The notes under the pieces are model-generated. The model worked only from the letters and a program-made list of their open reading frames with translations, made no database searches and was not told the origin of the DNA. The position numbers were made by a program, and so were the translations under genes. Positions 1 to 64,000 of a stretch of DNA of 64,000 bases are shown piece by piece (position 1 is the first letter of the stretch; every line of letters starts with the position of its first letter). This DNA comes from Pseudomonadota bacterium (GTDB taxonomy: Bacteria; Desulfobacterota; Desulfobulbia; Desulfobulbales; JAGXFP01), in assembly GCA_018814305.1 (NCBI GenBank), contig JAHJAA010000022.1:62001-126000 (forward strand). The letters run 5' to 3'.

Positions 1-1
1 T

Positions 2-190
2 ATTCTTCTCCGCCATGATTTGATCTGGGACGATGCCGACTACAATGAGATCCAGTCCCTGTTCACCGATCAACTGGAGGAAGAAACCCCTCTGTTCAAT
101 GAATACCATGCCCTCCTGGTCCAAGTCGGCAAGGACTTCTGCCGGAAAACCAACCCACGCTGCGACTCCTGCCCACTGCTGGGGGTCTGA
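2..190 (+). CDS. Endonuclease III-type DNA glycosylase, C-terminal fragment (5' end outside window)
   Basis: The frame is open from the window edge and ends at TGA 188-190, so only the last 62 residues are seen. The tail carries FNEYHALLVQVGKDFC followed by C-x6-C-x2-C, which is the iron-sulfur loop found at the C-terminus of HhH-GPD base-excision glycosylases related to endonuclease III. In that family a fourth cysteine normally follows after five residues; here the stop codon occupies exactly that position. The protein would remove damaged bases from DNA in the cytoplasm. The lysE-type gene begins 11 bases downstream and may be co-transcribed. The subfamily cannot be fixed from this fragment. 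Confidence 0.75.
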   Translation: MLLRHDLIWDDADYNEIQSLFTDQLEEETPLFNEYHALLVQVGKDFCRKTNPRCDSCPLLGV

Positions 191-201
191 CTCGAATCAG
201 T

Positions 202-822
202 ATGTTCTCTCTACTCACCACCGGCCTACTGCTGGGCCTTTCAGCAGGTCTTGCCCCGGGCCCGCTCATGACCATGGTCATCGCTGAAAGCCTCAATCAC
301 GGCCCCCGCGGGGGAATACGAATGGCCCTGGCCCCAGCAATAACCGATCTACCAATCATCCTTTTCACCCTGCTGATCCTGGCCCGACTCGACCATTTTC
401 AATTACTGATGGCCGCTATCTCACTTATCGGGGCGCTGGTCGTCGCTGGATTAGGCATTGACAGCCTTAAAGCACGCCCCCCCGATAGCCCCATGGCGAA
501 TCCTCCCAGCAATGCCCTCACCAAGGGAGTCATCATCAATCTCACCAGCCCCCATCCCTATCTCTTCTGGTTCAGTGTCGGTGGGCCAATCTTACTCCGT
601 GCCGATAAAGAACACGGCCTCCTCGCAGCTGCAGGTTTTTTGGCCACCTTTTATGCACTCCTGATCGGAACCAAGATAGGAATCGCCCTGATCAGTGGTC
701 GGGCCGGCAAGGCGCTCTCCGGCCCCTTAATTGGAGGAATCCGAAAAGTCCTCGGCTTGACCCTTATCCTTTTCGCGGCTCTGCTGGTCCGGCATGCCCT
801 CAGTTTATGGGGCCTTTTTTAA
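202..822 (+). CDS. LysE/RhtB-family amino acid exporter
   Basis: A 206-residue, very hydrophobic protein with about six membrane segments and the N-terminal signature of the LysE family (GLSAGLAPGP followed by a second helix with TDLP). Length matches the family, which exports amino acids or related small solutes across the inner membrane. The substrate cannot be told from the sequence. It starts 11 bases after the preceding glycosylase gene, which suggests one transcript; no strong terminator was seen after it. Confidence 0.8.
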   Translation: MFSLLTTGLLLGLSAGLAPGPLMTMVIAESLNHGPRGGIRMALAPAITDLPIILFTLLILARLDHFQLLMAAISLIGALVVAGLGIDSLKARPPDSPMANPPSNALTKGVIINLTSPHPYLFWFSVGGPILLRADKEHGLLAAAGFLATFYALLIGTKIGIALISGRAGKALSGPLIGGIRKVLGLTLILFAALLVRHALSLWGLF

Positions 823-1028
823 CCCGGTCCCAATGAATCTATTAACGATGATATCCCCTTTTTATCTCACTAAAGTCAAATCTGGATTATTGAAACCATT
901 CCCAACATCTGCACTTTCCGATTGACGCCAGCCTGTTTTACCCGACATAGTAAGATCATCTCTCTTTCTATTCAGAATTCACGAAGCGCCCCATTACTCA
1001 TGCACAGGGGACAGATCAGGGAACGTTT

Positions 1029-1685
1029 ATGAGCTCGGAGCAGGGAAAACGCAACACCCTGAACATGGTACAGGGCGGACTCTGCCTTTGCCTCGCCGTA
1101 CTCATGCTGGCCGGAGCGTGGTCTCTTCCCTTTCTCTACGAATCCACTTCTATCCTCTATAAATTCGGGATGGACAAGGTACTGCTCCGTTCAGGGAAAG
1201 TGATGGGGCTGACCGTTGGTGTCTTACTTTTTTTCCAACTGACAGCCGTGTCCCACCTGGCCTTCCTGGAGCGAATCTTTTCCCGGACACCCCTCCTACA
1301 CTTTCATCAAAACAACGGCCTCGGCCTTACCCTGCTAATTCTTATCCATCCCCTCCTCATCCGGGGTGCCGATAACTTTGCTTCATATCATCTGGAAAAG
1401 AAATACTGGCCCGAATTCATCGGGGCAGCCCTCTTCTTGTTGCTCATTCTTTTTGTTTTATCGGCCCGCTTCCGGGCACGACTGCCCCTAAAGTATCAAA
1501 CCTGGTTAAGGGTACATCGGTTGGGAGCTGTCATCATTCTTGGTCTTTTTTTTATTCATCTCCTCTTTGTCAGTGATACCTTCCACGGTGGGCTCCCCCG
1601 GTCCCTGGCCCTGGCCCTTGGAGGCGCTGAGACCTTCTTGTTAATCAAGATTTTCAGCCGGGCTCTCTTTGGCAGCAACAAATAA
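1029..1685 (+). CDS. Ferric reductase-like transmembrane heme b protein
   Basis: A 218-residue protein with about six membrane helices. Histidines suited to bind two haems b lie in helices: HFHQNNGLG followed by ILIHPLLI, and RVHRLG followed by FFIHLLFVSD. This spacing is that of the ferric reductase-like membrane domain, without the flavin and NAD(P)H domains of full-length reductases. The protein probably moves electrons across or within the inner membrane. Its neighbour is a YceI protein; in enterobacteria yceI is paired with a cytochrome b561 gene (yceJ), so this may be an analogous heme b/YceI pair. The partner and substrate are not known. Confidence 0.7.
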   Translation: MSSEQGKRNTLNMVQGGLCLCLAVLMLAGAWSLPFLYESTSILYKFGMDKVLLRSGKVMGLTVGVLLFFQLTAVSHLAFLERIFSRTPLLHFHQNNGLGLTLLILIHPLLIRGADNFASYHLEKKYWPEFIGAALFLLLILFVLSARFRARLPLKYQTWLRVHRLGAVIILGLFFIHLLFVSDTFHGGLPRSLALALGGAETFLLIKIFSRALFGSNK

Positions 1686-1819
1686 GACTCCGCTGAATAC
1701 TCTTTTTTTCAAACGACCAGGCGGTTGATGATTTACAGGACATCCAATCACCCTTACACTCTCCTCAAAGGGCGGACGTAATCGGCCATTAAATGAAAAA
1801 GCATCCAAGGAGATCTGAC

Positions 1820-2404
1820 ATGAAAAAACTAACATTTTTCGTATTCATGATGTTTTTTTTAACTTCCATCCCGGCCATGGCCCAGCAATGGAAACTGGAT
1901 CAGGTTCATACCGGTTTTTTGTTTGAGATTGACCATATCTATGCCACAATCCGCGGTCAATTTACCGATTTTACCGGTGATGTGGTCTTCGACCCCGCAG
2001 CTCCCGAAAAGAGCAAATTCAATTTCGTGGTCAAAACCGAAAGCATCAATACCAATATCGGTAAACGTGACATCCATCTGCAATCAGACGATTTTTTTGC
2101 GGCCCGCACCTTTCCGACCATGACCTACACCTCAACCAAGGTCACCAAGACCGGGGAAAATCGGTACACCGTCGACGGTAAAATAACCATTAAGGACGTG
2201 ACCAAAGAAATGCCCCTGGAATTCATCTATCACGGACAGAAAGAAAACCCCATGAAACAGGGAGAGGTGGTGACCGGACTTGACTCCCACTTCACGCTGG
2301 ACCGATTGGCCTTCCATGTGGGAGACGGCAAGTTTTATAAGATGGGTATAGTAGGTAAGGACGTCAAAGTTCTGATCACCCTTGAGATGGTGCGGGATAA
2401 ATAA
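1820..2404 (+). CDS. YceI family periplasmic protein
   Basis: A 194-residue secreted protein. The start at 1820 is preferred over an in-frame ATG at 1793 because it has AAGGAG just upstream and begins a clean signal peptide (MKKLTFFVFMMFF, cleavage expected after SIPAMA). The mature part begins WKLDQVHTGFLFEIDH and has the YceI beta-barrel pattern: GQFTDFTG, a block giving INTNIGKRD, and a SDDFFAARTFPTMTYTS stretch. YceI proteins form a lipocalin-like barrel that binds long polyisoprenoid or amide lipids; here it may act with the preceding heme b membrane protein. A rho-independent terminator follows at 2634-2666. Confidence 0.9.
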   Translation: MKKLTFFVFMMFFLTSIPAMAQQWKLDQVHTGFLFEIDHIYATIRGQFTDFTGDVVFDPAAPEKSKFNFVVKTESINTNIGKRDIHLQSDDFFAARTFPTMTYTSTKVTKTGENRYTVDGKITIKDVTKEMPLEFIYHGQKENPMKQGEVVTGLDSHFTLDRLAFHVGDGKFYKMGIVGKDVKVLITLEMVRDK

Positions 2405-2537
2405 CAGTTTGCTTTATCCGGCAAGACCTTGAGTTGTATTACAAGTGGAGAGGGCGTCATTGCTTGAGAATGTGTGGGATGAAAAACAAAAGTAGCTTAC
2501 TCTGTCCACCAAAGCAGTGAAGGATCAAAACTGCGAA

Positions 2538-2623
2538 CATTCGATTGACGAACAGACGAGTTACAAACATCTGAACAGGGGATCATTCCCCCTATCGTCA
2601 TTCGATTGTTCGTCAATCGAATG
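2538..2623. repeat. 16-base perfect inverted repeat pair
   Basis: CATTCGATTGACGAAC at 2538-2553 is repeated as its exact reverse complement at 2608-2623. The right copy also forms its own smaller hairpin, with arms 2599-2608 and 2614-2623 around five bases. It lies between yceI and the converging TPR gene, just before the yceI terminator. Role unknown; a remnant of a mobile element or a regulatory hairpin are both possible. Confidence 0.7.
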
Positions 2624-2633
2624 CTCGCTTATT

Positions 2634-2666
2634 AGCTGAGTTTCGTCAGGAGAAACTCAGCTTTTT
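2634..2666 (+). terminator. Rho-independent terminator of the yceI transcript
   Basis: An 11-base perfect stem (AGCTGAGTTTC at 2634-2644 pairing with 2652-2662) with a seven-base loop is followed by a run of five T on the plus strand. The hairpin overlaps the last codons of the convergent minus-strand gene; on that strand no T-run follows, so it works as a terminator only for plus-strand transcription. Confidence 0.8.
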
Positions 2667-4778
2667 AATCAAATCCCCATAGACTGACGGAAGCAAGTGG
2701 ACCCCATCAAGACGAAATTTATTATCGGGGCTTTTTTCTTGGATTATTGAATAGGCATACGCATCCAGTATCGGTATTTGCTTGTTACGTGCATGATCTT
2801 TTAATGCCTGGTTAAAAATTGACAGAACTTCATCATATAAATTCTCATCAGCGTCTGAAAAATTCAGATTCATGACTTCTGTCTTCGGAATAGTACATAT
2901 AATAGGACGTATATTTAGGGTAGCAAATTTTTTAAGCACATAATCAAGATAGTTATCGACCAGTGTAATAATCGACTCAGTCAGGTTCCCATGATTAATT
3001 TTATAATTTTTTATTATTCCGTCTTGGATTCGACAATCAATTTCACCAAACATCAATACCGCAGTAGATCCGGGAGGAATTGACTCAACTCTTTTGGCAA
3101 ACTCATATTTATATGAATTGTTTTCTTTATTGCCTAAATGCCAGGCCTTACAACCAATCACTGTTAATGCTTCCGAGATGTACTCATTCCCATTCATATT
3201 CACAAGGGTATTTGCTAATGAAAGGGAGTGGCTATCTCCCAAGACATAGAGAGTAGGTAAATATTCATCTCGTATATACTTTGCAGCATTTTCTGCTCTA
3301 TATTTAAGAAGTTCCCCTAAGAAACTATGATATGGTGCGGCAAAATCACTATCACCAGAACCGAATTTATGAGCAGATAAATACTCATGGTGATTTTTGC
3401 ATGCCTCCCAATCACCATTGATCCAGTATATTATTACCAAATATGTGTGAAACCTTGAAGAACTGGAACTAAACTCTATCGCCTTATTAAAATACGCAAT
3501 AGCTTCTTCTACTCCGCCTTCCCCATTGTTTATAATGCCTAGGCCATAATATGCCTCAGCGTACTCCGGATTTTTTTTCAATACTTTCAGGAAAAGCTCC
3601 CCGGCTTCTTTATATCTTCCCTGCTTCTGGCTTGCTAAACCAAGGCTATAAATGGCTCTATAGTATTCTGGGTCAACCGATAGGGCTTTATTAAAACAAC
3701 TAACGGCTTCTTCATATTTTCTTTGTTTCAGATAAATCAATCCTAAGTTATCTAAGGCAACAGAGCTATTTGGATCAATTGATAATGACTTAAGATAATA
3801 ATCAGCAGCTTCTTCATAACGCCTTTGTTCAAAATATATTAAACCTAGATTACCCAAAGACTTCGTGAAGTTTTGATCGATGTCTAATGATTTAAGGAAA
3901 CAATCAACAGCCCCATCAAATCTCCTTTGGCTTAGATAGACCACGCCTAAATCATATAATACGTTCGCCTTGTTTGGCTCGACTGATAAAGACTTAAGAA
4001 AACAGTCAGCAGCCTCATCAAATCGTCCAAGATTTTTCAGGATAATACCAAAATTAATATTAGCTTCCAAAAACATTGGGTGAATGGCTAGCGCATGTTG
4101 GTAGCAATCAATCGCCTCATCAATTCTACCCAGCTCGGATAAAACAGTTCCGAGATTTGTATAGGCTTCGTGGTAATTTTCCCGTAATTGTAAAGCCTTT
4201 TTGAAATTTACAGCAGCATCCTCAAGCTTATTTGTTTTCTTTAATGCAACCCCAAGATTGTTATATGTTTCAGCATTGTTTTGATCCACAGAAAGCGCAG
4301 TTTCATAACATTCAATCGCCTTATGAACATCACCTGTTTGTTGATACAGATTTCCTAACGGAACATAAACCATCTTGAGCTCCGGTTTTAACCGCAGAGC
4401 CTCCTTGTAACTTTCAATTGCGTCCTTCAAGCTTCCGAGTTTTTCCTGGACAACAGCAAGATTGAAATAGACCTCTGGTGCCGGTTGGATAAAAAGGGCG
4501 TCCTTAAAGCACCTTACAGCATCCTCCAGCATATTCTTTTCATAATAGTTGCAGCCGAGCATGTAATAATCCTGAGCAGATTCTGGTTTGCCTGGCGTCT
4601 TTCCCCCGACAGGATTGCTTATCTCGCTTTGTTCGCGAATACTTGAAGGCTCAGCTGCTTCATTGGTTTGCCTTTGCTGTGATTCGCTCGATGCAGATTC
4701 AACTTTTTCAGGAGTGCCACAACATTTTTTATACTTCATATTGCTGCCACAGGGGCAAGGTTCATTGCGCTTTGTCAC
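2646..4778 (-). CDS. SEC-C motif, eleven TPRs and C-terminal SGNH-hydrolase-like domain
   Basis: A 710-residue protein with GTG start (complement of 4776-4778), supported by AAGGAA upstream. Residues 5-20 hold a SEC-C zinc motif (CPCGSNMKYKKCCG). About eleven tetratricopeptide repeats follow (roughly 66-440). The C-terminal 200 residues show the blocks of an SGNH/GDSL hydrolase: GDSHS (nucleophile serine or equivalent), FGEID and DGVHLLP (Asp/His pair). No signal peptide is seen, so it is probably cytoplasmic. The gene is visibly more AT-rich than its neighbours, stands alone between two intergenic regions with inverted repeats, and may have been acquired. Possible roles are in glycan or protein ester modification; no specific function can be assigned. 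Confidence 0.8.
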   Translation of the reverse strand: MTKRNEPCPCGSNMKYKKCCGTPEKVESASSESQQRQTNEAAEPSSIREQSEISNPVGGKTPGKPESAQDYYMLGCNYYEKNMLEDAVRCFKDALFIQPAPEVYFNLAVVQEKLGSLKDAIESYKEALRLKPELKMVYVPLGNLYQQTGDVHKAIECYETALSVDQNNAETYNNLGVALKKTNKLEDAAVNFKKALQLRENYHEAYTNLGTVLSELGRIDEAIDCYQHALAIHPMFLEANINFGIILKNLGRFDEAADCFLKSLSVEPNKANVLYDLGVVYLSQRRFDGAVDCFLKSLDIDQNFTKSLGNLGLIYFEQRRYEEAADYYLKSLSIDPNSSVALDNLGLIYLKQRKYEEAVSCFNKALSVDPEYYRAIYSLGLASQKQGRYKEAGELFLKVLKKNPEYAEAYYGLGIINNGEGGVEEAIAYFNKAIEFSSSSSRFHTYLVIIYWINGDWEACKNHHEYLSAHKFGSGDSDFAAPYHSFLGELLKYRAENAAKYIRDEYLPTLYVLGDSHSLSLANTLVNMNGNEYISEALTVIGCKAWHLGNKENNSYKYEFAKRVESIPPGSTAVLMFGEIDCRIQDGIIKNYKINHGNLTESIITLVDNYLDYVLKKFATLNIRPIICTIPKTEVMNLNFSDADENLYDEVLSIFNQALKDHARNKQIPILDAYAYSIIQEKSPDNKFRLDGVHLLPSVYGDLIKKLSFS

Positions 4779-4881
4779 TGCCAGTTTCCTTGTTGTTTTG
4801 CCTTACACATGAATAAAAATCAGTTGCACTTGAGTAAGGTTCAAAATTTGTGTAGTAACGACGTAAAATAAATGCGTTAAG

Positions 4882-4903
4882 TTAACTCCGAAAGTTGAGT
4901 TAA
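4882..4903. repeat. TTAACTC/GAGTTAA inverted repeat upstream of the TPR-SGNH gene
   Basis: Seven-base arms TTAACTC (4882-4888) and GAGTTAA (4897-4903) lie about 105 bases upstream of the GTG start of the minus-strand TPR gene, in an AT-rich stretch. It could be an operator. The remainder of the 4779-5065 spacer holds no gene that I can support. Confidence 0.4.
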
Positions 4904-5065
4904 ATAGTTAAGAAACGAGACTCTAACTCATTAGTCACTCGACTGACTCGACTATCAGTGGCCTCATTTTTTAACTACCGATCAACATTCGATCCTCCGA
5001 GATGCAGCCACCAACTGGGTGAATCAATGCCCACCGCATCCGCGAAGGAGATGCCAGCGACCTTC

Positions 5066-6187
5066 CTATCCCTTAAAAAAATCAGCCGAATTGTCCACCG
5101 GGGAAACCCCTTGGGCTCGAGCAACGGCCTGGTTAAGAATCCGGCCACGGTGGGTATTGACCCCGGCGAGCAAGGCCGGATCAGCCAGGACGGCAGCGGA
5201 CAGGCCATGATCGGCAATGTTTTGGATGTAGGGCAGGGTTGCTTGGGTCAGGGCATAAGTTGAGGTGCGGGGTACCGCGCCGGGCATGTTGGCAACGCAG
5301 TAATGAAGAATGGAATCAACAATATAGACCGGCTCCCGATGGGTGGTGGCCTGGGAGGTGGCAAAGCAGCCGCCCTGATCAATGGCCACGTCTACCACAA
5401 CCGATCCCGGCTGCATGGTCTTGAGCATCTTCCGGGTAACCAGCTTCGGGGCGGCACCACCCGGGACCAGCACCGCGCCGATGGTCAGATCTGCCCTACT
5501 GAGTTCCTCCTCCAGACGCGACTGTTCATGCCCAAAGGTTTCAAATCTATGGGGGAAACGCTGCCGTAATTCTGCCAACCGTTGGGGATTGCGGCCCATC
5601 ATCATGACCATTGAGCCCATACCGAGGGCCACTCTGGCGCTGTTTTGACCAACCGTGCCGCTGCCCAGGATAAGTACCCGGCCAGGTTCCACCCCACCAG
5701 CTCCCCCCAAAAGAATCCCCTTTCCTCCTCCTTCCTTTTCCAGATAGCGGGCACCCACCTGAACAGCCAGACGCCCGGCCACTTCGCTCATGGGAGCAAG
5801 TAAAGGCAGAGAACCGTCAGCCAACTGGACCGTCTCATAGCCCACTGCACTGACTTGGGCCACCAGTAACTGCCCGGTCAGTTCCGGCAAGGGAGCCAGA
5901 TGGAGATAGGTAAAAAGGATCAGCCCCGGCCTAAAATAACGGTATTCACGGGACAGGGGTTCCTTGACCTTGACGACCATCTCCGCCTTTTTCCAGACGT
6001 CAGCGGCGGCCGGGATCATTTCAGCTCCAGCGACCCGATATTCCTCATCACTGACACCACTGCCCTGACCGGCACCCTGTTCGATCAACACCCGATGCCC
6101 CGCCTTGGTCAACTGCTTGACCCCGGCCTGGACCATGGCAACCCGATTCTCCTGGGCTTTGATTTCCTTAGGTACTCCGATGATCAT
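5066..6187 (-). CDS. ald: Alanine dehydrogenase
   Basis: A 373-residue enzyme of usual length that interconverts L-alanine and pyruvate with NAD, releasing or fixing ammonia. The start at 6187 gives the family N-terminus MIIGVPKEIKAQENRVA and has AAGGAT upstream; the longer frame from 6247 has no support. Visible family marks are GAGQGSG, the substrate-site lysine region VVKVKEP, and the Rossmann signature with GSGTVGQNSARVALGMG. The gene lies 56 bases after the large PEP-utilizer-like gene, in the same direction, which fits a shared interest in pyruvate. Confidence 0.95.
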   Translation of the reverse strand: MIIGVPKEIKAQENRVAMVQAGVKQLTKAGHRVLIEQGAGQGSGVSDEEYRVAGAEMIPAAADVWKKAEMVVKVKEPLSREYRYFRPGLILFTYLHLAPLPELTGQLLVAQVSAVGYETVQLADGSLPLLAPMSEVAGRLAVQVGARYLEKEGGGKGILLGGAGGVEPGRVLILGSGTVGQNSARVALGMGSMVMMMGRNPQRLAELRQRFPHRFETFGHEQSRLEEELSRADLTIGAVLVPGGAAPKLVTRKMLKTMQPGSVVVDVAIDQGGCFATSQATTHREPVYIVDSILHYCVANMPGAVPRTSTYALTQATLPYIQNIADHGLSAAVLADPALLAGVNTHRGRILNQAVARAQGVSPVDNSADFFKG

Positions 6188-6243
6188 CTTAAATCCTTTT
6201 GAAAAAAATGAGGAACTGGCAGACAACACCCCATACCCAAAAA

Positions 6244-9200
6244 TCAAATGGGCAGGATATGCATCTCCTTTCTGACCAGATGCCGGCCTTTCAGGAACAA
6301 GCCCTTTCGACCGTCAATACTGATCTCGTCGCCGAAGCGAATCACCTGCCCGGCAATCTCGGCCCGCTCCTCACTCTCGTAGACCTTCAATGCATGGCAG
6401 CCCACCGCACAGGTTTTTTCCAGCCTCAGGGTAACCACCGAAGCATGGGAGGTCTGCCCGCCCCGGGCAGTAAGCAATCCGTCCACGCGGGCGATATCCT
6501 TGATATCTTCGGGTACCGTATCCTGGCGAATCAGAATCAAAGGGGTATCCGGGTCTTCTTCCCGTAATCTGGTGATATTATCCGAGGTGAAAACCGCTCG
6601 ACCGGCCAGAGCGCTCCCGCTGACTCCAATAGAGTTCCCCAGGAGGAATGGCTTGATATCCCCCTCAAACACCATGAAGCTCTCCTTTTTCTTGATGGTG
6701 ATCATGTCACGGGTCTGCAGCAGATAGAGATCTTCAGCCCGGGGGCCTTCGAAGGTAAATTCAATCTCCTGGGGATTCCACCGCTTTTCATAGACCAGGT
6801 CACGAGAAATGGCAAGAAGCCGCTCATAGACCTCCGGGAATCTATTTTCCAAAGAATTCTCCCCGGACCGGCCATCCAGTTCGGACTGCTCCAAAGAAAC
6901 GGGATAGGTGGTGACCAGACCACTGACGATATCCTCTCCCTGATCGCCCACGGCATAATCCCCCCACAAGGCAACCCGTCGGACCTTCCGATAGGGATGG
7001 GCGGTAAAGACCACTCCACTCCCCGAAGAATCATTGAGATTCCCAAAGACCATGGCCTGAATGATCACTGCGGTGCCCCAATTATCTGAGACATCCATCA
7101 AGGACCGATACTCCCGGGTCTTTTCTGTGTCCCACGACTGCAACACCAGTTCGATGGCCCCGGTTAACTGGAGCCAGGGATCCTCGGGCACCGGAATACC
7201 CATCTTACGGATATTTTGTTGGTAATCCAGGGCCAGCTCCCGCATTTGACCGGGGGTAAACTGACGCTTCACCTCGACCCCATGCCGCGTCTTGGCAGCA
7301 TTCATCAGGGCCTGAAATTTTTCGCGGCCAACACCCACGGTCATGGCCCAGGACTGCAGAAACCGGCGGTAATTATCCCAGGTCAGATAATCCTTGCCGG
7401 AACTCTTTGAAAAGCCGTCGACAATTTCCTCATTCAAGCCAACATTATGAATCGTTGCCATCATCCCGGGCATGGAAACCGCGGCCCCGCTCCGCACCGA
7501 CAACAACAATGGATTTTCCGGATCACCAAACCGGGTCCCGGTCAACTGTTCGATCTCGGTCAGCGAATCCCGAATCTGGGCCATAAATTCGTCTCTAGCC
7601 CGGCTGAAAGTCCCCACCACCGGCCAACAACGAAAGATCTCGGTAGTAATAATAAATCCCGGCGGAACCGGTATATGGTCAGCGATCAATTGGGTCAGGT
7701 TATAGCCCTTATTGCCCAGAAGAATCATATTTCGACTGTAGGAGCTGCGATGGTGGAGCGAACTGATTACCCGGTCAGGGTTATAGGTCATCAAAAGATC
7801 AAGAGAGCGCTCGTCCAGGATATCCTTTTGATTCTCCAGGGTCTGGTAGATCCGGGTAATAAAATTATCCAAATGCTGAAGGCCGAAGGTCCCGGCAATC
7901 AAATCCCGGAGAAAGGATTCGGACAACCGATGGATACTACCGACCTGATCGTCACCAGTCCATAGAGGTCGATATTTGCCCAGGAGGTTCTCCTCACCCG
8001 AGCAGATCTGAGGAACAATGATCGACAGGTTATTCTCATGAATATTGGTGTAATAGGCATAAATCACGTCCTTTACCCCTTCCGATAACCCCCGGAAGAT
8101 ATCCAGATACTGGGTATAGGAAAATCGCTTAATCCCGATGGAACTGGACAACAGGGAAAGATAGGTCTCCAGGCGACGGCTGGTGATCCCATCGATCCGC
8201 AGGGCACGGAGATAGATCCTGAGACACTTGATGATCCGGATAAAGGTCGCCCGGGTGATAAACGAGGGGTTGACAGTGTCCGGTAGTTTCTCCAGAAAGA
8301 TATTGGCCAGATTTTCCAGCCGGAAGGTGAGCCCCAGGGCGTCAAACTTCCGCTCACGGTACCGACCGTACACCGACGGAATGTCAACAGCGATATGCCG
8401 TTTGTGATAAATATCCTCCTTGGCCTCGAAGGTTTCTTCACTCAAGATGATGGCTTTGAGCTTCTCCAGTCGATCCAGCAAGCCATTTAAACTTGAGAAA
8501 ATATCCTTGTCTTCGAGCTCATCCAACAACCCTTCCATCTCGGGAAAACCGCTGTTCACGGCCTGATCAAGCTGCAGACGCAGTTCCTGAAAGTCGAGAT
8601 TATACTTCTGGTTGACCAATCGGAACATCCGGACCAAAAGTACAAAACGACGCACTTCGGTCTCGGCCAGATCCTCCTGACGGGCCACAAAAGCATTTAA
8701 CCGACCATCGTCCCAGGCCAGGACCTGCTCCATGGTACTGACCCCCCTCTGGGCCATGAGCCTCTCCATCAGGGCGTGCAGGTCATCGACATATGGTCCC
8801 TCCGAGGGGATCTGGTACAAAATCTCTTCGGGAAGGTAGGGGCCGAGACCCTTCTTGTCCAACGACCGCCAAAAATCGAAAATCGCTCGAATAAAATCAA
8901 CAATGAGATTACTCGACTCCACATGACTCTGCTTCCTGAGAAAATGGATCAGCAGATCCTTCCGTTTATGGATCTCGTCAAGCTCGGTGGAGACTTCTCT
9001 GAGGACCCCCTCGGCCCCGATCTCGTTAAAAAAGACCGGCATCAACTTGGCAAACTGCTTGACCGGATTATAGACCGGCTCGATGGGATGGTTGAGCAGG
9101 CGACTTATATCACGCTGGAAGAGATCGGTGTCCTTGACACAGGTCCCCGAAAGCTTGAGATTGATGATCAGGGCGGAAAACAAGGTTGAACACCACTTGG

Positions 9201-10500
9201 GTTCCTGCATGATCAGACTCAGCCAGACCCGGATATTTTCCAGATGGGATGGGTTATAAATGGGCTGCCACTCCTCATCCACCCCGCTGACCTTGGCATA
9301 CTGGAAACCGAAACGCACCACCTCCCAGAGAAAGGTCTCCACCAGTCGACTGCTTTCCCGTCGGAAGACCTCGGCACCCAAAACCTGGATACACTGCAGT
9401 GAGGTATGGGGATAACGCCGGACATTGACCTTCAGGAGTTTAAAGGTGGTCAAAAGAAAGGATTCGATCTCCTCAAAGGTCTGCTGGCGGATCAGTTGAA
9501 TCAGACTCCGATTGATTTCCCGCAGGGTTTCTTCGTGGATCAGGTAGAGACCGGCGGTGTCCATAATCCGGAACAGAAAGAGCAGTTTACGATTTTCCGC
9601 AAACCGATCGTCGGTCTCAGTGGCCGTGCCGTCGGCCTCTTCCGTCAGTCTTCCCGGAATTTCCTTATACAGCCGGACAATATCCATATGGGCCGGGAAT
9701 TCCAAAAGCTCTCTCAGGGCCTGGCGAGGCTCTTCCTCAATTTCAATCTGATCGATCTTGTCAAGATGAGTGCGGATTTCCTGATGGGATATGGCCTGAA
9801 ACAACCGTCCCGCCGCCCAGCCCCGACAGAGCTCGCCACATTCGGATACAAACCAGGGCAGAGGATCCTCCTCACCGAGCCAATAAAGATAATTCAATCG
9901 AAGAATCTTTTTCATAAGCCCGGTGAGAATCAAAAAATCATAGACCGAATCAGGGCCGGCCTTATCAACCTGCTCCAACATGACCCGGGCAATTTTTTTG
10001 ATGGGATGATGCCCCTGAACCATGAACAGCATGGTATTTTCGTCCAAATCCTGAAGCCGTGAAAAACAGTTGGCCAATGCCACCTGGTACACTGGATACT
10101 CTTCGGGCGAGAGCGAGGAGACCACCTTCTCCAAAAAGGCGAGCAGTGATTCCATCGCCAGCGACAACTGAGTTTCATTTTTTTTGGTCTCGCTCACCGC
10201 CTGGAGAAACACCGCACAAAACAGCTCAACCGCTTCCGGGCCCCGGGGGTCCCTCTGGTAATGACCGAGATTTTTCAAAACGAATCCCCGAAACCGAGGC
10301 AGAATGATCGACCAGTTGTGAAAGGGATGGCTGATCTCGTAGAGAAGTGAATGGAGGGTTCCGGAAACCCCGCGATAGGCCTTAACAACCTCTAAAAGAA
10401 GCTCATAGGCCGGGTCAATGGCAACATCACTGACCGCCGTTTCCAGCAGGTTGGCCTTTAAGGCATCGGATTCTATTACGGATTTTATCTCAGAAGTCAT
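6244..10500 (-). CDS. Large PEP/pyruvate-binding protein (PPDK-type ATP-grasp and phosphohistidine domains)
   Basis: A 1418-residue protein. The first 900 residues are mostly helical and match nothing I recognise. From about residue 925 an ATP-grasp domain like the N-terminal part of pyruvate phosphate dikinase begins (LGNKGYNLTQL, VPPGFIITTE, LSVRSGAAVSMPGMM). It ends near YLLQTRDM. A swivelling phosphohistidine domain follows, with TARGGQTSHASVV near residue 1347 holding the catalytic histidine. The C-terminal TIM barrel that binds PEP/pyruvate in the dikinases is absent, so this is not an ordinary PpdK or PpsA. Order and content resemble PEP-utilizer-like phosphotransferases whose acceptor is set by another domain. 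It is followed closely by ald. Confidence 0.75.
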   Translation of the reverse strand: MTSEIKSVIESDALKANLLETAVSDVAIDPAYELLLEVVKAYRGVSGTLHSLLYEISHPFHNWSIILPRFRGFVLKNLGHYQRDPRGPEAVELFCAVFLQAVSETKKNETQLSLAMESLLAFLEKVVSSLSPEEYPVYQVALANCFSRLQDLDENTMLFMVQGHHPIKKIARVMLEQVDKAGPDSVYDFLILTGLMKKILRLNYLYWLGEEDPLPWFVSECGELCRGWAAGRLFQAISHQEIRTHLDKIDQIEIEEEPRQALRELLEFPAHMDIVRLYKEIPGRLTEEADGTATETDDRFAENRKLLFLFRIMDTAGLYLIHEETLREINRSLIQLIRQQTFEEIESFLLTTFKLLKVNVRRYPHTSLQCIQVLGAEVFRRESSRLVETFLWEVVRFGFQYAKVSGVDEEWQPIYNPSHLENIRVWLSLIMQEPKWCSTLFSALIINLKLSGTCVKDTDLFQRDISRLLNHPIEPVYNPVKQFAKLMPVFFNEIGAEGVLREVSTELDEIHKRKDLLIHFLRKQSHVESSNLIVDFIRAIFDFWRSLDKKGLGPYLPEEILYQIPSEGPYVDDLHALMERLMAQRGVSTMEQVLAWDDGRLNAFVARQEDLAETEVRRFVLLVRMFRLVNQKYNLDFQELRLQLDQAVNSGFPEMEGLLDELEDKDIFSSLNGLLDRLEKLKAIILSEETFEAKEDIYHKRHIAVDIPSVYGRYRERKFDALGLTFRLENLANIFLEKLPDTVNPSFITRATFIRIIKCLRIYLRALRIDGITSRRLETYLSLLSSSIGIKRFSYTQYLDIFRGLSEGVKDVIYAYYTNIHENNLSIIVPQICSGEENLLGKYRPLWTGDDQVGSIHRLSESFLRDLIAGTFGLQHLDNFITRIYQTLENQKDILDERSLDLLMTYNPDRVISSLHHRSSYSRNMILLGNKGYNLTQLIADHIPVPPGFIITTEIFRCWPVVGTFSRARDEFMAQIRDSLTEIEQLTGTRFGDPENPLLLSVRSGAAVSMPGMMATIHNVGLNEEIVDGFSKSSGKDYLTWDNYRRFLQSWAMTVGVGREKFQALMNAAKTRHGVEVKRQFTPGQMRELALDYQQNIRKMGIPVPEDPWLQLTGAIELVLQSWDTEKTREYRSLMDVSDNWGTAVIIQAMVFGNLNDSSGSGVVFTAHPYRKVRRVALWGDYAVGDQGEDIVSGLVTTYPVSLEQSELDGRSGENSLENRFPEVYERLLAISRDLVYEKRWNPQEIEFTFEGPRAEDLYLLQTRDMITIKKKESFMVFEGDIKPFLLGNSIGVSGSALAGRAVFTSDNITRLREEDPDTPLILIRQDTVPEDIKDIARVDGLLTARGGQTSHASVVTLRLEKTCAVGCHALKVYESEERAEIAGQVIRFGDEISIDGRKGLFLKGRHLVRKEMHILPI

Positions 10501-10647
10501 ATAATCACCGGGTCTGCCAGATCATTTGGTTTGAGACAACATTGATGGGATGGTGTTTCTGAATACCTGTACCCAGGTCGCCACGTTGAGTGGTGATTAT
10601 ACTCTGGAATCGGCCTGAAAGCATCTGAAAGGATCGGCCTCAACAAA

Positions 10648-11550
10648 TCATCCGAAAGTCAGGCAGTTCCTGCCCTTCTTCTTGCTTTCATAGAGAAGGG
10701 TGTCGGCCCGCTTGAGAAAACTGTCAATGGTGTCGTCGTCGTGAAACAAGGTGGCCCCCATGGATATGGTCACCTTGAGTTCTTTACCCTCAACAGCGAT
10801 ATAGGCATGTTCCACCAGCAATCTCATTCGATTGCCGATATGCTCCAGGACCTGCGAAGTAATATTACGGACGATCCCGATGAACTCCTCACCGCCCCAA
10901 CGCCCATACAGATCAAAGGGCCTCGAGTTGATCACGAAGGTATTGGCAACGCTTTGGAGAACAAGATCGCCGATGTCATGCCCATAACGATCATTGAACT
11001 CCTTAAAATGATCGATATCCATGAAAAGAATCCCGAAGGGCAGAGCATTCCTGCGATATTCATCAATCTTTGAGGTGAGTTCCCGTTCAAGATAGTGCCG
11101 ATTGGCAAGTTGGGTCAGATTATCGAGCAGGGCCAGCTTTTCCAGTTCTTTGACCCGCAGATCATTGGCCGCCATATTGGAAACGTCAGTAAAGAGTTCC
11201 ACCCCTCCGATGATCTGGCCAAAATCATCCAAGAGCGGACTGGTCCGGACGGAAACCGGAATCCGATGCCCATCCTTGTGATGCATATAGACCGTGGCCT
11301 CGCGGAGAATGCCGTCCTCCATGGTCGCGGCCAGAGGACAACCCTCAAGACAAAGGCACGTCCCGTGCTCATCCACATGGGTCAGGATATTATCCGAACA
11401 GGCCCGGCCCACCACCTCGGCCGAGCAAAATCCGGAAATCCGCTCGGCCGATTGATTCCAGTAGGTAATCGTTCGCTGTCGATCAACAAAGTAAAGACCG
11501 TCATGAAGGGTATTAACAATTTTTTCAAAAGAACTCTTGCCGAGATCCAT
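10648..11550 (-). CDS. PAS domain diguanylate cyclase
   Basis: A 300-residue soluble protein. Residues about 8-125 form a PAS sensor domain (YFVDRQRTITYWNQSAERISG), which contains several cysteines, followed by a short linker and a GGDEF domain. The active-site loop reads GGEEF, and the metal-binding FMDIDHFKEFND and DTLLYESKKKGRN blocks are intact, so synthesis of cyclic di-GMP is expected. The ATG at 11550 has AGGGAGAA upstream. It begins only 16 bases after gapA and is likely co-transcribed. The PAS cysteine pair (CLCLEGC) could respond to redox or a metal centre, but that is a guess. Confidence 0.88.
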   Translation of the reverse strand: MDLGKSSFEKIVNTLHDGLYFVDRQRTITYWNQSAERISGFCSAEVVGRACSDNILTHVDEHGTCLCLEGCPLAATMEDGILREATVYMHHKDGHRIPVSVRTSPLLDDFGQIIGGVELFTDVSNMAANDLRVKELEKLALLDNLTQLANRHYLERELTSKIDEYRRNALPFGILFMDIDHFKEFNDRYGHDIGDLVLQSVANTFVINSRPFDLYGRWGGEEFIGIVRNITSQVLEHIGNRMRLLVEHAYIAVEGKELKVTISMGATLFHDDDTIDSFLKRADTLLYESKKKGRNCLTFG

Positions 11551-11566
11551 CCGTTCTCCCTAACAG

Positions 11567-12571
11567 CTACAAGAGTTTATGGGCATCCATATGCAGAATC
11601 AGATCGAGCACCCGATTGGAATACCCCCATTCGTTGTCATACCAGGAAAGCACCTTGACCGTGGACCCGATCACCTTGGTGGACATGGCATCAACCACTG
11701 ATGAATGGGGATTCCCCTGATAATCGATGGACACCAGGGGTTCATCGGAGTACCCAAGAAAACGATTGGCCGCCTCCTTGAGGGCCTGATTCACCTCCGA
11801 GATCGTGGTGTCCCGCTCCACTTCCATCACCGCATCCACCAGGGAAACATTGGGAGTAGGTACCCGGACGGCCAGGCCGTCGAATTTGCCTTTCAATTCA
11901 GGGATAACGAGGGATACGGCGGCGGCAGCCCCGGTCTTAGTGGGAATCATCGACAAGGCCGCAGCCCGAGCCCGACGCAGATCGGAGTGGGGAAAATCCA
12001 GGATCCGTTGATCATTGGTATAGGCATGGATCGTGGTCATCAAACCCCGCTTGATCCCGAACCGATCAAGAATAACCTTGGCCATGGGCGCTAGACAGTT
12101 AGTGGTACAGGAGGCATTGGAGACGATATGATCCGAGGCAGGGTCATACTCGTCCTCATTCACCCCCATGACAATGGTTTTCACCTCACCCTTGGCCGGG
12201 GCGGAAATAACCACCTTCTTGGCCCCGGCATCAAGATGGGCCTGGGCCTTGTCCGAATGGGTGAACAGCCCGGTCGATTCCACCACATATTCGACTCCGA
12301 GACTACCCCAGGGGATATCGGCCGGATTCCGGTGATTGAAGATCTCCACCGGTTTTCCACCCACGACCAGGCCCTGCTCGTTGGAGGTGACCTCCTTCTT
12401 GTAAACCCCCATCACCGAATCATATTTCAACAGGTGAGCCAGGGTTTTATTGTCAGTCAGATCATTAATGGCCACCACCTCAATATCGTGGAAGGCCGGG
12501 TCCTGATCAATCGCCCGAAAGATGTTCCTGCCGATCCTGCCAAAACCGTTAATACCTATCCGAACCGTCAT
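11567..12571 (-). CDS. gap: Glyceraldehyde-3-phosphate dehydrogenase, type I
   Basis: A 334-residue glycolytic enzyme converting glyceraldehyde 3-phosphate to 1,3-bisphosphoglycerate with NAD. The start at 12571 gives MTVRIGINGFGRIGRN and has AAGGAG in the right place; seven residues upstream in the frame are not needed. The catalytic cysteine sits in SNASCTTNCLAP, and the C-terminal WYDNEWGYSNR block is intact. A 17-base palindrome stands at 12611-12627, 40 bases before the start, and may be an operator. The diguanylate cyclase gene follows after 16 bases. Confidence 0.96.
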   Translation of the reverse strand: MTVRIGINGFGRIGRNIFRAIDQDPAFHDIEVVAINDLTDNKTLAHLLKYDSVMGVYKKEVTSNEQGLVVGGKPVEIFNHRNPADIPWGSLGVEYVVESTGLFTHSDKAQAHLDAGAKKVVISAPAKGEVKTIVMGVNEDEYDPASDHIVSNASCTTNCLAPMAKVILDRFGIKRGLMTTIHAYTNDQRILDFPHSDLRRARAAALSMIPTKTGAAAAVSLVIPELKGKFDGLAVRVPTPNVSLVDAVMEVERDTTISEVNQALKEAANRFLGYSDEPLVSIDYQGNPHSSVVDAMSTKVIGSTVKVLSWYDNEWGYSNRVLDLILHMDAHKLL

Positions 12572-12610
12572 TGCCGTTCTCCTTTTTATCATATTGAAAG
12601 GAATTTACTG

Positions 12611-12627
12611 CGGGTCCGTCGGACCCG
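12611..12627. promoter_or_regulatory. 17-base palindrome in the gap leader
   Basis: CGGGTCCGTCGGACCCG is a perfect dyad with eight-base arms around a single T. It lies 40-56 bases before the gap start codon. No T-run follows on the minus strand, so it is not a terminator for the upstream kinase gene. An operator or a 5'-leader hairpin is likely. Confidence 0.5.
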
Positions 12628-12853
12628 AAAAAATCATCGTCTTAAATCAAATGGTACCACAGTTAAAGGAGGAATGGGCAAGCAGTTTTTTGGGGAATGT
12701 TCGGTTAGAGAGTACCGGGGATTAAACCGTCATAAAATGAGCGAAGGCGAGGCTGCCTGGCAACCCGATCAGCTGAGAAAAACCCACTTTCGGATGGCAA
12801 CGCTCGTGGAGAAAATATCTTCTGACCAGATCGTTATCCCTAGCGAGCGCGAC

Positions 12854-15079
12854 TCAGTCCCTACTCTTCCGCCCCAGAGTGGTCTGAACCGCTCTAATCA
12901 GATCCTCGAACCGATAGGGTTTGGAAATGACCCCGGCAAAACCGTAGTCAGCGTATTTTGACATGATGATATCATCGGAATACCCACTGGAGACAATGGC
13001 CGGAGTCTCGGGCGAGAACTCCCTGATTCGGCCAAAGGCCTCATCCCCTCCCATCCCCCCGGGAATGGTGAGATCCAGGATCAACAGATCAAAGGGTTGA
13101 TTTTCGCCAATGGCCTCCTGAACCCGAAGCACGGCCTCAAGACCATCCGTAACCGTCTCCACTGAAAACCCTGACAATTCAAGCATTTCAGCAACACCCT
13201 GCAGGATGTCGGGTTCATCGTCAAGGAGCAGGATGCGCCCCTTGGACCGGGATTGCTCAATCTCATCGGTTGGCTCCTCCACCTTCACATCCCTTCCCGC
13301 CTTGGCCGGAAGATAGAGATGAATGGTGGCCCCCTCACCCTCGGCGGAATCAACAAATATCGACCCGTTATTCTTGGTGATTATGGAATAGCACACGGAA
13401 AGGCCCAAACCACAGTTGGTCTTCTTGGTCGTAAAGTACGGATCAAAGATTTTCCCTCGAATCGACTCGGGAATTCCACTTCCCTGATCAATAAACGATA
13501 TTCTCACGTAGGAGCCGGCCAGCAGCCGCGGATCTTCCGGCCCAATAACGACATTTTCCGCCTCTATGGTCAATAAACCACCCTGGGGCATCGCCTCACG
13601 CACATTCATCACCAGATTCTGGGTCACCTGACTGATCTGATCCAGATCAATGGTTATGGGCCATAGATCGGCATGAAACGAGGTTTTGAGCCTGACCCGT
13701 GACCCGCTCAGGGTGAACCGGGATGAATCGATAATTACTTCCGCCATTGAGGCGGATTTGGTTACCGGGGCGCCGGCCTTGGTAAAGGATAAAAGCTGTT
13801 GGGTTAAGCCCTTGGCGCGGAGAGAGGCCTGCTCAGAAGCCAGAAGCTTTTCCAGAAGTTTTTCAGGATTGTCCCGATACAGCCGGGCCAGGGATATATT
13901 ACTGGTGATCGCCGTCAGGATATTATTAAAATCATGGGCAACCCCACCGGCCATCTGGCCGAGGGAATCAAGTCTGTGAGCCCGGAGGATCTCCTGTTCC
14001 AACTTAAGCCGCTCCTCGATCATGCCATTAAATGCCTGCTGGGCCTGGGCCACTTCACCACTGCCTTTAACCTCAAGCGGTTCCACCGATTGATGGAGTC
14101 CGAACCGAGTCAAAGAGGTTGTCAAGTCTGACAAGGGCCGGATAAAATAATGGGTGGCCACCAGCGAAACCATCAGCAACAATCCCAGGAAAAACAGGAT
14201 AAAAACGGCAATCGGGTTCGTCAATTGATGGACCTGGGCGATAATAACGTCTGCCGGCACTTGAACCCCAAGGGTCCAGCCGGTGAGATTCACCCGGGCG
14301 GTGGCCCCGTACCAGACCCGACCGTTTTCATTAAATTTAAGCAGTGACACCGGCTTTTGAAGAGACTGGCTGACCAACGGACGGTCGCGGTAGTCCAGAT
14401 CCTCCAGCTCGAGGAGTTTCAGTTCCCGGGAAGAATGGGCCATCAGGACCCCCTGACGGGTCACTAGAAATACCTCCCAGAAATCCGGCATGGAGTCATT
14501 AACGACCGAGTGATACATTGCAGGATTTCGGTCGGCAAAACCAACCGGCGCCGTCAAGACCCCGATAACGTCACCCGTCTCACTCAAAATTGGTGCGGAA
14601 AAATGGACACTGATATGATCCCCTTTGGAGACCTGAACCTGGGCGACATACGAACGATGGGTTCGAATCGGCTCTTGAAAATAATCTTTGTCGGAACGAT
14701 CTTCTCCTATTCTGGTTGGTTTGGAAGGCCGGGACAGCACGCGTCCGTTGCCATCCAGAACCATGTACCAGAGAAAGACCGGATTCCCAAAAACTTCCTC
14801 CCGCCCAAAAAAATGATCTATCGTTTCCCGATCCATCGAGCGAATTTCAGGGGCTACGGCCAGCTTCTCCAGCGAATCCATGGCTTCACTGAGATATTGA
14901 TTCAGTTCGCTGGCTTCATTCTTGGCGTAAATTCTCAGGTCCTGCCCCTCATCTTGGAGGATCTGGCGACTGATAAAAGGATGAATTGCGGCGAAGAAGA
15001 CCAAAGCAGCCAGCACGATCACGCCACTGACACCCAGCATCATCCTCAGGCGAAGACTATTATTTCCCCATGATTTCAT
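12854..15079 (-). CDS. Hybrid sensor histidine kinase with Cache, HAMP and receiver domains
   Basis: A 741-residue inner-membrane sensor. A first membrane helix (about 12-34) leads to a periplasmic Cache-type domain (about 40-290), a second helix (about 292-315), HAMP, a dimerisation domain with H-box AGGVAHDFNNIL near residue 378, an ATPase domain (VMNVREAMPQGG, GSGIPESIRGKIFDPYFTTK) and a C-terminal receiver with DLLILDLTIPGG near residue 666. The layout is that of NtrB-like hybrid kinases acting through an internal phosphorelay. Its ATG overlaps the glycogen synthase stop (ATGA at 15076-15079), so translation is likely coupled. The signal is unknown and no obvious partner regulator lies beside it. 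Confidence 0.9.
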   Translation of the reverse strand: MKSWGNNSLRLRMMLGVSGVIVLAALVFFAAIHPFISRQILQDEGQDLRIYAKNEASELNQYLSEAMDSLEKLAVAPEIRSMDRETIDHFFGREEVFGNPVFLWYMVLDGNGRVLSRPSKPTRIGEDRSDKDYFQEPIRTHRSYVAQVQVSKGDHISVHFSAPILSETGDVIGVLTAPVGFADRNPAMYHSVVNDSMPDFWEVFLVTRQGVLMAHSSRELKLLELEDLDYRDRPLVSQSLQKPVSLLKFNENGRVWYGATARVNLTGWTLGVQVPADVIIAQVHQLTNPIAVFILFFLGLLLMVSLVATHYFIRPLSDLTTSLTRFGLHQSVEPLEVKGSGEVAQAQQAFNGMIEERLKLEQEILRAHRLDSLGQMAGGVAHDFNNILTAITSNISLARLYRDNPEKLLEKLLASEQASLRAKGLTQQLLSFTKAGAPVTKSASMAEVIIDSSRFTLSGSRVRLKTSFHADLWPITIDLDQISQVTQNLVMNVREAMPQGGLLTIEAENVVIGPEDPRLLAGSYVRISFIDQGSGIPESIRGKIFDPYFTTKKTNCGLGLSVCYSIITKNNGSIFVDSAEGEGATIHLYLPAKAGRDVKVEEPTDEIEQSRSKGRILLLDDEPDILQGVAEMLELSGFSVETVTDGLEAVLRVQEAIGENQPFDLLILDLTIPGGMGGDEAFGRIREFSPETPAIVSSGYSDDIIMSKYADYGFAGVISKPYRFEDLIRAVQTTLGRKSRD

Positions 15080-16692
15080 ATCGATATTGTTTGAGATAAT
15101 TTTGTCTGACCAGTTCGGTCCGGCATTGCCTGGCGGTACAAGGCCAAATACTGCTCCATCACCGTATCCCAGCTATAGCGGTCTAAAATTTTTTCCACGG
15201 CGGCCCGGCGCATTGCCTTCATTTTGCCCGGGTCGGTTCGATACACCTGGAGGGCTTTCAACATGGCATCCAACAAGGCCACCGAGCTATGTTCAAGGTA
15301 GGTGAAGCCAGTATCCCCATCAACCACTTTAACCAAGCCGCCGATATGATGAACAATAGGCAGATTGCCAAACAACTGAGCAATCAGGTCGGTCAGACCG
15401 CACGGTTCGTACTGCGACGGCACCAGGAAAAAATCCCCAGCCGCATAAATCCGCAAGGCCAACGCCTGATCATAACCACGGAGCAGACAAATCCGCCCCT
15501 GAAACCGTTGATCCTCGGCCAGAGCAACCAGGGCATGCTCAATCTCAACACTCCCTGAACCAAGAATCACCACCTGAACCAGTTCATCCATGGGCAGCAG
15601 GATTTCCAGGGCCCCAATTAATTTATCCATTCCCTTCTGTTCACTGAACCTGCCGATAAAGGTCAACAGCGGTTGCCCGGGCGCCGTATCCAGCCAGCCG
15701 GTCTGAACCACTCCGGAGGGACAACGATCAAGCAATTCATCGACCAGGTCCTTGCGACAGATCGCTTTCCCGGAAAGATCCTCTTCTGCCGGAGAAAAAC
15801 CCGCCGCAAGCCCCATTTTTTGGGGTCTAGACGGATCAAACCGGATTGGATCAATCCCGTTGGTCACCCCTTGCAACACAACTCCCCGGAGCAAGAGCTG
15901 ATGCCCCAACCACCCGGTTAACCGATCATCATCGGTTTCCCGTAACTCACGGGCATAATTTTCGCTGACCGTATTCATCACGCAGTAGGCCGAAGCGGCC
16001 AGGAACGGATCGAATTTCCCCTCCAATTGATTGGCCCGGACAATTCTTGCGGGAAGTCCGGTAAGCGCTTCGACAAAGGGCAGATCGGCCACCTCCTGAT
16101 GATATCCCCACCCGGCATTATGGATGGTCACCACACACCCGGTATGCCTAAAAAAATGACGATAGCCCTCAATTTCCCGGATCATTGCCGGCACCAGGGC
16201 AGTGTGCCCATCATGGCAGTGAATCACATCCGGCTTCTCACCCGAGAGAATCATCACCCCAATGGCGGCCTTCTGCAACAGCACGTTCATGGCAAAATAA
16301 TCATAATGGGACGCCCCCTGGCGATGCCCGGGATTTTCACTCGCCTCCTCGGCGGAATAGGTATAGATCCCCCTTTTCTCGCGATAGCGCTGGGCGTCAA
16401 CGAACAGGACAGTCACCTTGTTCAAGCGGGCCTTCCAAATCCGAACGGACTCACGCCGATCATTCCCCACATAGTTCATGTCCACGTCAAAACCAAGCTC
16501 AGTCAACCGGAAGGAGAGGGCTTTCGGATCCATAAAACCGTACAAGGGCATGATCACGCTGACCTTCTTCCCCCGCCTGGCCAAGGCTTCGGCCAATTGG
16601 CGCGAGACATCCTTGACCCCACCGGCTCCGGCCAACCCGTCATACTCCCGGGTCAACATCCAAATATTTTTTACGGCCTGAATCCCCATCAT
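15076..16692 (-). CDS. glgA: Glycogen/starch synthase family glycosyltransferase (GT5)
   Basis: A 538-residue GT-B enzyme that extends alpha-1,4-glucan from an ADP- or UDP-glucose donor. The start at 16692 overlaps the aroC stop by ATGA; a second ATG follows directly. The C-terminal signature is clear (SQYEPCGLTDLIAQLFG), as is FIGRFSEQKGMDKL. In the N-terminal donor loop, where bacterial glycogen synthases have K-x-G-G-L, this protein reads GAGGVKDV, so the usual lysine is missing. It may be a subgroup with different donor binding. Placement between aroC and a kinase gene, with overlaps on both sides, indicates one operon. Confidence 0.85.
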   Translation of the reverse strand: MMGIQAVKNIWMLTREYDGLAGAGGVKDVSRQLAEALARRGKKVSVIMPLYGFMDPKALSFRLTELGFDVDMNYVGNDRRESVRIWKARLNKVTVLFVDAQRYREKRGIYTYSAEEASENPGHRQGASHYDYFAMNVLLQKAAIGVMILSGEKPDVIHCHDGHTALVPAMIREIEGYRHFFRHTGCVVTIHNAGWGYHQEVADLPFVEALTGLPARIVRANQLEGKFDPFLAASAYCVMNTVSENYARELRETDDDRLTGWLGHQLLLRGVVLQGVTNGIDPIRFDPSRPQKMGLAAGFSPAEEDLSGKAICRKDLVDELLDRCPSGVVQTGWLDTAPGQPLLTFIGRFSEQKGMDKLIGALEILLPMDELVQVVILGSGSVEIEHALVALAEDQRFQGRICLLRGYDQALALRIYAAGDFFLVPSQYEPCGLTDLIAQLFGNLPIVHHIGGLVKVVDGDTGFTYLEHSSVALLDAMLKALQVYRTDPGKMKAMRRAAVEKILDRYSWDTVMEQYLALYRQAMPDRTGQTKLSQTISI

Positions 16693-17756
16693 GTCACCTG
16701 TAGTCCAATCGCCTGCTGCCTGAGATAATGATCCATCAGGGTCAGGATCACCATGGCCTCGCAAACCGGCAGAATTCTGGGTATAGCAGAAATATCGTGG
16801 CGGCCGCCGATCTTGACGGACACCGGATTCCCCGCAGGATCAATGGTGTTCTGTTCCTTGCTAATGGAGGGGATCGGCTTCACCGCCACCCGGGCAACAA
16901 TATCCTGACCGCTGGAAATCCCGGCCAGAATCCCCCCGGCGTTGTTTCTGACAAAGCCCCCCGGGGTAATGGGGTCGTTGTTCTCCGAACCCAGCATGGT
17001 CGCAACCCTGAAGCCAGCGCCGATTTCCACACCTTTCACCGCGCCAATTGACATCAGTGCTCGGGCCAATTCGCCGTCCAGTTTATCGAAGACCGGCTCG
17101 CCCAACCCGGCCGGGCAGCCGGTGGCGATGATCTCGACGATGCCGCCCAGGGTATCACCCTCTTTTTTGACGGCAATGATTCGCTCCTCCATCCTTTGTG
17201 CCACCCCGCTATCCGGACAGCTTAAGGAATTGTTTCTGATCTCGGCCAGATCCCGACCCACCGCCTCGATACCGCCCAGAGCGATGGTGTAAGCCATGAC
17301 CGTGATCCCCTTCGCAGCCAGATATTTTCGGGCCACCGCCCCGGCAGCCACCCGGGCTGCGGTCTCCCGGGCCGAGGCCCGACCGCCGCCGCGATGGTCG
17401 CGGATACCGTACTTCTTGAGATAGGTGATATCACCATGACCCGGTCGAAAGATATTTTTCAGGTGGTCGTAGGACTTGCTGTGGGCGTCCTTGTTATAAA
17501 TCACCAGGGTCAGTGGGGTACCGGTGGTCCGTCCTTCAAAGATCCCGGAGAGGAGCTCCACCTGATCCGGCTCCTTACGGGGGGTTCCCGCCACCCCGCC
17601 ACTCCCCGGCCGTCGCCGGTCAAGATCCTGCTGAATATCCTCTGGGGTAATCGCCATCCCCGGCGGACAGCCGTCGATGGTCACCCCCACTGCCGTGCCG
17701 TGGGACTCACCCCAGGTAGTGATCCGAAAAAGCGTGCCGAAACTGTTTCCCGCCAT
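16689..17756 (-). CDS. aroC: Chorismate synthase
   Basis: A 355-residue enzyme for the last common step of aromatic amino acid synthesis, making chorismate from EPSP with reduced FMN. The start at 17756 gives MAGNSFGTLFRITTWGESHG, a classical N-terminus, with AAGGAT upstream. Other marks are the DRRRPG loop, RPGHGDITY, and the GGGRASARETAARVAAGA signature. Length is normal. It follows aroK by 97 bases and overlaps glgA by four bases. Confidence 0.97.
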   Translation of the reverse strand: MAGNSFGTLFRITTWGESHGTAVGVTIDGCPPGMAITPEDIQQDLDRRRPGSGGVAGTPRKEPDQVELLSGIFEGRTTGTPLTLVIYNKDAHSKSYDHLKNIFRPGHGDITYLKKYGIRDHRGGGRASARETAARVAAGAVARKYLAAKGITVMAYTIALGGIEAVGRDLAEIRNNSLSCPDSGVAQRMEERIIAVKKEGDTLGGIVEIIATGCPAGLGEPVFDKLDGELARALMSIGAVKGVEIGAGFRVATMLGSENNDPITPGGFVRNNAGGILAGISSGQDIVARVAVKPIPSISKEQNTIDPAGNPVSVKIGGRHDISAIPRILPVCEAMVILTLMDHYLRQQAIGLQVT

Positions 17757-17853
17757 AGTTATCCTTCTCTGTTTTCGGTAAGGGAGGCGCAGCGTCCCAA
17801 TCATCCCGGAACGACCGCCATCCGTTCGCGACCAGGAGGTCGCGCCAAAACTA

Positions 17854-18375
17854 TTAGTGCAACCCGGCCATGACCAGATCGGTCACCTCGGTCACCATCA
17901 GCTCAGAGGGCACCGCCAGGTCCGATCCTCGTCGATATAGAGGCTCCCGCTGGGCCAGCACCTCTTTCACCTCTTCCTCGATAGCGCGGCCAGTGAGAGA
18001 CGGCCGCTGGCCGCCGCTCACTGGATCCTCAGCCAGTCTTCGGCAGATGGTGGCAACCGAAGCGGTGAGCCACACCACAAACCCGGTCCCGGCCAGTTTT
18101 CCCCAGGTCTCCTCGTGGAGAATGGCCCCGCCGCCGGTGGCGATCACCCCTTCCGACAGCGCGATCAAGTCGGTGAGCAAGGCCTCTTCCTTGGCCCGAA
18201 AGAAGGGCCAGCCATGAGCCGCCACCACGTCGCGGATCTCGCCGTATCGCTCGACCAGCATGGCATCGGTATCAAAAAAATCCACTCCCAGCCGCCGGGC
18301 CAGCACCCGGCCAATGGAACTCTTGCCCGTCGCCCGGTAGCCGGTCAGAATAATCTTGCGAGAATTCTTCGCCAT
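17854..18375 (-). CDS. aroK: Shikimate kinase
   Basis: A 173-residue cytoplasmic kinase that phosphorylates shikimate. Walker A is GYRATGKSS; the shikimate-binding aspartate lies in DFFDTDAM; the GGGAI loop and the lid region with PSLTGR are present. The ATG at 18375 has GAAGAGG upstream. It is the first gene of the aroK-aroC-glgA-kinase series on the minus strand. Confidence 0.94.
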   Translation of the reverse strand: MAKNSRKIILTGYRATGKSSIGRVLARRLGVDFFDTDAMLVERYGEIRDVVAAHGWPFFRAKEEALLTDLIALSEGVIATGGGAILHEETWGKLAGTGFVVWLTASVATICRRLAEDPVSGGQRPSLTGRAIEEEVKEVLAQREPLYRRGSDLAVPSELMVTEVTDLVMAGLH

Positions 18376-18678
18376 AACCTCTTCAACCCTTGATTGCTCC
18401 TAATGGAACCAGGAAAATACCAGAGAACCCGGTTTTTCTGCAAAACAAACTTGCGATCCAGCTCATGAACCCGTTATCTTGTCACGGACCAACGATCATA
18501 ACTATACGCGTCAAGAACTGATAAAGCCTCAAACAATCATTAATAAATCCCATATATGGTAAGTGATTGCAGGGTACGCAGATTTTGATGATGGCAACTG
18601 TCCGCTATAGTTCTACTATGCGGTCTGTTGCCAGCGCCGAAAGCTGCGTGCCCTGTGATTGCTTACCGGAGAACAGCA
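18376..18678. other. Divergent intergenic region between aroK and rdgB
   Basis: About 300 bases without a supported gene. The left half must carry the aroK promoter. The right third is filled by a 110-base imperfect palindrome (18558-18667) ending ten bases before the rdgB start; it is entered separately. Confidence 0.6.
18558..18667. repeat. 110-base imperfect palindromic element
   Basis: Outer arms GGTAAG and CTTACC (18558-18563, 18662-18667), then CAGGGTACGCAG opposite CTGCGTGCCCTG, then TGGCAAC (18592-18598) opposite GTTGCCA (18627-18633), with an inner ATAGT/ACTAT stem around a short loop. Paired segments match over most of the length with a few mismatches. No T-run follows, so it is not a simple terminator. 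It resembles palindromic intergenic repeats (REP or MITE-like) and lies in the rdgB leader. Confidence 0.65.
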
Positions 18679-19371
18679 ATGAAACATACCATAGTCCTGG
18701 CAACGCGCAATGCTGGAAAGATCAAAGAATTTCAGAGTCTGCTCAAGGATTTCCCCGTAGATATTCTTGGACTCGATGCCTTTGGCCCCATCCCGGAAGT
18801 GGTGGAAGACGGCGAGACCTTTGACGACAATGCCTACAAGAAGGCCTCCTTCACCGCTCGCTGCCTGGGGTTCCCGGCAATATCGGACGATTCCGGGCTG
18901 GTAGTGGAGGCTCTGAACGGCAAACCTGGGGTCCACTCGGCCCGGTATGCCGGCCCCAAGGCCACCGACCGTGACAATATTGACAAACTGCTCAAAGAGA
19001 TGGCCGGCAAGTCCGACCGCCGGGCCGCCTTTAAATGCGTGATCTCCTTGACGGTGCCGTCCGGACCGGCCTTGACCTATGAGGGAAGCTGCGAGGGAGA
19101 AATTCTTGAAACTCCCAGGGGTGAGGGGGGCTTTGGCTACGATCCGATCTTTTTTTCACCGGAACTGGGCAAGACCTTTGCGGAAAGCGACCTTGCGGAA
19201 AAAAATCGCCTCAGCCACCGGGGCCGGGCCCTCGCCGAAATGGCAGCGGAATTCGACAAAATTATAAAGTGGCTTGATCATCGCCTTGTCGAAGAGAAAC
19301 CTGCCAAACCCGACCACAGCCAATTCGAGGATAACGACTGGTCACAAGAAACCATGGTCCGGAAAAAATAA
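18679..19371 (+). CDS. rdgB: XTP/dITP diphosphatase (RdgB/HAM1 family)
   Basis: A 230-residue nucleotide pool sanitising enzyme that hydrolyses dITP, XTP and related non-canonical purine nucleotides to monophosphates. The start at 18679 gives the family N-terminus MKHTIVLATRNAGKIKEF with GGAGA upstream. SDDSGLVVEALNG, PGVHSARYAG, GEGGFGYDPIF and SHRGRAL blocks are all present. About 25 charged residues extend beyond the usual C-terminus. The stop codon (TAA at 19369-19371) directly abuts the stop of the convergent PAS gene, leaving no spacer. Confidence 0.95.
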   Translation: MKHTIVLATRNAGKIKEFQSLLKDFPVDILGLDAFGPIPEVVEDGETFDDNAYKKASFTARCLGFPAISDDSGLVVEALNGKPGVHSARYAGPKATDRDNIDKLLKEMAGKSDRRAAFKCVISLTVPSGPALTYEGSCEGEILETPRGEGGFGYDPIFFSPELGKTFAESDLAEKNRLSHRGRALAEMAAEFDKIIKWLDHRLVEEKPAKPDHSQFEDNDWSQETMVRKK

Positions 19372-19881
19372 TTAACCGCGACCGACTTCTTCAACCTTAA
19401 GGACAACCAGATCTTCAATCATTTCGGTGGAGACCAGAAGATCGATCTCCTGCTCCCCTTCTGGATTCCTTCTGGTGAGGAAAGCCGGGGTCTGCTCAAC
19501 CTTTTCTCCGGTGGCAAAGGTTTTCCTGATTGATTGACGGATAACACAACCGGAACAATGGATGGTTTTGCCGCATCCTTCCGGCATAGTGGCATGAACA
19601 CACTCAAAGACGTTACCAGGCCGAAAATCGCCGTCCCTTTCTTTCGGAGGATGTCCCAATTGCTGGGCGGTTTCGTTGGCGATGCGCACCTGATTTTCCC
19701 GGTCAACCACGACCACCGGAATTTCTAGTCGATTCAGGAAACGATCCAGAGGAATTCCTAATTTGGCCATCAGTCGATCAGCACAGGCGGGGCAGATCCC
19801 ATGGCTGATCTTCGCATCGGGATTAGAGTCCACACCGCTTTCACTAAGATCGACTCGACACCAGGCGCAAATCTTTTTCAT
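19372..19881 (-). CDS. PAS-fold protein with N-terminal zinc-ribbon-like cysteines
   Basis: A 169-residue soluble protein of unknown function. The start at 19881 (MKKICAWCRVDL) is preferred because GAGGG stands upstream. The first 45 residues contain a CxxC pair and a second CPAC pair, suggesting a zinc site (CAWC, CPAC). A single PAS-like domain follows, with IPVVVVDRENQVRIANETAQ, and holds two more cysteines in HCSGCVIR. No output domain is present, so it may act through a partner. It converges on rdgB with no spacer. Confidence 0.65.
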   Translation of the reverse strand: MKKICAWCRVDLSESGVDSNPDAKISHGICPACADRLMAKLGIPLDRFLNRLEIPVVVVDRENQVRIANETAQQLGHPPKERDGDFRPGNVFECVHATMPEGCGKTIHCSGCVIRQSIRKTFATGEKVEQTPAFLTRRNPEGEQEIDLLVSTEMIEDLVVLKVEEVGRG

Positions 19882-19951
19882 TCCCTCTATCCTCCACAAA
19901 GCACCATCAAAATCGCTTTCAATCCATGATGCCCCCCAAGCCCTCGACCCG

Positions 19952-20716
19952 TCAAGTCAATTCCACCAGCTCAACCGCACCCCAGGCCCCAAGGTTTTCA
20001 CCCATGACAATGACCACGCCAAGGATACCTGGGATCTGACTGGCCAGGTTCAGCGCCGTTTCCACGTCACTCTCCCTTTTCACTTCATTGCAGATCCTGG
20101 TGGCCACCGCATCGGCAAGTCCAGTGGCAGCGGCAAGCACCGTGACCGCATCAGCTTGCCCGAAACTCAAAGAATGGCCAACGGTAGCGGAAGAGGTGCA
20201 GACCCCGAGCGGCATGAACGAATGGGGAATTTTGAGCCCCACCCGATTACTGAGCGGTGATTCTCCGGCAAAAATGGCGATGGTGGCATCTCCGGTCATC
20301 TTCAGATAGAGGTCCCCGCCGTTTTCCACCACGATTTCAGTCAAGCCCTGGGTTCGGAGAAGCTCACGACCGACATATTCGGCAATCACCCCCGCCACCG
20401 CAGCCATGGGTCCCACCCCAGCCGCTTGACCAGCGGCCAGCATCTCACGAACCACCGGGGGTGCAGTCAAATCCTGGGGCAGAGGAAATAACGAGGTCAG
20501 GAAGAGGGGATGCTGCCGCAAATAATTTTCCAGCTGACTGCGGTACTGGATAACCAGATGGGTCGCCGGTTCGGTCAGGTCCTTTTCTGCCACAATGGCC
20601 AGATCCGTTTCCCGGACCAGCACCTGACTGACCACATTCCCCTCCCGGGCAAATTGATGGCGATAATCTCGATGGAGGTAGGAAGCCGGGTTTTTTTTTC
20701 TTTTGACTGGGCTCAT
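19952..20716 (-). CDS. UPF0280 family protein (ApbE-like fold)
   Basis: A 254-residue protein with the features of the uncharacterised UPF0280 family, including AGQAAGVGPMAAVAG, IVVENGGDLYLK, and the GVCTSSATVGHS block. The family is distantly related to ApbE flavin transferases and is common in archaea, deltaproteobacteria and clostridia. No reaction is established that I can name. The start at 20716 has only a weak ribosome-binding site. It diverges from the glycosyltransferase gene at 20815. Confidence 0.85.
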   Translation of the reverse strand: MSPVKRKKNPASYLHRDYRHQFAREGNVVSQVLVRETDLAIVAEKDLTEPATHLVIQYRSQLENYLRQHPLFLTSLFPLPQDLTAPPVVREMLAAGQAAGVGPMAAVAGVIAEYVGRELLRTQGLTEIVVENGGDLYLKMTGDATIAIFAGESPLSNRVGLKIPHSFMPLGVCTSSATVGHSLSFGQADAVTVLAAATGLADAVATRICNEVKRESDVETALNLASQIPGILGVVIVMGENLGAWGAVELVELT

Positions 20717-20814
20717 TTCTCAGGTACCCTGTATCGACTTTGAAGAAATTGTTGACGAGTGACTGTCGGACAAAGAATCCCCGGGGCAATACTTTAAAAA
20801 ATCACAGGAGATGA

Positions 20815-21558
20815 ATGCCTGAATCCGACAAACTTCCGGATATCCAGCGCGGAAGCCATGCCAGGCCCCCGCTCCTTTCCGTCATCATCCCCACCCTGAA
20901 TGAGGAAGAGAACCTCCTCGCAACCCTGGGCCCATTGCTGAACACCCCCGACCAGGAGATCATCGTGGCCGACGGCGGCAGTACCGACACCACTGTCTCG
21001 TTAGCCGAAACAGCCGGGGCCAAGGTGCTCGAGTCACGTCAGGGCAGGGGCGCCCAGATGAACACGGCAGCCCGGGCGGCTGCAGGTGATATCCTGCTGT
21101 TCCTCCATGCCGACACCAGAGTTCCGGCGGGGTATGCGACAATGATTCGCCAGACCCTTGCCCGGCCCGGAGTGAGTGGTGGCGCCTTTGCTCTGGATAT
21201 TGCCGATCCCGGTCGGGCCTTACGGGTTATTGCCCGAACTGCAACCTGGCGCTCCCGTTATTTGCAGTTGCCATACGGAGACCAGGGATTGTTCATGACC
21301 GCCGACACCTTCCACGCGGTGGGAGAATATCCAGAAATCCCCATCATGGAAGACTTCGCCCTAGTCGGCAAATTACGAAAACGGGGCCGCATCATCACCC
21401 TGCCGACCCCGATCATCACCTCGAACCGGCGCTGGCAGCAGCGGGGTACCCTCACAGTGACCGTGCTCAACCAGCTGATGGTGACCGGTTATTTACTGGG
21501 TTTTTCCCCAGCCTCTTTGGCAATCTTGTACCGCAACTCATCAAGGCTCAAGTTCTGA
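20815..21558 (+). CDS. Family 2 glycosyltransferase of the TIGR04283 type
   Basis: A 247-residue GT-A glycosyltransferase. The N-terminal nucleotide-binding pattern LSVIIPTLNEEENL, the ADGGSTDTT loop and the metal-binding FLHADTRVP block mark the TIGR04283 group, sometimes linked with arsenosugar synthesis. The acceptor loop PYGDQGLFM and IMEDFALVGKLRK are typical. AGGAG lies just before the ATG at 20815. Its last 70 bases overlap the end of the convergent cvpA-like gene. Confidence 0.87.
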   Translation: MPESDKLPDIQRGSHARPPLLSVIIPTLNEEENLLATLGPLLNTPDQEIIVADGGSTDTTVSLAETAGAKVLESRQGRGAQMNTAARAAAGDILLFLHADTRVPAGYATMIRQTLARPGVSGGAFALDIADPGRALRVIARTATWRSRYLQLPYGDQGLFMTADTFHAVGEYPEIPIMEDFALVGKLRKRGRIITLPTPIITSNRRWQQRGTLTVTVLNQLMVTGYLLGFSPASLAILYRNSSRLKF

Positions 21559-22124
21559 TCTCCTTTTCCCTTGGGACGAATCTTTTGGCTCAACTCGTTC
21601 TTCATTTCAATCACCATGGAGATAGCCGGTTCACTGGGTCGAAATTTTTCCCTGAGCCCTGGATCCTTAATCAAATAGGCCAAAAACTCCGAGGAACGAT
21701 TAAAAAACGGATAACTTTTCGACCGCCCCAGAAACGTGGCAGACTCGGAGATCAGTGTCGCCAAGGCCATAAAAAGCAAGGTACAGACAAAGATCCCTTT
21801 GCCCAGACCGAAAAGCCCCCCGAAAAAACGATCAACCCAGCCCAGCAGGGCCTTGCTCATCAGATGACGAACAAGCACCCCACCCAGGGTCACCAGAAGA
21901 TAGGCCACGAGAAACAACACCACAAAGGCCGCCATGAAACGAATCTGGGGCTGGGCGATCACCGGAGAAAGCAGTTCCCCGTAATGGCCGTAATAGTGGC
22001 CAGCAACCCAAAACCCAAGGGGGAGAGCCACCAGAAAGGCGGCCTGTCGGACAAGCCCGGTCCAGATCCCCCGCCCGGTCAGGACAAGAATGAGTACAGC
22101 AAAAACCAGATCAAGCGCAGTCAT
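21489..22124 (-). CDS. CvpA family membrane protein
   Basis: A 211-residue protein with four predicted membrane helices and the CvpA pattern near the N-terminus (ALDLVFAVLILVLTGRGIWTG) and GWVDRFFGGLFGLGKG. CvpA proteins are needed for colicin V production and for resistance to bile or membrane stress in some bacteria. A basic, Gln/Lys-rich cytoplasmic tail of about 50 residues ends the protein, and the last 70 bases of the gene overlap the convergent glycosyltransferase gene. Confidence 0.85.
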   Translation of the reverse strand: MTALDLVFAVLILVLTGRGIWTGLVRQAAFLVALPLGFWVAGHYYGHYGELLSPVIAQPQIRFMAAFVVLFLVAYLLVTLGGVLVRHLMSKALLGWVDRFFGGLFGLGKGIFVCTLLFMALATLISESATFLGRSKSYPFFNRSSEFLAYLIKDPGLREKFRPSEPAISMVIEMKNELSQKIRPKGKGDQNLSLDELRYKIAKEAGEKPSK

Positions 22125-22162
22125 GATTTAAAGGTAACCCAAAGGAAAAAGTTAAAGAAAAC

Positions 22163-22268
22163 GTAACTGTTCCGCATCACCACATCTGCTGCGTCCTCAG
22201 CCTGTTGACGTGCAGGTGTATTGTTCACAGGCTTCTTCCTTGGATATGAGGCGATGCTAAACAGTTAC
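22163..22268. repeat. 106-base palindromic element
   Basis: Outer arms GTAACTGTT and GCATC (22163-22171, 22174-22178) pair with GATGC and AACAGTTAC (22253-22257, 22260-22268). Inside, CCTCA and GCCTGT pair with ACAGGC and TGAGG. The whole looks like a folded intergenic repeat unit, similar in size and in its ATCTGC/TGCGT content to the element at 18558-18667. It lies in the divergent region between cvpA and the phosphopantetheinyl transferase gene. Confidence 0.65.
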
Positions 22269-22391
22269 AGTTCGGGGGCTTTTGTTGTTTACTGATCATT
22301 ACGCTGAATTGTTACGAGAAATCTTTGGTATTCCACGAAAAAACCGTTATATTTTTTCAAATGATTATAGCAAGATAACGATTATAATGCC

Positions 22392-23174
22392 ATGTATCTA
22401 ACAAGCCAACTACAAATCCCAGTACCCGCCGAACCCCTCTGCCGTGGGCTGCACCTGACGACCCTTCCCAGGATCACCATGATCGACCTGAACCTCTTGG
22501 CCGCGATCCTCAAGGAGGGGAAACTGGAGCTAGAACCACTGCTGACCCAGGAAGAGCAAGCACGGTTGGCCGGATTCACCTATCCCAAAAGGCATCTGGA
22601 ATGGCTGGGTGGACGACTTGCCGCCAAGGCAGCCCTGGCCAAACTGTCCGCAGAGCCATTCAACCCGCTCGCCTGGCAGGTGGTAAATGCCCCCGACGGC
22701 AGACCGAGGTTCCTGCGCTCGGACGGGGCGACCGCAGGTCAATCGATTGAACTCTCCATCTCCCACAGCGATGGACTGGCCACGGCGGTGGTGGATCACC
22801 ATCCCCTGGGGCTCGATATTCAAAAAATCACTCCGGCAGTAATGCGAGTTCGGGAGAAATTCTGTACTCCTCTTGAAGAAACCAGGCTCCTTGCACTCAA
22901 TACTTTTTCTGAACCGGTCGCCGCTCTAACCCTGCTCTGGGCGGCCAAGGAGGCCTTGCGCAAGGCCCTGGGCGGCCACCCCCTCACCGGGTTTCTCGCC
23001 ATGGAACTGACTGGCGGCGAACCGTTGGGAGAGCAAGCACTGATCGTCCAATTGACAACTATCACCAGGACCCCGAGCTTCATCCACCGGGTGCTTACCT
23101 TTTTACACCTTGACTACGGATGCGCCGTAGCCGTCATCAACAGGGATACCCCATGGAACTCGTCAAACTCTTAG
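22392..23174 (+). CDS. 4'-phosphopantetheinyl transferase superfamily protein
   Basis: A 260-residue (or 231-residue) enzyme that would attach the phosphopantetheine arm of coenzyme A to acyl or peptidyl carrier proteins. Marks are GRLAAKAAL, SISHSDG, LGLDIQ (magnesium-binding aspartate) and WAAKEALRKA, the Sfp-type signature. The start is uncertain: the ATG at 22392 has no clear ribosome-binding site, whereas the ATG at 22479 is preceded by AGGAtcacc but would shorten the N-terminal lobe. The gene ends 22 bases inside the next one, so the two are likely co-translated. Confidence 0.85.
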   Translation: MYLTSQLQIPVPAEPLCRGLHLTTLPRITMIDLNLLAAILKEGKLELEPLLTQEEQARLAGFTYPKRHLEWLGGRLAAKAALAKLSAEPFNPLAWQVVNAPDGRPRFLRSDGATAGQSIELSISHSDGLATAVVDHHPLGLDIQKITPAVMRVREKFCTPLEETRLLALNTFSEPVAALTLLWAAKEALRKALGGHPLTGFLAMELTGGEPLGEQALIVQLTTITRTPSFIHRVLTFLHLDYGCAVAVINRDTPWNSSNS

Positions 23175-23833
23175 ACACCATCCCCCTTTTTCAAGGCCTG
23201 ACCCAGGAACAACTGGCCGAACTGGCCATGATTCTTACCGATCAGAAAATCAAACGGGGCCAGACCATTTTCGCTGAGGGCGATCCCGGTCTGGGGTTCT
23301 ACATCCTGGCCGAAGGACAGGTCAAGATATACAAACTGTCAATGGAAGGCAAGGAGCAGATCCTCCATATCTTCGGCCCAGGTGAACCGTTTGCCGAAGC
23401 AGCCGTCTTTGCCGGGCGCTCCTATCCCGCCTATGCCGATACCTTGAAAGACAGTCGTGTCCTGTTCTTTCCCAGGGCCTCCTTCCTGGAACTCATCAGG
23501 ACCAATCCGGCCGTGGCCATGAACATGCTTGCCGCCCTCTCCCTCCGGTTGAAGAAATTTGCCGGGATGATCGAGGCCCTCTCTTTGAAGGAGGTCCCCG
23601 GCCGGTTGGCTTCTCACCTTCTGTTGCTTGCCAGCCAGCAAAACGGCGACACCTTGACCCTGACCATCGGCAAGGCCCAACTGGCCAGTCTCCTGGGCAC
23701 TATCCCGGAAACCCTTTCCCGGATCTTTAAAAAATTGAACGAGAGTGGCTATATCGCTTCAGAGGGTGGGGAAATTAGGATCATCAACCGGGACGGTCTT
23801 GAAGAATTGGCCTCGGGAGAAAAGAGACTTTAA
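23153..23833 (+). CDS. Crp/Fnr family transcriptional regulator
   Basis: A 226-residue regulator. An N-terminal cyclic-nucleotide-binding fold (about 10-125: GQTIFAEGDPGLGFYILAEG) is joined to a C-terminal Crp-type helix-turn-helix (about 155-215: QLASLLGTIPETLSRIFKKL). The FNR-type cysteine cluster is absent, so it is not an FNR iron-sulfur sensor; the effector is unknown. The start at 23153 has AGGGATA upstream and lies inside the end of the phosphopantetheinyl transferase gene. Confidence 0.92.
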   Translation: MELVKLLDTIPLFQGLTQEQLAELAMILTDQKIKRGQTIFAEGDPGLGFYILAEGQVKIYKLSMEGKEQILHIFGPGEPFAEAAVFAGRSYPAYADTLKDSRVLFFPRASFLELIRTNPAVAMNMLAALSLRLKKFAGMIEALSLKEVPGRLASHLLLLASQQNGDTLTLTIGKAQLASLLGTIPETLSRIFKKLNESGYIASEGGEIRIINRDGLEELASGEKRL

Positions 23834-23876
23834 GGGGGGGCGTTGACCAGGCATGCCTGCTGGCTGGACTGTTCTG

Positions 23877-24599
23877 CTAACCTCCCGCACTTAAACGACG
23901 GATCTGTTCCAGTTCCAGTTTGCGGACAAATTTTAAGAGGGCTTCCTCTTCCTGCCTGGTTGGCGAGAACAGGAGACCGGCAAAGTATCGCTTGATCTCT
24001 TCTGCCTGAAAAATTCGGACGACCTGACTAATACTAATACAAAGGGCCTCCCCTTTCCTCCCGATTCCCTCGAGGACAAGATTTTCCAACCGATCATTAA
24101 CTTCCAACTGCCTTTTTTTATGCCCGATCAACATGCCCCCGGCACTGATGTCCTTCGCAAAAAAACCGCTGCACGGCTCCCCTTCCAAAGTAAATGAAAC
24201 AACGTTGCCGGCAGGAAGCCCGACCCGGTACTGCCTTCGTCTCTGAAGCTGGAAAAAGTCCTGCGGCAGGGTGGTGATGATCGAGTCAGCGGTCAAAGAC
24301 AGAATCCTGACCTGATAACGATTCTGCAGGTTTCCCTTATCCCTGAACTGAACAATCAAAGATCCGGTAATATTTTTCGGCAGATCCAGGGGACGGTCGA
24401 TGATCAGCTTGTCCTGATCAAAGTCGACCAGAACCGTGTTTCCGGACTGGTAGCCCTTTTGGGCCAGGCTAAGGAATACCCGCTGCTGTTTAAGGGCAAT
24501 CAGCGATTGCCGGATAATCACGGGAGATCTGGTTCTCTGATAGCCCAGTTCATCATGAACCCAACCGGAATCCATTTTGCTTTTTTCGTCACGATTCAT
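23877..24599 (-). CDS. PilZ domain protein (YcgR-like)
   Basis: A 240-residue soluble protein. An N-terminal YcgR-like barrel (about 30-110) precedes a PilZ domain carrying both cyclic di-GMP binding marks: RRRQYR and DISAGGM. It would bind cyclic di-GMP and adjust motility or surface behaviour. The ATG at 24599 is chosen over a TTG six bases upstream; neither has a strong ribosome-binding site. The diguanylate cyclase at 10648 is a possible source of its ligand, though many others will exist in the genome. Confidence 0.87.
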   Translation of the reverse strand: MNRDEKSKMDSGWVHDELGYQRTRSPVIIRQSLIALKQQRVFLSLAQKGYQSGNTVLVDFDQDKLIIDRPLDLPKNITGSLIVQFRDKGNLQNRYQVRILSLTADSIITTLPQDFFQLQRRRQYRVGLPAGNVVSFTLEGEPCSGFFAKDISAGGMLIGHKKRQLEVNDRLENLVLEGIGRKGEALCISISQVVRIFQAEEIKRYFAGLLFSPTRQEEEALLKFVRKLELEQIRRLSAGG

Positions 24600-24726
24600 C
24601 GCCAAAACGCATTGCTAGGTTTCATCAAGAGGCACTTTTAGGTTTTATTACCGAGCGACACTATTCAGCCAGACCTTTGAAAATATCCTCCGACCAAAGC
24701 GAGGGAGTGTACATGCACCATTTTGC

Positions 24727-26841
24727 TTACTGATCCAAGGCGTAGTCGTACTCAATACCCGCCTTTTTAAAATGGTTGAGGATGTTTCGTAATCCCAGGA
24801 GAGTGTCGACCATGAATTTGACCTCCCAGGCTGATTGGGCCGCCTGCCGATGGGAAAGAAGAATGACCTCCTGGATCCGCATCTCCTCCGGGGCCACCCC
24901 CAGCATCATCAAAAACCGATTCCGATTCGGCACCTTCAGAAAGAGCAGAGTCTGTTCCTTCTCCATCCGGGTCTCTTTCAAACGCCAGCGTAATTCCACC
25001 ACGTCTTCCCGCTGCATCTTCAATTCCTGAATCCGATCACAGTCTTTGCGGTGGACGGAAAGACCCCGAGCGGAAAGAAGACCGATCAAGCCTTTCTCCA
25101 CCGGGACTGGATGACAACATCGGGAGAATTTGATGGCGGCTGGATCCAGGGTCTCAAGATAAATCAGGTTCAGAGCGCCGGTGGGGGGAGCAAGAATCTC
25201 TTTATCCTCATAGAGGTGGGTCCGAATTGACTGAACCACCTCTTTCAAGTTTAAGTTGCCCTTACCGACCTGTTGAAACAGGGTGTCGACATCCGCAACC
25301 TGATAGGTCTCACAGACATATTCCATTTCTTCCAGAACAAGCACTTCGATGGGAATCCCATAGCGCTTCAACTCCTGCCGGATGATCGATCGCCCGATTT
25401 CCCGGGCCAGGGCACGGTGGCGGAGCCGAAACATCTTTGAAAGTTCCGACCGGGCGCGGGCGGTCTGGCAGAGTTCCAGGATTGCCGGTTCGAAGTCAAC
25501 CGGCTCCTTCTGGGTAATAATCTTAACCCGATTGCCATCATACAGAGGATCACCCGGACTCAATTTCCGATCACCAGCCATGCCGTACAAACAACGGCGC
25601 CCCACCTCGGTGTGCACCTTGAAGGCAAAATCAAGCACTGTGCTATTGGCCGGTAAGCAGACCGAATCCCCCTTCGGGGTGTAGGTATAGATCTCCTTCT
25701 TACCGCTAACGGCGATCATGTCCCGGTAGGAGACCCCCTCATCGCTTCCCAGGATATCGAGCAGTTCCTTGATCCCATTTTCAAAGGAACTGGAAACCTT
25801 ACCGCCGGCGGACCACTCCTTGATAATCCCCGACCGGCCGTCATTGATCATTTCATGGGTGCGGATTTTGAAAAGATATTTCTGTCCCCGAATGATGGCC
25901 CGGACATGGAGGCACTGATAGCCGGTGGGCTTTGGATTGGCGATGAAATCCCGGATGGTCCGCGGGATGGGGGGGAATCGCTGATTGACCAAGCCCAAAA
26001 GCCGATAACAACTGGGGATATCGTCCACCTCGATCAAAATCTCAAGGGGGGTTTCAATCTCTTTATTCAAAAGTTTGTTGACCGGATCAAAATAGGCCCA
26101 TAAACCTTTGACCCTAATGGAGATTTCGGCATTAAGCCAAGCCGCCCGGACATCCTCCCGAAGTTCTTCGATGATTGCATGGGTTGCCTCGTCCTGCTCA
26201 AGCTGGGCAATAAGATTTTCAACCTTATGGGCCTGGCGGGGAAATCGATAACGGAGCGCAAGATCGTACAGCTCCCGCTTCAAGGAATAAAGACCGACCA
26301 CTCCAGCCATGGGGGCATAAACGTCCAACGTTTCATCAGCGATCTTCTGTTGTTTATGCTTGGGCATGGATGCCATGGTGCGTAGATTGTGCAACCGATC
26401 GGCAAGTTTAATCAGCAGGACCTCAACCCTGGCGGCGGCCCCGGTAAAGAGTTTCCGATGGACCAGTTTATAAAAGGTCTGCCGGTCCCCTTCAAAATTG
26501 GCAATCTTGGTAACTCCATCAACAATGGCCTCCACTTCACGGCCGAACATTTCGCCAATAACCTCGGTGGTAACCTCGGGCACATCTTCAACCGTATCAT
26601 GCAACACCGCTGCCGCCAAGGTTCCCGGATCACGGACTCCCAACTCTCGCACCAGAATCCGGGTAACCTCGCAGGGATGACTGACATAGGCCTCTCCCGA
26701 TTTCCTTTTCTGATCCTGATGGGCGTGAACCGAATAGGAAAACGCCTCCCAGAACAGGGCGGTTTTACCGTGTTGCCCGCCCAATTCCACTTCCATGTCC
26801 TGACAGAACGAGGCTATGTCAAATTGTGTTTCGTTCGACAC
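24727..26841 (-). CDS. RelA/SpoT family (p)ppGpp hydrolase with degenerate-looking synthetase domain
   Basis: A 704-residue protein with a GTG start at 26841 and AAGGAT upstream. The HD hydrolase domain looks complete (HPCEVTRIL, AAVLHDTVEDV, LADRLHNLRTM). In the synthetase domain RVK and the GYQCLH loop remain, but the aspartate of the usual YDLxxIR block is replaced (ETPLEILIE), the serine after RxKxxY is alanine, and the catalytic glutamate before IRT is missing (YLFKIRTHE). A TGS domain (YTYTPKGDSVCLPANSTVLDF), a conserved CCHPVP region and a C-terminal ACT domain follow. Hydrolysis of the alarmone is therefore more likely than synthesis. Confidence 0.85.
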   Translation of the reverse strand: MSNETQFDIASFCQDMEVELGGQHGKTALFWEAFSYSVHAHQDQKRKSGEAYVSHPCEVTRILVRELGVRDPGTLAAAVLHDTVEDVPEVTTEVIGEMFGREVEAIVDGVTKIANFEGDRQTFYKLVHRKLFTGAAARVEVLLIKLADRLHNLRTMASMPKHKQQKIADETLDVYAPMAGVVGLYSLKRELYDLALRYRFPRQAHKVENLIAQLEQDEATHAIIEELREDVRAAWLNAEISIRVKGLWAYFDPVNKLLNKEIETPLEILIEVDDIPSCYRLLGLVNQRFPPIPRTIRDFIANPKPTGYQCLHVRAIIRGQKYLFKIRTHEMINDGRSGIIKEWSAGGKVSSSFENGIKELLDILGSDEGVSYRDMIAVSGKKEIYTYTPKGDSVCLPANSTVLDFAFKVHTEVGRRCLYGMAGDRKLSPGDPLYDGNRVKIITQKEPVDFEPAILELCQTARARSELSKMFRLRHRALAREIGRSIIRQELKRYGIPIEVLVLEEMEYVCETYQVADVDTLFQQVGKGNLNLKEVVQSIRTHLYEDKEILAPPTGALNLIYLETLDPAAIKFSRCCHPVPVEKGLIGLLSARGLSVHRKDCDRIQELKMQREDVVELRWRLKETRMEKEQTLLFLKVPNRNRFLMMLGVAPEEMRIQEVILLSHRQAAQSAWEVKFMVDTLLGLRNILNHFKKAGIEYDYALDQ

Positions 26842-27284
26842 TGCTATCCTTATACGATGTAATAAATGGTATCAATCAAAGCCGATGCGAGCCCCTGCCA
26901 TTCCAAAGCCCAAGCACCCTCGGCTTCCGGTAAAGCCTAACCCAGATAAACTGGAAAAGATTAAAACTTGGCGAACAAAGCCCTGGATAAATATCTTATC
27001 TGTAGGTTGTTTCGTCGTTTGAATTAAATAGTTATTAAAATCCATGCCATAAAAAACACTAAAAGTAGTGATAAAACACTAAAAGTAGTATGACATTTTG
27101 GAAAAAAAAAGGGGCAATTTTATTTGTATATAAAAATCTGCGCTGGAATGAAAAGACATGATACCCTTTTTCAGCTACTATATGATATATCATAACCACG
27201 CAGCTTTCTAATATTAAAGCGGCCCGCAGGGCCTCCCGGAAAGCCTTCCTCCACTACAAGAACACTTCCGGAGTATCTCATCCC
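26842..27284. other. Divergent intergenic region upstream of rnr
   Basis: About 440 AT-rich bases between the spoT-like gene and rnr. No gene is supported. It contains two tandem copies of a 17-base operator-like sequence at 27053-27089 (entered separately) and must hold promoters for both flanking genes. The last 70 bases before rnr are GC-richer leader sequence. Confidence 0.55.
27053..27089. promoter_or_regulatory. Tandem 17-base operator-like repeats
   Basis: AAAACACTAAAAGTAGT occurs at 27053-27069 and again at 27073-27089, exactly 20 bases apart, so both copies face nearly the same side of the helix. Each contains the dyad CACTA-AAAG-TAGT(G/A). This is what a pair of binding sites for a dimeric regulator looks like. 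The site is about 200 bases upstream of rnr. Confidence 0.5.
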
Positions 27285-29579
27285 ATGTCAACTCGCAACC
27301 GCACCCGTCGCACCCCGGCAGGAAAAAGACACAGAGGTCCCGGCCGTCAATCCGTTGAAGAAAAAAACGGAAAACGCGGTCAAAACCGTTCCCCTCGTCA
27401 TTCCCGTCATCGTGAAGAGTCCGCCGTTACCGGACCAAGCCGGTCAGACGATATCATCGGATTCATCTATGCCGCTGGCGGCGAAGCCACGGCCAAGGAT
27501 ATTCACCACGCCCTGGCCAGCGAATCCAGGAGCGAGCAGAAAAAGACGGACCTTATCCTGGAGGAGCTTTGCCGCGAGAAAGCCTTAACCTGCCGAAAAC
27601 GAGTTTATTCGATCCGCAAGGATGGCAACCTCCGGGAGGCCATCTTCCAAGGAAATCCCCGGGGATTCGGCTTTGCCATACCTCCGCCGGTACCTGGCCA
27701 GCCCGAATCAATTCCCCATGACCGATCCGGAGATTTTTTCATTCCCCCCGGCGCCGTCGGTCGCGCCGCCCACGGTGATCGAATTCTCATCCGCGTCAGT
27801 GCTTCTCGATCAGGAAAAACCGAAGCCCGGGTAATCAGTGTCCTGGCCCGCCAGGCCGCCAAAGTGGTGGGACGTCTAGTTATCAAAGACGGTGACTTCC
27901 GAGTTATTCCGGAAGATGATCGCTTAACCTATGCGGTTGAAATTTCACCCGATGGAATTGGCGGGGCGGAAAACGGCATGATCGTGCTGGCTGAGATCAT
28001 CGAGTTCAACCTGACCCATAAAAATCCCTCGGGACGGGTGATCAAAGTCTTCGGCGATCCCGCCCGGGCCGAAGTCCAGGCAGAAATTGTCATCCACCTC
28101 CATCAACTGCCGGACACCTTCAGCAATGAAACCCTGGCCGAGGCCAACAATCTCAGCGGGGTGATCGAACCCGCCGCCGGTCGGGCCGACCTGCGCCAGA
28201 TCCACCATGTTACCATCGACGGCGAAACCGCCCGCGACTTTGACGACGCCGTTGCGGTCATCTCCACCGGCAAAGGCTTTACCCTCTACGTCTCCATTGC
28301 CGATGTCAGCCACTATGTGACCCCGGGTTCAGCCATCGACCGTGACGCCTATCAAAGGGGGACCAGTGTTTATTTTCCCGGAAGGGTGGTACCGATGCTG
28401 CCGGAAAGGTTGTCCAACGACCTCTGCAGCCTGGTTCCCGATCAGGACCGTTATGCCTTCACCGCCATCCTTGAGTTCGACCGGGAGGGCAAGCGACTCG
28501 GGAAGTCCTTCACCCGTTCAATCATCCGGAGCCACCACCGGTTTACCTATACCACTGTCGCCCAGATCCTCGTGGACCAGGATCCCGAAATCCGCGCTAC
28601 CCATCAAACCTTTATTGATGACCTGGAACGCATGGGGCAATTGGGAAGAATCCTGGAAAAGGTCCGGATGGCGCGGGGCAGTATCGGCTTCGAATTGCCG
28701 GAGGCGGAAATCACCTTGGCTGAAGATGGCTCCATCGCATCGGTCTCCCGGTCACAGCGGAATCTGGCCCATAAATTAATCGAGGAGTTCATGTTGGCCG
28801 CCAATGAGGCAGTGGCCAGCACCTTCACTGAAAAAGGCACCAGACAACCGGGTTTTTTGTACCGCATTCATGAGCCGCCCGACCCCCTCAAGGTTGAAGA
28901 GTTTGCAGAATTTTCAAGGAGGATCGGGATCATTCTGCCACCGGAGCCGTACAACCCCAGCTGGTTTAACCAAGCGGTGGATTCTGTCCGGGGCACTCCC
29001 AAGGAATATATTGTCAACAACCTGCTGCTCCGCACCATGCAACAGGCCCGCTACTCCCCGGAAAATGCCGGCCATTTCGGCCTGGCGGCCAGCGATTACT
29101 CCCATTTCACCTCTCCCATCCGGAGGTACCCCGATCTGATGGTACACCGGGCTCTCTCCACCCTGTTGAGCGGCGGGGAACGCCACCGGGCTGGAACACC
29201 ACCGGGACCGGACACTGACGATGCCGGATTGTTTCTGTCCCAACGGGAGCGGGTAGCGGTGGATGCGGAGCGGGATATCATCGCCCGGCTGCAGGCCTGG
29301 TACATGGCGAAACACCTGGGTGAAGAGTTTACCGGCATCATCTCCGGGGTGGCTCCCTTCGGACTTTTTATCGAGCTTCTCGAGTCCATGATCAGCGGCG
29401 CCATTCCCATCGGTGATCTCACCGGGGACTCTTACGAATTGGATGACAAGAATCACCGCGTCCTCGGACGGGGCACCCGTCGGGTGCTGCAGGTCGGAGA
29501 TCTTATTCGAGTCCGGGTCAACGAGGTTGACCTTCAACGCCGCCGCATCAACTTTGTCCTGGTGGAAGAACTGCCATGA
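27285..29579 (+). CDS. rnr: Ribonuclease R
   Basis: A 764-residue 3'-5' exoribonuclease of the RNB family. A very basic N-terminus (about 50 residues) is followed by a winged-helix domain (IIGFIYAAGGEATAKDIHHAL), cold-shock-type domains, the RNB core with ETARDFDDAVAV (metal-binding aspartates) and RYPDLMVHRAL, and a C-terminal S1 domain (EEFTGIISGVAPFGLFIEL). It degrades structured RNA and acts in rRNA quality control. The stop codon overlaps the next ATG (29576-29579), giving a two-gene unit with the RNA methyltransferase. Confidence 0.94.
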   Translation: MSTRNRTRRTPAGKRHRGPGRQSVEEKNGKRGQNRSPRHSRHREESAVTGPSRSDDIIGFIYAAGGEATAKDIHHALASESRSEQKKTDLILEELCREKALTCRKRVYSIRKDGNLREAIFQGNPRGFGFAIPPPVPGQPESIPHDRSGDFFIPPGAVGRAAHGDRILIRVSASRSGKTEARVISVLARQAAKVVGRLVIKDGDFRVIPEDDRLTYAVEISPDGIGGAENGMIVLAEIIEFNLTHKNPSGRVIKVFGDPARAEVQAEIVIHLHQLPDTFSNETLAEANNLSGVIEPAAGRADLRQIHHVTIDGETARDFDDAVAVISTGKGFTLYVSIADVSHYVTPGSAIDRDAYQRGTSVYFPGRVVPMLPERLSNDLCSLVPDQDRYAFTAILEFDREGKRLGKSFTRSIIRSHHRFTYTTVAQILVDQDPEIRATHQTFIDDLERMGQLGRILEKVRMARGSIGFELPEAEITLAEDGSIASVSRSQRNLAHKLIEEFMLAANEAVASTFTEKGTRQPGFLYRIHEPPDPLKVEEFAEFSRRIGIILPPEPYNPSWFNQAVDSVRGTPKEYIVNNLLLRTMQQARYSPENAGHFGLAASDYSHFTSPIRRYPDLMVHRALSTLLSGGERHRAGTPPGPDTDDAGLFLSQRERVAVDAERDIIARLQAWYMAKHLGEEFTGIISGVAPFGLFIELLESMISGAIPIGDLTGDSYELDDKNHRVLGRGTRRVLQVGDLIRVRVNEVDLQRRRINFVLVEELP

Positions 29580-30355
29580 GTTATGAAGACGGAACCATTT
29601 CCACCCTGCTTGACCAGGTGGCCATCGTTCTGGTTGAACCCAAATATCCGGAAAATATCGGGGCAGCGGCCCGGGTTGCCAAAAACACCGGAATCTCCCG
29701 ACTGATTGTGGTCAGGCAGGAACCGCCCGACCGGGAAAAGATGTTGAAGATGGCCACCCATAAGGCGGCTGATCTGATCGACCACCTGGAATTCTACCCT
29801 GATCTGGCCTCAGCCCTGGCCGATTTCCAGGTGGTGGTTGCAACCACGGCCCGCCAGGGCCGGCAACGTCGCCCCCCCAACACGCCCCGGGTGGTGATGG
29901 AAAAGATCCTGCCCCTTCTGACCAACAACAAGACCGCCCTGATGTTCGGTCCGGAACACCGAGGGCTCACCAACGATGACCTCAAGTACTGCCATTTCAC
30001 TTCCACCATCCCCACCGCCGACTTCTCCTCGTTGAACCTGGCCCAGGCCGTGGGGATCCATTGCCACGAACTCTATCATGCCCTGCTCTACGGCACCGAG
30101 GCTCTCAGCGAAGCGGTAAATCCCAAACAGGCCACCACCAGGGAAATGGAAGGAATGTACAGCCACCTGGAAGAACTCCTGACCAGGATCGATTTCCTGA
30201 AGGACAATAATGGAGAGAACGATTACTGGATGAACTCCATCCGCAAATTTCTAGGTCGGCTCGGCCTTTTGTCCAAGGAAGTAAAGATGATCCGGGGCTT
30301 CTGCCGACAGTTCCTCTGGTACGAGGATCAACAATCCATCAAACCGGAAGAATGA
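29576..30355 (+). CDS. trmJ: TrmJ/TrmH-family RNA 2'-O-methyltransferase
   Basis: A 259-residue SPOUT-class methyltransferase. The knotted C-terminal half of the catalytic domain is clear (ALMFGPEHRGLTNDDL, IPTADFSSLNLAQAVGI), as is the N-terminal EPKYPENIGAAARVAKN. A helical extension of about 80 residues follows, as in TrmJ, which methylates position 32 of tRNA. The exact target is inferred from family resemblance only. Translational coupling to rnr by ATGA makes a paired RNA-metabolism operon. Confidence 0.85.
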   Translation: MSYEDGTISTLLDQVAIVLVEPKYPENIGAAARVAKNTGISRLIVVRQEPPDREKMLKMATHKAADLIDHLEFYPDLASALADFQVVVATTARQGRQRRPPNTPRVVMEKILPLLTNNKTALMFGPEHRGLTNDDLKYCHFTSTIPTADFSSLNLAQAVGIHCHELYHALLYGTEALSEAVNPKQATTREMEGMYSHLEELLTRIDFLKDNNGENDYWMNSIRKFLGRLGLLSKEVKMIRGFCRQFLWYEDQQSIKPEE

Positions 30356-30400
30356 CCTCAGGTGTGGAAGCAGCAACCCCTAACCCACACAATTTATTGA

Positions 30401-30715
30401 TCAGGATGATTTGACCGCTCGCTGGCTCATGAAGCTGAACAGGGCAATGAGGAGCAGAAACATCCCAACTCCCAGATAGATAAAACCCTGGTCGCCGAAA
30501 ACCCCTTCAGCAGAAACAAACTTATCCTGATTGAGAATAAACAGCCAGTAGAGGGAAAAAGCCAGACTGATGAGAAAACAAGTCCGATAGCTTTGAAACA
30601 GCATGAGTAGATTGATCAATCCGACAAAATAAATCATCTGGATCGCTGGAATTACGATCTCTTTCTCCTGAAAAAATCCACTAAAATGAGTGATAAAATC
30701 CCAAAGCTCCTGCAT
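30401..30715 (-). CDS. Small membrane protein of unknown function
   Basis: A 104-residue protein with three predicted membrane helices (about 22-42, 45-62 and 76-96). AAGGAAT stands upstream of the ATG at 30715. I do not recognise a family. It converges on trmJ and stands alone on its strand. Confidence 0.55.
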   Translation of the reverse strand: MQELWDFITHFSGFFQEKEIVIPAIQMIYFVGLINLLMLFQSYRTCFLISLAFSLYWLFILNQDKFVSAEGVFGDQGFIYLGVGMFLLLIALFSFMSQRAVKSS

Positions 30716-31077
30716 ATCGTTATTCCTTTTTTATAAATTCTCGAATGAAAAACAGCAGCCCTTTCCAATCCAATGTATCAAATCCATCCCCTTTATCGAC
30801 AAAAAAAGCATTCGACACTTTAGTCGTTGACCGATCAATCCCCATAATCAGTTTATTGAAATTTCTCCATCCTGTCAAAAAAAGCATACCGAATCACCCA
30901 GAGAGGACCACGCATTCAGAGTTCAAGCTTCCAATAAACATCCTTGAGCAGGGTCCTTTCCCGGATACTTTTCAAAATCTGGAAAAAAATTATTGCATCT
31001 TCCATGCGATTCGATATAGGATATAAAAAATCTTATTTATCTTGTTTGATGTTTCCCTCTTTCAGGCCTAATCGATT
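30716..31077. other. Intergenic region upstream of the Rrf2 gene
   Basis: About 360 AT-rich bases with no supported gene. A possible promoter for the Rrf2 gene is TTGCAT (30993-30998) and TAGGAT (31017-31022) with an 18-base spacer. The stretch that follows it (about 31020-31045) is AT-rich and could hold an Rrf2-type operator for self-control. Confidence 0.4.
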
Positions 31078-31536
31078 ATGAGACTGACCCGCGCCGGTGA
31101 ATATGCAGTCCGTTGTATCCTGTACCTATCGCACAAGGGGCGGGGGCAACTGGTAAGTCGCCTTGAGATTGCCGCCCAGTGTGACATCCCCGACAAATTT
31201 CTCGCCAAAATAGCCCAGCAACTCGGCCGAAGCGGGCTCATCGAAATCCGGCAGGGCGCCCGCGGCGGGTACCGATTGATCAAGGATCCTGCCGAGATCA
31301 GCCTCCTGGACGTCGTGGAGACAATCATCGGGGAAATCTCCCTAAACGACTGTGTGACCAGCGCCGACACCTGCCGAGCCAGCGCCAACTGCGCAGTTAA
31401 CCGGATCTGGATCAAGGCCAGAAATCAGTTACGACAAACCCTGGCCGAAGTCTCTTTTGAGGCCCTGTTGCAAGAAGACTCCTGTTTTCTCTTCCCTGGC
31501 ACCGATATTCTTGACAATCGGAAGAACCTTCCCTGA
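31078..31536 (+). CDS. Rrf2 family transcriptional regulator with three conserved cysteines
   Basis: A 152-residue regulator of the IscR/NsrR type. The N-terminal winged helix-turn-helix is typical (MRLTRAGEYAVRCILYLS, GGYRLIKDP). The sensor loop carries C-x6-C-x5-C, consistent with an iron-sulfur cluster that could sense nitric oxide, redox state or oxygen. It is 15 bases upstream of an AAA+ gene and two genes upstream of the cbb3 oxidase locus, so control of that locus is a reasonable inference. Confidence 0.88.
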   Translation: MRLTRAGEYAVRCILYLSHKGRGQLVSRLEIAAQCDIPDKFLAKIAQQLGRSGLIEIRQGARGGYRLIKDPAEISLLDVVETIIGEISLNDCVTSADTCRASANCAVNRIWIKARNQLRQTLAEVSFEALLQEDSCFLFPGTDILDNRKNLP

Positions 31537-31551
31537 TAATCATTAGTAATC

Positions 31552-33786
31552 ATGACAGAAAATCACCAGAAAATACTCCTGCTTGGTTCCAATGTCCGCA
31601 TCAGCAGCCTGCCGATCAAGGAGGTCAGTCTCCTCCGGGAAGGCAGCCTTCCGGCCTACGGCTATAATCCGGGTGATTCTCTGGAACTGCTGGCCGGCGA
31701 AGTTACCGTTGAACAGGGTCGCCAGGAACAATGCCTCAACTGGCTGAACACCCTGCAGGAACCCACCGGCCACGCCGTCTCTATCCAGACCCTCACCTAT
31801 GGCGAACAAAAGGAAGTCTATCAACTCTTCCGTCGGCGTAAAATGGCCCCGACCGACCCAACCAGGGGTTGGTTCATGTTTCACCAGATCCTTCCTCGGG
31901 AAGGCCGTTGTGAACAGGAATTTCCCCTCATAGTGAGTGATGACCAGACCGAACTCGTCACCGGCAACCAGGGAATCATGATCATCGACGACGGGGGGAG
32001 GCCACCCTCGGCGGCCCACCTTCTTAAGCAGAAAAACCCCGGGGCCTGGGTGATTGCCATGGGGATCAGCGTGGCCCACTGGCATGACTGGGCAGAGGAA
32101 TTCGGTACGGACTTTTGTCTGTTCTGCCGGCTGGCCGATCTGGAAACCACCCGGATGGAGATGGAAAGCGGGCTGATCTGGGAAACCCTGACCGCCATGA
32201 CCATCCGCGCCCTAAAATCCCCAGAGGTTGGACTCTGGAATGAAGAACAGAGAAGATTCCGGAGCCATATCATCATCGAGATGTTTCCCCACGGCCTGCT
32301 CTACGCCGGGCCGGAGGGTATCTTCTTTCGCCATCGCAAAGCCAGCCTGCCGGAAAAAAGTTCGCCGCGCCATCACGGCGCTGTCCCCTGCTACGACACA
32401 TTGGTCACCTCGATGCTGGCCCTTGACAGTGTTCGCACCGGGCGTCTTCTGGCCTGCCGGAATTACTTTTTCGGGTTTTCTGAACGGGTCCTGGCCAATT
32501 GGCAATTTCTCCAATCCAATGGTTATTTCTTCACCGACCGCCTGGTCATGCCGGAACTGGATTTCACCCCGACCTGCTGTGAAGGTGACCAATGCCATTT
32601 GGCCCCACCGTTCGATCCCTGCCTGATCGAATTGGACGGAACGACCTCCCAATTCGATACCTTACTTGAGATGGTTTCCCGGCAGAGTTGGACCCGGGAG
32701 AAAAAAACCGCCATCCGAGATTTTTTTCCTTATAAAACCGGCTTTCACCCCGCCGTGGCTCTACCCGCCACTCCGGTGGGAATCATTACCGAAGTTCTTC
32801 ACTATCTAAAAGACGAAGTCAGTTGGAAAAACGGATTTGAGACCTTACGACTCTTCCATGTGGGTCACCTCCGGACCACCGACCCGGTTGAAATCGATGC
32901 GGTTACCACCATGCAAACGGTCATGGACAGCTACGTTTCCCGGGATCACTTCCTACGACCTCTCTGCATGGGCGTTTTTGGCCCGCCAGGCTCCGGAAAA
33001 TCCTTTGCGGTCAAGGAAATCGCCCGGGTTATCGCCCAAAAATTCGAGACCAATCCCTTTGAGTTTTTTGAATTCAATCTGACCCAGTTCGCCGGACCCG
33101 ACGAGATCAACTCGGCCATTGAACCGATCCGGGCCTCGGTGGCCAAGGGCATGGTGCCCATCGTCTTCTGGGATGAATTCGACTGCCCCTATGGCGGCCA
33201 TGAGTTCGGCTATGTCCGTTATTTTTTGCCCTCCATGCAGGACGGAGTTACCTATGTCCACGGAATCCCATACAATATCGGCCGGGCCATTTTCGTTTTT
33301 GCGGGAGGGGTTAAATCCTGCTGGGAGGACTTGGAGAATCTGCTCTACGCCCAAGATACTGCCCTGACCAAGACCTTGAAAATCCCGGATTTTCTCAGCA
33401 GGTTACGGGTTGTACTGGATATTGATGGCATCAATCTCCCCCCGGAAATTCTCTCCGAATCGGCCACCGCCGAACACCTGGCAATGTTACGACGACTCCT
33501 CTTGAAACGGGCCTTCATTATTGCCCACCAGATGGATACCCACTGGAAACAGGCGGCCCGCAAAACCTCCGGCCTGTTGCTCCGGCTGCTCCTGGCCAAT
33601 TACAAGTTCGGAGCCCGCTCCATCGAGGCGGTGATCGAATCCAGCGGTGCGGCCGACCGGCTGGTCTACGGTCTACCCGAGCTGATCGCTCCATCCGCCG
33701 CCAGGATCCATGCCGAATGGCGCATTGACCTTGAGCGACAGGTTGATCAGATGCGAAAAGACCAGGGGCTCCGCTCTGTCTGGTAA
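31552..33786 (+). CDS. AAA+ ATPase with N-terminal ribokinase-fold-like region
   Basis: A 744-residue protein of unknown function. The C-terminal part is an AAA+ domain with Walker A GPPGSGKSF near residue 476 and Walker B IVFWDEFDCP near 536. The first 400 residues are harder to place; stretches such as WVIAMGISVAHWHDWAEEFG and ESGLIWETLT followed by GLLYAG recall, from memory, the degenerate sugar-kinase-like (ribokinase-fold) domain found in some bacterial RyR-associated proteins. No membrane helix or signal peptide is seen. The gene lies between an Rrf2 regulator and ccoN, which suggests a stress or respiratory-assembly role, but this is inference. Confidence 0.6.
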   Translation: MTENHQKILLLGSNVRISSLPIKEVSLLREGSLPAYGYNPGDSLELLAGEVTVEQGRQEQCLNWLNTLQEPTGHAVSIQTLTYGEQKEVYQLFRRRKMAPTDPTRGWFMFHQILPREGRCEQEFPLIVSDDQTELVTGNQGIMIIDDGGRPPSAAHLLKQKNPGAWVIAMGISVAHWHDWAEEFGTDFCLFCRLADLETTRMEMESGLIWETLTAMTIRALKSPEVGLWNEEQRRFRSHIIIEMFPHGLLYAGPEGIFFRHRKASLPEKSSPRHHGAVPCYDTLVTSMLALDSVRTGRLLACRNYFFGFSERVLANWQFLQSNGYFFTDRLVMPELDFTPTCCEGDQCHLAPPFDPCLIELDGTTSQFDTLLEMVSRQSWTREKKTAIRDFFPYKTGFHPAVALPATPVGIITEVLHYLKDEVSWKNGFETLRLFHVGHLRTTDPVEIDAVTTMQTVMDSYVSRDHFLRPLCMGVFGPPGSGKSFAVKEIARVIAQKFETNPFEFFEFNLTQFAGPDEINSAIEPIRASVAKGMVPIVFWDEFDCPYGGHEFGYVRYFLPSMQDGVTYVHGIPYNIGRAIFVFAGGVKSCWEDLENLLYAQDTALTKTLKIPDFLSRLRVVLDIDGINLPPEILSESATAEHLAMLRRLLLKRAFIIAHQMDTHWKQAARKTSGLLLRLLLANYKFGARSIEAVIESSGAADRLVYGLPELIAPSAARIHAEWRIDLERQVDQMRKDQGLRSVW

Positions 33787-33803
33787 CAAGATAACTAGCT
33801 ATA

Positions 33804-33835
33804 CCGGGAGACCAGAAGGGGTTTCGATCTCCCGG
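33804..33835. promoter_or_regulatory. Inverted repeat between the AAA+ gene and ccoN
   Basis: Eight-base arms CCGGGAGA (33804-33811) and TCTCCCGG (33828-33835) around a 16-base loop, about 65 bases before ccoN. No T-run follows. It may be an operator, for example for the nearby Rrf2 protein, or an mRNA hairpin. Confidence 0.45.
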
Positions 33836-33865
33836 ACCATTAATAAAACAAAAAGGGAAAGAAAA

Positions 33866-33904
33866 ATGTTTGCAGATAACTCTTACATCTGGAGGGAAAA
33901 GTGA
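33866..33904 (+). CDS. Possible 12-residue leader peptide overlapping the ccoN start
   Basis: ATG at 33866, preceded by AAAGGGAAAG, opens a 12-codon frame (MFADNSYIWREK) whose last codon and stop overlap the ccoN GTG. The ccoN ribosome-binding site GGAGGG lies inside it. The arrangement would couple translation of ccoN to the leader. Not proven to be translated. Confidence 0.35.
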   Translation: MFADNSYIWREK

Positions 33905-35313
33905 AATCGACGGAATACAACTACGATATCGTGAGAAGCTTCGTCAACTGGAGCGTTCTCTGGGGACTCGTGGCGGTACTGGTGGGGGTAATTGTCTCCT
34001 TCCAGATGGTGGACCCCAGGCTCAATTTTCCGCCATACCTGACCTTTGGCCGCCTGCGCCCGATCCATACCAATGCCGGGATCTACGGCTGGGGGGTTGG
34101 GGTGATCTTCGCCACCTTCATCTACATGGTGCAACGGCTCTGTAGAACCCCGCTTTGGAGCCCCAAGTTGGCACGATTCCAACTCTGGTTTTTCAACGCC
34201 ACCATCATCGCCTCGGCGGTAACCCTGCTGATGGGTTACACCACCAGCAAGGAATACCACGAAATGGAATGGCCCATCGACGTGATGGTGGTCATCCTCT
34301 GGGTGGTGTTTGCCCTCAATATCATCATGACCATCATCAAACGCCGGGAGGAGCATATGTATATCTCCCTCTGGTACATGATGGCTTCACTGGTCGGAGT
34401 GGCGATCCTTTATCTGGTCAATGCCGCGGCGGTGCCGGTCTCTTTGTTCAAGTCTTATTCGGCCTTTGCCGGCACCAATGACGCCAACGTCCACTGGTGG
34501 TTTGGGCACAACGCCGTGGCCATGGCCCTGACCGCCCCGCCCCTGGCCATGTTCTACTACTTCCTGCCGAAATCCACCGGAGTCCCGATTTACAGCCATC
34601 GACTCTCAATCATTGCCTTCTGGAGTCTGCTTTTCATGTACCTCTGGACCGGAGCCCATCATTTGCTCTGGACCCCGGTGCCGGACTGGATCCAGACCCT
34701 GGCCATGGGCTTCTCGGTCATGCTGATCGCCCCATCCTGGGGATCGGTCATCAACGGGTATCTCTCCATGAACGGGCAATGGCACCAGATGCGGGAGAAT
34801 TACCTGGTCAAATACCTGATCCTGGGGATTACTTTTTACGGTCTGCAAACCATTCAGGGACCGATGCAGGCAATTCGAACCTTCTCTGCCTTTATCCATT
34901 ACACCGACTGGGTTCCGGCCCATATTCACATGGGAACCATGGGCTGGGTTTCGATGATCTGCTTTGCCAGCATCTATTATCTGGTGCCAAGAATTTACGG
35001 TAAAAAACTCTTCTCCATTCCACTGGCCAATCTTCAGTTCTGGCTGATCCTGGTCGGCCAGCTGACCTGGTCATTTTCACTCTGGATCGCCGGGGTGCTT
35101 CAGGCCGGAATGTGGACCGCCATGAATCCGGACGGTAGTCTGACCTATACCTTCATGGAGACCATGGTCGAAATGTACCCATACTGGTGGATCCGCTCCA
35201 TCGGTGGGCTTATTTATTTTGTTGGGGTTGTTGTCTTCATCTACAATCTTGTCATGACGGTTCGCCATGGAGAAATTGCCTCCACCGAAGCCGCTGCTGA
35301 AGGGAGGGCCTGA
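33901..35313 (+). CDS. ccoN: cbb3-type cytochrome c oxidase subunit I
   Basis: A 470-residue inner-membrane subunit carrying heme b and the heme b3-CuB oxygen reduction site. The GTG start at 33901 has GGAGGG five bases upstream. Ligand histidines are seen in RPIHTNAGIYGWG (low-spin heme), VHWWFGHNAVA (CuB), GAHHLLW (CuB pair) and HIHMGTMGW (hemes). About 12 membrane helices fit the family. It heads the structural genes and is followed after two bases by the ccoO-like fusion. The oxidase has high oxygen affinity and would serve microaerobic respiration or oxygen defence. Confidence 0.95.
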   Translation: MKSTEYNYDIVRSFVNWSVLWGLVAVLVGVIVSFQMVDPRLNFPPYLTFGRLRPIHTNAGIYGWGVGVIFATFIYMVQRLCRTPLWSPKLARFQLWFFNATIIASAVTLLMGYTTSKEYHEMEWPIDVMVVILWVVFALNIIMTIIKRREEHMYISLWYMMASLVGVAILYLVNAAAVPVSLFKSYSAFAGTNDANVHWWFGHNAVAMALTAPPLAMFYYFLPKSTGVPIYSHRLSIIAFWSLLFMYLWTGAHHLLWTPVPDWIQTLAMGFSVMLIAPSWGSVINGYLSMNGQWHQMRENYLVKYLILGITFYGLQTIQGPMQAIRTFSAFIHYTDWVPAHIHMGTMGWVSMICFASIYYLVPRIYGKKLFSIPLANLQFWLILVGQLTWSFSLWIAGVLQAGMWTAMNPDGSLTYTFMETMVEMYPYWWIRSIGGLIYFVGVVVFIYNLVMTVRHGEIASTEAAAEGRA

Positions 35314-35315
35314 TC

Positions 35316-36191
35316 ATGTGGGAAAAGAAACCGATTCTACTACTGCTTCTGGCCACTGCCGCGATTCTGGTTGGAACAATAATCACCGTGGTACTGCCGT
35401 TTGCCTGGGTCAACACCGAGGCCGACCGGATCGAAACCGTCACCCCGTATACCGCCCTGCAACAGGAAGGGCGGGATATCTATATTCGAGAAGGCTGCAA
35501 TAACTGCCACACCCAGACCGTGCGACCACTGGTTGCCGAAGTCTTACGCTATGGCGATTACTCAAAGAGCGGTGAATTCGTCTACGACCGACCCTTCCTC
35601 TGGGGCTCGAAACGAACCGGCCCTGATCTGGCAAGACTTGGCGGCAAGTATCCCGATGCCTGGCATTACAAGCATATGGCCTCACCCCGCGCTATGGTCC
35701 CAAAAACCAACATGCCCGACTATGGTTGGTTGTCTGCTAATCAACTGGACCCGACGATGATTAAACGGAAGATGGACGTGCTCGGTTTCCCCTACACCAG
35801 TGACGAGCTCTACTCCCTGGCTGATAAAAATGAAATGGATGCCCTGGTCGCCTACATGCAGAAACTCGGCAGCGACATTCCCTGGCGCAATGCAGCGGCA
35901 ACCACCATTGTCGGGAACCTTAAAAATCCTTACGCTGACAGTGATCATTCTACCTTGGAAGAGTGGGAACCCCTCTACGAGGAGAATTGTGAGGCCTGCC
36001 ACGGAGAGCATTTCGAAGGAGATATCGGTCCGGAACTGGATGGGGCCTCCATGGAAGACACCGAACTGTTTGAGATCATCTATAACGGCGTTCCCGATAA
36101 TGGCATGCCCCCCTTCGCCGGCCTCGGGGCCGACAAGGTCTGGCAGGTGGTCACCTTCGTAAAATACTACAATCAAGGGGAGGACCATTAA
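35316..36191 (+). CDS. ccoO: CcoO fused to a C-terminal cytochrome c domain
   Basis: A 291-residue membrane-anchored cytochrome. One N-terminal helix anchors a CcoO domain with heme site CNNCH (61-65), RTGPDLARLG and a MASPRAMVPKTNMPDYGW ligand region. After about 210 residues a second cytochrome c domain follows, with CEACH near residue 227 and a methionine candidate in NGMPPFAG. In standard cbb3 oxidases that second type of domain is on CcoP. Its presence here, with a haem-less CcoP anchor encoded two genes downstream, points to a domain rearrangement. Electrons would pass from the extra haem to CcoO and then to CcoN. Confidence 0.9.
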   Translation: MWEKKPILLLLLATAAILVGTIITVVLPFAWVNTEADRIETVTPYTALQQEGRDIYIREGCNNCHTQTVRPLVAEVLRYGDYSKSGEFVYDRPFLWGSKRTGPDLARLGGKYPDAWHYKHMASPRAMVPKTNMPDYGWLSANQLDPTMIKRKMDVLGFPYTSDELYSLADKNEMDALVAYMQKLGSDIPWRNAAATTIVGNLKNPYADSDHSTLEEWEPLYEENCEACHGEHFEGDIGPELDGASMEDTELFEIIYNGVPDNGMPPFAGLGADKVWQVVTFVKYYNQGEDH

Positions 36192-36194
36192 CCA

Positions 36195-36335
36195 ATGGAC
36201 CTTGCTTCGATCCTCTACCTTGGTGTTACCTTCGGACTCTTTGTAATCTTTGTCCTGATCGTTCTTCGCACGTACAGCAAAAAGCGTAAGGATGAGGGTG
36301 AGATTGCCAAGTACCGAATGCTTGATGATGAATAA
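36195..36335 (+). CDS. ccoQ: CcoQ/FixQ-like small membrane subunit
   Basis: A 46-residue protein starting three bases after ccoO. One membrane helix (about 6-26) is followed by a basic YSKKRK stretch and a C-terminal KYRMLDDE. This fits CcoQ, a small stabilising subunit of cbb3 oxidases. The C-terminal motif also occurs in the CcoS protein encoded at 41566 (AKYRMLEDDD). Because of its size it is easily missed. Confidence 0.75.
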   Translation: MDLASILYLGVTFGLFVIFVLIVLRTYSKKRKDEGEIAKYRMLDDE

Positions 36336-36383
36336 TCGCGCCCGAGCGCTGAATTCATGCCATATAAATCGGAGATTCGACAC

Positions 36384-36623
36384 ATGACAACGAAAGATAC
36401 GTTACCCACCGATCAAAACGAACCCTTTGACGGGATCAAGGAGAACAGGGAAACCAGGCCCCCGGCCTACTTTAACTTCCTGTACTATGGTTTGATCCTC
36501 TGGGGCATCATCTTCATGGGCTACTACCTGTTGAGTGGCTGGAGTTCGCACGATGAGTTCCAGGAAAAAATGACCACCCACCAGGAACAGACATCCCAGG
36601 GAATGCAAGGCGGCAAAGAATAA
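36384..36623 (+). CDS. Stand-alone CcoP N-terminal anchor without haem domains
   Basis: A 79-residue protein with one membrane helix. The sequence FDGIKENRETRPPAYFNFLYYGLILWGIIFMGYYLLSGW is the N-terminal FixP_N region of CcoP, but the protein ends about 35 residues later with no CxxCH motif. The start at 36384 has GGAG nine bases upstream; an earlier ATG at 36357 has none. Together with the CcoO fusion it makes a split and reshuffled CcoP. A terminator follows at 36673. Confidence 0.75.
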   Translation: MTTKDTLPTDQNEPFDGIKENRETRPPAYFNFLYYGLILWGIIFMGYYLLSGWSSHDEFQEKMTTHQEQTSQGMQGGKE

Positions 36624-36672
36624 ATCAGGGTGCTCGGATTTATTCGATTCTCTTGAACACTGAATGGTTTGG

Positions 36673-36704
36673 AACCGGGCGGGATCACTCCCGCCCGGTT
36701 TTTT
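36673..36704 (+). terminator. Rho-independent terminator after the cbb3 structural genes
   Basis: Eleven-base perfect stem (AACCGGGCGGG, 36673-36683, with 36690-36700), six-base loop and six T. It separates the ccoNOQP' genes from the ccoG assembly cluster, which therefore likely has its own promoter. Confidence 0.9.
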
Positions 36705-36738
36705 AAACCTCCGGCAGCAAACGACGGGGAGGTTCAAG

Positions 36739-36786
36739 ATGAATGAAAGATACAGACTCAGCTTTGCTCGCTGTTCATGTTCATGA
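36739..36786 (+). CDS. Possible 15-residue leader peptide coupled to ccoG
   Basis: GGGGAGG seven bases upstream of an ATG at 36739 opens a 15-codon frame (MNERYRLSFARCSCS) whose TGA overlaps the ATG at 36783 of ccoG. The ccoG start codons have no ribosome-binding site of their own, so this small frame probably delivers ribosomes to ccoG. Three serines/cysteines close the peptide. Not proven to be a functional peptide. Confidence 0.45.
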   Translation: MNERYRLSFARCSCS

Positions 36787-38024
36787 AAAACCAAACCCAT
36801 TACATAGGCCCACGTCGCCGCTTGTTTCAATGGACGACCACCGTGATTCTCCTGCTGCTCCCCTGGCTGGAAGTTGACGGAAAAAGCCTGCTGCGCCTCG
36901 ACATTGCTGGGCAAAAACTCTACCTGTTCGGCCAGATCCTGCGAATTCAGGAACTGTACCTGGTTCTGCTGGCCACCCTGATTTTCGTGCTCAGCTTCCT
37001 GCTGGTTACCGTGGTCCTTGGCCGAGTCTGGTGCGGCTGGCTCTGCCCTCAAACAACCTTATCGGACCTGGCCGAATGGACGGCAAGACGCCTCGGGCTC
37101 ACCGTCAAACACAATCATCTACACGGTCCCCTCTGGCGTAAGATGCTGGTACAGGGGATCTTTCTCTTCCTTGCTTTTGTGGTGGCGGCCAACCTGCTCT
37201 GGTATTTTATCCCGCCCCGTCATTTTTTTTCTCTTCTACTAAGCCTTGATCTCCACTATGCTGCCTGGATCACCCTGATCGGAACAGGGTTGGTGGTTTA
37301 CCTTGACCTGGCCGTGGTGCGACGGCTGATGTGCCGCGAGTTATGCCCCTACGGCCGAGTCCAAACCGCCCTGGTCGACAAGGCGACCCTCTCGCTGCAC
37401 CTCCCTGGGAGCGAACTTGAACGCTGCCTTGAATGCAACTCCTGCGTGCGGGCCTGCCCCATGGAAATCGACATCCGGGATGGTTATCAGGTGGAGTGCA
37501 CCAATTGCGGGCGCTGCCTTGATGCCTGCCGCAAGGTGATGACCAAGCAAAATGAACCGGGGTTGATCCGCTACACCTTCGGCCTCCATGGGGAGGGCCT
37601 GACCGGACTGCTGAACCCGCGGGTCCTGCTCCCGGTGGTGGCAATTACCGCCCTCCTGGTAACCCTCGGGTTTGCCCTGGTGGACCGACCGGTGGCAACT
37701 TTAAAAATCTCCGTCTCCCATACGGCCGCCACCCGTCAGCTGGAGAATGATCAAATCGGGACTTTTTTCAACGCCTGGATCAACAACCGCAGCCAGGCAA
37801 AAGCCGTGTATACCATGGAGGCCCGACAAAAGGAGTCCAGTGCCCCCTTGCTCCTCAAAGGCCAGGTCCGGGCCGAGCTTACCGCCGGAGAAAACCGACG
37901 CCTGGACTTTTTACTGGTCACCCCAGCCCATGAATTTATTACAGTCGAATTGGTCCTCAAAGACCAGGAAGGGCTTGAACTATCAATCGCCGAAGCCTAT
38001 ATTGGAAAAACTCAAAATGAATAA
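36783..38024 (+). CDS. ccoG: cbb3 oxidase accessory ferredoxin-type protein
   Basis: A 413-residue inner-membrane protein of the CcoG/RdxA family, implicated in reduction of copper for oxidase maturation. Five membrane helices are expected. VWCGWLCPQTTLSDL and CRELCPYGR give the membrane-proximal cysteines, and two 4Fe-4S ferredoxin motifs follow (CLECNSCVRACPMEID, CTNCGRCLDAC). The C-terminal 130 residues are a periplasmic Ig-like domain. The start at 36783 overlaps a leader frame; 36777 is the alternative. It overlaps ccoH by eight bases. Confidence 0.9.
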   Translation: MKNQTHYIGPRRRLFQWTTTVILLLLPWLEVDGKSLLRLDIAGQKLYLFGQILRIQELYLVLLATLIFVLSFLLVTVVLGRVWCGWLCPQTTLSDLAEWTARRLGLTVKHNHLHGPLWRKMLVQGIFLFLAFVVAANLLWYFIPPRHFFSLLLSLDLHYAAWITLIGTGLVVYLDLAVVRRLMCRELCPYGRVQTALVDKATLSLHLPGSELERCLECNSCVRACPMEIDIRDGYQVECTNCGRCLDACRKVMTKQNEPGLIRYTFGLHGEGLTGLLNPRVLLPVVAITALLVTLGFALVDRPVATLKISVSHTAATRQLENDQIGTFFNAWINNRSQAKAVYTMEARQKESSAPLLLKGQVRAELTAGENRRLDFLLVTPAHEFITVELVLKDQEGLELSIAEAYIGKTQNE

Positions 38025-38484
38025 AGTCATGCCACAATCCAAAACAAAGATGTACCCCGCCATGATCATCCTGCTGATCGGTGGTTTTCTCGTCTTTTCG
38101 GCCTGGTCTGCTCGACAGGCCGCCGGGCTCGGGACAAAAGTTACCGATGCGGACTATTACAGCAAAGGCCTGAAATACAATACCTCCCAAGTAGAAAAGC
38201 GGGCGGCCGAGGTCCTCGGCTGGAACCTTGAAACCGGGCTCACCGGACGCGCCCTGGACTTTCATCTCACCGACCGGGATGGCAGCGAAGTAAAGCAAGC
38301 AAACGGCACCCTCTACCTGGCGATTCCCGGCAGAGCCGAGAATATCCACCTCCCTTTGCAGGAAGCCACCAGCGGCCATTACCAGGTCAACCTTGCTGAG
38401 AACATCAGCGGCACGATCCAGGCCCGCCTCGAACTGGAACGCGACGGCGCCCGACTCAACCGGCAACTGCTGCTTAACCTGTAA
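38017..38484 (+). CDS. ccoH: FixH/CcoH family oxidase assembly protein
   Basis: A 155-residue protein with one membrane helix (about 13-32) and a periplasmic domain. The DADYYSKGLKYN motif after the helix is the mark of FixH. The ATG at 38017 overlaps the ccoG stop; an in-frame ATG at 38029 is possible. It would work with CcoG and CcoI in maturation of the cbb3 oxidase. Confidence 0.87.
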   Translation: MNKVMPQSKTKMYPAMIILLIGGFLVFSAWSARQAAGLGTKVTDADYYSKGLKYNTSQVEKRAAEVLGWNLETGLTGRALDFHLTDRDGSEVKQANGTLYLAIPGRAENIHLPLQEATSGHYQVNLAENISGTIQARLELERDGARLNRQLLLNL

Positions 38485-38690
38485 TGTGGCTGGTGATGGC
38501 GAAGATACCTTCTCAGGCGCCTAGAAACGGATGCTGCTGCTCTTTTTTATTCAAGAGATTTCCCGTGGAGACATGGTGACAAAAATGGCCCCACGCTTTT
38601 CATCGTACAGAACATGCCGAAACCAGTTTTTCTTGAGCACTGCACCAGGGGCTGTTTTTCTTTATTCAGAGCTATCAAAAAAGGGCCAAC

Positions 38691-39008
38691 ATGACCAAAA
38701 AGAAATTGAACTGCTGGGAGTTTAAAAAATGCGGTCGAGAGCCAGGCGGCCTCAAAACAGCTGAGTTGGGAATTTGTCCGGCAACAACTGAAAACAGGCT
38801 TGATGGCGTCCATTCCGGTGAAAATGCGGGCCGGGCCTGCTGGGTAGTGGCCGGCACCTACTGCAAAGGTGAAGTGCAGGGAAGTTTTGCTAAAAAATAT
38901 ACGAACTGCAGTCAGTGTGAATTTCACCAGCTTGTCCAACAGGAGGAGGTCCGCTGTTTTAAGAACTCCATTCTGCTCATTAAGAAATTAAGAGATGATG
39001 ACACGTAA
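38691..39008 (+). CDS. Two-CW domain protein
   Basis: A 105-residue cysteine-rich soluble protein. The repeated cysteine-tryptophan pairs (NCWEFKKCGREPGG and RACWVVAGTYCKG) plus CSQCEFH make up the two-CW pattern, known from many anaerobic deltaproteobacteria. Eight or nine cysteines suggest a metal or iron-sulfur site. AAGGG lies before the ATG at 38691. The function of the family is not established; here it lies inside the cbb3 assembly cluster. Confidence 0.8.
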   Translation: MTKKKLNCWEFKKCGREPGGLKTAELGICPATTENRLDGVHSGENAGRACWVVAGTYCKGEVQGSFAKKYTNCSQCEFHQLVQQEEVRCFKNSILLIKKLRDDDT

Positions 39009-39110
39009 CCGCCTTTGCCTGATCGGTAATTTCTGGGCTGCCGTGTCTCCCCAAATCCCTTGTAACGCCCGAGCCCCAAAGAGACCTCTGACTCTTTATC
39101 AACGCCATCC

Positions 39111-41573
39111 ATGATGAACCTCCCTGAAACCTGCATCCACTGCACCCTACCGATTCCACCCTCCGCGCGGGTGATCGACCGGGTGGACGATGAAGAATTG
39201 CATTTCTGCTGCCAGGGATGCCGGGGGGCATATCTCATCATCACCGGGGCCGGGCTTGATTCATTCTATACCAAAAGAAGCTGGGAGACCCCGGGCATTC
39301 CGGAAAACGCCTTTGAAACCATCTACAATGATGAATATTTGGGGGCCTTTACCACGACCAAAGAAAACAGTCGTGAAATTTCAATTATCGTTTCCGGCAT
39401 CCGTTGTTCGGCCTGCATCTGGCTGATCGAATCCATTCTCGCCAAACGTCCTGGTATTATTGAGGCCGTGATCAACTATGGAACCCACCGCGGCCGCATC
39501 CGTTTTGACCCGGACCAAACCTCACCCAGCCAAATTTTTACAGCAATCAGCCGGCTTGGATATGTGCCAAGACCTTTTACTCAGGATGGCGCCCGCCTCC
39601 TCCAGGAAAAGGAAAGCCGTTCCCTGCTGATCCGTTTTGGGACCGCAGCCTTCCTTTCCATGCAACTCATGGGCTATACCCTCGCCCTGTACGGCGGCTA
39701 TTTTAGCGGCATGGACGCCGAAACCCGGCAACTTCTCCAATATTTAGCCGCCCTGGTTGCCACCCCGGTGGTTTTTTACTCCGGGGCTCCCTTTCTCCGG
39801 GGGGCCTTTAGAAGTATCGTCAACAAGGCCCCCAATATGGATCTGCTTATTGCCCTGGGAGTCTTGGCCGCCTATCTCTACAGCCTTGGCGCCATGCTGG
39901 TCGGCCGGGAGGTTTTTTTTGAAACCTCGGCCATGATCATCTCCCTTATCCTGCTAGGCCGGATCTTTGAAAACAGTGCCCGGAAAGCGGCATACAGCGG
40001 GATTGACAAACTGTTGCGCCTCACTCCCGATACCACCCTGCTGCTCCGGGGAGCTGAGACGATTGTGGTCACCAGTGACCAACTGCAGGTTGGCGATACC
40101 ATCCTGGTCGGACCAGGTGACCGGCTCCCGGTTGACGGGGTCCTGCTGGACCAGGAAACCGAAGTGGACGAGTCCGTCCTCACCGGCGAGGCTGAGCCGG
40201 TCCTGAAACGGTTCAACGACACCCTCCTTTCCGGATCAATGAACGTATCGACCTCCGTCCGAGTCCGGGTCAGCCAGCCGGCTGGAAGCTCATTCATGGC
40301 CCGCATCACCAGGATGATCGAAGAGGCGCAGAGCCGCAAGGCCCCGGTCCAGGGGCTGGCCGACCGGGTTGCCGGTACATTTATTCCGGCGGTTATCATC
40401 ATGGCCCTGGCCACGGCCGGATACTGGAGTCTACACAGTGACAATCTGGTTCTGCCGCTCCTGCACGGAATCTCCGTCCTGGTTGTGGCCTGTCCCTGTG
40501 CCCTCGGCCTGGCCACTCCCACCGCAATTCTGGTCGCCACCGGCGTTTCAGCCCGCCATGGCATGCTGTTCCGGGGTGGAGATACCCTGGAAGCCGCAGC
40601 CCGATTGACAGTGGCTGGTTTCGACAAGACCGGAACCCTGACCGAATCATTTCCCGAGGTTATCTCCATTTCGACAATCGACATCACCCCCCAGACCCTG
40701 CTTGCCCTCGCCGCCCGGGCTGAAGCAGGGTCCAGTCATCCCCTGGCCCGGGGCATCCTGGCCAAGGCCCACCAGGAAGGGATCAGAATCTCAGCAGGGG
40801 GCGGAACCATCATCGCCGGCAAAGGGGTGCGACTTACGACGGATGAGACCACTTTGCTGGCCGGCAGTCGCCTTTTCATGGAGGAAAATGCCATCTCCCT
40901 GCCGAAGAATCTCGAGCCAACGGCGCTGACCGAGGTTTTTATTGCCGAGAATGGCCGACACCGCGGGTGCATCTATCTTGACAGCCAGTTAAGGGAGGGC
41001 GCCCGGGCCACTGTGGCAAAGATCTCCAGCCTGGGTCTTTCGACCATGCTGCTGACCGGAGATCATCTCCGTTCCGCCGAGAAGGTGGCAGCTCTTACCG
41101 GCATTGATCAGTATCGCGCCAATATGACTCCAGCCGATAAAACCTCCTGGGTCCAACAGCTCCGGGCAGAGCAGGAGGTGGTCCTGATGGTCGGGGATGG
41201 GGTCAACGACGCCCCGGCCCTGTCGGCGGCCTCGGTGGGCTGTGCCATGGGCGGCGGAACCGATATTGCCCTGGAAATCTCGGACCTGGTCCTGATGCAC
41301 AACGACCTGACCCTGCTTCCTGAAGCGATCCGTCTGGCCCGCCAGACCCTGACGATTATCCGCCAGAATCTCTTCTGGGCCTTTACCTATAACCTGGTGG
41401 CCATTCCGCTGGCCGCCTCCGGCCACCTGGCGCCGGTCTATGCTGCCGCAGCGATGGCCGCAAGCTCGGTCTGCGTGGTGGCCAACTCCCTTCGGCTCAA
41501 GGGATTCCGACCAGAAAAATCGGAACGGCTCGCTCCCACCAACACTGCCCATTTGAGTGAACGCCATGTTTAA
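39111..41573 (+). CDS. ccoI: Copper-transporting P-type ATPase for oxidase assembly
   Basis: An 820-residue P1B-type ATPase. The N-terminus has a cysteine-rich metal-binding segment (CIHC and FCCQGC) typical of CcoI/FixI and a heavy-metal-associated domain with CSAC. Membrane helices follow, with the CPCALG transport site, the phosphorylation site DKTGTLT, the SHPLARG motif and GDGVNDAPAL. It would export copper that is delivered to the cbb3 oxidase. No good ribosome-binding site precedes the ATG at 39111. The stop overlaps the ccoS start. Confidence 0.93.
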   Translation: MMNLPETCIHCTLPIPPSARVIDRVDDEELHFCCQGCRGAYLIITGAGLDSFYTKRSWETPGIPENAFETIYNDEYLGAFTTTKENSREISIIVSGIRCSACIWLIESILAKRPGIIEAVINYGTHRGRIRFDPDQTSPSQIFTAISRLGYVPRPFTQDGARLLQEKESRSLLIRFGTAAFLSMQLMGYTLALYGGYFSGMDAETRQLLQYLAALVATPVVFYSGAPFLRGAFRSIVNKAPNMDLLIALGVLAAYLYSLGAMLVGREVFFETSAMIISLILLGRIFENSARKAAYSGIDKLLRLTPDTTLLLRGAETIVVTSDQLQVGDTILVGPGDRLPVDGVLLDQETEVDESVLTGEAEPVLKRFNDTLLSGSMNVSTSVRVRVSQPAGSSFMARITRMIEEAQSRKAPVQGLADRVAGTFIPAVIIMALATAGYWSLHSDNLVLPLLHGISVLVVACPCALGLATPTAILVATGVSARHGMLFRGGDTLEAAARLTVAGFDKTGTLTESFPEVISISTIDITPQTLLALAARAEAGSSHPLARGILAKAHQEGIRISAGGGTIIAGKGVRLTTDETTLLAGSRLFMEENAISLPKNLEPTALTEVFIAENGRHRGCIYLDSQLREGARATVAKISSLGLSTMLLTGDHLRSAEKVAALTGIDQYRANMTPADKTSWVQQLRAEQEVVLMVGDGVNDAPALSAASVGCAMGGGTDIALEISDLVLMHNDLTLLPEAIRLARQTLTIIRQNLFWAFTYNLVAIPLAASGHLAPVYAAAAMAASSVCVVANSLRLKGFRPEKSERLAPTNTAHLSERHV

Positions 41574-41760
41574 ATCCATCGTTCTCCTCATGCTCCTTGC
41601 CCTCTGCATGGGCACCGCGGCCTGGCTGATCTTTATCTGGTCGGTGAAGAAGGGAGAATATGATGATATTGAGCGGGCCAAGTACCGGATGCTTGAGGAT
41701 GATGACCAACCACCCGCCACCCAGGACGACAATAAAGGGCAGGAGAAGTCAGATCCATGA
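41566..41760 (+). CDS. ccoS: cbb3-type oxidase assembly protein CcoS
   Basis: A 64-residue protein with one membrane helix and the CcoS pattern after it: WSVKKGEYDDIERAKYRML followed by an acidic tail. It overlaps both neighbours (ccoI stop and the next gene's ATGA), so the three are tightly coupled. Required for cofactor insertion into cbb3 oxidases in other bacteria. Confidence 0.88.
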   Translation: MFKSIVLLMLLALCMGTAAWLIFIWSVKKGEYDDIERAKYRMLEDDDQPPATQDDNKGQEKSDP

Positions 41761-42461
41761 GCGAATCATTTTACCTGATGGCCTTTCTGACCGGCTTTCT
41801 CGGCTCCGGCCATTGCTTGGGGATGTGCGGCGGGATTGTCTGCGCCCTCTCCCTTTCCGGGCCGGGACGAAAGGGTGGGCTTCTCTTCCATCTTCTCTAC
41901 AGTTCAGGCCGGCTGGTGACCTATTCTATGATCGGCGCCACCGTCGGCTGGCTCGGCTCGTTGATGGCCTATACCGAAAGTTTTGAAATATACAGCCGTT
42001 GGATCCTGGTCGCCTCCGATCTCTTCATCATCGCCATCGGTCTCGGTACCGCCGGGGTCTTCCGCAAGATCAACCTGATGCAGCTCGAGTTCGCCGGGCC
42101 AATCAAATCCATGACCCGGGCGGTGCGCCGCCTGCAGCATCTCCCCCGGGGAATCGCCGCCCTGCCTCTGGGTCTGCTCTTCGGCTTTCTCCCCTGCGGC
42201 TTTCTCTATGCCATGGCCATCACCGCCGCCCAGACCGCCTCGCCGGTCAAGGGCGGCCTCACCCTGCTGTTCTTCGGTTTCGGCACCGTCCCGGCCCTCT
42301 TGACCTTCGGTTCCGCCGCCCACTTCCTCAGCAATCGCGCCCGCACCTGGATGCTCCGTGGCGCCGGGGTCATGGTAGTGCTGATGGGCCTCTACAACCT
42401 CGGCCGCCATCTCCAGATCATCGGTATTATGCCCGGTGGCAGTTCGGGGTGTTTCTGCTGA
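41757..42461 (+). CDS. SafE/TauE-type (UreH-like) membrane protein
   Basis: A 234-residue, six-helix membrane protein of the group often found next to ccoS and labelled sulfite exporter TauE/SafE or UreH-like. The GSGHCLGMCGG motif in helix one and LPCGFLY in a later helix are its marks; the cysteines suit metal or thiol transport. In cbb3 loci it is thought to help copper supply or export. Coupled to ccoS by ATGA at 41757-41760. No strong terminator was found downstream. Confidence 0.85.
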   Translation: MSESFYLMAFLTGFLGSGHCLGMCGGIVCALSLSGPGRKGGLLFHLLYSSGRLVTYSMIGATVGWLGSLMAYTESFEIYSRWILVASDLFIIAIGLGTAGVFRKINLMQLEFAGPIKSMTRAVRRLQHLPRGIAALPLGLLFGFLPCGFLYAMAITAAQTASPVKGGLTLLFFGFGTVPALLTFGSAAHFLSNRARTWMLRGAGVMVVLMGLYNLGRHLQIIGIMPGGSSGCFC

Positions 42462-42649
42462 GAAAGACGGGTATCAACTGATTGGTCGTGCTTGTTGTTG
42501 GGAGAAAGGGACAAGACAAAGACATGATAACGCTACCGGCGAAACTGCGGAGGCAGCTTGGGAAAACGGGACACCCTTGGCGAACCGTTCTCAGGCTGGT
42601 TTTAGCCGGTACCGGTCCACGGATTTGGACAAGAATATGCCGGACAGCC

Positions 42650-42685
42650 AAAAAAAATCCCACCGCGCCCTGCGGGACGCGGTGG
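42650..42685 (-). terminator. Rho-independent terminator of the small membrane protein operon
   Basis: On the minus strand an eight-base stem (42678-42685 with 42660-42667), extended inward by CCC/GGG with one bulge, is followed by GGGA and seven T (complement of the A-run at 42651-42657). It lies 65 bases after the stop of the second small gene. On the plus strand no T-run follows. Confidence 0.85.
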
Positions 42686-42750
42686 AAAAGGGTCTAAGAG
42701 TCAAATATATCAGGGGAAAAGGTCTTCCCCAGAAGATGTTTTTTCTTTTC

Positions 42751-42960
42751 TCACATCCCGGTCAAGGCAGCGGTGAGGCCCTTGATCATTCCGACGGGAC
42801 CGCTGGAGATCACGGCGCCGATAAAACAGGTGGCTGCCCAGAGACCAACCATACCGGAGAAGGCGCTCATGACGACGAGGCTTGCCTTGGAAACGGTATC
42901 AACCGCAGAAATGGTATTCGCATGAACATTGACATTGGTTTTGGTGATCGTGGCAGTCAT
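42751..42960 (-). CDS. Small membrane protein, paralogue of its neighbour (second gene)
   Basis: A 69-residue protein with AAGGAG seven bases before the ATG at 42960. The N-terminal 25 residues are polar and rich in Thr, Asn and Val; a long hydrophobic stretch (about 28-50) with GLWAATCFIGAVIS follows, then GPVGMIKG and a C-terminal ALTGM. The second half matches the gene at 43014 position by position. I do not recognise a family. It shares one sigma-54 promoter and a terminator with its paralogue. Possible roles range from a membrane stress peptide to a secreted signalling or inhibitory peptide. Confidence 0.75.
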   Translation of the reverse strand: MTATITKTNVNVHANTISAVDTVSKASLVVMSAFSGMVGLWAATCFIGAVISSGPVGMIKGLTAALTGM

Positions 42961-43013
42961 TGTGGTTCTCCTTATCATTTTAATCTTCTGAGTTCGTTCG
43001 TTTATTGAATCTC

Positions 43014-43220
43014 TTACATCCCGGTGACAGCAGAAAAGAAACCTTTGATGGTGGCTGCCGGACCGTTGCTGATCAACACACCAACAAAACAGGCTGCTGC
43101 CCAGAGGCCGATCAGGGCAGAGGCACCGCCGATCAGACTGATGGTCATTTTGTCAGCAGCAGAAGAGGCATCGACTTTCTGGGTGGTGGCGGTTCTGGTG
43201 TTATTGGTTGCGGTGGTCAT
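43014..43220 (-). CDS. Small membrane protein, paralogue of its neighbour (first gene)
   Basis: A 68-residue protein with AAGGAG before the ATG at 43220. The N-terminus is Thr/Asn-rich without a typical signal peptide, followed by a hydrophobic segment with GLWAAACFVGVLIS, then NGP, IKG and a C-terminal AVTGM. It shares about 15 aligned identities with the 42751 gene from GLWAA onwards. The pair is 53 bases apart and transcribed together from a sigma-54-type promoter at 43286-43302. No known family recognised. Confidence 0.78.
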   Translation of the reverse strand: MTTATNNTRTATTQKVDASSAADKMTISLIGGASALIGLWAAACFVGVLISNGPAATIKGFFSAVTGM

Positions 43221-43285
43221 GGTAGATCTCCTTCTATGGTAAGTTTGGCTTATTGACTGGTTTGTTCCGTTTGATTTTATACTAA

Positions 43286-43302
43286 TGCCAGAACCGTGCC
43301 AA
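43286..43302 (-). promoter_or_regulatory. Sigma-54 promoter of the small membrane protein operon
   Basis: On the minus strand the sequence TTGGCACGGTTCTGGCAT has GG and GC ten bases apart, the strict -24/-12 arrangement of sigma-54 promoters; TTGGCACG matches the -24 consensus exactly. Transcription would begin near 43275, leaving a 55-base leader before the ATG at 43220. Confidence 0.75.
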
Positions 43303-43354
43303 AAAACAAAGAGCCGAAATAACAACATGATAGAACGAAAGACTATCCCAGCCG

Positions 43355-43389
43355 CTGCCACTCTGACATGGGTCTCTGCCAAAATGACA
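43355..43389 (-). promoter_or_regulatory. Two upstream activator sites for the sigma-54 promoter
   Basis: Read on the minus strand, TGTCATTTTGGCAG (43376-43389) and TGTCAGAGTGGCAG (43355-43368) share TGTCA-N4-GGCAG and start 21 bases apart, two turns of the helix. They lie about 55-90 bases upstream of the -24 element, the usual position for sites bound by NtrC-type enhancer-binding proteins. No such regulator is encoded in this window. Confidence 0.65.
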
Positions 43390-43645
43390 CGAGCACTTGG
43401 GATGAAAAGCAGAGACTAGCTGTCTCAACCCAGATATTTATTCAAAATACTTCCAAGGGATTTCTTCACCCAAGAATGTGCTTCAACTTGGGCAATACGC
43501 TATGCAGAAGGCATGATAGAACTTTCGAGAGGATAACAACGATTATTATGCCGGGGCGATAACCAAAAGATACGATCAGAGTCATGACGCGCCCTGGATG
43601 CTTGCCAGGTGCTCCAACGGGTTGATTCTCCTGAGGGTCGTCTCC

Positions 43646-44503
43646 TTACTTGGAAGAAAACAGGCTGGCAAACTGACCGGCATCATCGAAGGCCCGGGTA
43701 ATCATCTCGCTGAGCAGGGTTTCATCAATACCGTAGGGTGGATTGGTGGCAGCGCCAATCAATGCGTCACTGCCATCATTTTCTGCTTGATACTTGAGCA
43801 TGGCAACAAGTTGGACAGCCTGCTCAGCCGGAGATTGATCCCAGGGGAGGTGGTGGGCGCCGATGGCCTGAATCAAATACTCGGGCAACCCCCAGCTCTC
43901 GGCCATTAGCGCCCCGACCGCGGCATGGTCAAATCCGAAATGCGCCCGCTCCAGTTCATCGATCCGGGCCTCAGCATCACCATGCCATTTTCGAAAGATG
44001 GCCCCATAGAGTTGGGGATTGGTCTGATCCATAACCACCATCCCGATATCCTGCAGGAGCCCGGCGGTGAACGATTCGGCCTGGGTCGCCGCATGGATGT
44101 GCTGGGCGAGAAGCCGAGCCAGACAGGCCCGACGGGCGGAACCCCGCCAGAAATCAGCCATGGGCATACAGGCCATGGCCGGGGGGATACTGCCCGCAAC
44201 GGCAATGGTCAGAACCATGGACTCCAGCCGGGACCTCCCCATGATGGTTACCGCATGCTGGAGATTGCTGACTTTTTTAGCCAGGCCAAATCCTGCCGCG
44301 TTAACCATTTTCAAGACCTTGACATGCATCCCGGGATCCATTTCAATCTGACTGGCAATTTCGCTGATGGTTGATTCCGGATCGCGAAGCATCTCAAGAA
44401 CATTCATAACCGCAGCAGGAAAACTGATCAGTTCAAAATTCCCCACCAGCCCCTTCAGCTCATCCAGAGGATTTTTCTTTTTACGCTTGAAAAAGTCGAA
44501 CAT
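43646..44503 (-). CDS. HDOD domain signalling protein
   Basis: A 285-residue protein whose residues about 20-215 form an HDOD domain (FPAAVMNVLEMLRDP, IASQIEMDPGMHVKVLKMVNAAGFG, TAGLLQDIGMVVMDQ). HDOD domains are related to HD phosphohydrolases but usually lack the metal ligands, and they act in signalling. GGGGGAG and AAGG lie upstream of the ATG at 44503. It starts seven bases after the stop of the pentapeptide/channel gene and is very likely co-transcribed with it. Confidence 0.87.
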   Translation of the reverse strand: MFDFFKRKKKNPLDELKGLVGNFELISFPAAVMNVLEMLRDPESTISEIASQIEMDPGMHVKVLKMVNAAGFGLAKKVSNLQHAVTIMGRSRLESMVLTIAVAGSIPPAMACMPMADFWRGSARRACLARLLAQHIHAATQAESFTAGLLQDIGMVVMDQTNPQLYGAIFRKWHGDAEARIDELERAHFGFDHAAVGALMAESWGLPEYLIQAIGAHHLPWDQSPAEQAVQLVAMLKYQAENDGSDALIGAATNPPYGIDETLLSEMITRAFDDAGQFASLFSSK

Positions 44504-44510
44504 GGCAGCC

Positions 44511-45536
44511 TTACTCCCCCCTCCTGGCCATCTTATTGGTAAAAATCGAGAGCAACCCGCCCAACAGCATATACCCGATCATCACTTCAATAATGGCAAT
44601 AATCCTGGCTGGATATGTTGCAGGGACGATATCGCCGTATCCCAGGGTGGACAAGGTAACCACACTGAAATAGAAAGGGGCAATCCAGTCAGGGTATTTT
44701 CCGTAATCAAGACCGACCATGGCGTAAAGCCCGGTAAACAATAGAGTGACCAGAGTGATCAGCAGGCACCAGCGACTCAGACTCCGACCGCAATCACTGG
44801 TCAATAACCAAATGAGATAGATCCAGCGGTTAAGGCGGCCCAGGCTGCGAAATTCCAGCAGATAATTTTGATCAACAACGAAACGCCGTAACCGGTAGGC
44901 CCCAGCAAAGTTGATATCCCTAATATCAACTCCGATCCATTCTGCCCCTTCAAATCCGGTCATCTGCCGCAAGCGCGCTTCCCTAAGGTCGGCATTATTA
45001 AAAATTGCCTTTTCAACCCTGCTTCGGGCCAGGTCAACGTGGCGCAGGTTGGCCCCGGTGAAATCGGCGCCCCGAAGATCTGTTTCCCGCATCCGCGCCC
45101 CTTCCAGATTGACACAACGGAAATCAGCGTCGGTGAGCGTTGCCTTGGTGAGGGTGGCTCCGGTCAGGATGGCGTTAAACAGCTTGGCCTCCGTTAAAAT
45201 CGCCATGCCAAGCCCAGCATTATCGGCCCGGGCCTCTTCCAGATTGGCAAAAGTAAGATCAGCCGCAGTCATTTCAGCGCCGCTGAGATCCGCCTTGACC
45301 AGACTGGCCCGCCGGAACTTCGTTTTAAAAAATCGGCATCCGGCCAGATTGGTGCCGGAAAGATCGGCTTCGGTAAAATCAGCCCCATTCAAGTTTAATC
45401 CACTCAGATCTCGATTCCGGAGCGATACCCCCCGGAAATTCAGCGCATCCGCGGCAATCTTTTCACCACCCCTAAGTCTCTCAAGCAACTCGAGGGCGTT
45501 ATCACGACTGACCGGAGCCTGTATCGTTCCTTCCAT
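44511..45536 (-). CDS. Pentapeptide-repeat protein with C-terminal two-helix ion channel
   Basis: A 341-residue protein. Residues about 20-205 form a pentapeptide-repeat beta-helix (pattern A-D/N-L-x-x: LSGLNLNGADFTEADLSG and onward). The C-terminal 110 residues contain two membrane helices around a pore loop with TLGYGD, the potassium channel selectivity filter. This pairing is known among bacterial channel proteins; a cytoplasmic pentapeptide domain may gate the pore. The HDOD gene follows after seven bases. Confidence 0.9.
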   Translation of the reverse strand: MEGTIQAPVSRDNALELLERLRGGEKIAADALNFRGVSLRNRDLSGLNLNGADFTEADLSGTNLAGCRFFKTKFRRASLVKADLSGAEMTAADLTFANLEEARADNAGLGMAILTEAKLFNAILTGATLTKATLTDADFRCVNLEGARMRETDLRGADFTGANLRHVDLARSRVEKAIFNNADLREARLRQMTGFEGAEWIGVDIRDINFAGAYRLRRFVVDQNYLLEFRSLGRLNRWIYLIWLLTSDCGRSLSRWCLLITLVTLLFTGLYAMVGLDYGKYPDWIAPFYFSVVTLSTLGYGDIVPATYPARIIAIIEVMIGYMLLGGLLSIFTNKMARRGE

Positions 45537-45918
45537 AGTAAATACTCGGGGGTGAGCTTTTGCACTATTGAATCAGAAGATTCTCCCTCATTTCAATGAA
45601 TAACCCTGTAAGCAATGATTCTATAACAGGGGAAGGGGAGAAAGCAACAGAGATGTATTTTTGGCAAGACTAAAACTGAATTTAGGGGATCAGATAGACA
45701 CTAGGAAAAAGACAGAGAGAAACATGCTTAAAGAGAGCGCTGCCCAAAAAAGTCCGTCCCCCGCAAGAATAAAGCTTGCGGGGGACGGACATATTCATAA
45801 AAAAATCGTTCATCATTTCGTTGTCATTAAAAGCAAGTGCAAGGGTTGGGGGAAAGCCCTTGCTTCATGCTGAGGATCCCACCGGACAGAGGGGTGCCCG
45901 GTGGGATGGAACCAATAC
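45537..45918. other. Intergenic region between the channel gene and the giant cytochrome
   Basis: About 380 bases with no gene that I can support. It holds a strong hairpin with T-run for the minus strand (45746-45790), a second hairpin at 45876-45907 with ten-base arms ATCCCACCGG/CCGGTGGGAT, and a short CCCTGT/ACAGGG dyad near 45611-45641. The promoter of the pentapeptide gene must lie at its left end. Confidence 0.6.
45746..45790 (-). terminator. Terminator hairpin downstream of the giant cytochrome
   Basis: Sixteen-base perfect arms (45752-45767 and 45775-45790, GTCCGTCCCCCGCAAG and its complement) with a seven-base loop; on the minus strand six T follow. The GGGGACGGAC core is also the form of REP sequences mobilised by Y1-type transposases, so the hairpin may be a REP used as a terminator. 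Confidence 0.75.
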
Positions 45919-48900
45919 TTATGGAGCGGTGATTGAGGCCGTTCCGAGCCCGTCACCCAGAGTTGAAGTAACCAGGATGATATTGCCGGTGGAGCAGCTG
46001 CCGGTGTACTCCCACCGTTTGGCCCCGGAGTTGTAGGTCATGCTCTGGACCGTTCCTCCATTGATCTGGACCTTGACCGTACCTGCCGCCTGACTGCCGA
46101 GATGGTAGTCCTCGGTCAGTTTGGTGTAGGCCGCAATGGCACCGGTCCCACAATCCACACTGGTGATCCGAATCTCATCGGTAATATTCGGGAGATCGGT
46201 TCCGAAGACCTTATTGGCAAAAGCCGGTACCGTCACCCAATAGCCTGGAGCGGACGGGGTCCATTGGTTGTAAGGAACGTTCTGATAGCCGCAGAAATTC
46301 CAGGTAGTCCCGTAGCTATCGGTATAGCTGGAGTTACAGCTTGCATAGTTGTTCGAACCATTGACACTGTCGACACCATTCCCTTTATACGCATTCTGAG
46401 GGGCAGAACCACTCTCCGAGTTTTTATTGGAAAGGTAGTACTTCGGATTCCCTGTTTTTAATGCCGGAGAAATAAAATTAAAGAGCACATTAAAGGAACC
46501 TACCGGCTTTCCAGCACTCATGATGATGCCGCTGGTGTCGGTAATCCCTCCACGACCGGGATGGTAACGGTAGACCCAATGCCGGTCGTCTTTACAGGCT
46601 TCTCCCGAAACATTGTCATAGAGAGCTTTACCCTCCAACGCCCCCGGACTACTACAGCCGGCATTATTTTTGCGCTCAATTGCAGCCTCGTTATAAAACG
46701 TTGAGTAATCAAGCGGAATCTGAGGAGTAGTCGTACCCGGATCACTTGCCGGGCCGGTATTTGCAGTCAGAGTATACCCACTGGTCGAATAGGTATCCTG
46801 AACCGTTGCCAGGTTGGCCAGCTCACCAATTCCCGAGGCATGATACGGACGCACCGGTTTGGGTGGCTTGGTCGGGGCGCCGATCATGCCACTCATCATA
46901 TCAGTGGTGTCGTGACAGTTGAAGCAGACCGCCATATCCTGAATTTCAACCGGTGAGCCGGTACCCCCAAGCAGGTTGGGAATGGTGTGGGTGTCCGACA
47001 AGGTCGAGGTAAGCGGCGTATTATAATCGGTCGCCGGTACAAAGCTGAAGGTTTTCAACTCGAAGGCGCCGTCATTATTCTTCATCCGCTCATAGTTGAT
47101 ATGACAGTAGGCACAGGCAACTTGCTCCGGGGCCGCATTCCACTTGGTGGTGTCGACTCGGGCCTCACTGTGGCAATGGACACAGTTACCGCCCTGGGCG
47201 TTATCGCTATAATGATGATACCAGGTCTTCTTCCGACCAGTTTCGATATTGGTGAACATCATATGGCAACCGCCACAGGTGCCGGCCACGATGGGATCCT
47301 TGGTGCCGGAGGTATCCGTGTCATAGGGCATGGTGGCAATCAAGGTCGGCGGCGAGGTATGGCACATGGTGCAATCATTCTTATGCACTTCCACCACCGG
47401 ATCGCCGCTATGGCAGTTGGCACAGGTCTCGGTGGCCAGGGCCGCAAAGGTAACATGACCCAAAGCCGCATGATCCACCGGTCCGCCACCCGAGGTGTCG
47501 GTGACCGCCAAGGTCTTGCTGTCACCACCGGCGGTGGCTGAGTAGACCATAACATTGCCGCCGACAAAGGTCGGAGCCGAATTCCAGGTCAAGGTCAGAG
47601 CCCCGGCCGTACAACCCATGGCGGCTGAAGTCGAACCATTATAATCAACAAGATACGTGTTGCCACAGTCGAGCTGGGCAGATTCGGTGGCCGCCACGGT
47701 CAAGGTCGAGCCGTCATGATCGGCCTGGGTTACGGTGACCACATCAGTTAAGTTGGTCGCAGCCGAACCAAAGGCAGCATAGGTATCACAAGGAGTACCG
47801 GCACCGCTGATCTCAACCGTATTAATGGTGGCGGTATAGGCAATATTGGTAATAGTCGCCTCGTATCGGCTCTGGGCACCGTTCCAGCTCAAGGCCTGTG
47901 AACCACTGCCATTATAGGTGGCGGAGTAGGAACAGACCCCGTCGCCATCGGTATGGGTGGCGGTGACGAAGATCGAGCCCAGGGCAGCGCCATTGCCGTT
48001 GTTAGTCCAGGCGGCTGAGGTAATGGTTACCGCATCGTCAACGGTCGGGGTCGAATCAGACACCGAGTTGTAGGTGACGGAATCACCACCCAGACTGGCA
48101 CAATGGACGGTTACCGAGCTGTTGAAGCCCGGATCAAGACTAACATCGGCATCAACCAGCTCAAGCTGGGTACCGGTCCAGTTCATCGGGTAGTCGGTCG
48201 AGTTATAGGTCGCATAGTAAGCACAACTCCCGTACGGGTTGTCGCCGGCCTCGGTCGCCACCACATTCAACAGCTTGGTGGAATTGTCATAATCCGCAGA
48301 AGAGACCGTAACCACATCGGAAAGATCAGTGACCGTATAGAGCTGGTTGTCACCAACGGCCGTCGGATCCCAGACCCGAAGGGCACCAGGGGTGGTGTTC
48401 AGGGTCAAGCCCTCAAAGGCGACACCCTGGCTCAACCACTTGGACTGGATACCGTTCCAGGTCAGCGGCTCATTAGTCAGGGTCTGATACGTCACGGTAT
48501 AGGTCGGTTCACTCAGACTGTTATCCACCGTAGCGGTCACGATCAAGGTCCCGGTTGCCGCCCCATCACCGCTGGTCACCCAGTCGGAGGTGACCACAGA
48601 CAGGCTGTTGGGAGCCGGACCACCGGCACCTTGAGCGTCATTGACCGCCACAGTCACCGGCAGAGTATTCCCCGCACTAGAGGTAATCGTGATCGTGTCA
48701 CCTGAGGTCCAGGTCGCACTGCCACAATCAATATAGTGTTTGCTGATCGTATCCCAGAGCAAGTTGCCGCTGCAGCCGGTCCCGTCGTAGTTCGAGATAG
48801 ACAGGGTCGCAGCACCAGCCAAGCTATTGGTTGCCTCAATGCTGAGGGTGGTGCCGTCAAACTGCGCCATGACCACCTTGATCACGTCGCCACTGGCCAC

Positions 48901-51900
48901 ATCGGCCCAGCGGGGAACCTCGGTGTAGTTGCCATCGTTACACCAGCCCATCCCGCCAACACAGGGGACGGTAAAGGACAGACTGTAATTCTTGTTGCTC
49001 CAGGGCGCCCCGCCCTTGGCCATTAAAACATCCAGACCGCCACCAAGGTCCTCGTTGCCAGGAACCATTTTAAACCCGCCATCATGTCCGATGTTTTCAG
49101 TATCCTTATTGCCTCCATCGGTATTAGGATTCAGAATGGCGCCAGGGGTTTGATACAGTCGCTGGTTATTGGAACCCTTCCGAACCACCATTGCATCATT
49201 GAACCGTCGAATGCCGGAGGAACCGGTGGCATCCCAGATACCCGGGCCCGGATGGTAATACTGATAGAGCCACGGCATTTCCAGGGCGGAATTAATATCG
49301 TCAAGCCCGTTATTGTAAGCGGCAGGAGCAACCAGACCGAGACCGGGCAACTGGCCGGCGCCAGCATACAGATAGCCCTTGGTCCAATCCCCGGGATAGC
49401 CGTGGAAGGGCTTGATCACCGGCGCAGTATCTGCATTGGGATTCTCACCGGAATGACACTCAAGACAGAAGCGGTAGTCATAGATCGAAATCGAAGAAAC
49501 CCCCGGCTCGTAGACGATGGTATGGCTCGCAACCACTCCAACATAGGGATCGGTCGGATTAGCGGCGTTCAGCTGGGTCAGGTCATAGGCCAAGACCTCC
49601 AACTGTGAACCGGTATCGTTAATATGGCAGGATACGCAGTTCAGCTGCTTGGGGGCCACCATCATGTCCACTGAACCTGAGGCATCATGGCAGGTATCGC
49701 AACGGCCAAGCTGGGCCGCCTCGGTCTTGTGATGATGGAGCTTATGATCCGGAGTGGCATCTGTGTGACACGCAGTGCAGAGATGCGGCTTGGTACCACC
49801 CATGGAATCCCAGGTCGGGATAACATTGGCCGCGCTGCCGATCAGCACGTGATTGGCGGATCCACCCTGGACCGACTCATGGCAGGTCCCACAGCTGCCG
49901 GGATGAACCGTACCGACCACATCGATGGAATGGCAGTTCTGGCAGATCGCCGGGGCAGAGAAATCACCGGTGACATGACCGCCATGATCCAGGTTCGGCA
50001 CCTTATCGGTATGACAGGTCCGGCAATTTTCGCCAGGAACCGGCCCGTTGGCAATCCCTGCAGAGGCGGCAACATCATCAACCGTATTGAAATCACCGTT
50101 GGTGCCGTCGTAGTCATGGCAACGGACACAGCCGTTGGTCAAGGTCTGGCCGGCGTCATGCTCCTGCTTAATCGCTGCCCAGTTGGCCAGATTGGTCCCG
50201 GCGTCATTGTGACAACCGGCAGTACCACAACCCTGCTGGCCGGACTGGGCAGTATCGCCTCCGGCCTCGTCATAGGTGATGCCGGTATGGGTATTGCCGT
50301 AGGTATGGTACTGGAAGTAACCGACCCCATGACAGGTGGTGCAGTTGGACTGGACCCCGATGGTATGCAGGGTCGCATTCCCGAAGGAACCGGCCCGCAG
50401 GGAACCATCATTGACCGGATCCACATGGCAGTTATCACAGGTGTTGATAGAATGGATGGTATCGCGAACCGCAGTGCCGTTGGCCGCGGTATGGCAATTA
50501 TCACAGTCCTTACTGGGAGTGCCGTTCTGATTCCAGTTGGCCAGTTTAGCGTCATGGGTGTCGGTGGCATGGTTACCGAAATCGGCGGCATGGTCGACAT
50601 GGCAGACCAGACAATTGGAGGTCCCGGCAAAGTTATGGTTGAGTGCCCAGCTTTTCAGGGTACCATCGGTGCCTCCGGCCACCACTGTATCGGTATGGCA
50701 GTTGTCACAGGTTCCCTTGTGAATGGTGGGAATAATGTTGACGATTCCATGACAGTTGGTGCACTTGGCCGCGCCACTGGTAGACAGTTCATTATGATCC
50801 GAAAGCCCCACGATATCATGGGCGCCGGCAAAGTCACTAGAGAAGGCGGGATGACAGGTGATACAGCCGCTCTCCTGCCCGACCACGTGGTTGGAAATAG
50901 TGGCAATGGCGGTATCAGCCACGAAACGACCGTCAGTGGTCGGAGTGGTGGTATCAAGGTGACAGAGATCACAAACACTGACCGGAGTGCCGTCATCATG
51001 GATGTCCAAGATGATATCCAGGGTTCCGGCCGGATCATGGCAGGTCGTGCACTTGGCCGACCCAAGACCGGTCAACCGGGCGCTATGGGTCTCACTGGTA
51101 TGGGCCGTAAAGTCGGAACTTAAGGCTACGTGACAGTTGACACAGTCACTGGGCGAACCGACCGTATGATTGGCCCCGGCGCTGCCGATCAACGTCCCGT
51201 TGGTCGTACCGTAACTGGCATTGTGGCAGGTAGTGCAGGTGGCCGAGGCCCCGGTCCCATGGATATCAACCAGAATATCCTTGGTCCCGGCCGGATCGTG
51301 GCAATCAGTACACTTAGCTGAGCTAATCCCGGTGATATTGCTTGCGTGGTTGGCGTCCCGGGTGGTTGTGTTATGGGCCGTGAAGTTGGCCGCAATGGCA
51401 CTATGACACTGGGTACAGTCCTGGGCAACCCCCTTGACATGGGCCGAAGCCGAGTTGATCAGGGTGCCGTCAGAGGCAGTATTATGGCAGTTCTGGCACC
51501 CCAGGCCACCAGCATGCACCACGGTCTGGACGTTGCCCTGATGACACGGAGCCGTCGTACAATTGGTGTTACCCAACAATTTGGCAACGTGAGTTTCGGT
51601 GCCGGCAGTGGCATGGACCGTGGTGGTCCCGTTGAACTCCGAGGTGGCACCGTTATGGCAACCCGTACAGGTGTCAGTGGTTCCGTAAGTATGGTTGGCG
51701 GAACTGGCGCCCGCCTTCATCAGATACCCTGCCCCGCTGTCATGACAGCCGGAACAACCGATGGCCGAATGGATCACCGACTGGATCTCGGTCCCAAGCG
51801 TGTTGGCATGGCAGTCGAGACACTCGGTCTGGTTGCCCAATTGATCATGATCCTTGACGTTATGGGCGCCTGAGACCCCCGCAGCATAAGGGGTATGACA

Positions 51901-54900
51901 GGTACCACAGATGCCGCCGTGACCACCGTTGATGCCCTCATAGTTGACATTGTCTCCCAAGGTGCTGCCGCCGCCAGAGTAATCATGCAGCTGGCCGCCG
52001 CCGCTGGGGCTGAGGTGACAGATACCGCAGTTGTTCGCACCGGTGGGATTCAAGGTGGCATCATTGATGTCGTGGATCGAGTAGATATGGAAATCATTAC
52101 TCTTGGCCCCGGTCTGTCCATAATGGCACGGGGTACAGCTGGTGTCATTATCCACCGCATCAAAGGTATCAAGATCGGGATCATAGTTAGTATGGTCAAT
52201 GTTGCCATGGCCGGTACTTGGGGTCTTTTCCTCATGGCAGGTATCACAGCTGACCGAGGGATCCGGAGTGCTGGGGGCGGTTGCGATTACGTTGCCCACG
52301 CTGGTATAGCCAGTTGAGATGTTGACCGTCCTATTGGATTTATGGCAGGTGTTGCATGGTCCGAAACCGTTGGTGACCACATCATGCTCATCGCGGATGC
52401 CGTTCCAGGTCGTGAGATCAAAGGCATTATGACAGCCGCCGATACCGCAACCCTGTTGCGCCGCCTGGGCCGTGTCATTGTCACCGGTGGTGCCAGCGGA
52501 ACCGTCAAGACCGTTTGGCAGATACCCCACCGTATGGCTCACATAACCGGCATCGGTTCCATGGACATGACTATCAAAATAATCCGAACCATGACACCAA
52601 CTACAGTCACCGCCGTTGGCGGGAATATTACCGGTTCCCCCAGGAGCAACCACCGCTTTCCGGGTACCATCACCATTATGACAGCCGCCGCAGGAATCAT
52701 GGACCTTATCGTCGCTACTATTCACCAGAGAGGCAATCTGCCCGACGCCGAAACCGCCGGTGGCGGTATGGCAGACTCCGGTACAGGCCCCACGCACGGC
52801 AACCTCCTGAGAATGATCCACCGCGGCACTAGCACTATGGATGGTTTCCCAGGTTGAGGTATTGGTATGACAACCGGTGCAGGCGCCGGCCACGACCTGA
52901 TCGGCCTTGGTCAGACCGCTGGACCGCATGGAGCCATCGGTATTATGACAGGTGGCGCAATTGGCATGAACTTGACCAATATATGGTGTGGTGGTCACGG
53001 TATGACACCCATCACAGGTGGCAGTGGTGACCTTGGTGGCATGGCTGACCCCGGCGGCACCGGTATGGATGGAGGCCCACGTCGCATTGTGGCAATCGGC
53101 ACATTCATAGACCCCGTCACCGCCGTTACCGTTGGTGGCACTGCCCTGAAGGGCGCCGCCGTTGGCCAGATCATGGCAGGTGGCACAGCCCAGGGTTTCA
53201 TGCACTTCATTGTTCCCGGTAAAGGGAATGAGTCCGGCAATCCGTGCCGTCCCGGCGCCGCCATAGGCTGTATCATGGCAGGAGGCGGTGGCACAAGAGG
53301 TGGTTACCGATATGGTCGAGGTGGTCACGGTATGATGGCTATGACCGTTAAAGGCAACATGACAGTCCGCACAGGCCCCGGCGCCGCCGGTGGCATCACC
53401 GTTGGGGCCGGACTGCAGGGTACCGTCGGTCTGATGACAGGCTGAACAGCCGGTCCCATGGACCTCACCAACCCCGACAAACGGGGTATTGATGGTATTG
53501 GGAGCCGTGGTATTGGTGCCCGGATCACCGTCATGGCAGGCCACACAAAGGGTAGTCGTCAGAACGCGTGCAGCATGATCCACGGTATGGCTGGCAAAGC
53601 TGCTGTTGCGGGTAGGATGACAGTCGGCACAAGCCGCGCCTACCCCGTTGCCGATGCTGGCATTGGTCCCGGCCGTGGCATCAGAGACCGCGTCAAGCCA
53701 CGGAAATCCGTTAACCGAATCATGACATTTATAACAGGCATTGGGGATATCGGAAATATTGACCTTATGGGTAACCGGGATCACCTCGGAACCGGTAGCC
53801 ACATTATGACAACCCAAGCCGCCAACCCCAGTGGTACAACCACCAGTGTTACGAACAGGAATATACGACCCATTGGTTATGGAGTGATCCACAATCCCAT
53901 GGGTCATCGCGATGATTGCCGCCGGTTTGCTTTGATGACATTCATCACATTCAATCGGCGTAAACAGGGCATCACTGACCACCCGGCTCGAACCATCCTG
54001 CAAACGACTTGAACCATTCCAGGAGTAAATAGCATTGTCGGTCAGAGAATCATAAACCGTCCGTCCAGACTCATTGGCGATAACATTGGTATTGATCGCA
54101 GCTTCGACCCCATGGCAGGTGGAACAGCCATTGGCATGACTGGTGGGATCGGCCACAATTGTTCCATGACATGTCGCACAGACTGTGCCGCTAGCCACAT
54201 CGCCGATAAAGGCGCTGCCATGGCCGGTGGCCTTGAAACCTTCAGGGGCGGTATGACACTGGTTACAATCGGAGCCGTAATGGGTTGGAACCGCACCGGG
54301 AGCCGCCGTAAAAACAGTGGTGGCTGTATGACAGACCTGACAAAGTCCGACCGGGGCTTCCGTGCCGGCTTCCACGGTTGGACGCCGGTCGACGAGTCCG
54401 CCGTATTCACCGCCAAGGGTCGGGTTGGGGGTAAAAAATTTGATATCCCGATACCCGTTGCCATGGGCATTCCACATATAAGAGCGGATCGAGTCACCAT
54501 AGATGACCCCGAAGGTCACGCCGCTGGACGCGCCGGTCATATTCCCCTTGACCTTGATCACATTCCCGGACACCCCGATAATCTCGTAGGTCTCCCTGGG
54601 GCCGCTATCAGGAAACGCCAAAATGAGCCCGCGCGAACCATCGGTCGCCTTGGCCTCATCGGCATTGCCGCTTTTATTATACCAACTGGCTGGAATGTTG
54701 AAATCTGGATCATTGGCAACTACAGAGCCGAAACCAATGGTGGTGTAGTTCCCGCCGATATTATAATCCAAGGCGCCCAGCCCGGTATTAAAGTCGCCGG
54801 TGGCAAGATACAGGTTGGGATCAGTGAGCCAGTCCAGTTGCCCCTGATAATGGGGATCATGACATTCGGTACACTGGGTACTCCAGGTGCCATGACTGGT

Positions 54901-55200
54901 GTCGGTGGTGGAACTGGCATGAACCGCCTTGGCTGGTCCCTTCAGGGGAGTCACCGAAGCCGGATCATGACAGCCGAGACAGATCGCGTTGTGGGTGGTC
55001 GCATCCGGATTGGTTGGGTCATCCGGATCCTGCAGGTTGGTCCACCACCAGGCTGAATTAGTATGGCAGGTATAGCAATAGATACCGTTGCTTTCATTAT
55101 GCGGAGCATCTAAATAATATGCTCCGACTGCAGAGCGCGGTAGAAAGAAAATCGCAACAATGACCGTTGCCAGTAGGAACGGGTAACGCTGGTTCATCAT
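45919..55200 (-). CDS. Giant multiheme c-type cytochrome (CxxCH/CxxxxCH family)
   Basis: A 3093-residue secreted protein. A signal peptide (about 1-26, ending SAVGAYYLD) precedes an array of haem motifs. By eye I count about 56 CxxCH and four CxxxxCH (for example CATASCH, CGIGGCH, CTTAPCH, CGTAGCH), plus one CxxxCH. Most lie in residues 35-1915 and 2595-2770. Between them (about 1915-2595) is a haem-free region of repeated beta-sandwich-like segments, and the last 330 residues also lack haems. Such proteins in Geobacter-like bacteria are thought to carry electrons to extracellular acceptors. GAGGGGG precedes the ATG. A TTGACA/TACTAT promoter lies 186 bases upstream. Confidence 0.93.
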   Translation of the reverse strand: MMNQRYPFLLATVIVAIFFLPRSAVGAYYLDAPHNESNGIYCYTCHTNSAWWWTNLQDPDDPTNPDATTHNAICLGCHDPASVTPLKGPAKAVHASSTTDTSHGTWSTQCTECHDPHYQGQLDWLTDPNLYLATGDFNTGLGALDYNIGGNYTTIGFGSVVANDPDFNIPASWYNKSGNADEAKATDGSRGLILAFPDSGPRETYEIIGVSGNVIKVKGNMTGASSGVTFGVIYGDSIRSYMWNAHGNGYRDIKFFTPNPTLGGEYGGLVDRRPTVEAGTEAPVGLCQVCHTATTVFTAAPGAVPTHYGSDCNQCHTAPEGFKATGHGSAFIGDVASGTVCATCHGTIVADPTSHANGCSTCHGVEAAINTNVIANESGRTVYDSLTDNAIYSWNGSSRLQDGSSRVVSDALFTPIECDECHQSKPAAIIAMTHGIVDHSITNGSYIPVRNTGGCTTGVGGLGCHNVATGSEVIPVTHKVNISDIPNACYKCHDSVNGFPWLDAVSDATAGTNASIGNGVGAACADCHPTRNSSFASHTVDHAARVLTTTLCVACHDGDPGTNTTAPNTINTPFVGVGEVHGTGCSACHQTDGTLQSGPNGDATGGAGACADCHVAFNGHSHHTVTTSTISVTTSCATASCHDTAYGGAGTARIAGLIPFTGNNEVHETLGCATCHDLANGGALQGSATNGNGGDGVYECADCHNATWASIHTGAAGVSHATKVTTATCDGCHTVTTTPYIGQVHANCATCHNTDGSMRSSGLTKADQVVAGACTGCHTNTSTWETIHSASAAVDHSQEVAVRGACTGVCHTATGGFGVGQIASLVNSSDDKVHDSCGGCHNGDGTRKAVVAPGGTGNIPANGGDCSWCHGSDYFDSHVHGTDAGYVSHTVGYLPNGLDGSAGTTGDNDTAQAAQQGCGIGGCHNAFDLTTWNGIRDEHDVVTNGFGPCNTCHKSNRTVNISTGYTSVGNVIATAPSTPDPSVSCDTCHEEKTPSTGHGNIDHTNYDPDLDTFDAVDNDTSCTPCHYGQTGAKSNDFHIYSIHDINDATLNPTGANNCGICHLSPSGGGQLHDYSGGGSTLGDNVNYEGINGGHGGICGTCHTPYAAGVSGAHNVKDHDQLGNQTECLDCHANTLGTEIQSVIHSAIGCSGCHDSGAGYLMKAGASSANHTYGTTDTCTGCHNGATSEFNGTTTVHATAGTETHVAKLLGNTNCTTAPCHQGNVQTVVHAGGLGCQNCHNTASDGTLINSASAHVKGVAQDCTQCHSAIAANFTAHNTTTRDANHASNITGISSAKCTDCHDPAGTKDILVDIHGTGASATCTTCHNASYGTTNGTLIGSAGANHTVGSPSDCVNCHVALSSDFTAHTSETHSARLTGLGSAKCTTCHDPAGTLDIILDIHDDGTPVSVCDLCHLDTTTPTTDGRFVADTAIATISNHVVGQESGCITCHPAFSSDFAGAHDIVGLSDHNELSTSGAAKCTNCHGIVNIIPTIHKGTCDNCHTDTVVAGGTDGTLKSWALNHNFAGTSNCLVCHVDHAADFGNHATDTHDAKLANWNQNGTPSKDCDNCHTAANGTAVRDTIHSINTCDNCHVDPVNDGSLRAGSFGNATLHTIGVQSNCTTCHGVGYFQYHTYGNTHTGITYDEAGGDTAQSGQQGCGTAGCHNDAGTNLANWAAIKQEHDAGQTLTNGCVRCHDYDGTNGDFNTVDDVAASAGIANGPVPGENCRTCHTDKVPNLDHGGHVTGDFSAPAICQNCHSIDVVGTVHPGSCGTCHESVQGGSANHVLIGSAANVIPTWDSMGGTKPHLCTACHTDATPDHKLHHHKTEAAQLGRCDTCHDASGSVDMMVAPKQLNCVSCHINDTGSQLEVLAYDLTQLNAANPTDPYVGVVASHTIVYEPGVSSISIYDYRFCLECHSGENPNADTAPVIKPFHGYPGDWTKGYLYAGAGQLPGLGLVAPAAYNNGLDDINSALEMPWLYQYYHPGPGIWDATGSSGIRRFNDAMVVRKGSNNQRLYQTPGAILNPNTDGGNKDTENIGHDGGFKMVPGNEDLGGGLDVLMAKGGAPWSNKNYSLSFTVPCVGGMGWCNDGNYTEVPRWADVASGDVIKVVMAQFDGTTLSIEATNSLAGAATLSISNYDGTGCSGNLLWDTISKHYIDCGSATWTSGDTITITSSAGNTLPVTVAVNDAQGAGGPAPNSLSVVTSDWVTSGDGAATGTLIVTATVDNSLSEPTYTVTYQTLTNEPLTWNGIQSKWLSQGVAFEGLTLNTTPGALRVWDPTAVGDNQLYTVTDLSDVVTVSSADYDNSTKLLNVVATEAGDNPYGSCAYYATYNSTDYPMNWTGTQLELVDADVSLDPGFNSSVTVHCASLGGDSVTYNSVSDSTPTVDDAVTITSAAWTNNGNGAALGSIFVTATHTDGDGVCSYSATYNGSGSQALSWNGAQSRYEATITNIAYTATINTVEISGAGTPCDTYAAFGSAATNLTDVVTVTQADHDGSTLTVAATESAQLDCGNTYLVDYNGSTSAAMGCTAGALTLTWNSAPTFVGGNVMVYSATAGGDSKTLAVTDTSGGGPVDHAALGHVTFAALATETCANCHSGDPVVEVHKNDCTMCHTSPPTLIATMPYDTDTSGTKDPIVAGTCGGCHMMFTNIETGRKKTWYHHYSDNAQGGNCVHCHSEARVDTTKWNAAPEQVACAYCHINYERMKNNDGAFELKTFSFVPATDYNTPLTSTLSDTHTIPNLLGGTGSPVEIQDMAVCFNCHDTTDMMSGMIGAPTKPPKPVRPYHASGIGELANLATVQDTYSTSGYTLTANTGPASDPGTTTPQIPLDYSTFYNEAAIERKNNAGCSSPGALEGKALYDNVSGEACKDDRHWVYRYHPGRGGITDTSGIIMSAGKPVGSFNVLFNFISPALKTGNPKYYLSNKNSESGSAPQNAYKGNGVDSVNGSNNYASCNSSYTDSYGTTWNFCGYQNVPYNQWTPSAPGYWVTVPAFANKVFGTDLPNITDEIRITSVDCGTGAIAAYTKLTEDYHLGSQAAGTVKVQINGGTVQSMTYNSGAKRWEYTGSCSTGNIILVTSTLGDGLGTASITAP

Positions 55201-56054
55201 AATCCCCCTCTCAAGTTATGATGAGTAGTCTGGACTGGCAGATAAAACTTATTTATCTGTTGTCATATTATGGTTCTCCATTTTTTCGTTGGCAGTTTTT
55301 TTTCATTTACACCCGGGCAAAATCCCATTTCGGCTTTCCCCGGCAGAGATGGAATTTCCCCCAATCCCAATTTTAACTGATTAATATAGCTCTATAGTAT
55401 CAATGGCCCCCATAGCTTGTCAAGAACAATACTCAAAAAAAGAACGCAAAAGCAATATGTTGGCACCATGATGGAGCAATTTACTACTGCTGAAGGAATT
55501 ACCTGCTTACCCCTAAATTCAAGCTATAAAGACAACGATTACTACTTACCGTAATTGGTCGTTTTCCAAGTCACAATAACGGCCTTCCAATACAGTACAA
55601 GCGTCCATACATGTTACACAACGCCTTCTATACAGGCGATCAAGATATCGATATAATTAAATAAATACGCAAAATAAACCGGATTTACCAAAACCAGACG
55701 ACCGCCGCGACCCATAGAAATTCAGCCCAAAAGCAAATATATTGAGATTAAAAAAATAAACACGGGGTGATACGGGATTTCGAGGGGCTACAAAAACCCG
55801 CGCCTAGTCTCCCAATGGGGTTTTTAAAAAAAATATTATCCCCTTTCAAATCGCTCCAAATGGCGTTTTGAGTCTATGAGCTGAGAATCTCGGGGCGTTT
55901 AGTTGGTAGGCAACATCCAATGAGGAATACAGGGAGAGTTGATTACACACCTCCATATTCTTTCGATCATAAAAATCCGGCTTGCGTTTTGGTCTACAGA
56001 TCAGCACCTCTGTACCCATCTCATCCCAAAGGCATTGATCCGGGAGAAGATCTC
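55201..56054. other. Long non-coding region before the giant cytochrome
   Basis: About 850 bases between the TPR membrane protein stop and the cytochrome start, with no supported gene on either strand. The right half (55700-56054) shows no feature I can name. The left half holds the cytochrome promoter and a 186-base leader that contains a hairpin with CCGGG/CCCGG arms near 55313-55345. No recognised riboswitch class matches the leader. Confidence 0.6.
55394..55423 (-). promoter_or_regulatory. Sigma-70 promoter of the giant cytochrome
   Basis: On the minus strand TTGACA (complement of 55418-55423) and TACTAT (complement of 55394-55399) are separated by 18 bases. Transcription would begin near 55386 and give a leader of about 186 bases. 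Confidence 0.55.
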
Positions 56055-58010
56055 CTACCTTCCATGCTCTTTCTCCGCTAAAAACAAAAGGTTTTGACGA
56101 GCTTCTTCAAAATCAGGTCTGATCCGTAACGTTTCCTGGAAATGATACCTGGCCCGGATAAAGTCGCCTTGACGGGCATAGGTAAGCGCCAGATTGTTAT
56201 GGGTTAGAAAATCATCCGGATTGATCCTGAGCGCCTCCTGGAAATGGCCGACAGCTTCATCCAGGCGTCCGTACATGGCGAGAATAATGCCAGCATTATT
56301 ATGGACATCGGGATCACTGTCCAAAGGTTGGTTTTGATGGGACAGGTCTAGGTGAGCCAGGGCCTCTTCAACCCGTCCCCGGCGGCCCAAATGAGTACCG
56401 AGATTGTAGTGGGTCCCCGCATTCAGGCGGTCGAAGGAGAGGACATGACGATAGACCTGCTCCGCATCATGGAGATCGCCCGCCTTCTCCAGGGCCAGGC
56501 CAAGATTGTTGTAGGCCGTGACATACAACTCATCATGGGCAATCGCTTCCCGATAATGCTCCATGGCATCCGCTACCCGCCCTTTTTCCTCCAGGGCCTG
56601 ACCAAGATTATTGTGGATCCTGGCTTGGTCGTGACATTTAACCAGGCAATCCAGCCAGAAATCAACTTTATCGGCCCAGACCCGATTTCGCTGAAACGTC
56701 CAAATAGACAAGACAATCATGATGGAGACCAGAACCACTCGCTTTATTCGATCATTGGTCAACACCTTCCGCAACGTCAGGACCAACAGTAAAGACAGAA
56801 ACATGGAGGGAAGATAGGTCCGATGTTCATAAATTATCTCCAGACCGATGATGGAGGACTCAATGACCAGATTGCCCAAAAACCACAGTAAACAGAACGC
56901 CCAGAGTCGATGCCGGCGAATCAACCAGAACGCCGAAAAAGTAAGAGCCAGTAATGTGATTAATGACAGGAGAGTGGTGATGGGTTCAAGGAGAGAGGTC
57001 GAAGCAGGGAAATCATGGAGCAAGGTCAAGCGACTGGGATATGGAAAGAGAAAAAGAGAGATATAAAATACGATGACCCGCCACTGGGTGATAAAGCGCT
57101 GGCCCATGGTAAAATCCCGGAGACCATAGCCGGCCTGGAGGCGCTCCCAGGGATTATCACCCAGGTAAAAATAGACTAAAGCCAGGCCAAGGACTAAACC
57201 GATCACCAGGTTTCGACCATTGCGTTTCAACCACTGTCGATCAAGTCTCTGAAAAAAGAACCACTCGTATATCCAGAGCATAAAGGGTAAGGTCGCCGCG
57301 ATTTCCTTGGAACCAAAGGCCAACAATCCGCTGGCCAGACATCCCGACCCCCAAAGCCACTTTTCACGGCTTTTTTCGGACAGGCGGCCTTGAATATAGC
57401 ACAGCATCGCCAACAGGTAAAACATCGCGGCCATGCTGTTCATCCGTTGGACAATATAGGTCACCGACTGGATATGCAGGGGATGGACCAACCAGATCAC
57501 AGCGGCAAAATAAGCGCTTTCCCAGACCCCAAACCCTTCACGTGACCCATTGCCCTGAAAAATTTTCAAGGTCCTGCCAACCAGCAGAAACAACAGGAAT
57601 CCATTGATGCCATGGATCAGGATGTTGATCAACCGGTAAACCGCCGGATCATATTGCCCCCAGAGATAGTTGAGGGCGAAGGAGAGATTGGCCACCGGTC
57701 GATTGTGGAGGTGCGCACCGGAAACGACCCGCTTGAGACCGGCCACGCTGAACTCTTTCAACTGAAGGTGGGGATTGTTGATTATGTTGGAGGTATCATC
57801 GAAATAAAACGGGTAGTCCAGGGTCTGCTCATAGACCGCCAGCAAGAGGAGCGGCAAGAGCAACAGCAATGACTTTTGCCACCATGGCCGTTTTCCCCCT
57901 GTCGTTTCAGGGGCGCCACGGATCTCCTGATTATCCCTGTCTGGAATCGCTGGTAGTGCCTGGAGCTTCGAACGCGACGCCTTCCTTCTCTTTTTTCTGC
58001 CTGTATCCAA
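56055..58010 (-). CDS. TMTC-like polytopic membrane protein with C-terminal TPRs
   Basis: A 651-residue protein. A basic N-terminus (about 40 residues) leads to roughly nine or ten membrane helices with features of the GT-C/PMT-like fold: an early acidic pair in YPFYFDDTSNI and HLHNRPVANLS, as in TMTC-type mannosyltransferases. Five tetratricopeptide repeats fill residues about 440-640 (for example NNLGQALEEKGRVADAMEHY). The start is TTG at 58010 with GGGGGTGG upstream, because a stop lies just before it and no ATG is available. It may glycosylate or help organise exported proteins; the partner is unknown. Confidence 0.75.
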   Translation of the reverse strand: MDTGRKKRRKASRSKLQALPAIPDRDNQEIRGAPETTGGKRPWWQKSLLLLLPLLLLAVYEQTLDYPFYFDDTSNIINNPHLQLKEFSVAGLKRVVSGAHLHNRPVANLSFALNYLWGQYDPAVYRLINILIHGINGFLLFLLVGRTLKIFQGNGSREGFGVWESAYFAAVIWLVHPLHIQSVTYIVQRMNSMAAMFYLLAMLCYIQGRLSEKSREKWLWGSGCLASGLLAFGSKEIAATLPFMLWIYEWFFFQRLDRQWLKRNGRNLVIGLVLGLALVYFYLGDNPWERLQAGYGLRDFTMGQRFITQWRVIVFYISLFLFPYPSRLTLLHDFPASTSLLEPITTLLSLITLLALTFSAFWLIRRHRLWAFCLLWFLGNLVIESSIIGLEIIYEHRTYLPSMFLSLLLVLTLRKVLTNDRIKRVVLVSIMIVLSIWTFQRNRVWADKVDFWLDCLVKCHDQARIHNNLGQALEEKGRVADAMEHYREAIAHDELYVTAYNNLGLALEKAGDLHDAEQVYRHVLSFDRLNAGTHYNLGTHLGRRGRVEEALAHLDLSHQNQPLDSDPDVHNNAGIILAMYGRLDEAVGHFQEALRINPDDFLTHNNLALTYARQGDFIRARYHFQETLRIRPDFEEARQNLLFLAEKEHGR

Positions 58011-58469
58011 GCCACCCCCGCTGTGAATCGGCCAGTTGTTGAGTCATTCCCCTGAACCTATTGTTACCATCTTTCCCCGGAGCTTCCAATTCTTTCCTAG
58101 GGCTCAGCCAAACGGCAGGTGTCAGTCCCTCCCAAGAGAGATTCACCCCAAACAAAATCTTTAATACGTAAAAACAAACAAAGCCTGGAATTGCAAATCG
58201 CCACCGTGCACAATCCCAGCAAGAGACCTGAGTTTCGATCAGCTACACTCATTTAATAATTTCTCCCAACCAAGACGCCCCATTAGTTCTTCCCCTGGAG
58301 TCTCGATACCGTTATGATGAAAAAAAAGATCTGCAGCGCTGTCCCCAGAGGGCCAATTTAGCCCAAAGAATCTTTTGTTTATAACGTCATGGGGCAACGT
58401 GATGCTTCAAGGAGCTGGAGCGACCGATCTTTTCCTCTAAGAAGGTCCTTTAAGCCGGGTGAATACGTT
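58011..58469. other. Divergent intergenic region before the OmpA-family gene
   Basis: About 460 bases without a supported gene. Divergent promoters for the TPR membrane protein and the OmpA-family gene are expected. The last 90 bases form a possible folded leader closed by ATAACGT/ACGTTAT, entered separately. Confidence 0.5.
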
Positions 58470-58471
58470 AT
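58381..58471 (+). promoter_or_regulatory. Possible folded 5' leader closed over the OmpA-family start codon
   Basis: ATAACGT (58381-58387) pairs with ACGTTAT (58465-58471), which includes the first two bases of the ATG at 58470. Inside lie a GACC/GGTC stem and smaller CTT/AAG pairing. Closing this stem would hide the start codon, as in translational regulatory leaders. No known riboswitch class was recognised. Confidence 0.3.
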
Positions 58472-59720
58472 GAAAAAAACAATCCTGCTCATCATTGTTT
58501 TATCCATCCTCTGGCTGGTCCCTCCGGTCTCATCCCAGACCCCCAGGCTAAATCAGCCCCCAATCGGAACCCTGAAAGGGCAGATTTTTCTCAATGATCT
58601 GCCCCAGAAAAATGTTCTGGTGTCGTTTTTTGTTACCCAAAAGGGCCTTCCTCCCGTCGATGGTGGCAAACGGCGAGTGCCGGAGGTTATCGCTTTTACC
58701 GATGCCGAGGGGATGTTTACGATAAATCTCATTGCTGCCGAATACTATCTCGGGATGCTCAAAAGAGACCGGCCCTCTCCCGGCCCACCCCGCCCCGGGG
58801 AAAAATATTATTTCGCCACCGCCGGCCAAGGAGTTCTGCAAACCTTTGCCATTCAAGCCCATGAAACTCTTGAGGCCGGAAGGATCAATGGTGCCCCGCC
58901 GGATTTTTTTGCCGACACCTCCGATTCCATTACGGTTACCGGTGTTGTCCGGGATGAGCAGGGCAATCCATTCCCCGGAGTCATCGTCCTCGGGAAGTCC
59001 CAACTCAGTTCGCCGAAACCGGAATTCATCTCGCAACAAACTGATGCCGAAGGACGGTACACCCTGAAGTTCCCCCCAGGCATTCCTTTTTATCTGATCG
59101 CCCGGCAATCAATTATCGATGCCCGGCCCTTGCCAGGAACCTCTATAGGCACCTATGGCATTAAATCCAACACCGGATATGCGGCCCCCTCAATTTATCG
59201 AATCGCCAGTCCGCCGCCGGGAGTTTTGGAAAATAAAGAGGGCGGAGAGGCACAATCAGTTTCCGGTCAAGCCGGCGAGACCATAAGCGGGATCGATATA
59301 GACATGTACAAGATTCCAAATCCAGAATCGATCAAGGTCTCGATCCAAGGCAGCCAGGATGCCCCCAAATTTTCCCAGGGGGCAACCCTCAAAAATATCC
59401 ATTTTGACTTGGACAGTCACCTTTTGAACCCCGATTCTTCGTCGGAACTCGACCAATGGCTGGACTTTCTTCGCGGTCAACCAGGGCTGAGCTTTGAATT
59501 GAATGGGCACACCGACAACTCCGGTTCCCGGACCTACAACCTGGAACTCTCCCTGAAAAGGGCACAGGCCGTTGCCGACTATCTTGCTCAACAAGGGATT
59601 TCCTCGTCCAGGATGAAAATCCAGGGTTTTGGGCCGGACCAACCAAGGAAAAAAAATGATAGCCCGGAAAACCGCCGTAAAAACCGACGGGTAGAAATCA
59701 AGTTCACCGCCAAACCCTGA
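58470..59720 (+). CDS. OmpA family protein with N-terminal carboxypeptidase-regulatory-like domains
   Basis: A 416-residue exported protein. The start at 58470 opens a signal peptide (MKKTILLIIVLSILWLV); the frame extends upstream to 58389 but without one. The middle contains beta-sandwich segments typical of carboxypeptidase-regulatory-like domains (GVVRDEQGNPFPGVIVLGKS, TDAEGRYTLKFPPG). The last 105 residues are an OmpA-like peptidoglycan-binding domain (FELNGHTDNSGSRTYNLELS, RAQAVADYL, NRRVEIKF). It likely anchors an envelope structure near the outer membrane. A hairpin without T-run follows at 59743-59772. Confidence 0.9.
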   Translation: MKKTILLIIVLSILWLVPPVSSQTPRLNQPPIGTLKGQIFLNDLPQKNVLVSFFVTQKGLPPVDGGKRRVPEVIAFTDAEGMFTINLIAAEYYLGMLKRDRPSPGPPRPGEKYYFATAGQGVLQTFAIQAHETLEAGRINGAPPDFFADTSDSITVTGVVRDEQGNPFPGVIVLGKSQLSSPKPEFISQQTDAEGRYTLKFPPGIPFYLIARQSIIDARPLPGTSIGTYGIKSNTGYAAPSIYRIASPPPGVLENKEGGEAQSVSGQAGETISGIDIDMYKIPNPESIKVSIQGSQDAPKFSQGATLKNIHFDLDSHLLNPDSSSELDQWLDFLRGQPGLSFELNGHTDNSGSRTYNLELSLKRAQAVADYLAQQGISSSRMKIQGFGPDQPRKKNDSPENRRKNRRVEIKFTAKP

Positions 59721-59742
59721 CTCCATCTCTGCCACTTCTTCG

Positions 59743-59772
59743 AGCAACGGAAAAGGATACTTTTCCGTTGCT
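59743..59772. terminator. Hairpin after the OmpA-family gene, weak terminator
   Basis: Twelve-base perfect arms AGCAACGGAAAA (59743-59754) and TTTTCCGTTGCT (59761-59772) with a six-base loop. No T-run follows on either strand beyond the stem's own T4, so termination is uncertain. Confidence 0.45.
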
Positions 59773-59997
59773 TGCCTGACCATACTCTGATGGGTAGACA
59801 CCTCCTGGGCCTTCAGCTAACAGAAACGGGATAAATCATTCCGCTGGCTGTCAAGAAAAAGACCAGGCCTCATTTCCACAATACATACCAACCCCCCCAC
59901 CCACCCAAAAAAATAATAGGAATTACTCCCACTAATAAAAATAATCGGGTAGATTCAAGGAGTAAGTTCTTTTAATTCATTTTTTTGGTGCCATCCT

Positions 59998-60014
59998 GGA
60001 TAATCCGATTATCC
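59998..60014. promoter_or_regulatory. 17-base palindrome upstream of the five-haem lipoprotein
   Basis: GGATAATCCGATTATCC has seven-base perfect arms around CCG. It lies 40-56 bases before the ATG at 60054, in a position suited to a repressor or activator site. Confidence 0.5.
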
Positions 60015-60053
60015 GAAGCAACCCTTATCAAATTTATATAAGGAGAACCGGAA

Positions 60054-61940
60054 ATGAAAAAAATGATTCTTTTGGCAGGTGTCCTGGCAGTTGCTTCAGC
60101 CGCCCTTTCAGGCTGCAGTGGGGGCGGGGGGGGTGACAACACTCCGCCAACCTCCACCGGACAGCCGGATCTTGATGTAAAGGCGGCCCGGATCGAGTTC
60201 GGCAACGTGACCCAGGGAGCCACGACCAGCAACTCCCTGACCATCACCAATAACGGCACCGGGGAGCTAACCATCAGCGGCATCTCGGCCCCCAGTTCGC
60301 CTTTTTCAATCTCCAGTGACCAGTGCACCGGGACCGTGGCGGCCGGGGGAAATTGCACGGTCACAGTGGCCTATACCCCAAGTACCACCGGGAGTCACAC
60401 CTCGGCCATGATCATCAGTTCCGATGATGCGGATTACAGTTCCCTGAGTGTCGACCTGCTCGGCAGCGCCGGAGATCTGACCCTGGTCAATATGCCGGGG
60501 ACCCAGCCCGGCAAGGCCGGGGCCATTGAGGGTGTTGCCCAATGTCTCTCCTGCCATGGCGGGGTCGACAGCGGGGTGGGTGGCGTGCCGGACGGCATTG
60601 CCGAAGGCCCCTATGATACCTGGAAAACATCCATGATGTCCATGGCGGCCAAGGACCCCCTCTACTGGGCGCTGGTGGCGGTTGAAAACAAATTATTTGC
60701 CAGTAAAGGCGTAGCCATCGGTGACTATTGTCTCCGTTGTCATGTTCCCAAAGGCTGGCTCGAAGAACGCTCGGAACCGGCCACCGGTTCCGCCTTTTTA
60801 CCCGATGATCTCAATGGGGTGCTCTGTGATGTGTGCCACCGCATGGTGGATCCGACCTCAACGGAGGGCCTCGCCTTGACCGAGGAGGATGTGGAGACCT
60901 ACCGGAACGCCCAATACGTGGTGGCTTCTCCGGTAAGCGGCAAAGATGTTAAACGTGGCCCCTATGAAGTTACTACTTTCAACGGTAAGCACGACACCGC
61001 CAAATCAGACTTTCATCTCACCTCCGAATTTTGTGGCACCTGTCACGAGATCACCAACCCTTTCTACAACAACACGGTCATGGTGGAAAAAACCTATACC
61101 GAGTGGAAAAACTCATCGTATCCCGCGGAAGGCACCCAGTGCCAGACCTGCCATATGCCTCGGGTAACCGGTTATGCCTCGGTTTTCTTAAATCCCCTCA
61201 GGGACGATATCGGGTTACATAATTTTTCCGGCGGTAATACCTGGGCGCCTTACGCTGTAGCCGCCTTTGACCCCAGTATGCCTGCCTCCTATGCGACCAC
61301 CTCCAGCGCCCGAGCCCAGAGCATGCTGGAGACAGCCGCCACCCTGGAGGGTTCTTCCGACGGGACCACGCTCACCATCAAAGTAACGAACAACTCCGGC
61401 CATAAACTACCCACCGGGTTTACGGAAGGGCGACGTATGTGGATCAATGTCAAATTTTATGACACCAGTGGAGTCATGGTTTCAGAACTTGGAGGGTATG
61501 ACGAAACCACCGCCACCCTCTCCTCGGCAGGCACCACCGTTTATGAAGCCAACCCCGGCACCAAGGACATAGACGGTTTCGCCGATGAACCGAGTTTCCA
61601 CTTTGCCTTGAACAACCATATGTACAAAGACAACCGGATCCCGCCCAAGGGTTTTACCAACAGCGGTTTTGAGGCCAACGGAGCGCACATCGTCGGAGCG
61701 ACCTATGCCGACGGACAGAACTTCGATACCGTAACCTATACCGTACCGGCAAATGCAAAGACGGCGGAGGTCTCTTTAAAATATCAGACCACCTCCAAGG
61801 AATTTATTGAATTCCTGCGGGATGAAAACCTCAACAATCCATACGACGTCAAGAATGCCGGTGCCCAGATCTATACCATCTGGGAAAATACCGGGAAAGC
61901 GACTCCGGCCACCATGGGGACCATTACCGTTAATCTCTAG
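60054..61940 (+). CDS. Multiheme c-type cytochrome lipoprotein with choice-of-anchor D-like domain
   Basis: A 628-residue lipoprotein. The signal peptide ends in a lipobox with the cysteine at residue 21 (AALSGC), followed by a glycine-rich linker. An Ig-like choice-of-anchor D domain (about 40-140, FGNVTQGATTSNSLTI) precedes five CxxCH motifs (CLSCH, CLRCH, CDVCH, CGTCH, CQTCH), and the last 210 residues are haem-free beta structure. It probably sits at the outer membrane and takes part in electron transfer together with other cytochromes. AAGGAGAA lies before the ATG. A strong terminator follows. Confidence 0.9.
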   Translation: MKKMILLAGVLAVASAALSGCSGGGGGDNTPPTSTGQPDLDVKAARIEFGNVTQGATTSNSLTITNNGTGELTISGISAPSSPFSISSDQCTGTVAAGGNCTVTVAYTPSTTGSHTSAMIISSDDADYSSLSVDLLGSAGDLTLVNMPGTQPGKAGAIEGVAQCLSCHGGVDSGVGGVPDGIAEGPYDTWKTSMMSMAAKDPLYWALVAVENKLFASKGVAIGDYCLRCHVPKGWLEERSEPATGSAFLPDDLNGVLCDVCHRMVDPTSTEGLALTEEDVETYRNAQYVVASPVSGKDVKRGPYEVTTFNGKHDTAKSDFHLTSEFCGTCHEITNPFYNNTVMVEKTYTEWKNSSYPAEGTQCQTCHMPRVTGYASVFLNPLRDDIGLHNFSGGNTWAPYAVAAFDPSMPASYATTSSARAQSMLETAATLEGSSDGTTLTIKVTNNSGHKLPTGFTEGRRMWINVKFYDTSGVMVSELGGYDETTATLSSAGTTVYEANPGTKDIDGFADEPSFHFALNNHMYKDNRIPPKGFTNSGFEANGAHIVGATYADGQNFDTVTYTVPANAKTAEVSLKYQTTSKEFIEFLRDENLNNPYDVKNAGAQIYTIWENTGKATPATMGTITVNL

Positions 61941-61982
61941 CCCGCCTGAGCGGTCTGGGGTTACCCCTGGGTTCTCTTTCCA

Positions 61983-62024
61983 GCCCGCCGCGCAATAGGT
62001 TGCGCGGCGGGCAGTTCTTTTTTA
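61983..62024 (+). terminator. Rho-independent terminator after the five-haem lipoprotein
   Basis: Thirteen-base stem (GCCCGCCGCGCAA, 61983-61995, with 62000-62012), four-base loop TAGG and a T-rich tail ending near 62024. Confidence 0.9.
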
Positions 62025-62053
62025 CTTCCCCCTCTCTGACGCTCCTATTCCAG

Positions 62054-64000
62054 CTAAACCTCGTCTTTCAAACTGTCGAGGGCACTCTGCAGATACGGCG
62101 GCACCATGACTCCGGCCCGGCTGATATTGGCATAGGCCTGCAAGAGATCTGCCTTGGGAATACCGGTTCGTTGCCAGTAAGCCACCGGGTCCTTCACAAA
62201 GGAGGCAATAATCTCCAGCACCTCCTCATAGTTTTTGACGATGTGGCAAAAATTAATGACCCAGGCCGGGGCCAACCGCACGCTATGACCGTCGATCTTT
62301 TTCTCGGTGGTAGCCGTTTTCAACTGCTCATAGGTACACTGCCAGAAATGGGAGCCGTCCTGCCCCAGACCGAACGGGTCGACAAAGATATGCGGCGCCG
62401 GCAGACACTCGAACAGCTTGAGATTGGTGATGGCGATGAGCAACTCTTCCAGGGTGCCCATGCCGCCTATGTTGTAAATTTTAAAAAGCGATGTCCGATC
62501 AAGGATGTTCTGCCGCATGTGCCGGGCGGAATTTTTAAAATTCAGAATCACCGGGGGACTCAAGTTGGCCCGCTGGCCGATTTTTTCACTGTCGATACCA
62601 ATCCCGATCCGCAGGATCCCCTCGGCGGTAGCGGCTTCATCGGCGATCTTCATCACCCCGGGGCCACTGCCGTGGCAGATGGCAAATTGCCCGTTCACCC
62701 TGGGAACACCTTTTAATTTCTGAATAAAGCGGTGGATCTGTTCGGTCAATACCTTGGCGGTTCCCTCCACGTGGGAACCGTACATGGCCACCCTGGTATG
62801 GGCCTGATCCAGCTTCTCCTTCCCTTCCTCAGTGACCCAGAAGCCCCGATAAAATTCCCGTAGATGGGTCTCGCCGGCCCCATTAAAGAGCATGTAAAAG
62901 AGAACCCCTTCCCGACAGGCCAGATCACAGAAACTCTCATAGGTGGTCTGGCCGAAGTAGAGGTTGGGCTGTGACATCACCTCCACGCCTCCACCGCCCA
63001 TCATACCCTCTTCAAGTCTGATATTTCTGGCAATAAACACCCCGACATTATTGCGCTTGAGCACCCGCAGGGTATCGGTGGAAGGAAACTCATGGGTTAC
63101 GCAGACCCGACGGATGTTCTGATCACCACCAACCAGGCCGAGACTATCAACGAACCCTCGATGCTCCGGCGCAATCTGCTCTCCACTTCGTACTCCGGAG
63201 GTGATATTGCCCCGGACCACTTCATAGAGGATTCTATTTTGAGCTGATTCGTGCCATTCATTTTCCGGGAGCTCTCGAGGGATCTCAATGGATTTGTTGC
63301 GGCCCAGAATTCGGCCGAAGCACCCTCGCATGGTCGGCTCAGGACTGATCCCATCAAAGAGCGGTTCATAAACCTCCTGCTTGAAAATACCGGTGGCTTC
63401 GGCAAAGGCGACACCCTCACGCAGGATCTTTTCCTTCCGGTTTTCCAAAAAAACCCGGGCGGCCATCCTGGTAGTAAGAGGATCGGCCTGATAGAGGCGA
63501 ATATTGATCAGGAGCTCCTGCAACGACACCGGCTTATCACTGCCATTATAAATCTCCACCTGCCGGGGAACGTTAATACCGCTGGTTCTTACGGCATCAA
63601 GCAGACGGGCCGCCAGATGGAAGACCCCAGGGGTACTGGTTTCTCGATCAATCAGGGCACAACAGCGTCCCAAGGAGATATGGATGGCGCCACATAAAAA
63701 CGTGCCCGGCTCAAGCTGTTCCGGCAATCCCCCCAGGGACGGATACTGGATAAGGCTCAAACCTTCCTTGCTCTGCAACAGGACCAACTGGGCATTCTGG
63801 CCAGCGGTTAACAAGGTATTGGACAGCAGATACCGCCGATCTTCCAGGGGAATAGTAATCCCGCCCCGGGAATCGATTTTGGCGCCGGAAGGCAACAGGA
63901 GTTCATGTTGCTCGATGAGCGCCTGGATTTCCTTTTTTTTCAGGGCCGGACCCTGGGGGATCAGGAGTCGACCGATGGTCAAACGCCGATTGCCATCCAG
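62054..64000 (-). CDS. LOG family protein with long N-terminal extension (5' end outside window)
   Basis: At least 648 residues; the frame stays open to the window edge, and the TTG at 63982 need not be the true start. The C-terminal 240 residues form a LOG (lysine decarboxylase-like) Rossmann domain with CHGSGPGVMKIADEAA and GGMGTLEELL, slightly different from the usual PGGxGTxxE because I replaces P. LOG enzymes in other organisms hydrolyse cytokinin or nucleoside monophosphates. The N-terminal 380 residues match nothing I recognise. It converges on the five-haem lipoprotein gene. Confidence 0.75.
   Translation of the reverse strand: MDGNRRLTIGRLLIPQGPALKKKEIQALIEQHELLLPSGAKIDSRGGITIPLEDRRYLLSNTLLTAGQNAQLVLLQSKEGLSLIQYPSLGGLPEQLEPGTFLCGAIHISLGRCCALIDRETSTPGVFHLAARLLDAVRTSGINVPRQVEIYNGSDKPVSLQELLINIRLYQADPLTTRMAARVFLENRKEKILREGVAFAEATGIFKQEVYEPLFDGISPEPTMRGCFGRILGRNKSIEIPRELPENEWHESAQNRILYEVVRGNITSGVRSGEQIAPEHRGFVDSLGLVGGDQNIRRVCVTHEFPSTDTLRVLKRNNVGVFIARNIRLEEGMMGGGGVEVMSQPNLYFGQTTYESFCDLACREGVLFYMLFNGAGETHLREFYRGFWVTEEGKEKLDQAHTRVAMYGSHVEGTAKVLTEQIHRFIQKLKGVPRVNGQFAICHGSGPGVMKIADEAATAEGILRIGIGIDSEKIGQRANLSPPVILNFKNSARHMRQNILDRTSLFKIYNIGGMGTLEELLIAITNLKLFECLPAPHIFVDPFGLGQDGSHFWQCTYEQLKTATTEKKIDGHSVRLAPAWVINFCHIVKNYEEVLEIIASFVKDPVAYWQRTGIPKADLLQAYANISRAGVMVPPYLQSALDSLKDEV

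Follow-up and report, generated by a model that had tools for sequence, protein, structure and literature searches.

A predicted giant exported multiheme c-type cytochrome and its family of N-domain relatives in Desulfobulbales

The window, as we call the whole stretch of 64,000 nucleotides analysed here, contains an open reading frame of 3,093 amino acids on the minus strand (55200 to 45919), starting with ATG and free of internal stops. The first-pass annotation had described it, with the strand unstated, as a giant c-type cytochrome with about 56 CxxCH motifs. The exact number in the minus-strand frame is 56; one CxxxCH (residue 806) and four CxxxxCH motifs (residues 637, 919, 1215 and 1659) bring the total to 61 plausible heme sites, and there is one orphan CX8CH at residues 455-465. 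The other five reading frames of the same ORF contain no CxxCH, and 200 composition-preserving shuffles of the protein yielded 0.32 chance motifs on average and 2 at most. The possibility that the frame is interrupted, raised in the same annotation, was checked in the whole assembly, where the frame is unbroken and lies inside contig C73 (183,514 bases). The mature chain has a predicted mass of ~317 kDa without heme and a pI of 5.0.

The first 26 residues (55123..55200, minus strand) read as a Sec-type signal peptide, MMNQRYPFLLATVIVAIFFLPRSAVG, followed by AYYL. The cleavage site, SAVG/AYYL, was judged by eye and falls in the region previously described as a GAYYL signal-peptide end. It contains no cysteine and hence no lipobox, so the protein is not classed as a lipoprotein. 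Several CxxCH-type motifs on one exported chain, the defining feature of a multiheme c-type cytochrome, are thus present, the Sec-type signal being read by eye. The start codon is ATG-1 or ATG-2, with a ribosome-binding site, GAGAGGGGG, just 5' of the start. An intrinsic terminator (45752..45790, minus strand), formed by a 16-bp stem with 12 G-C pairs and a T6 tail, is situated ~130 nt past the stop codon; it was the one terminator found in a scan for which shuffled sequences gave a mean of 0.6 (s.d. 0.9). The nearest same-strand gene upstream starts ~0.86 kb away. Since the gene has its own ribosome-binding site before the start and a strong terminator after the stop, it probably has its own transcript. 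No DNA tandem repeats were found in the window, and no Rfam elements in the upstream region searched.

The gene seems to be isolated: in ten relative loci nothing matched the window's neighbour genes, and no other cytochrome was observed beside the giant gene in five relative loci viewed gene by gene. A second cytochrome, noted earlier as a nearby lipoprotein, does exist (60054..61940, plus strand; 628 aa, five CxxCH, an LSGC lipobox and a choice-of-anchor D domain) and has a weak ExtKL-like match, below the cut-off. However, it is a separate gene on the opposite strand, ~4.9 kb off, and shares no operon with the giant gene. Elsewhere in the window (33901-42461, plus strand) there are cytochrome-oxidase-like genes (cbb3-type subunits by eye), together with a frame resembling heavy-metal ATPases and a DsbD-like protein (Pfam DsbD_2). 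This set of genes suggests some oxygen use.

Five regions follow one another in the mature protein. The N-domain (residues 27-340; 54181..55122, minus strand, as are all regions below) contains motifs at residues 42, 74 and 110, a heme-free beta insert at ~127-241 and further motifs at 287 and 312. Its signature is DAPHN..C..CH...WW / F..IYG /.KFF / C..CH. The main heme array (residues 341-1930; 49411..54180) accounts for 50 of the 61 motifs, arranged as imperfect ~85-residue repeats of three motifs each. Together with those of the N-domain this makes 55 motifs in residues 27-1930, a segment with 129 histidines, enough for bis-His ligation. The array is followed by a heme-free, Ser/Thr/Gly-rich, presumably beta region (residues 1931-2585; 47446..49410), which opens with a YYHPG...RRF module also seen in relatives and in which no Pfam domain was found at E<=1e-3. 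A second heme cluster (residues 2586-2770; 46891..47445) has six CxxCH (2593-2759). The C-terminal heme-free region (residues 2771-3093; 45922..46890) partly parallels the module after the first array, and inspection by eye revealed no transmembrane or sorting signal in it. Overall, heme-free sequence with much Ser, Thr and Gly makes up about one third of the chain.

An iterated repeat profile recovers ~20 to 24 copies of the imperfect three-motif unit. The spacing of every third motif is more regular than in shuffles at residues 1120-1780 (p=0.016; several ranges and step sizes were tried, of which this is one), whereas over the whole array (280-1930) it is no more regular than in shuffled sequences (p 0.68). 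Thus the ~85-residue repeat rests better on the sequence profile than on the spacing. One array alignment (A2) was dropped, as overlapping windows of one protein spoiled its register.

The array repeat profile was compared with solved structures. The best match was 3ov0 (4.6e-17), a cytochrome c family protein that we take to be the extended dodecaheme GSU1996 of Geobacter, followed by chains of the OmcA/MtrC family (1.4e-16). CxxCH-rich sequences cross-match through this motif, so the ranking is a lead and not a proof of fold. A single sequence of the array and the N-domain profile found nothing among the solved structures. GSU1996, an elongated chain of repeated three-heme domains, may be similar in build; however, it has 12 hemes, and the giant protein has no match at E<=1e-3 to TIGR04257, the c(7)-type triheme "nanowire" domain model. 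The decaheme OmcA/MtrC family, the close second, has in common with the giant protein a match to the Pfam model of MtrC/MtrF domain II/IV. On the other hand, the giant protein has far more hemes and no lipobox, and scores 34.8 bits against the TIGR03507 cut-off of 209.3, which leaves it outside that family. The CxxxxCH/CxxCH domain model TIGR01904 likewise gave no match in the protein at E<=1e-3.

Structure prediction by segments, which had been proposed as a check, reached higher confidence in one part. AlphaFold2 was run on the N-domain (alignment A4, 22 rows) and on about five array repeats (alignment A3, 28 rows). The N-domain beta insert taken alone mostly has pLDDT of 70-85, but the mean pLDDT values of the two models, 46 and 47 respectively, are too low to read the geometry of a heme chain. 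Foldseek and VIA-align searches with the N-domain retrieved generic small beta-barrels (best E 0.045; Z ~6 on 76 residues), which we consider uninformative, and the low-confidence array model had no Foldseek match.

The N-domain, of about 300 residues and with a beta insert, defines a family without a name. Twenty-two proteins could be aligned (A4), with 30-40% identity and invariant cysteines and histidines. The giant protein fits this family, being 30-40% identical to the 21 others; its profile match in its own genome has E 3.9e-115, a value obtained with the window sequence as part of the profile. An N-domain profile (A1) identified 23 loci in genome contigs, all titled as metagenome assemblies of Deltaproteobacteria, Desulfobacterales or Desulfobulbaceae, and profile A4 had matches at E<=1e-15 in 41 of the 258 genomes of the window's order. 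The closest N-domains (L027-L029) show 39-43% identity in their best-matching segment; two of these proteins (L028 and L029) have 48-49 motifs followed by Calx-beta domains. Relatives have domains of types characteristic of surface proteins, namely Calx-beta (13 stretches in one protein), Big_9, cadherin-like, Ig or fn3. A second copy of the N-terminus, 76% identical over 45 residues and cut by the contig start, was found in the same genome as the giant gene (G000:C24; L080 1-136, minus strand). The genome thus probably holds a paralog, the body of which is unassembled.

The number of motifs in the members read varies from 11 to at least 264. At the lower end is a protein of ~614 residues with 11 motifs (L041); other members have 69 (L036) and 74 motifs, the latter in a genome (G003) of the same family as that of the window. 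The short relatives with 11 motifs at L086 (5383-11988, minus strand) and L087 (5335-11729, minus strand) adjoin cytochromes with 13 and 12 motifs, and possibly form conduit gene clusters with them. Three large counts come from one genome, G023. A complete frame of 4,471 residues with the same N-domain has 112 motifs (C22; L116 2631-16043, plus strand). A frame on C176 (L023, 2-17089, plus strand) is open over at least 5,696 residues and has 178 motifs. Finally, a frame on C173 (L021/L022, contig bases 3-25424, minus strand), with the N-domain present and the frame cut by the contig end, has at least 8,474 residues and at least 264 heme motifs (252 CxxCH, 10 CxxxCH and 2 CxxxxCH). A frame of 5,814 residues in G013 holds runs of unknown bases and was left out as a size record.

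The C173 and C176 proteins, 69% identical over 5.3 thousand residues, contain tandem units of ~324 residues and 12 hemes with near-constant motif spacing. The recurring spacings are 32-23-23-40-20-34-32-17-28-27-17-31, with small variations. In 20 such units, 52-83% identical to each other, 24 cysteines (all motif cysteines) and 27 histidines are kept at 90% or more. Thus each unit has at least twelve conserved histidines beyond those of the motifs, so that two are available to each heme. The divergence between units speaks against a recent assembly collapse; the real number of copies may nevertheless be different. The giant protein of the window contains pieces of this unit without a clean 12-heme repeat. 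As regards its own gene, an assembly artefact is ruled out by the intact frame, the divergent repeats and the many relatives.

Taken together, motif count, signal peptide, intact frame, histidine supply, terminator and conserved relatives agree, and support the earlier reading of the ORF as encoding a giant exported multiheme c-type cytochrome.

Other cytochromes are encoded by the same genome. Just past the window end (C73:126651-131923; L091 651-5923) are two OmcA/MtrC-like decaheme lipoproteins, one of them above the curated cut-off for the family (C73:129725-131923) and the other a weaker relative (C73:126651-128999). Adjacent cytochromes with 16 and 26 hemes match doubled CxxCH models (C73:20713-23843; L089 713-3843, minus strand); the same counts, 26 and 16, occur side by side in a SEEP-SRB1 operon for which interspecies electron transfer has been proposed (PMC5539420). 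Further candidate multiheme proteins, some of them OmcS-like at the N-terminus by eye, are present, as are GspD and cytochrome c assembly proteins. No MtrB/PioB-type porin was found in this genome.

The giant protein had been placed at the extreme end of what is known for cytochromes. It is large, but its 61 motifs are within the published range. Single chains with 58, 69 and 86 motifs have been described (PMC7096707), an 86-motif cytochrome is expressed in Desulfuromonas acetexigens under extracellular electron transfer conditions (PMC12133095), a 113-heme cytochrome is known from Methanoperedenaceae Mn-2 (PMC7327174), and a 2024 survey mentions neighbourhoods of genes holding more than a hundred motifs (PMC11475568). 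Among the relatives, the complete C22 frame has 112 motifs, and the incomplete C173 frame, with at least 264, has more than twice 113, the largest count found in open-licence papers. In the same literature we found neither the N-domain family nor the 12-heme tandem unit nor a count of at least 264. The D. acetexigens cytochrome (PMC12133095) is similar by description, as a single high-molecular-weight Desulfobacterota chain with many motifs, although with 86 rather than 61. The Mn-2 protein and the ANME S-layer cytochromes (PMC7327174, PMC9012536) are, again by description, multiheme chains of very large size to which a role in extracellular transfer is ascribed; however, they are archaeal and, in ANME types A and B, fused to the S-layer.

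Regarding function, we moderately favour a secreted, surface-located protein that serves as a single-chain redox wire and electron reservoir in extracellular electron transfer. This is the best fit because of the export signal, the dense conserved heme array, the surface-type domains in the relatives and the genome rich in electron transfer proteins. The surface location and the physiological partner are inferred, as are the steps of heme loading, docking and conduction, for which we propose the following course. The chain would be exported by Sec and receive heme at ~61 motifs. It would then cross the outer membrane, possibly via type II secretion, and the N-domain may attach it to the cell itself or to a porin-cytochrome conduit. 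Electrons would pass along the repeated heme array from one heme to the next, covering tens of nanometres, and mineral, matrix or partner cells may be bound by the C-terminal parts rich in beta structure. Against a surface wire are the missing lipobox or anchor, the lack of MtrB/PioB in the genome, the stand-alone gene, and the low-confidence models in which the heme chain is unseen. The extracellular role suggested by the first-pass annotation is plausible and finds support in the context, namely in the contig, which also encodes cytochromes of the OmcA/MtrC family and of the doubled-CxxCH type, and in the Calx-beta, cadherin and Ig domains of the relatives.

One alternative, which we regard as rather unlikely, is an electron capacitor, in which the hemes mainly serve to hold charge, whether periplasmic or at the surface, as long as the acceptor is out of reach, and a continuous path is unneeded. 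Sixty-one hemes could hold ~61 electrons per chain, the wide variation in motif number between relatives would be tolerable for storage, and no anchor or conserved partner gene was found. However, the nearly constant spacing of hemes within the relatives' 12-heme units points to a fixed geometry, beyond what storage requires, and the relatives carry adhesion-type domains. These domains, with up to 13 Calx-beta stretches, and the heme-free third of the chain would also suit a structural or adhesive matrix protein, with hemes for local contact to mineral or partner cells and short-range electron movement. This seems improbable, as dense heme arrays are kept in many relatives and the array dominates in the ones richest in hemes. 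Still less probable is that the gene is unexpressed, or the protein incompletely matured, in nature. Whether such proteins receive a full heme set has been left open (PMC7096707), but selection is indicated by the intact 9.3-kb frame with its ribosome-binding site and terminator, by the conserved N-domain and by the many relatives that have diverged. A redox enzyme acting, for example, on nitrite, sulfite or hydroxylamine can almost be dismissed: multiheme reductases are also CxxCH-rich and rank low among the profile hits, but no catalytic family matched above a curated cut-off, and the invariant histidines in the clean units of the relatives suffice for two per heme, so that no open heme is needed.

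Returning to the redox wire, a published ratio is ~27 hemes per 200 A (PMC7096707). By extrapolation, 61 hemes would span ~45 nm, and the largest relative ~0.2 micrometre without polymerisation. The cytochrome nanowires known so far arise by polymerisation of small units. The OmcS and OmcE nanowires have in common with the giant protein the long-range heme-to-heme transport proposed for the latter; however, they consist of many small cytochromes, whereas here many hemes are on one polypeptide. We tentatively suggest, as one possibility, that the N-domain proteins are a family of single-polypeptide wires in which tandem duplication of heme modules determines the length, from 11 hemes up to at least 264 (with 12-heme units in the largest), with a common N-domain anchor and adhesive ends. 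If this is true, one gene would make a whole wire, its length would be tunable by module duplication, and the family would provide a simple genetic system for relating transport to heme number. The highest heme number known for a single chain would rise well above 113, and the family would point to an unrecognised electron-transfer route in bacteria of the window's order.
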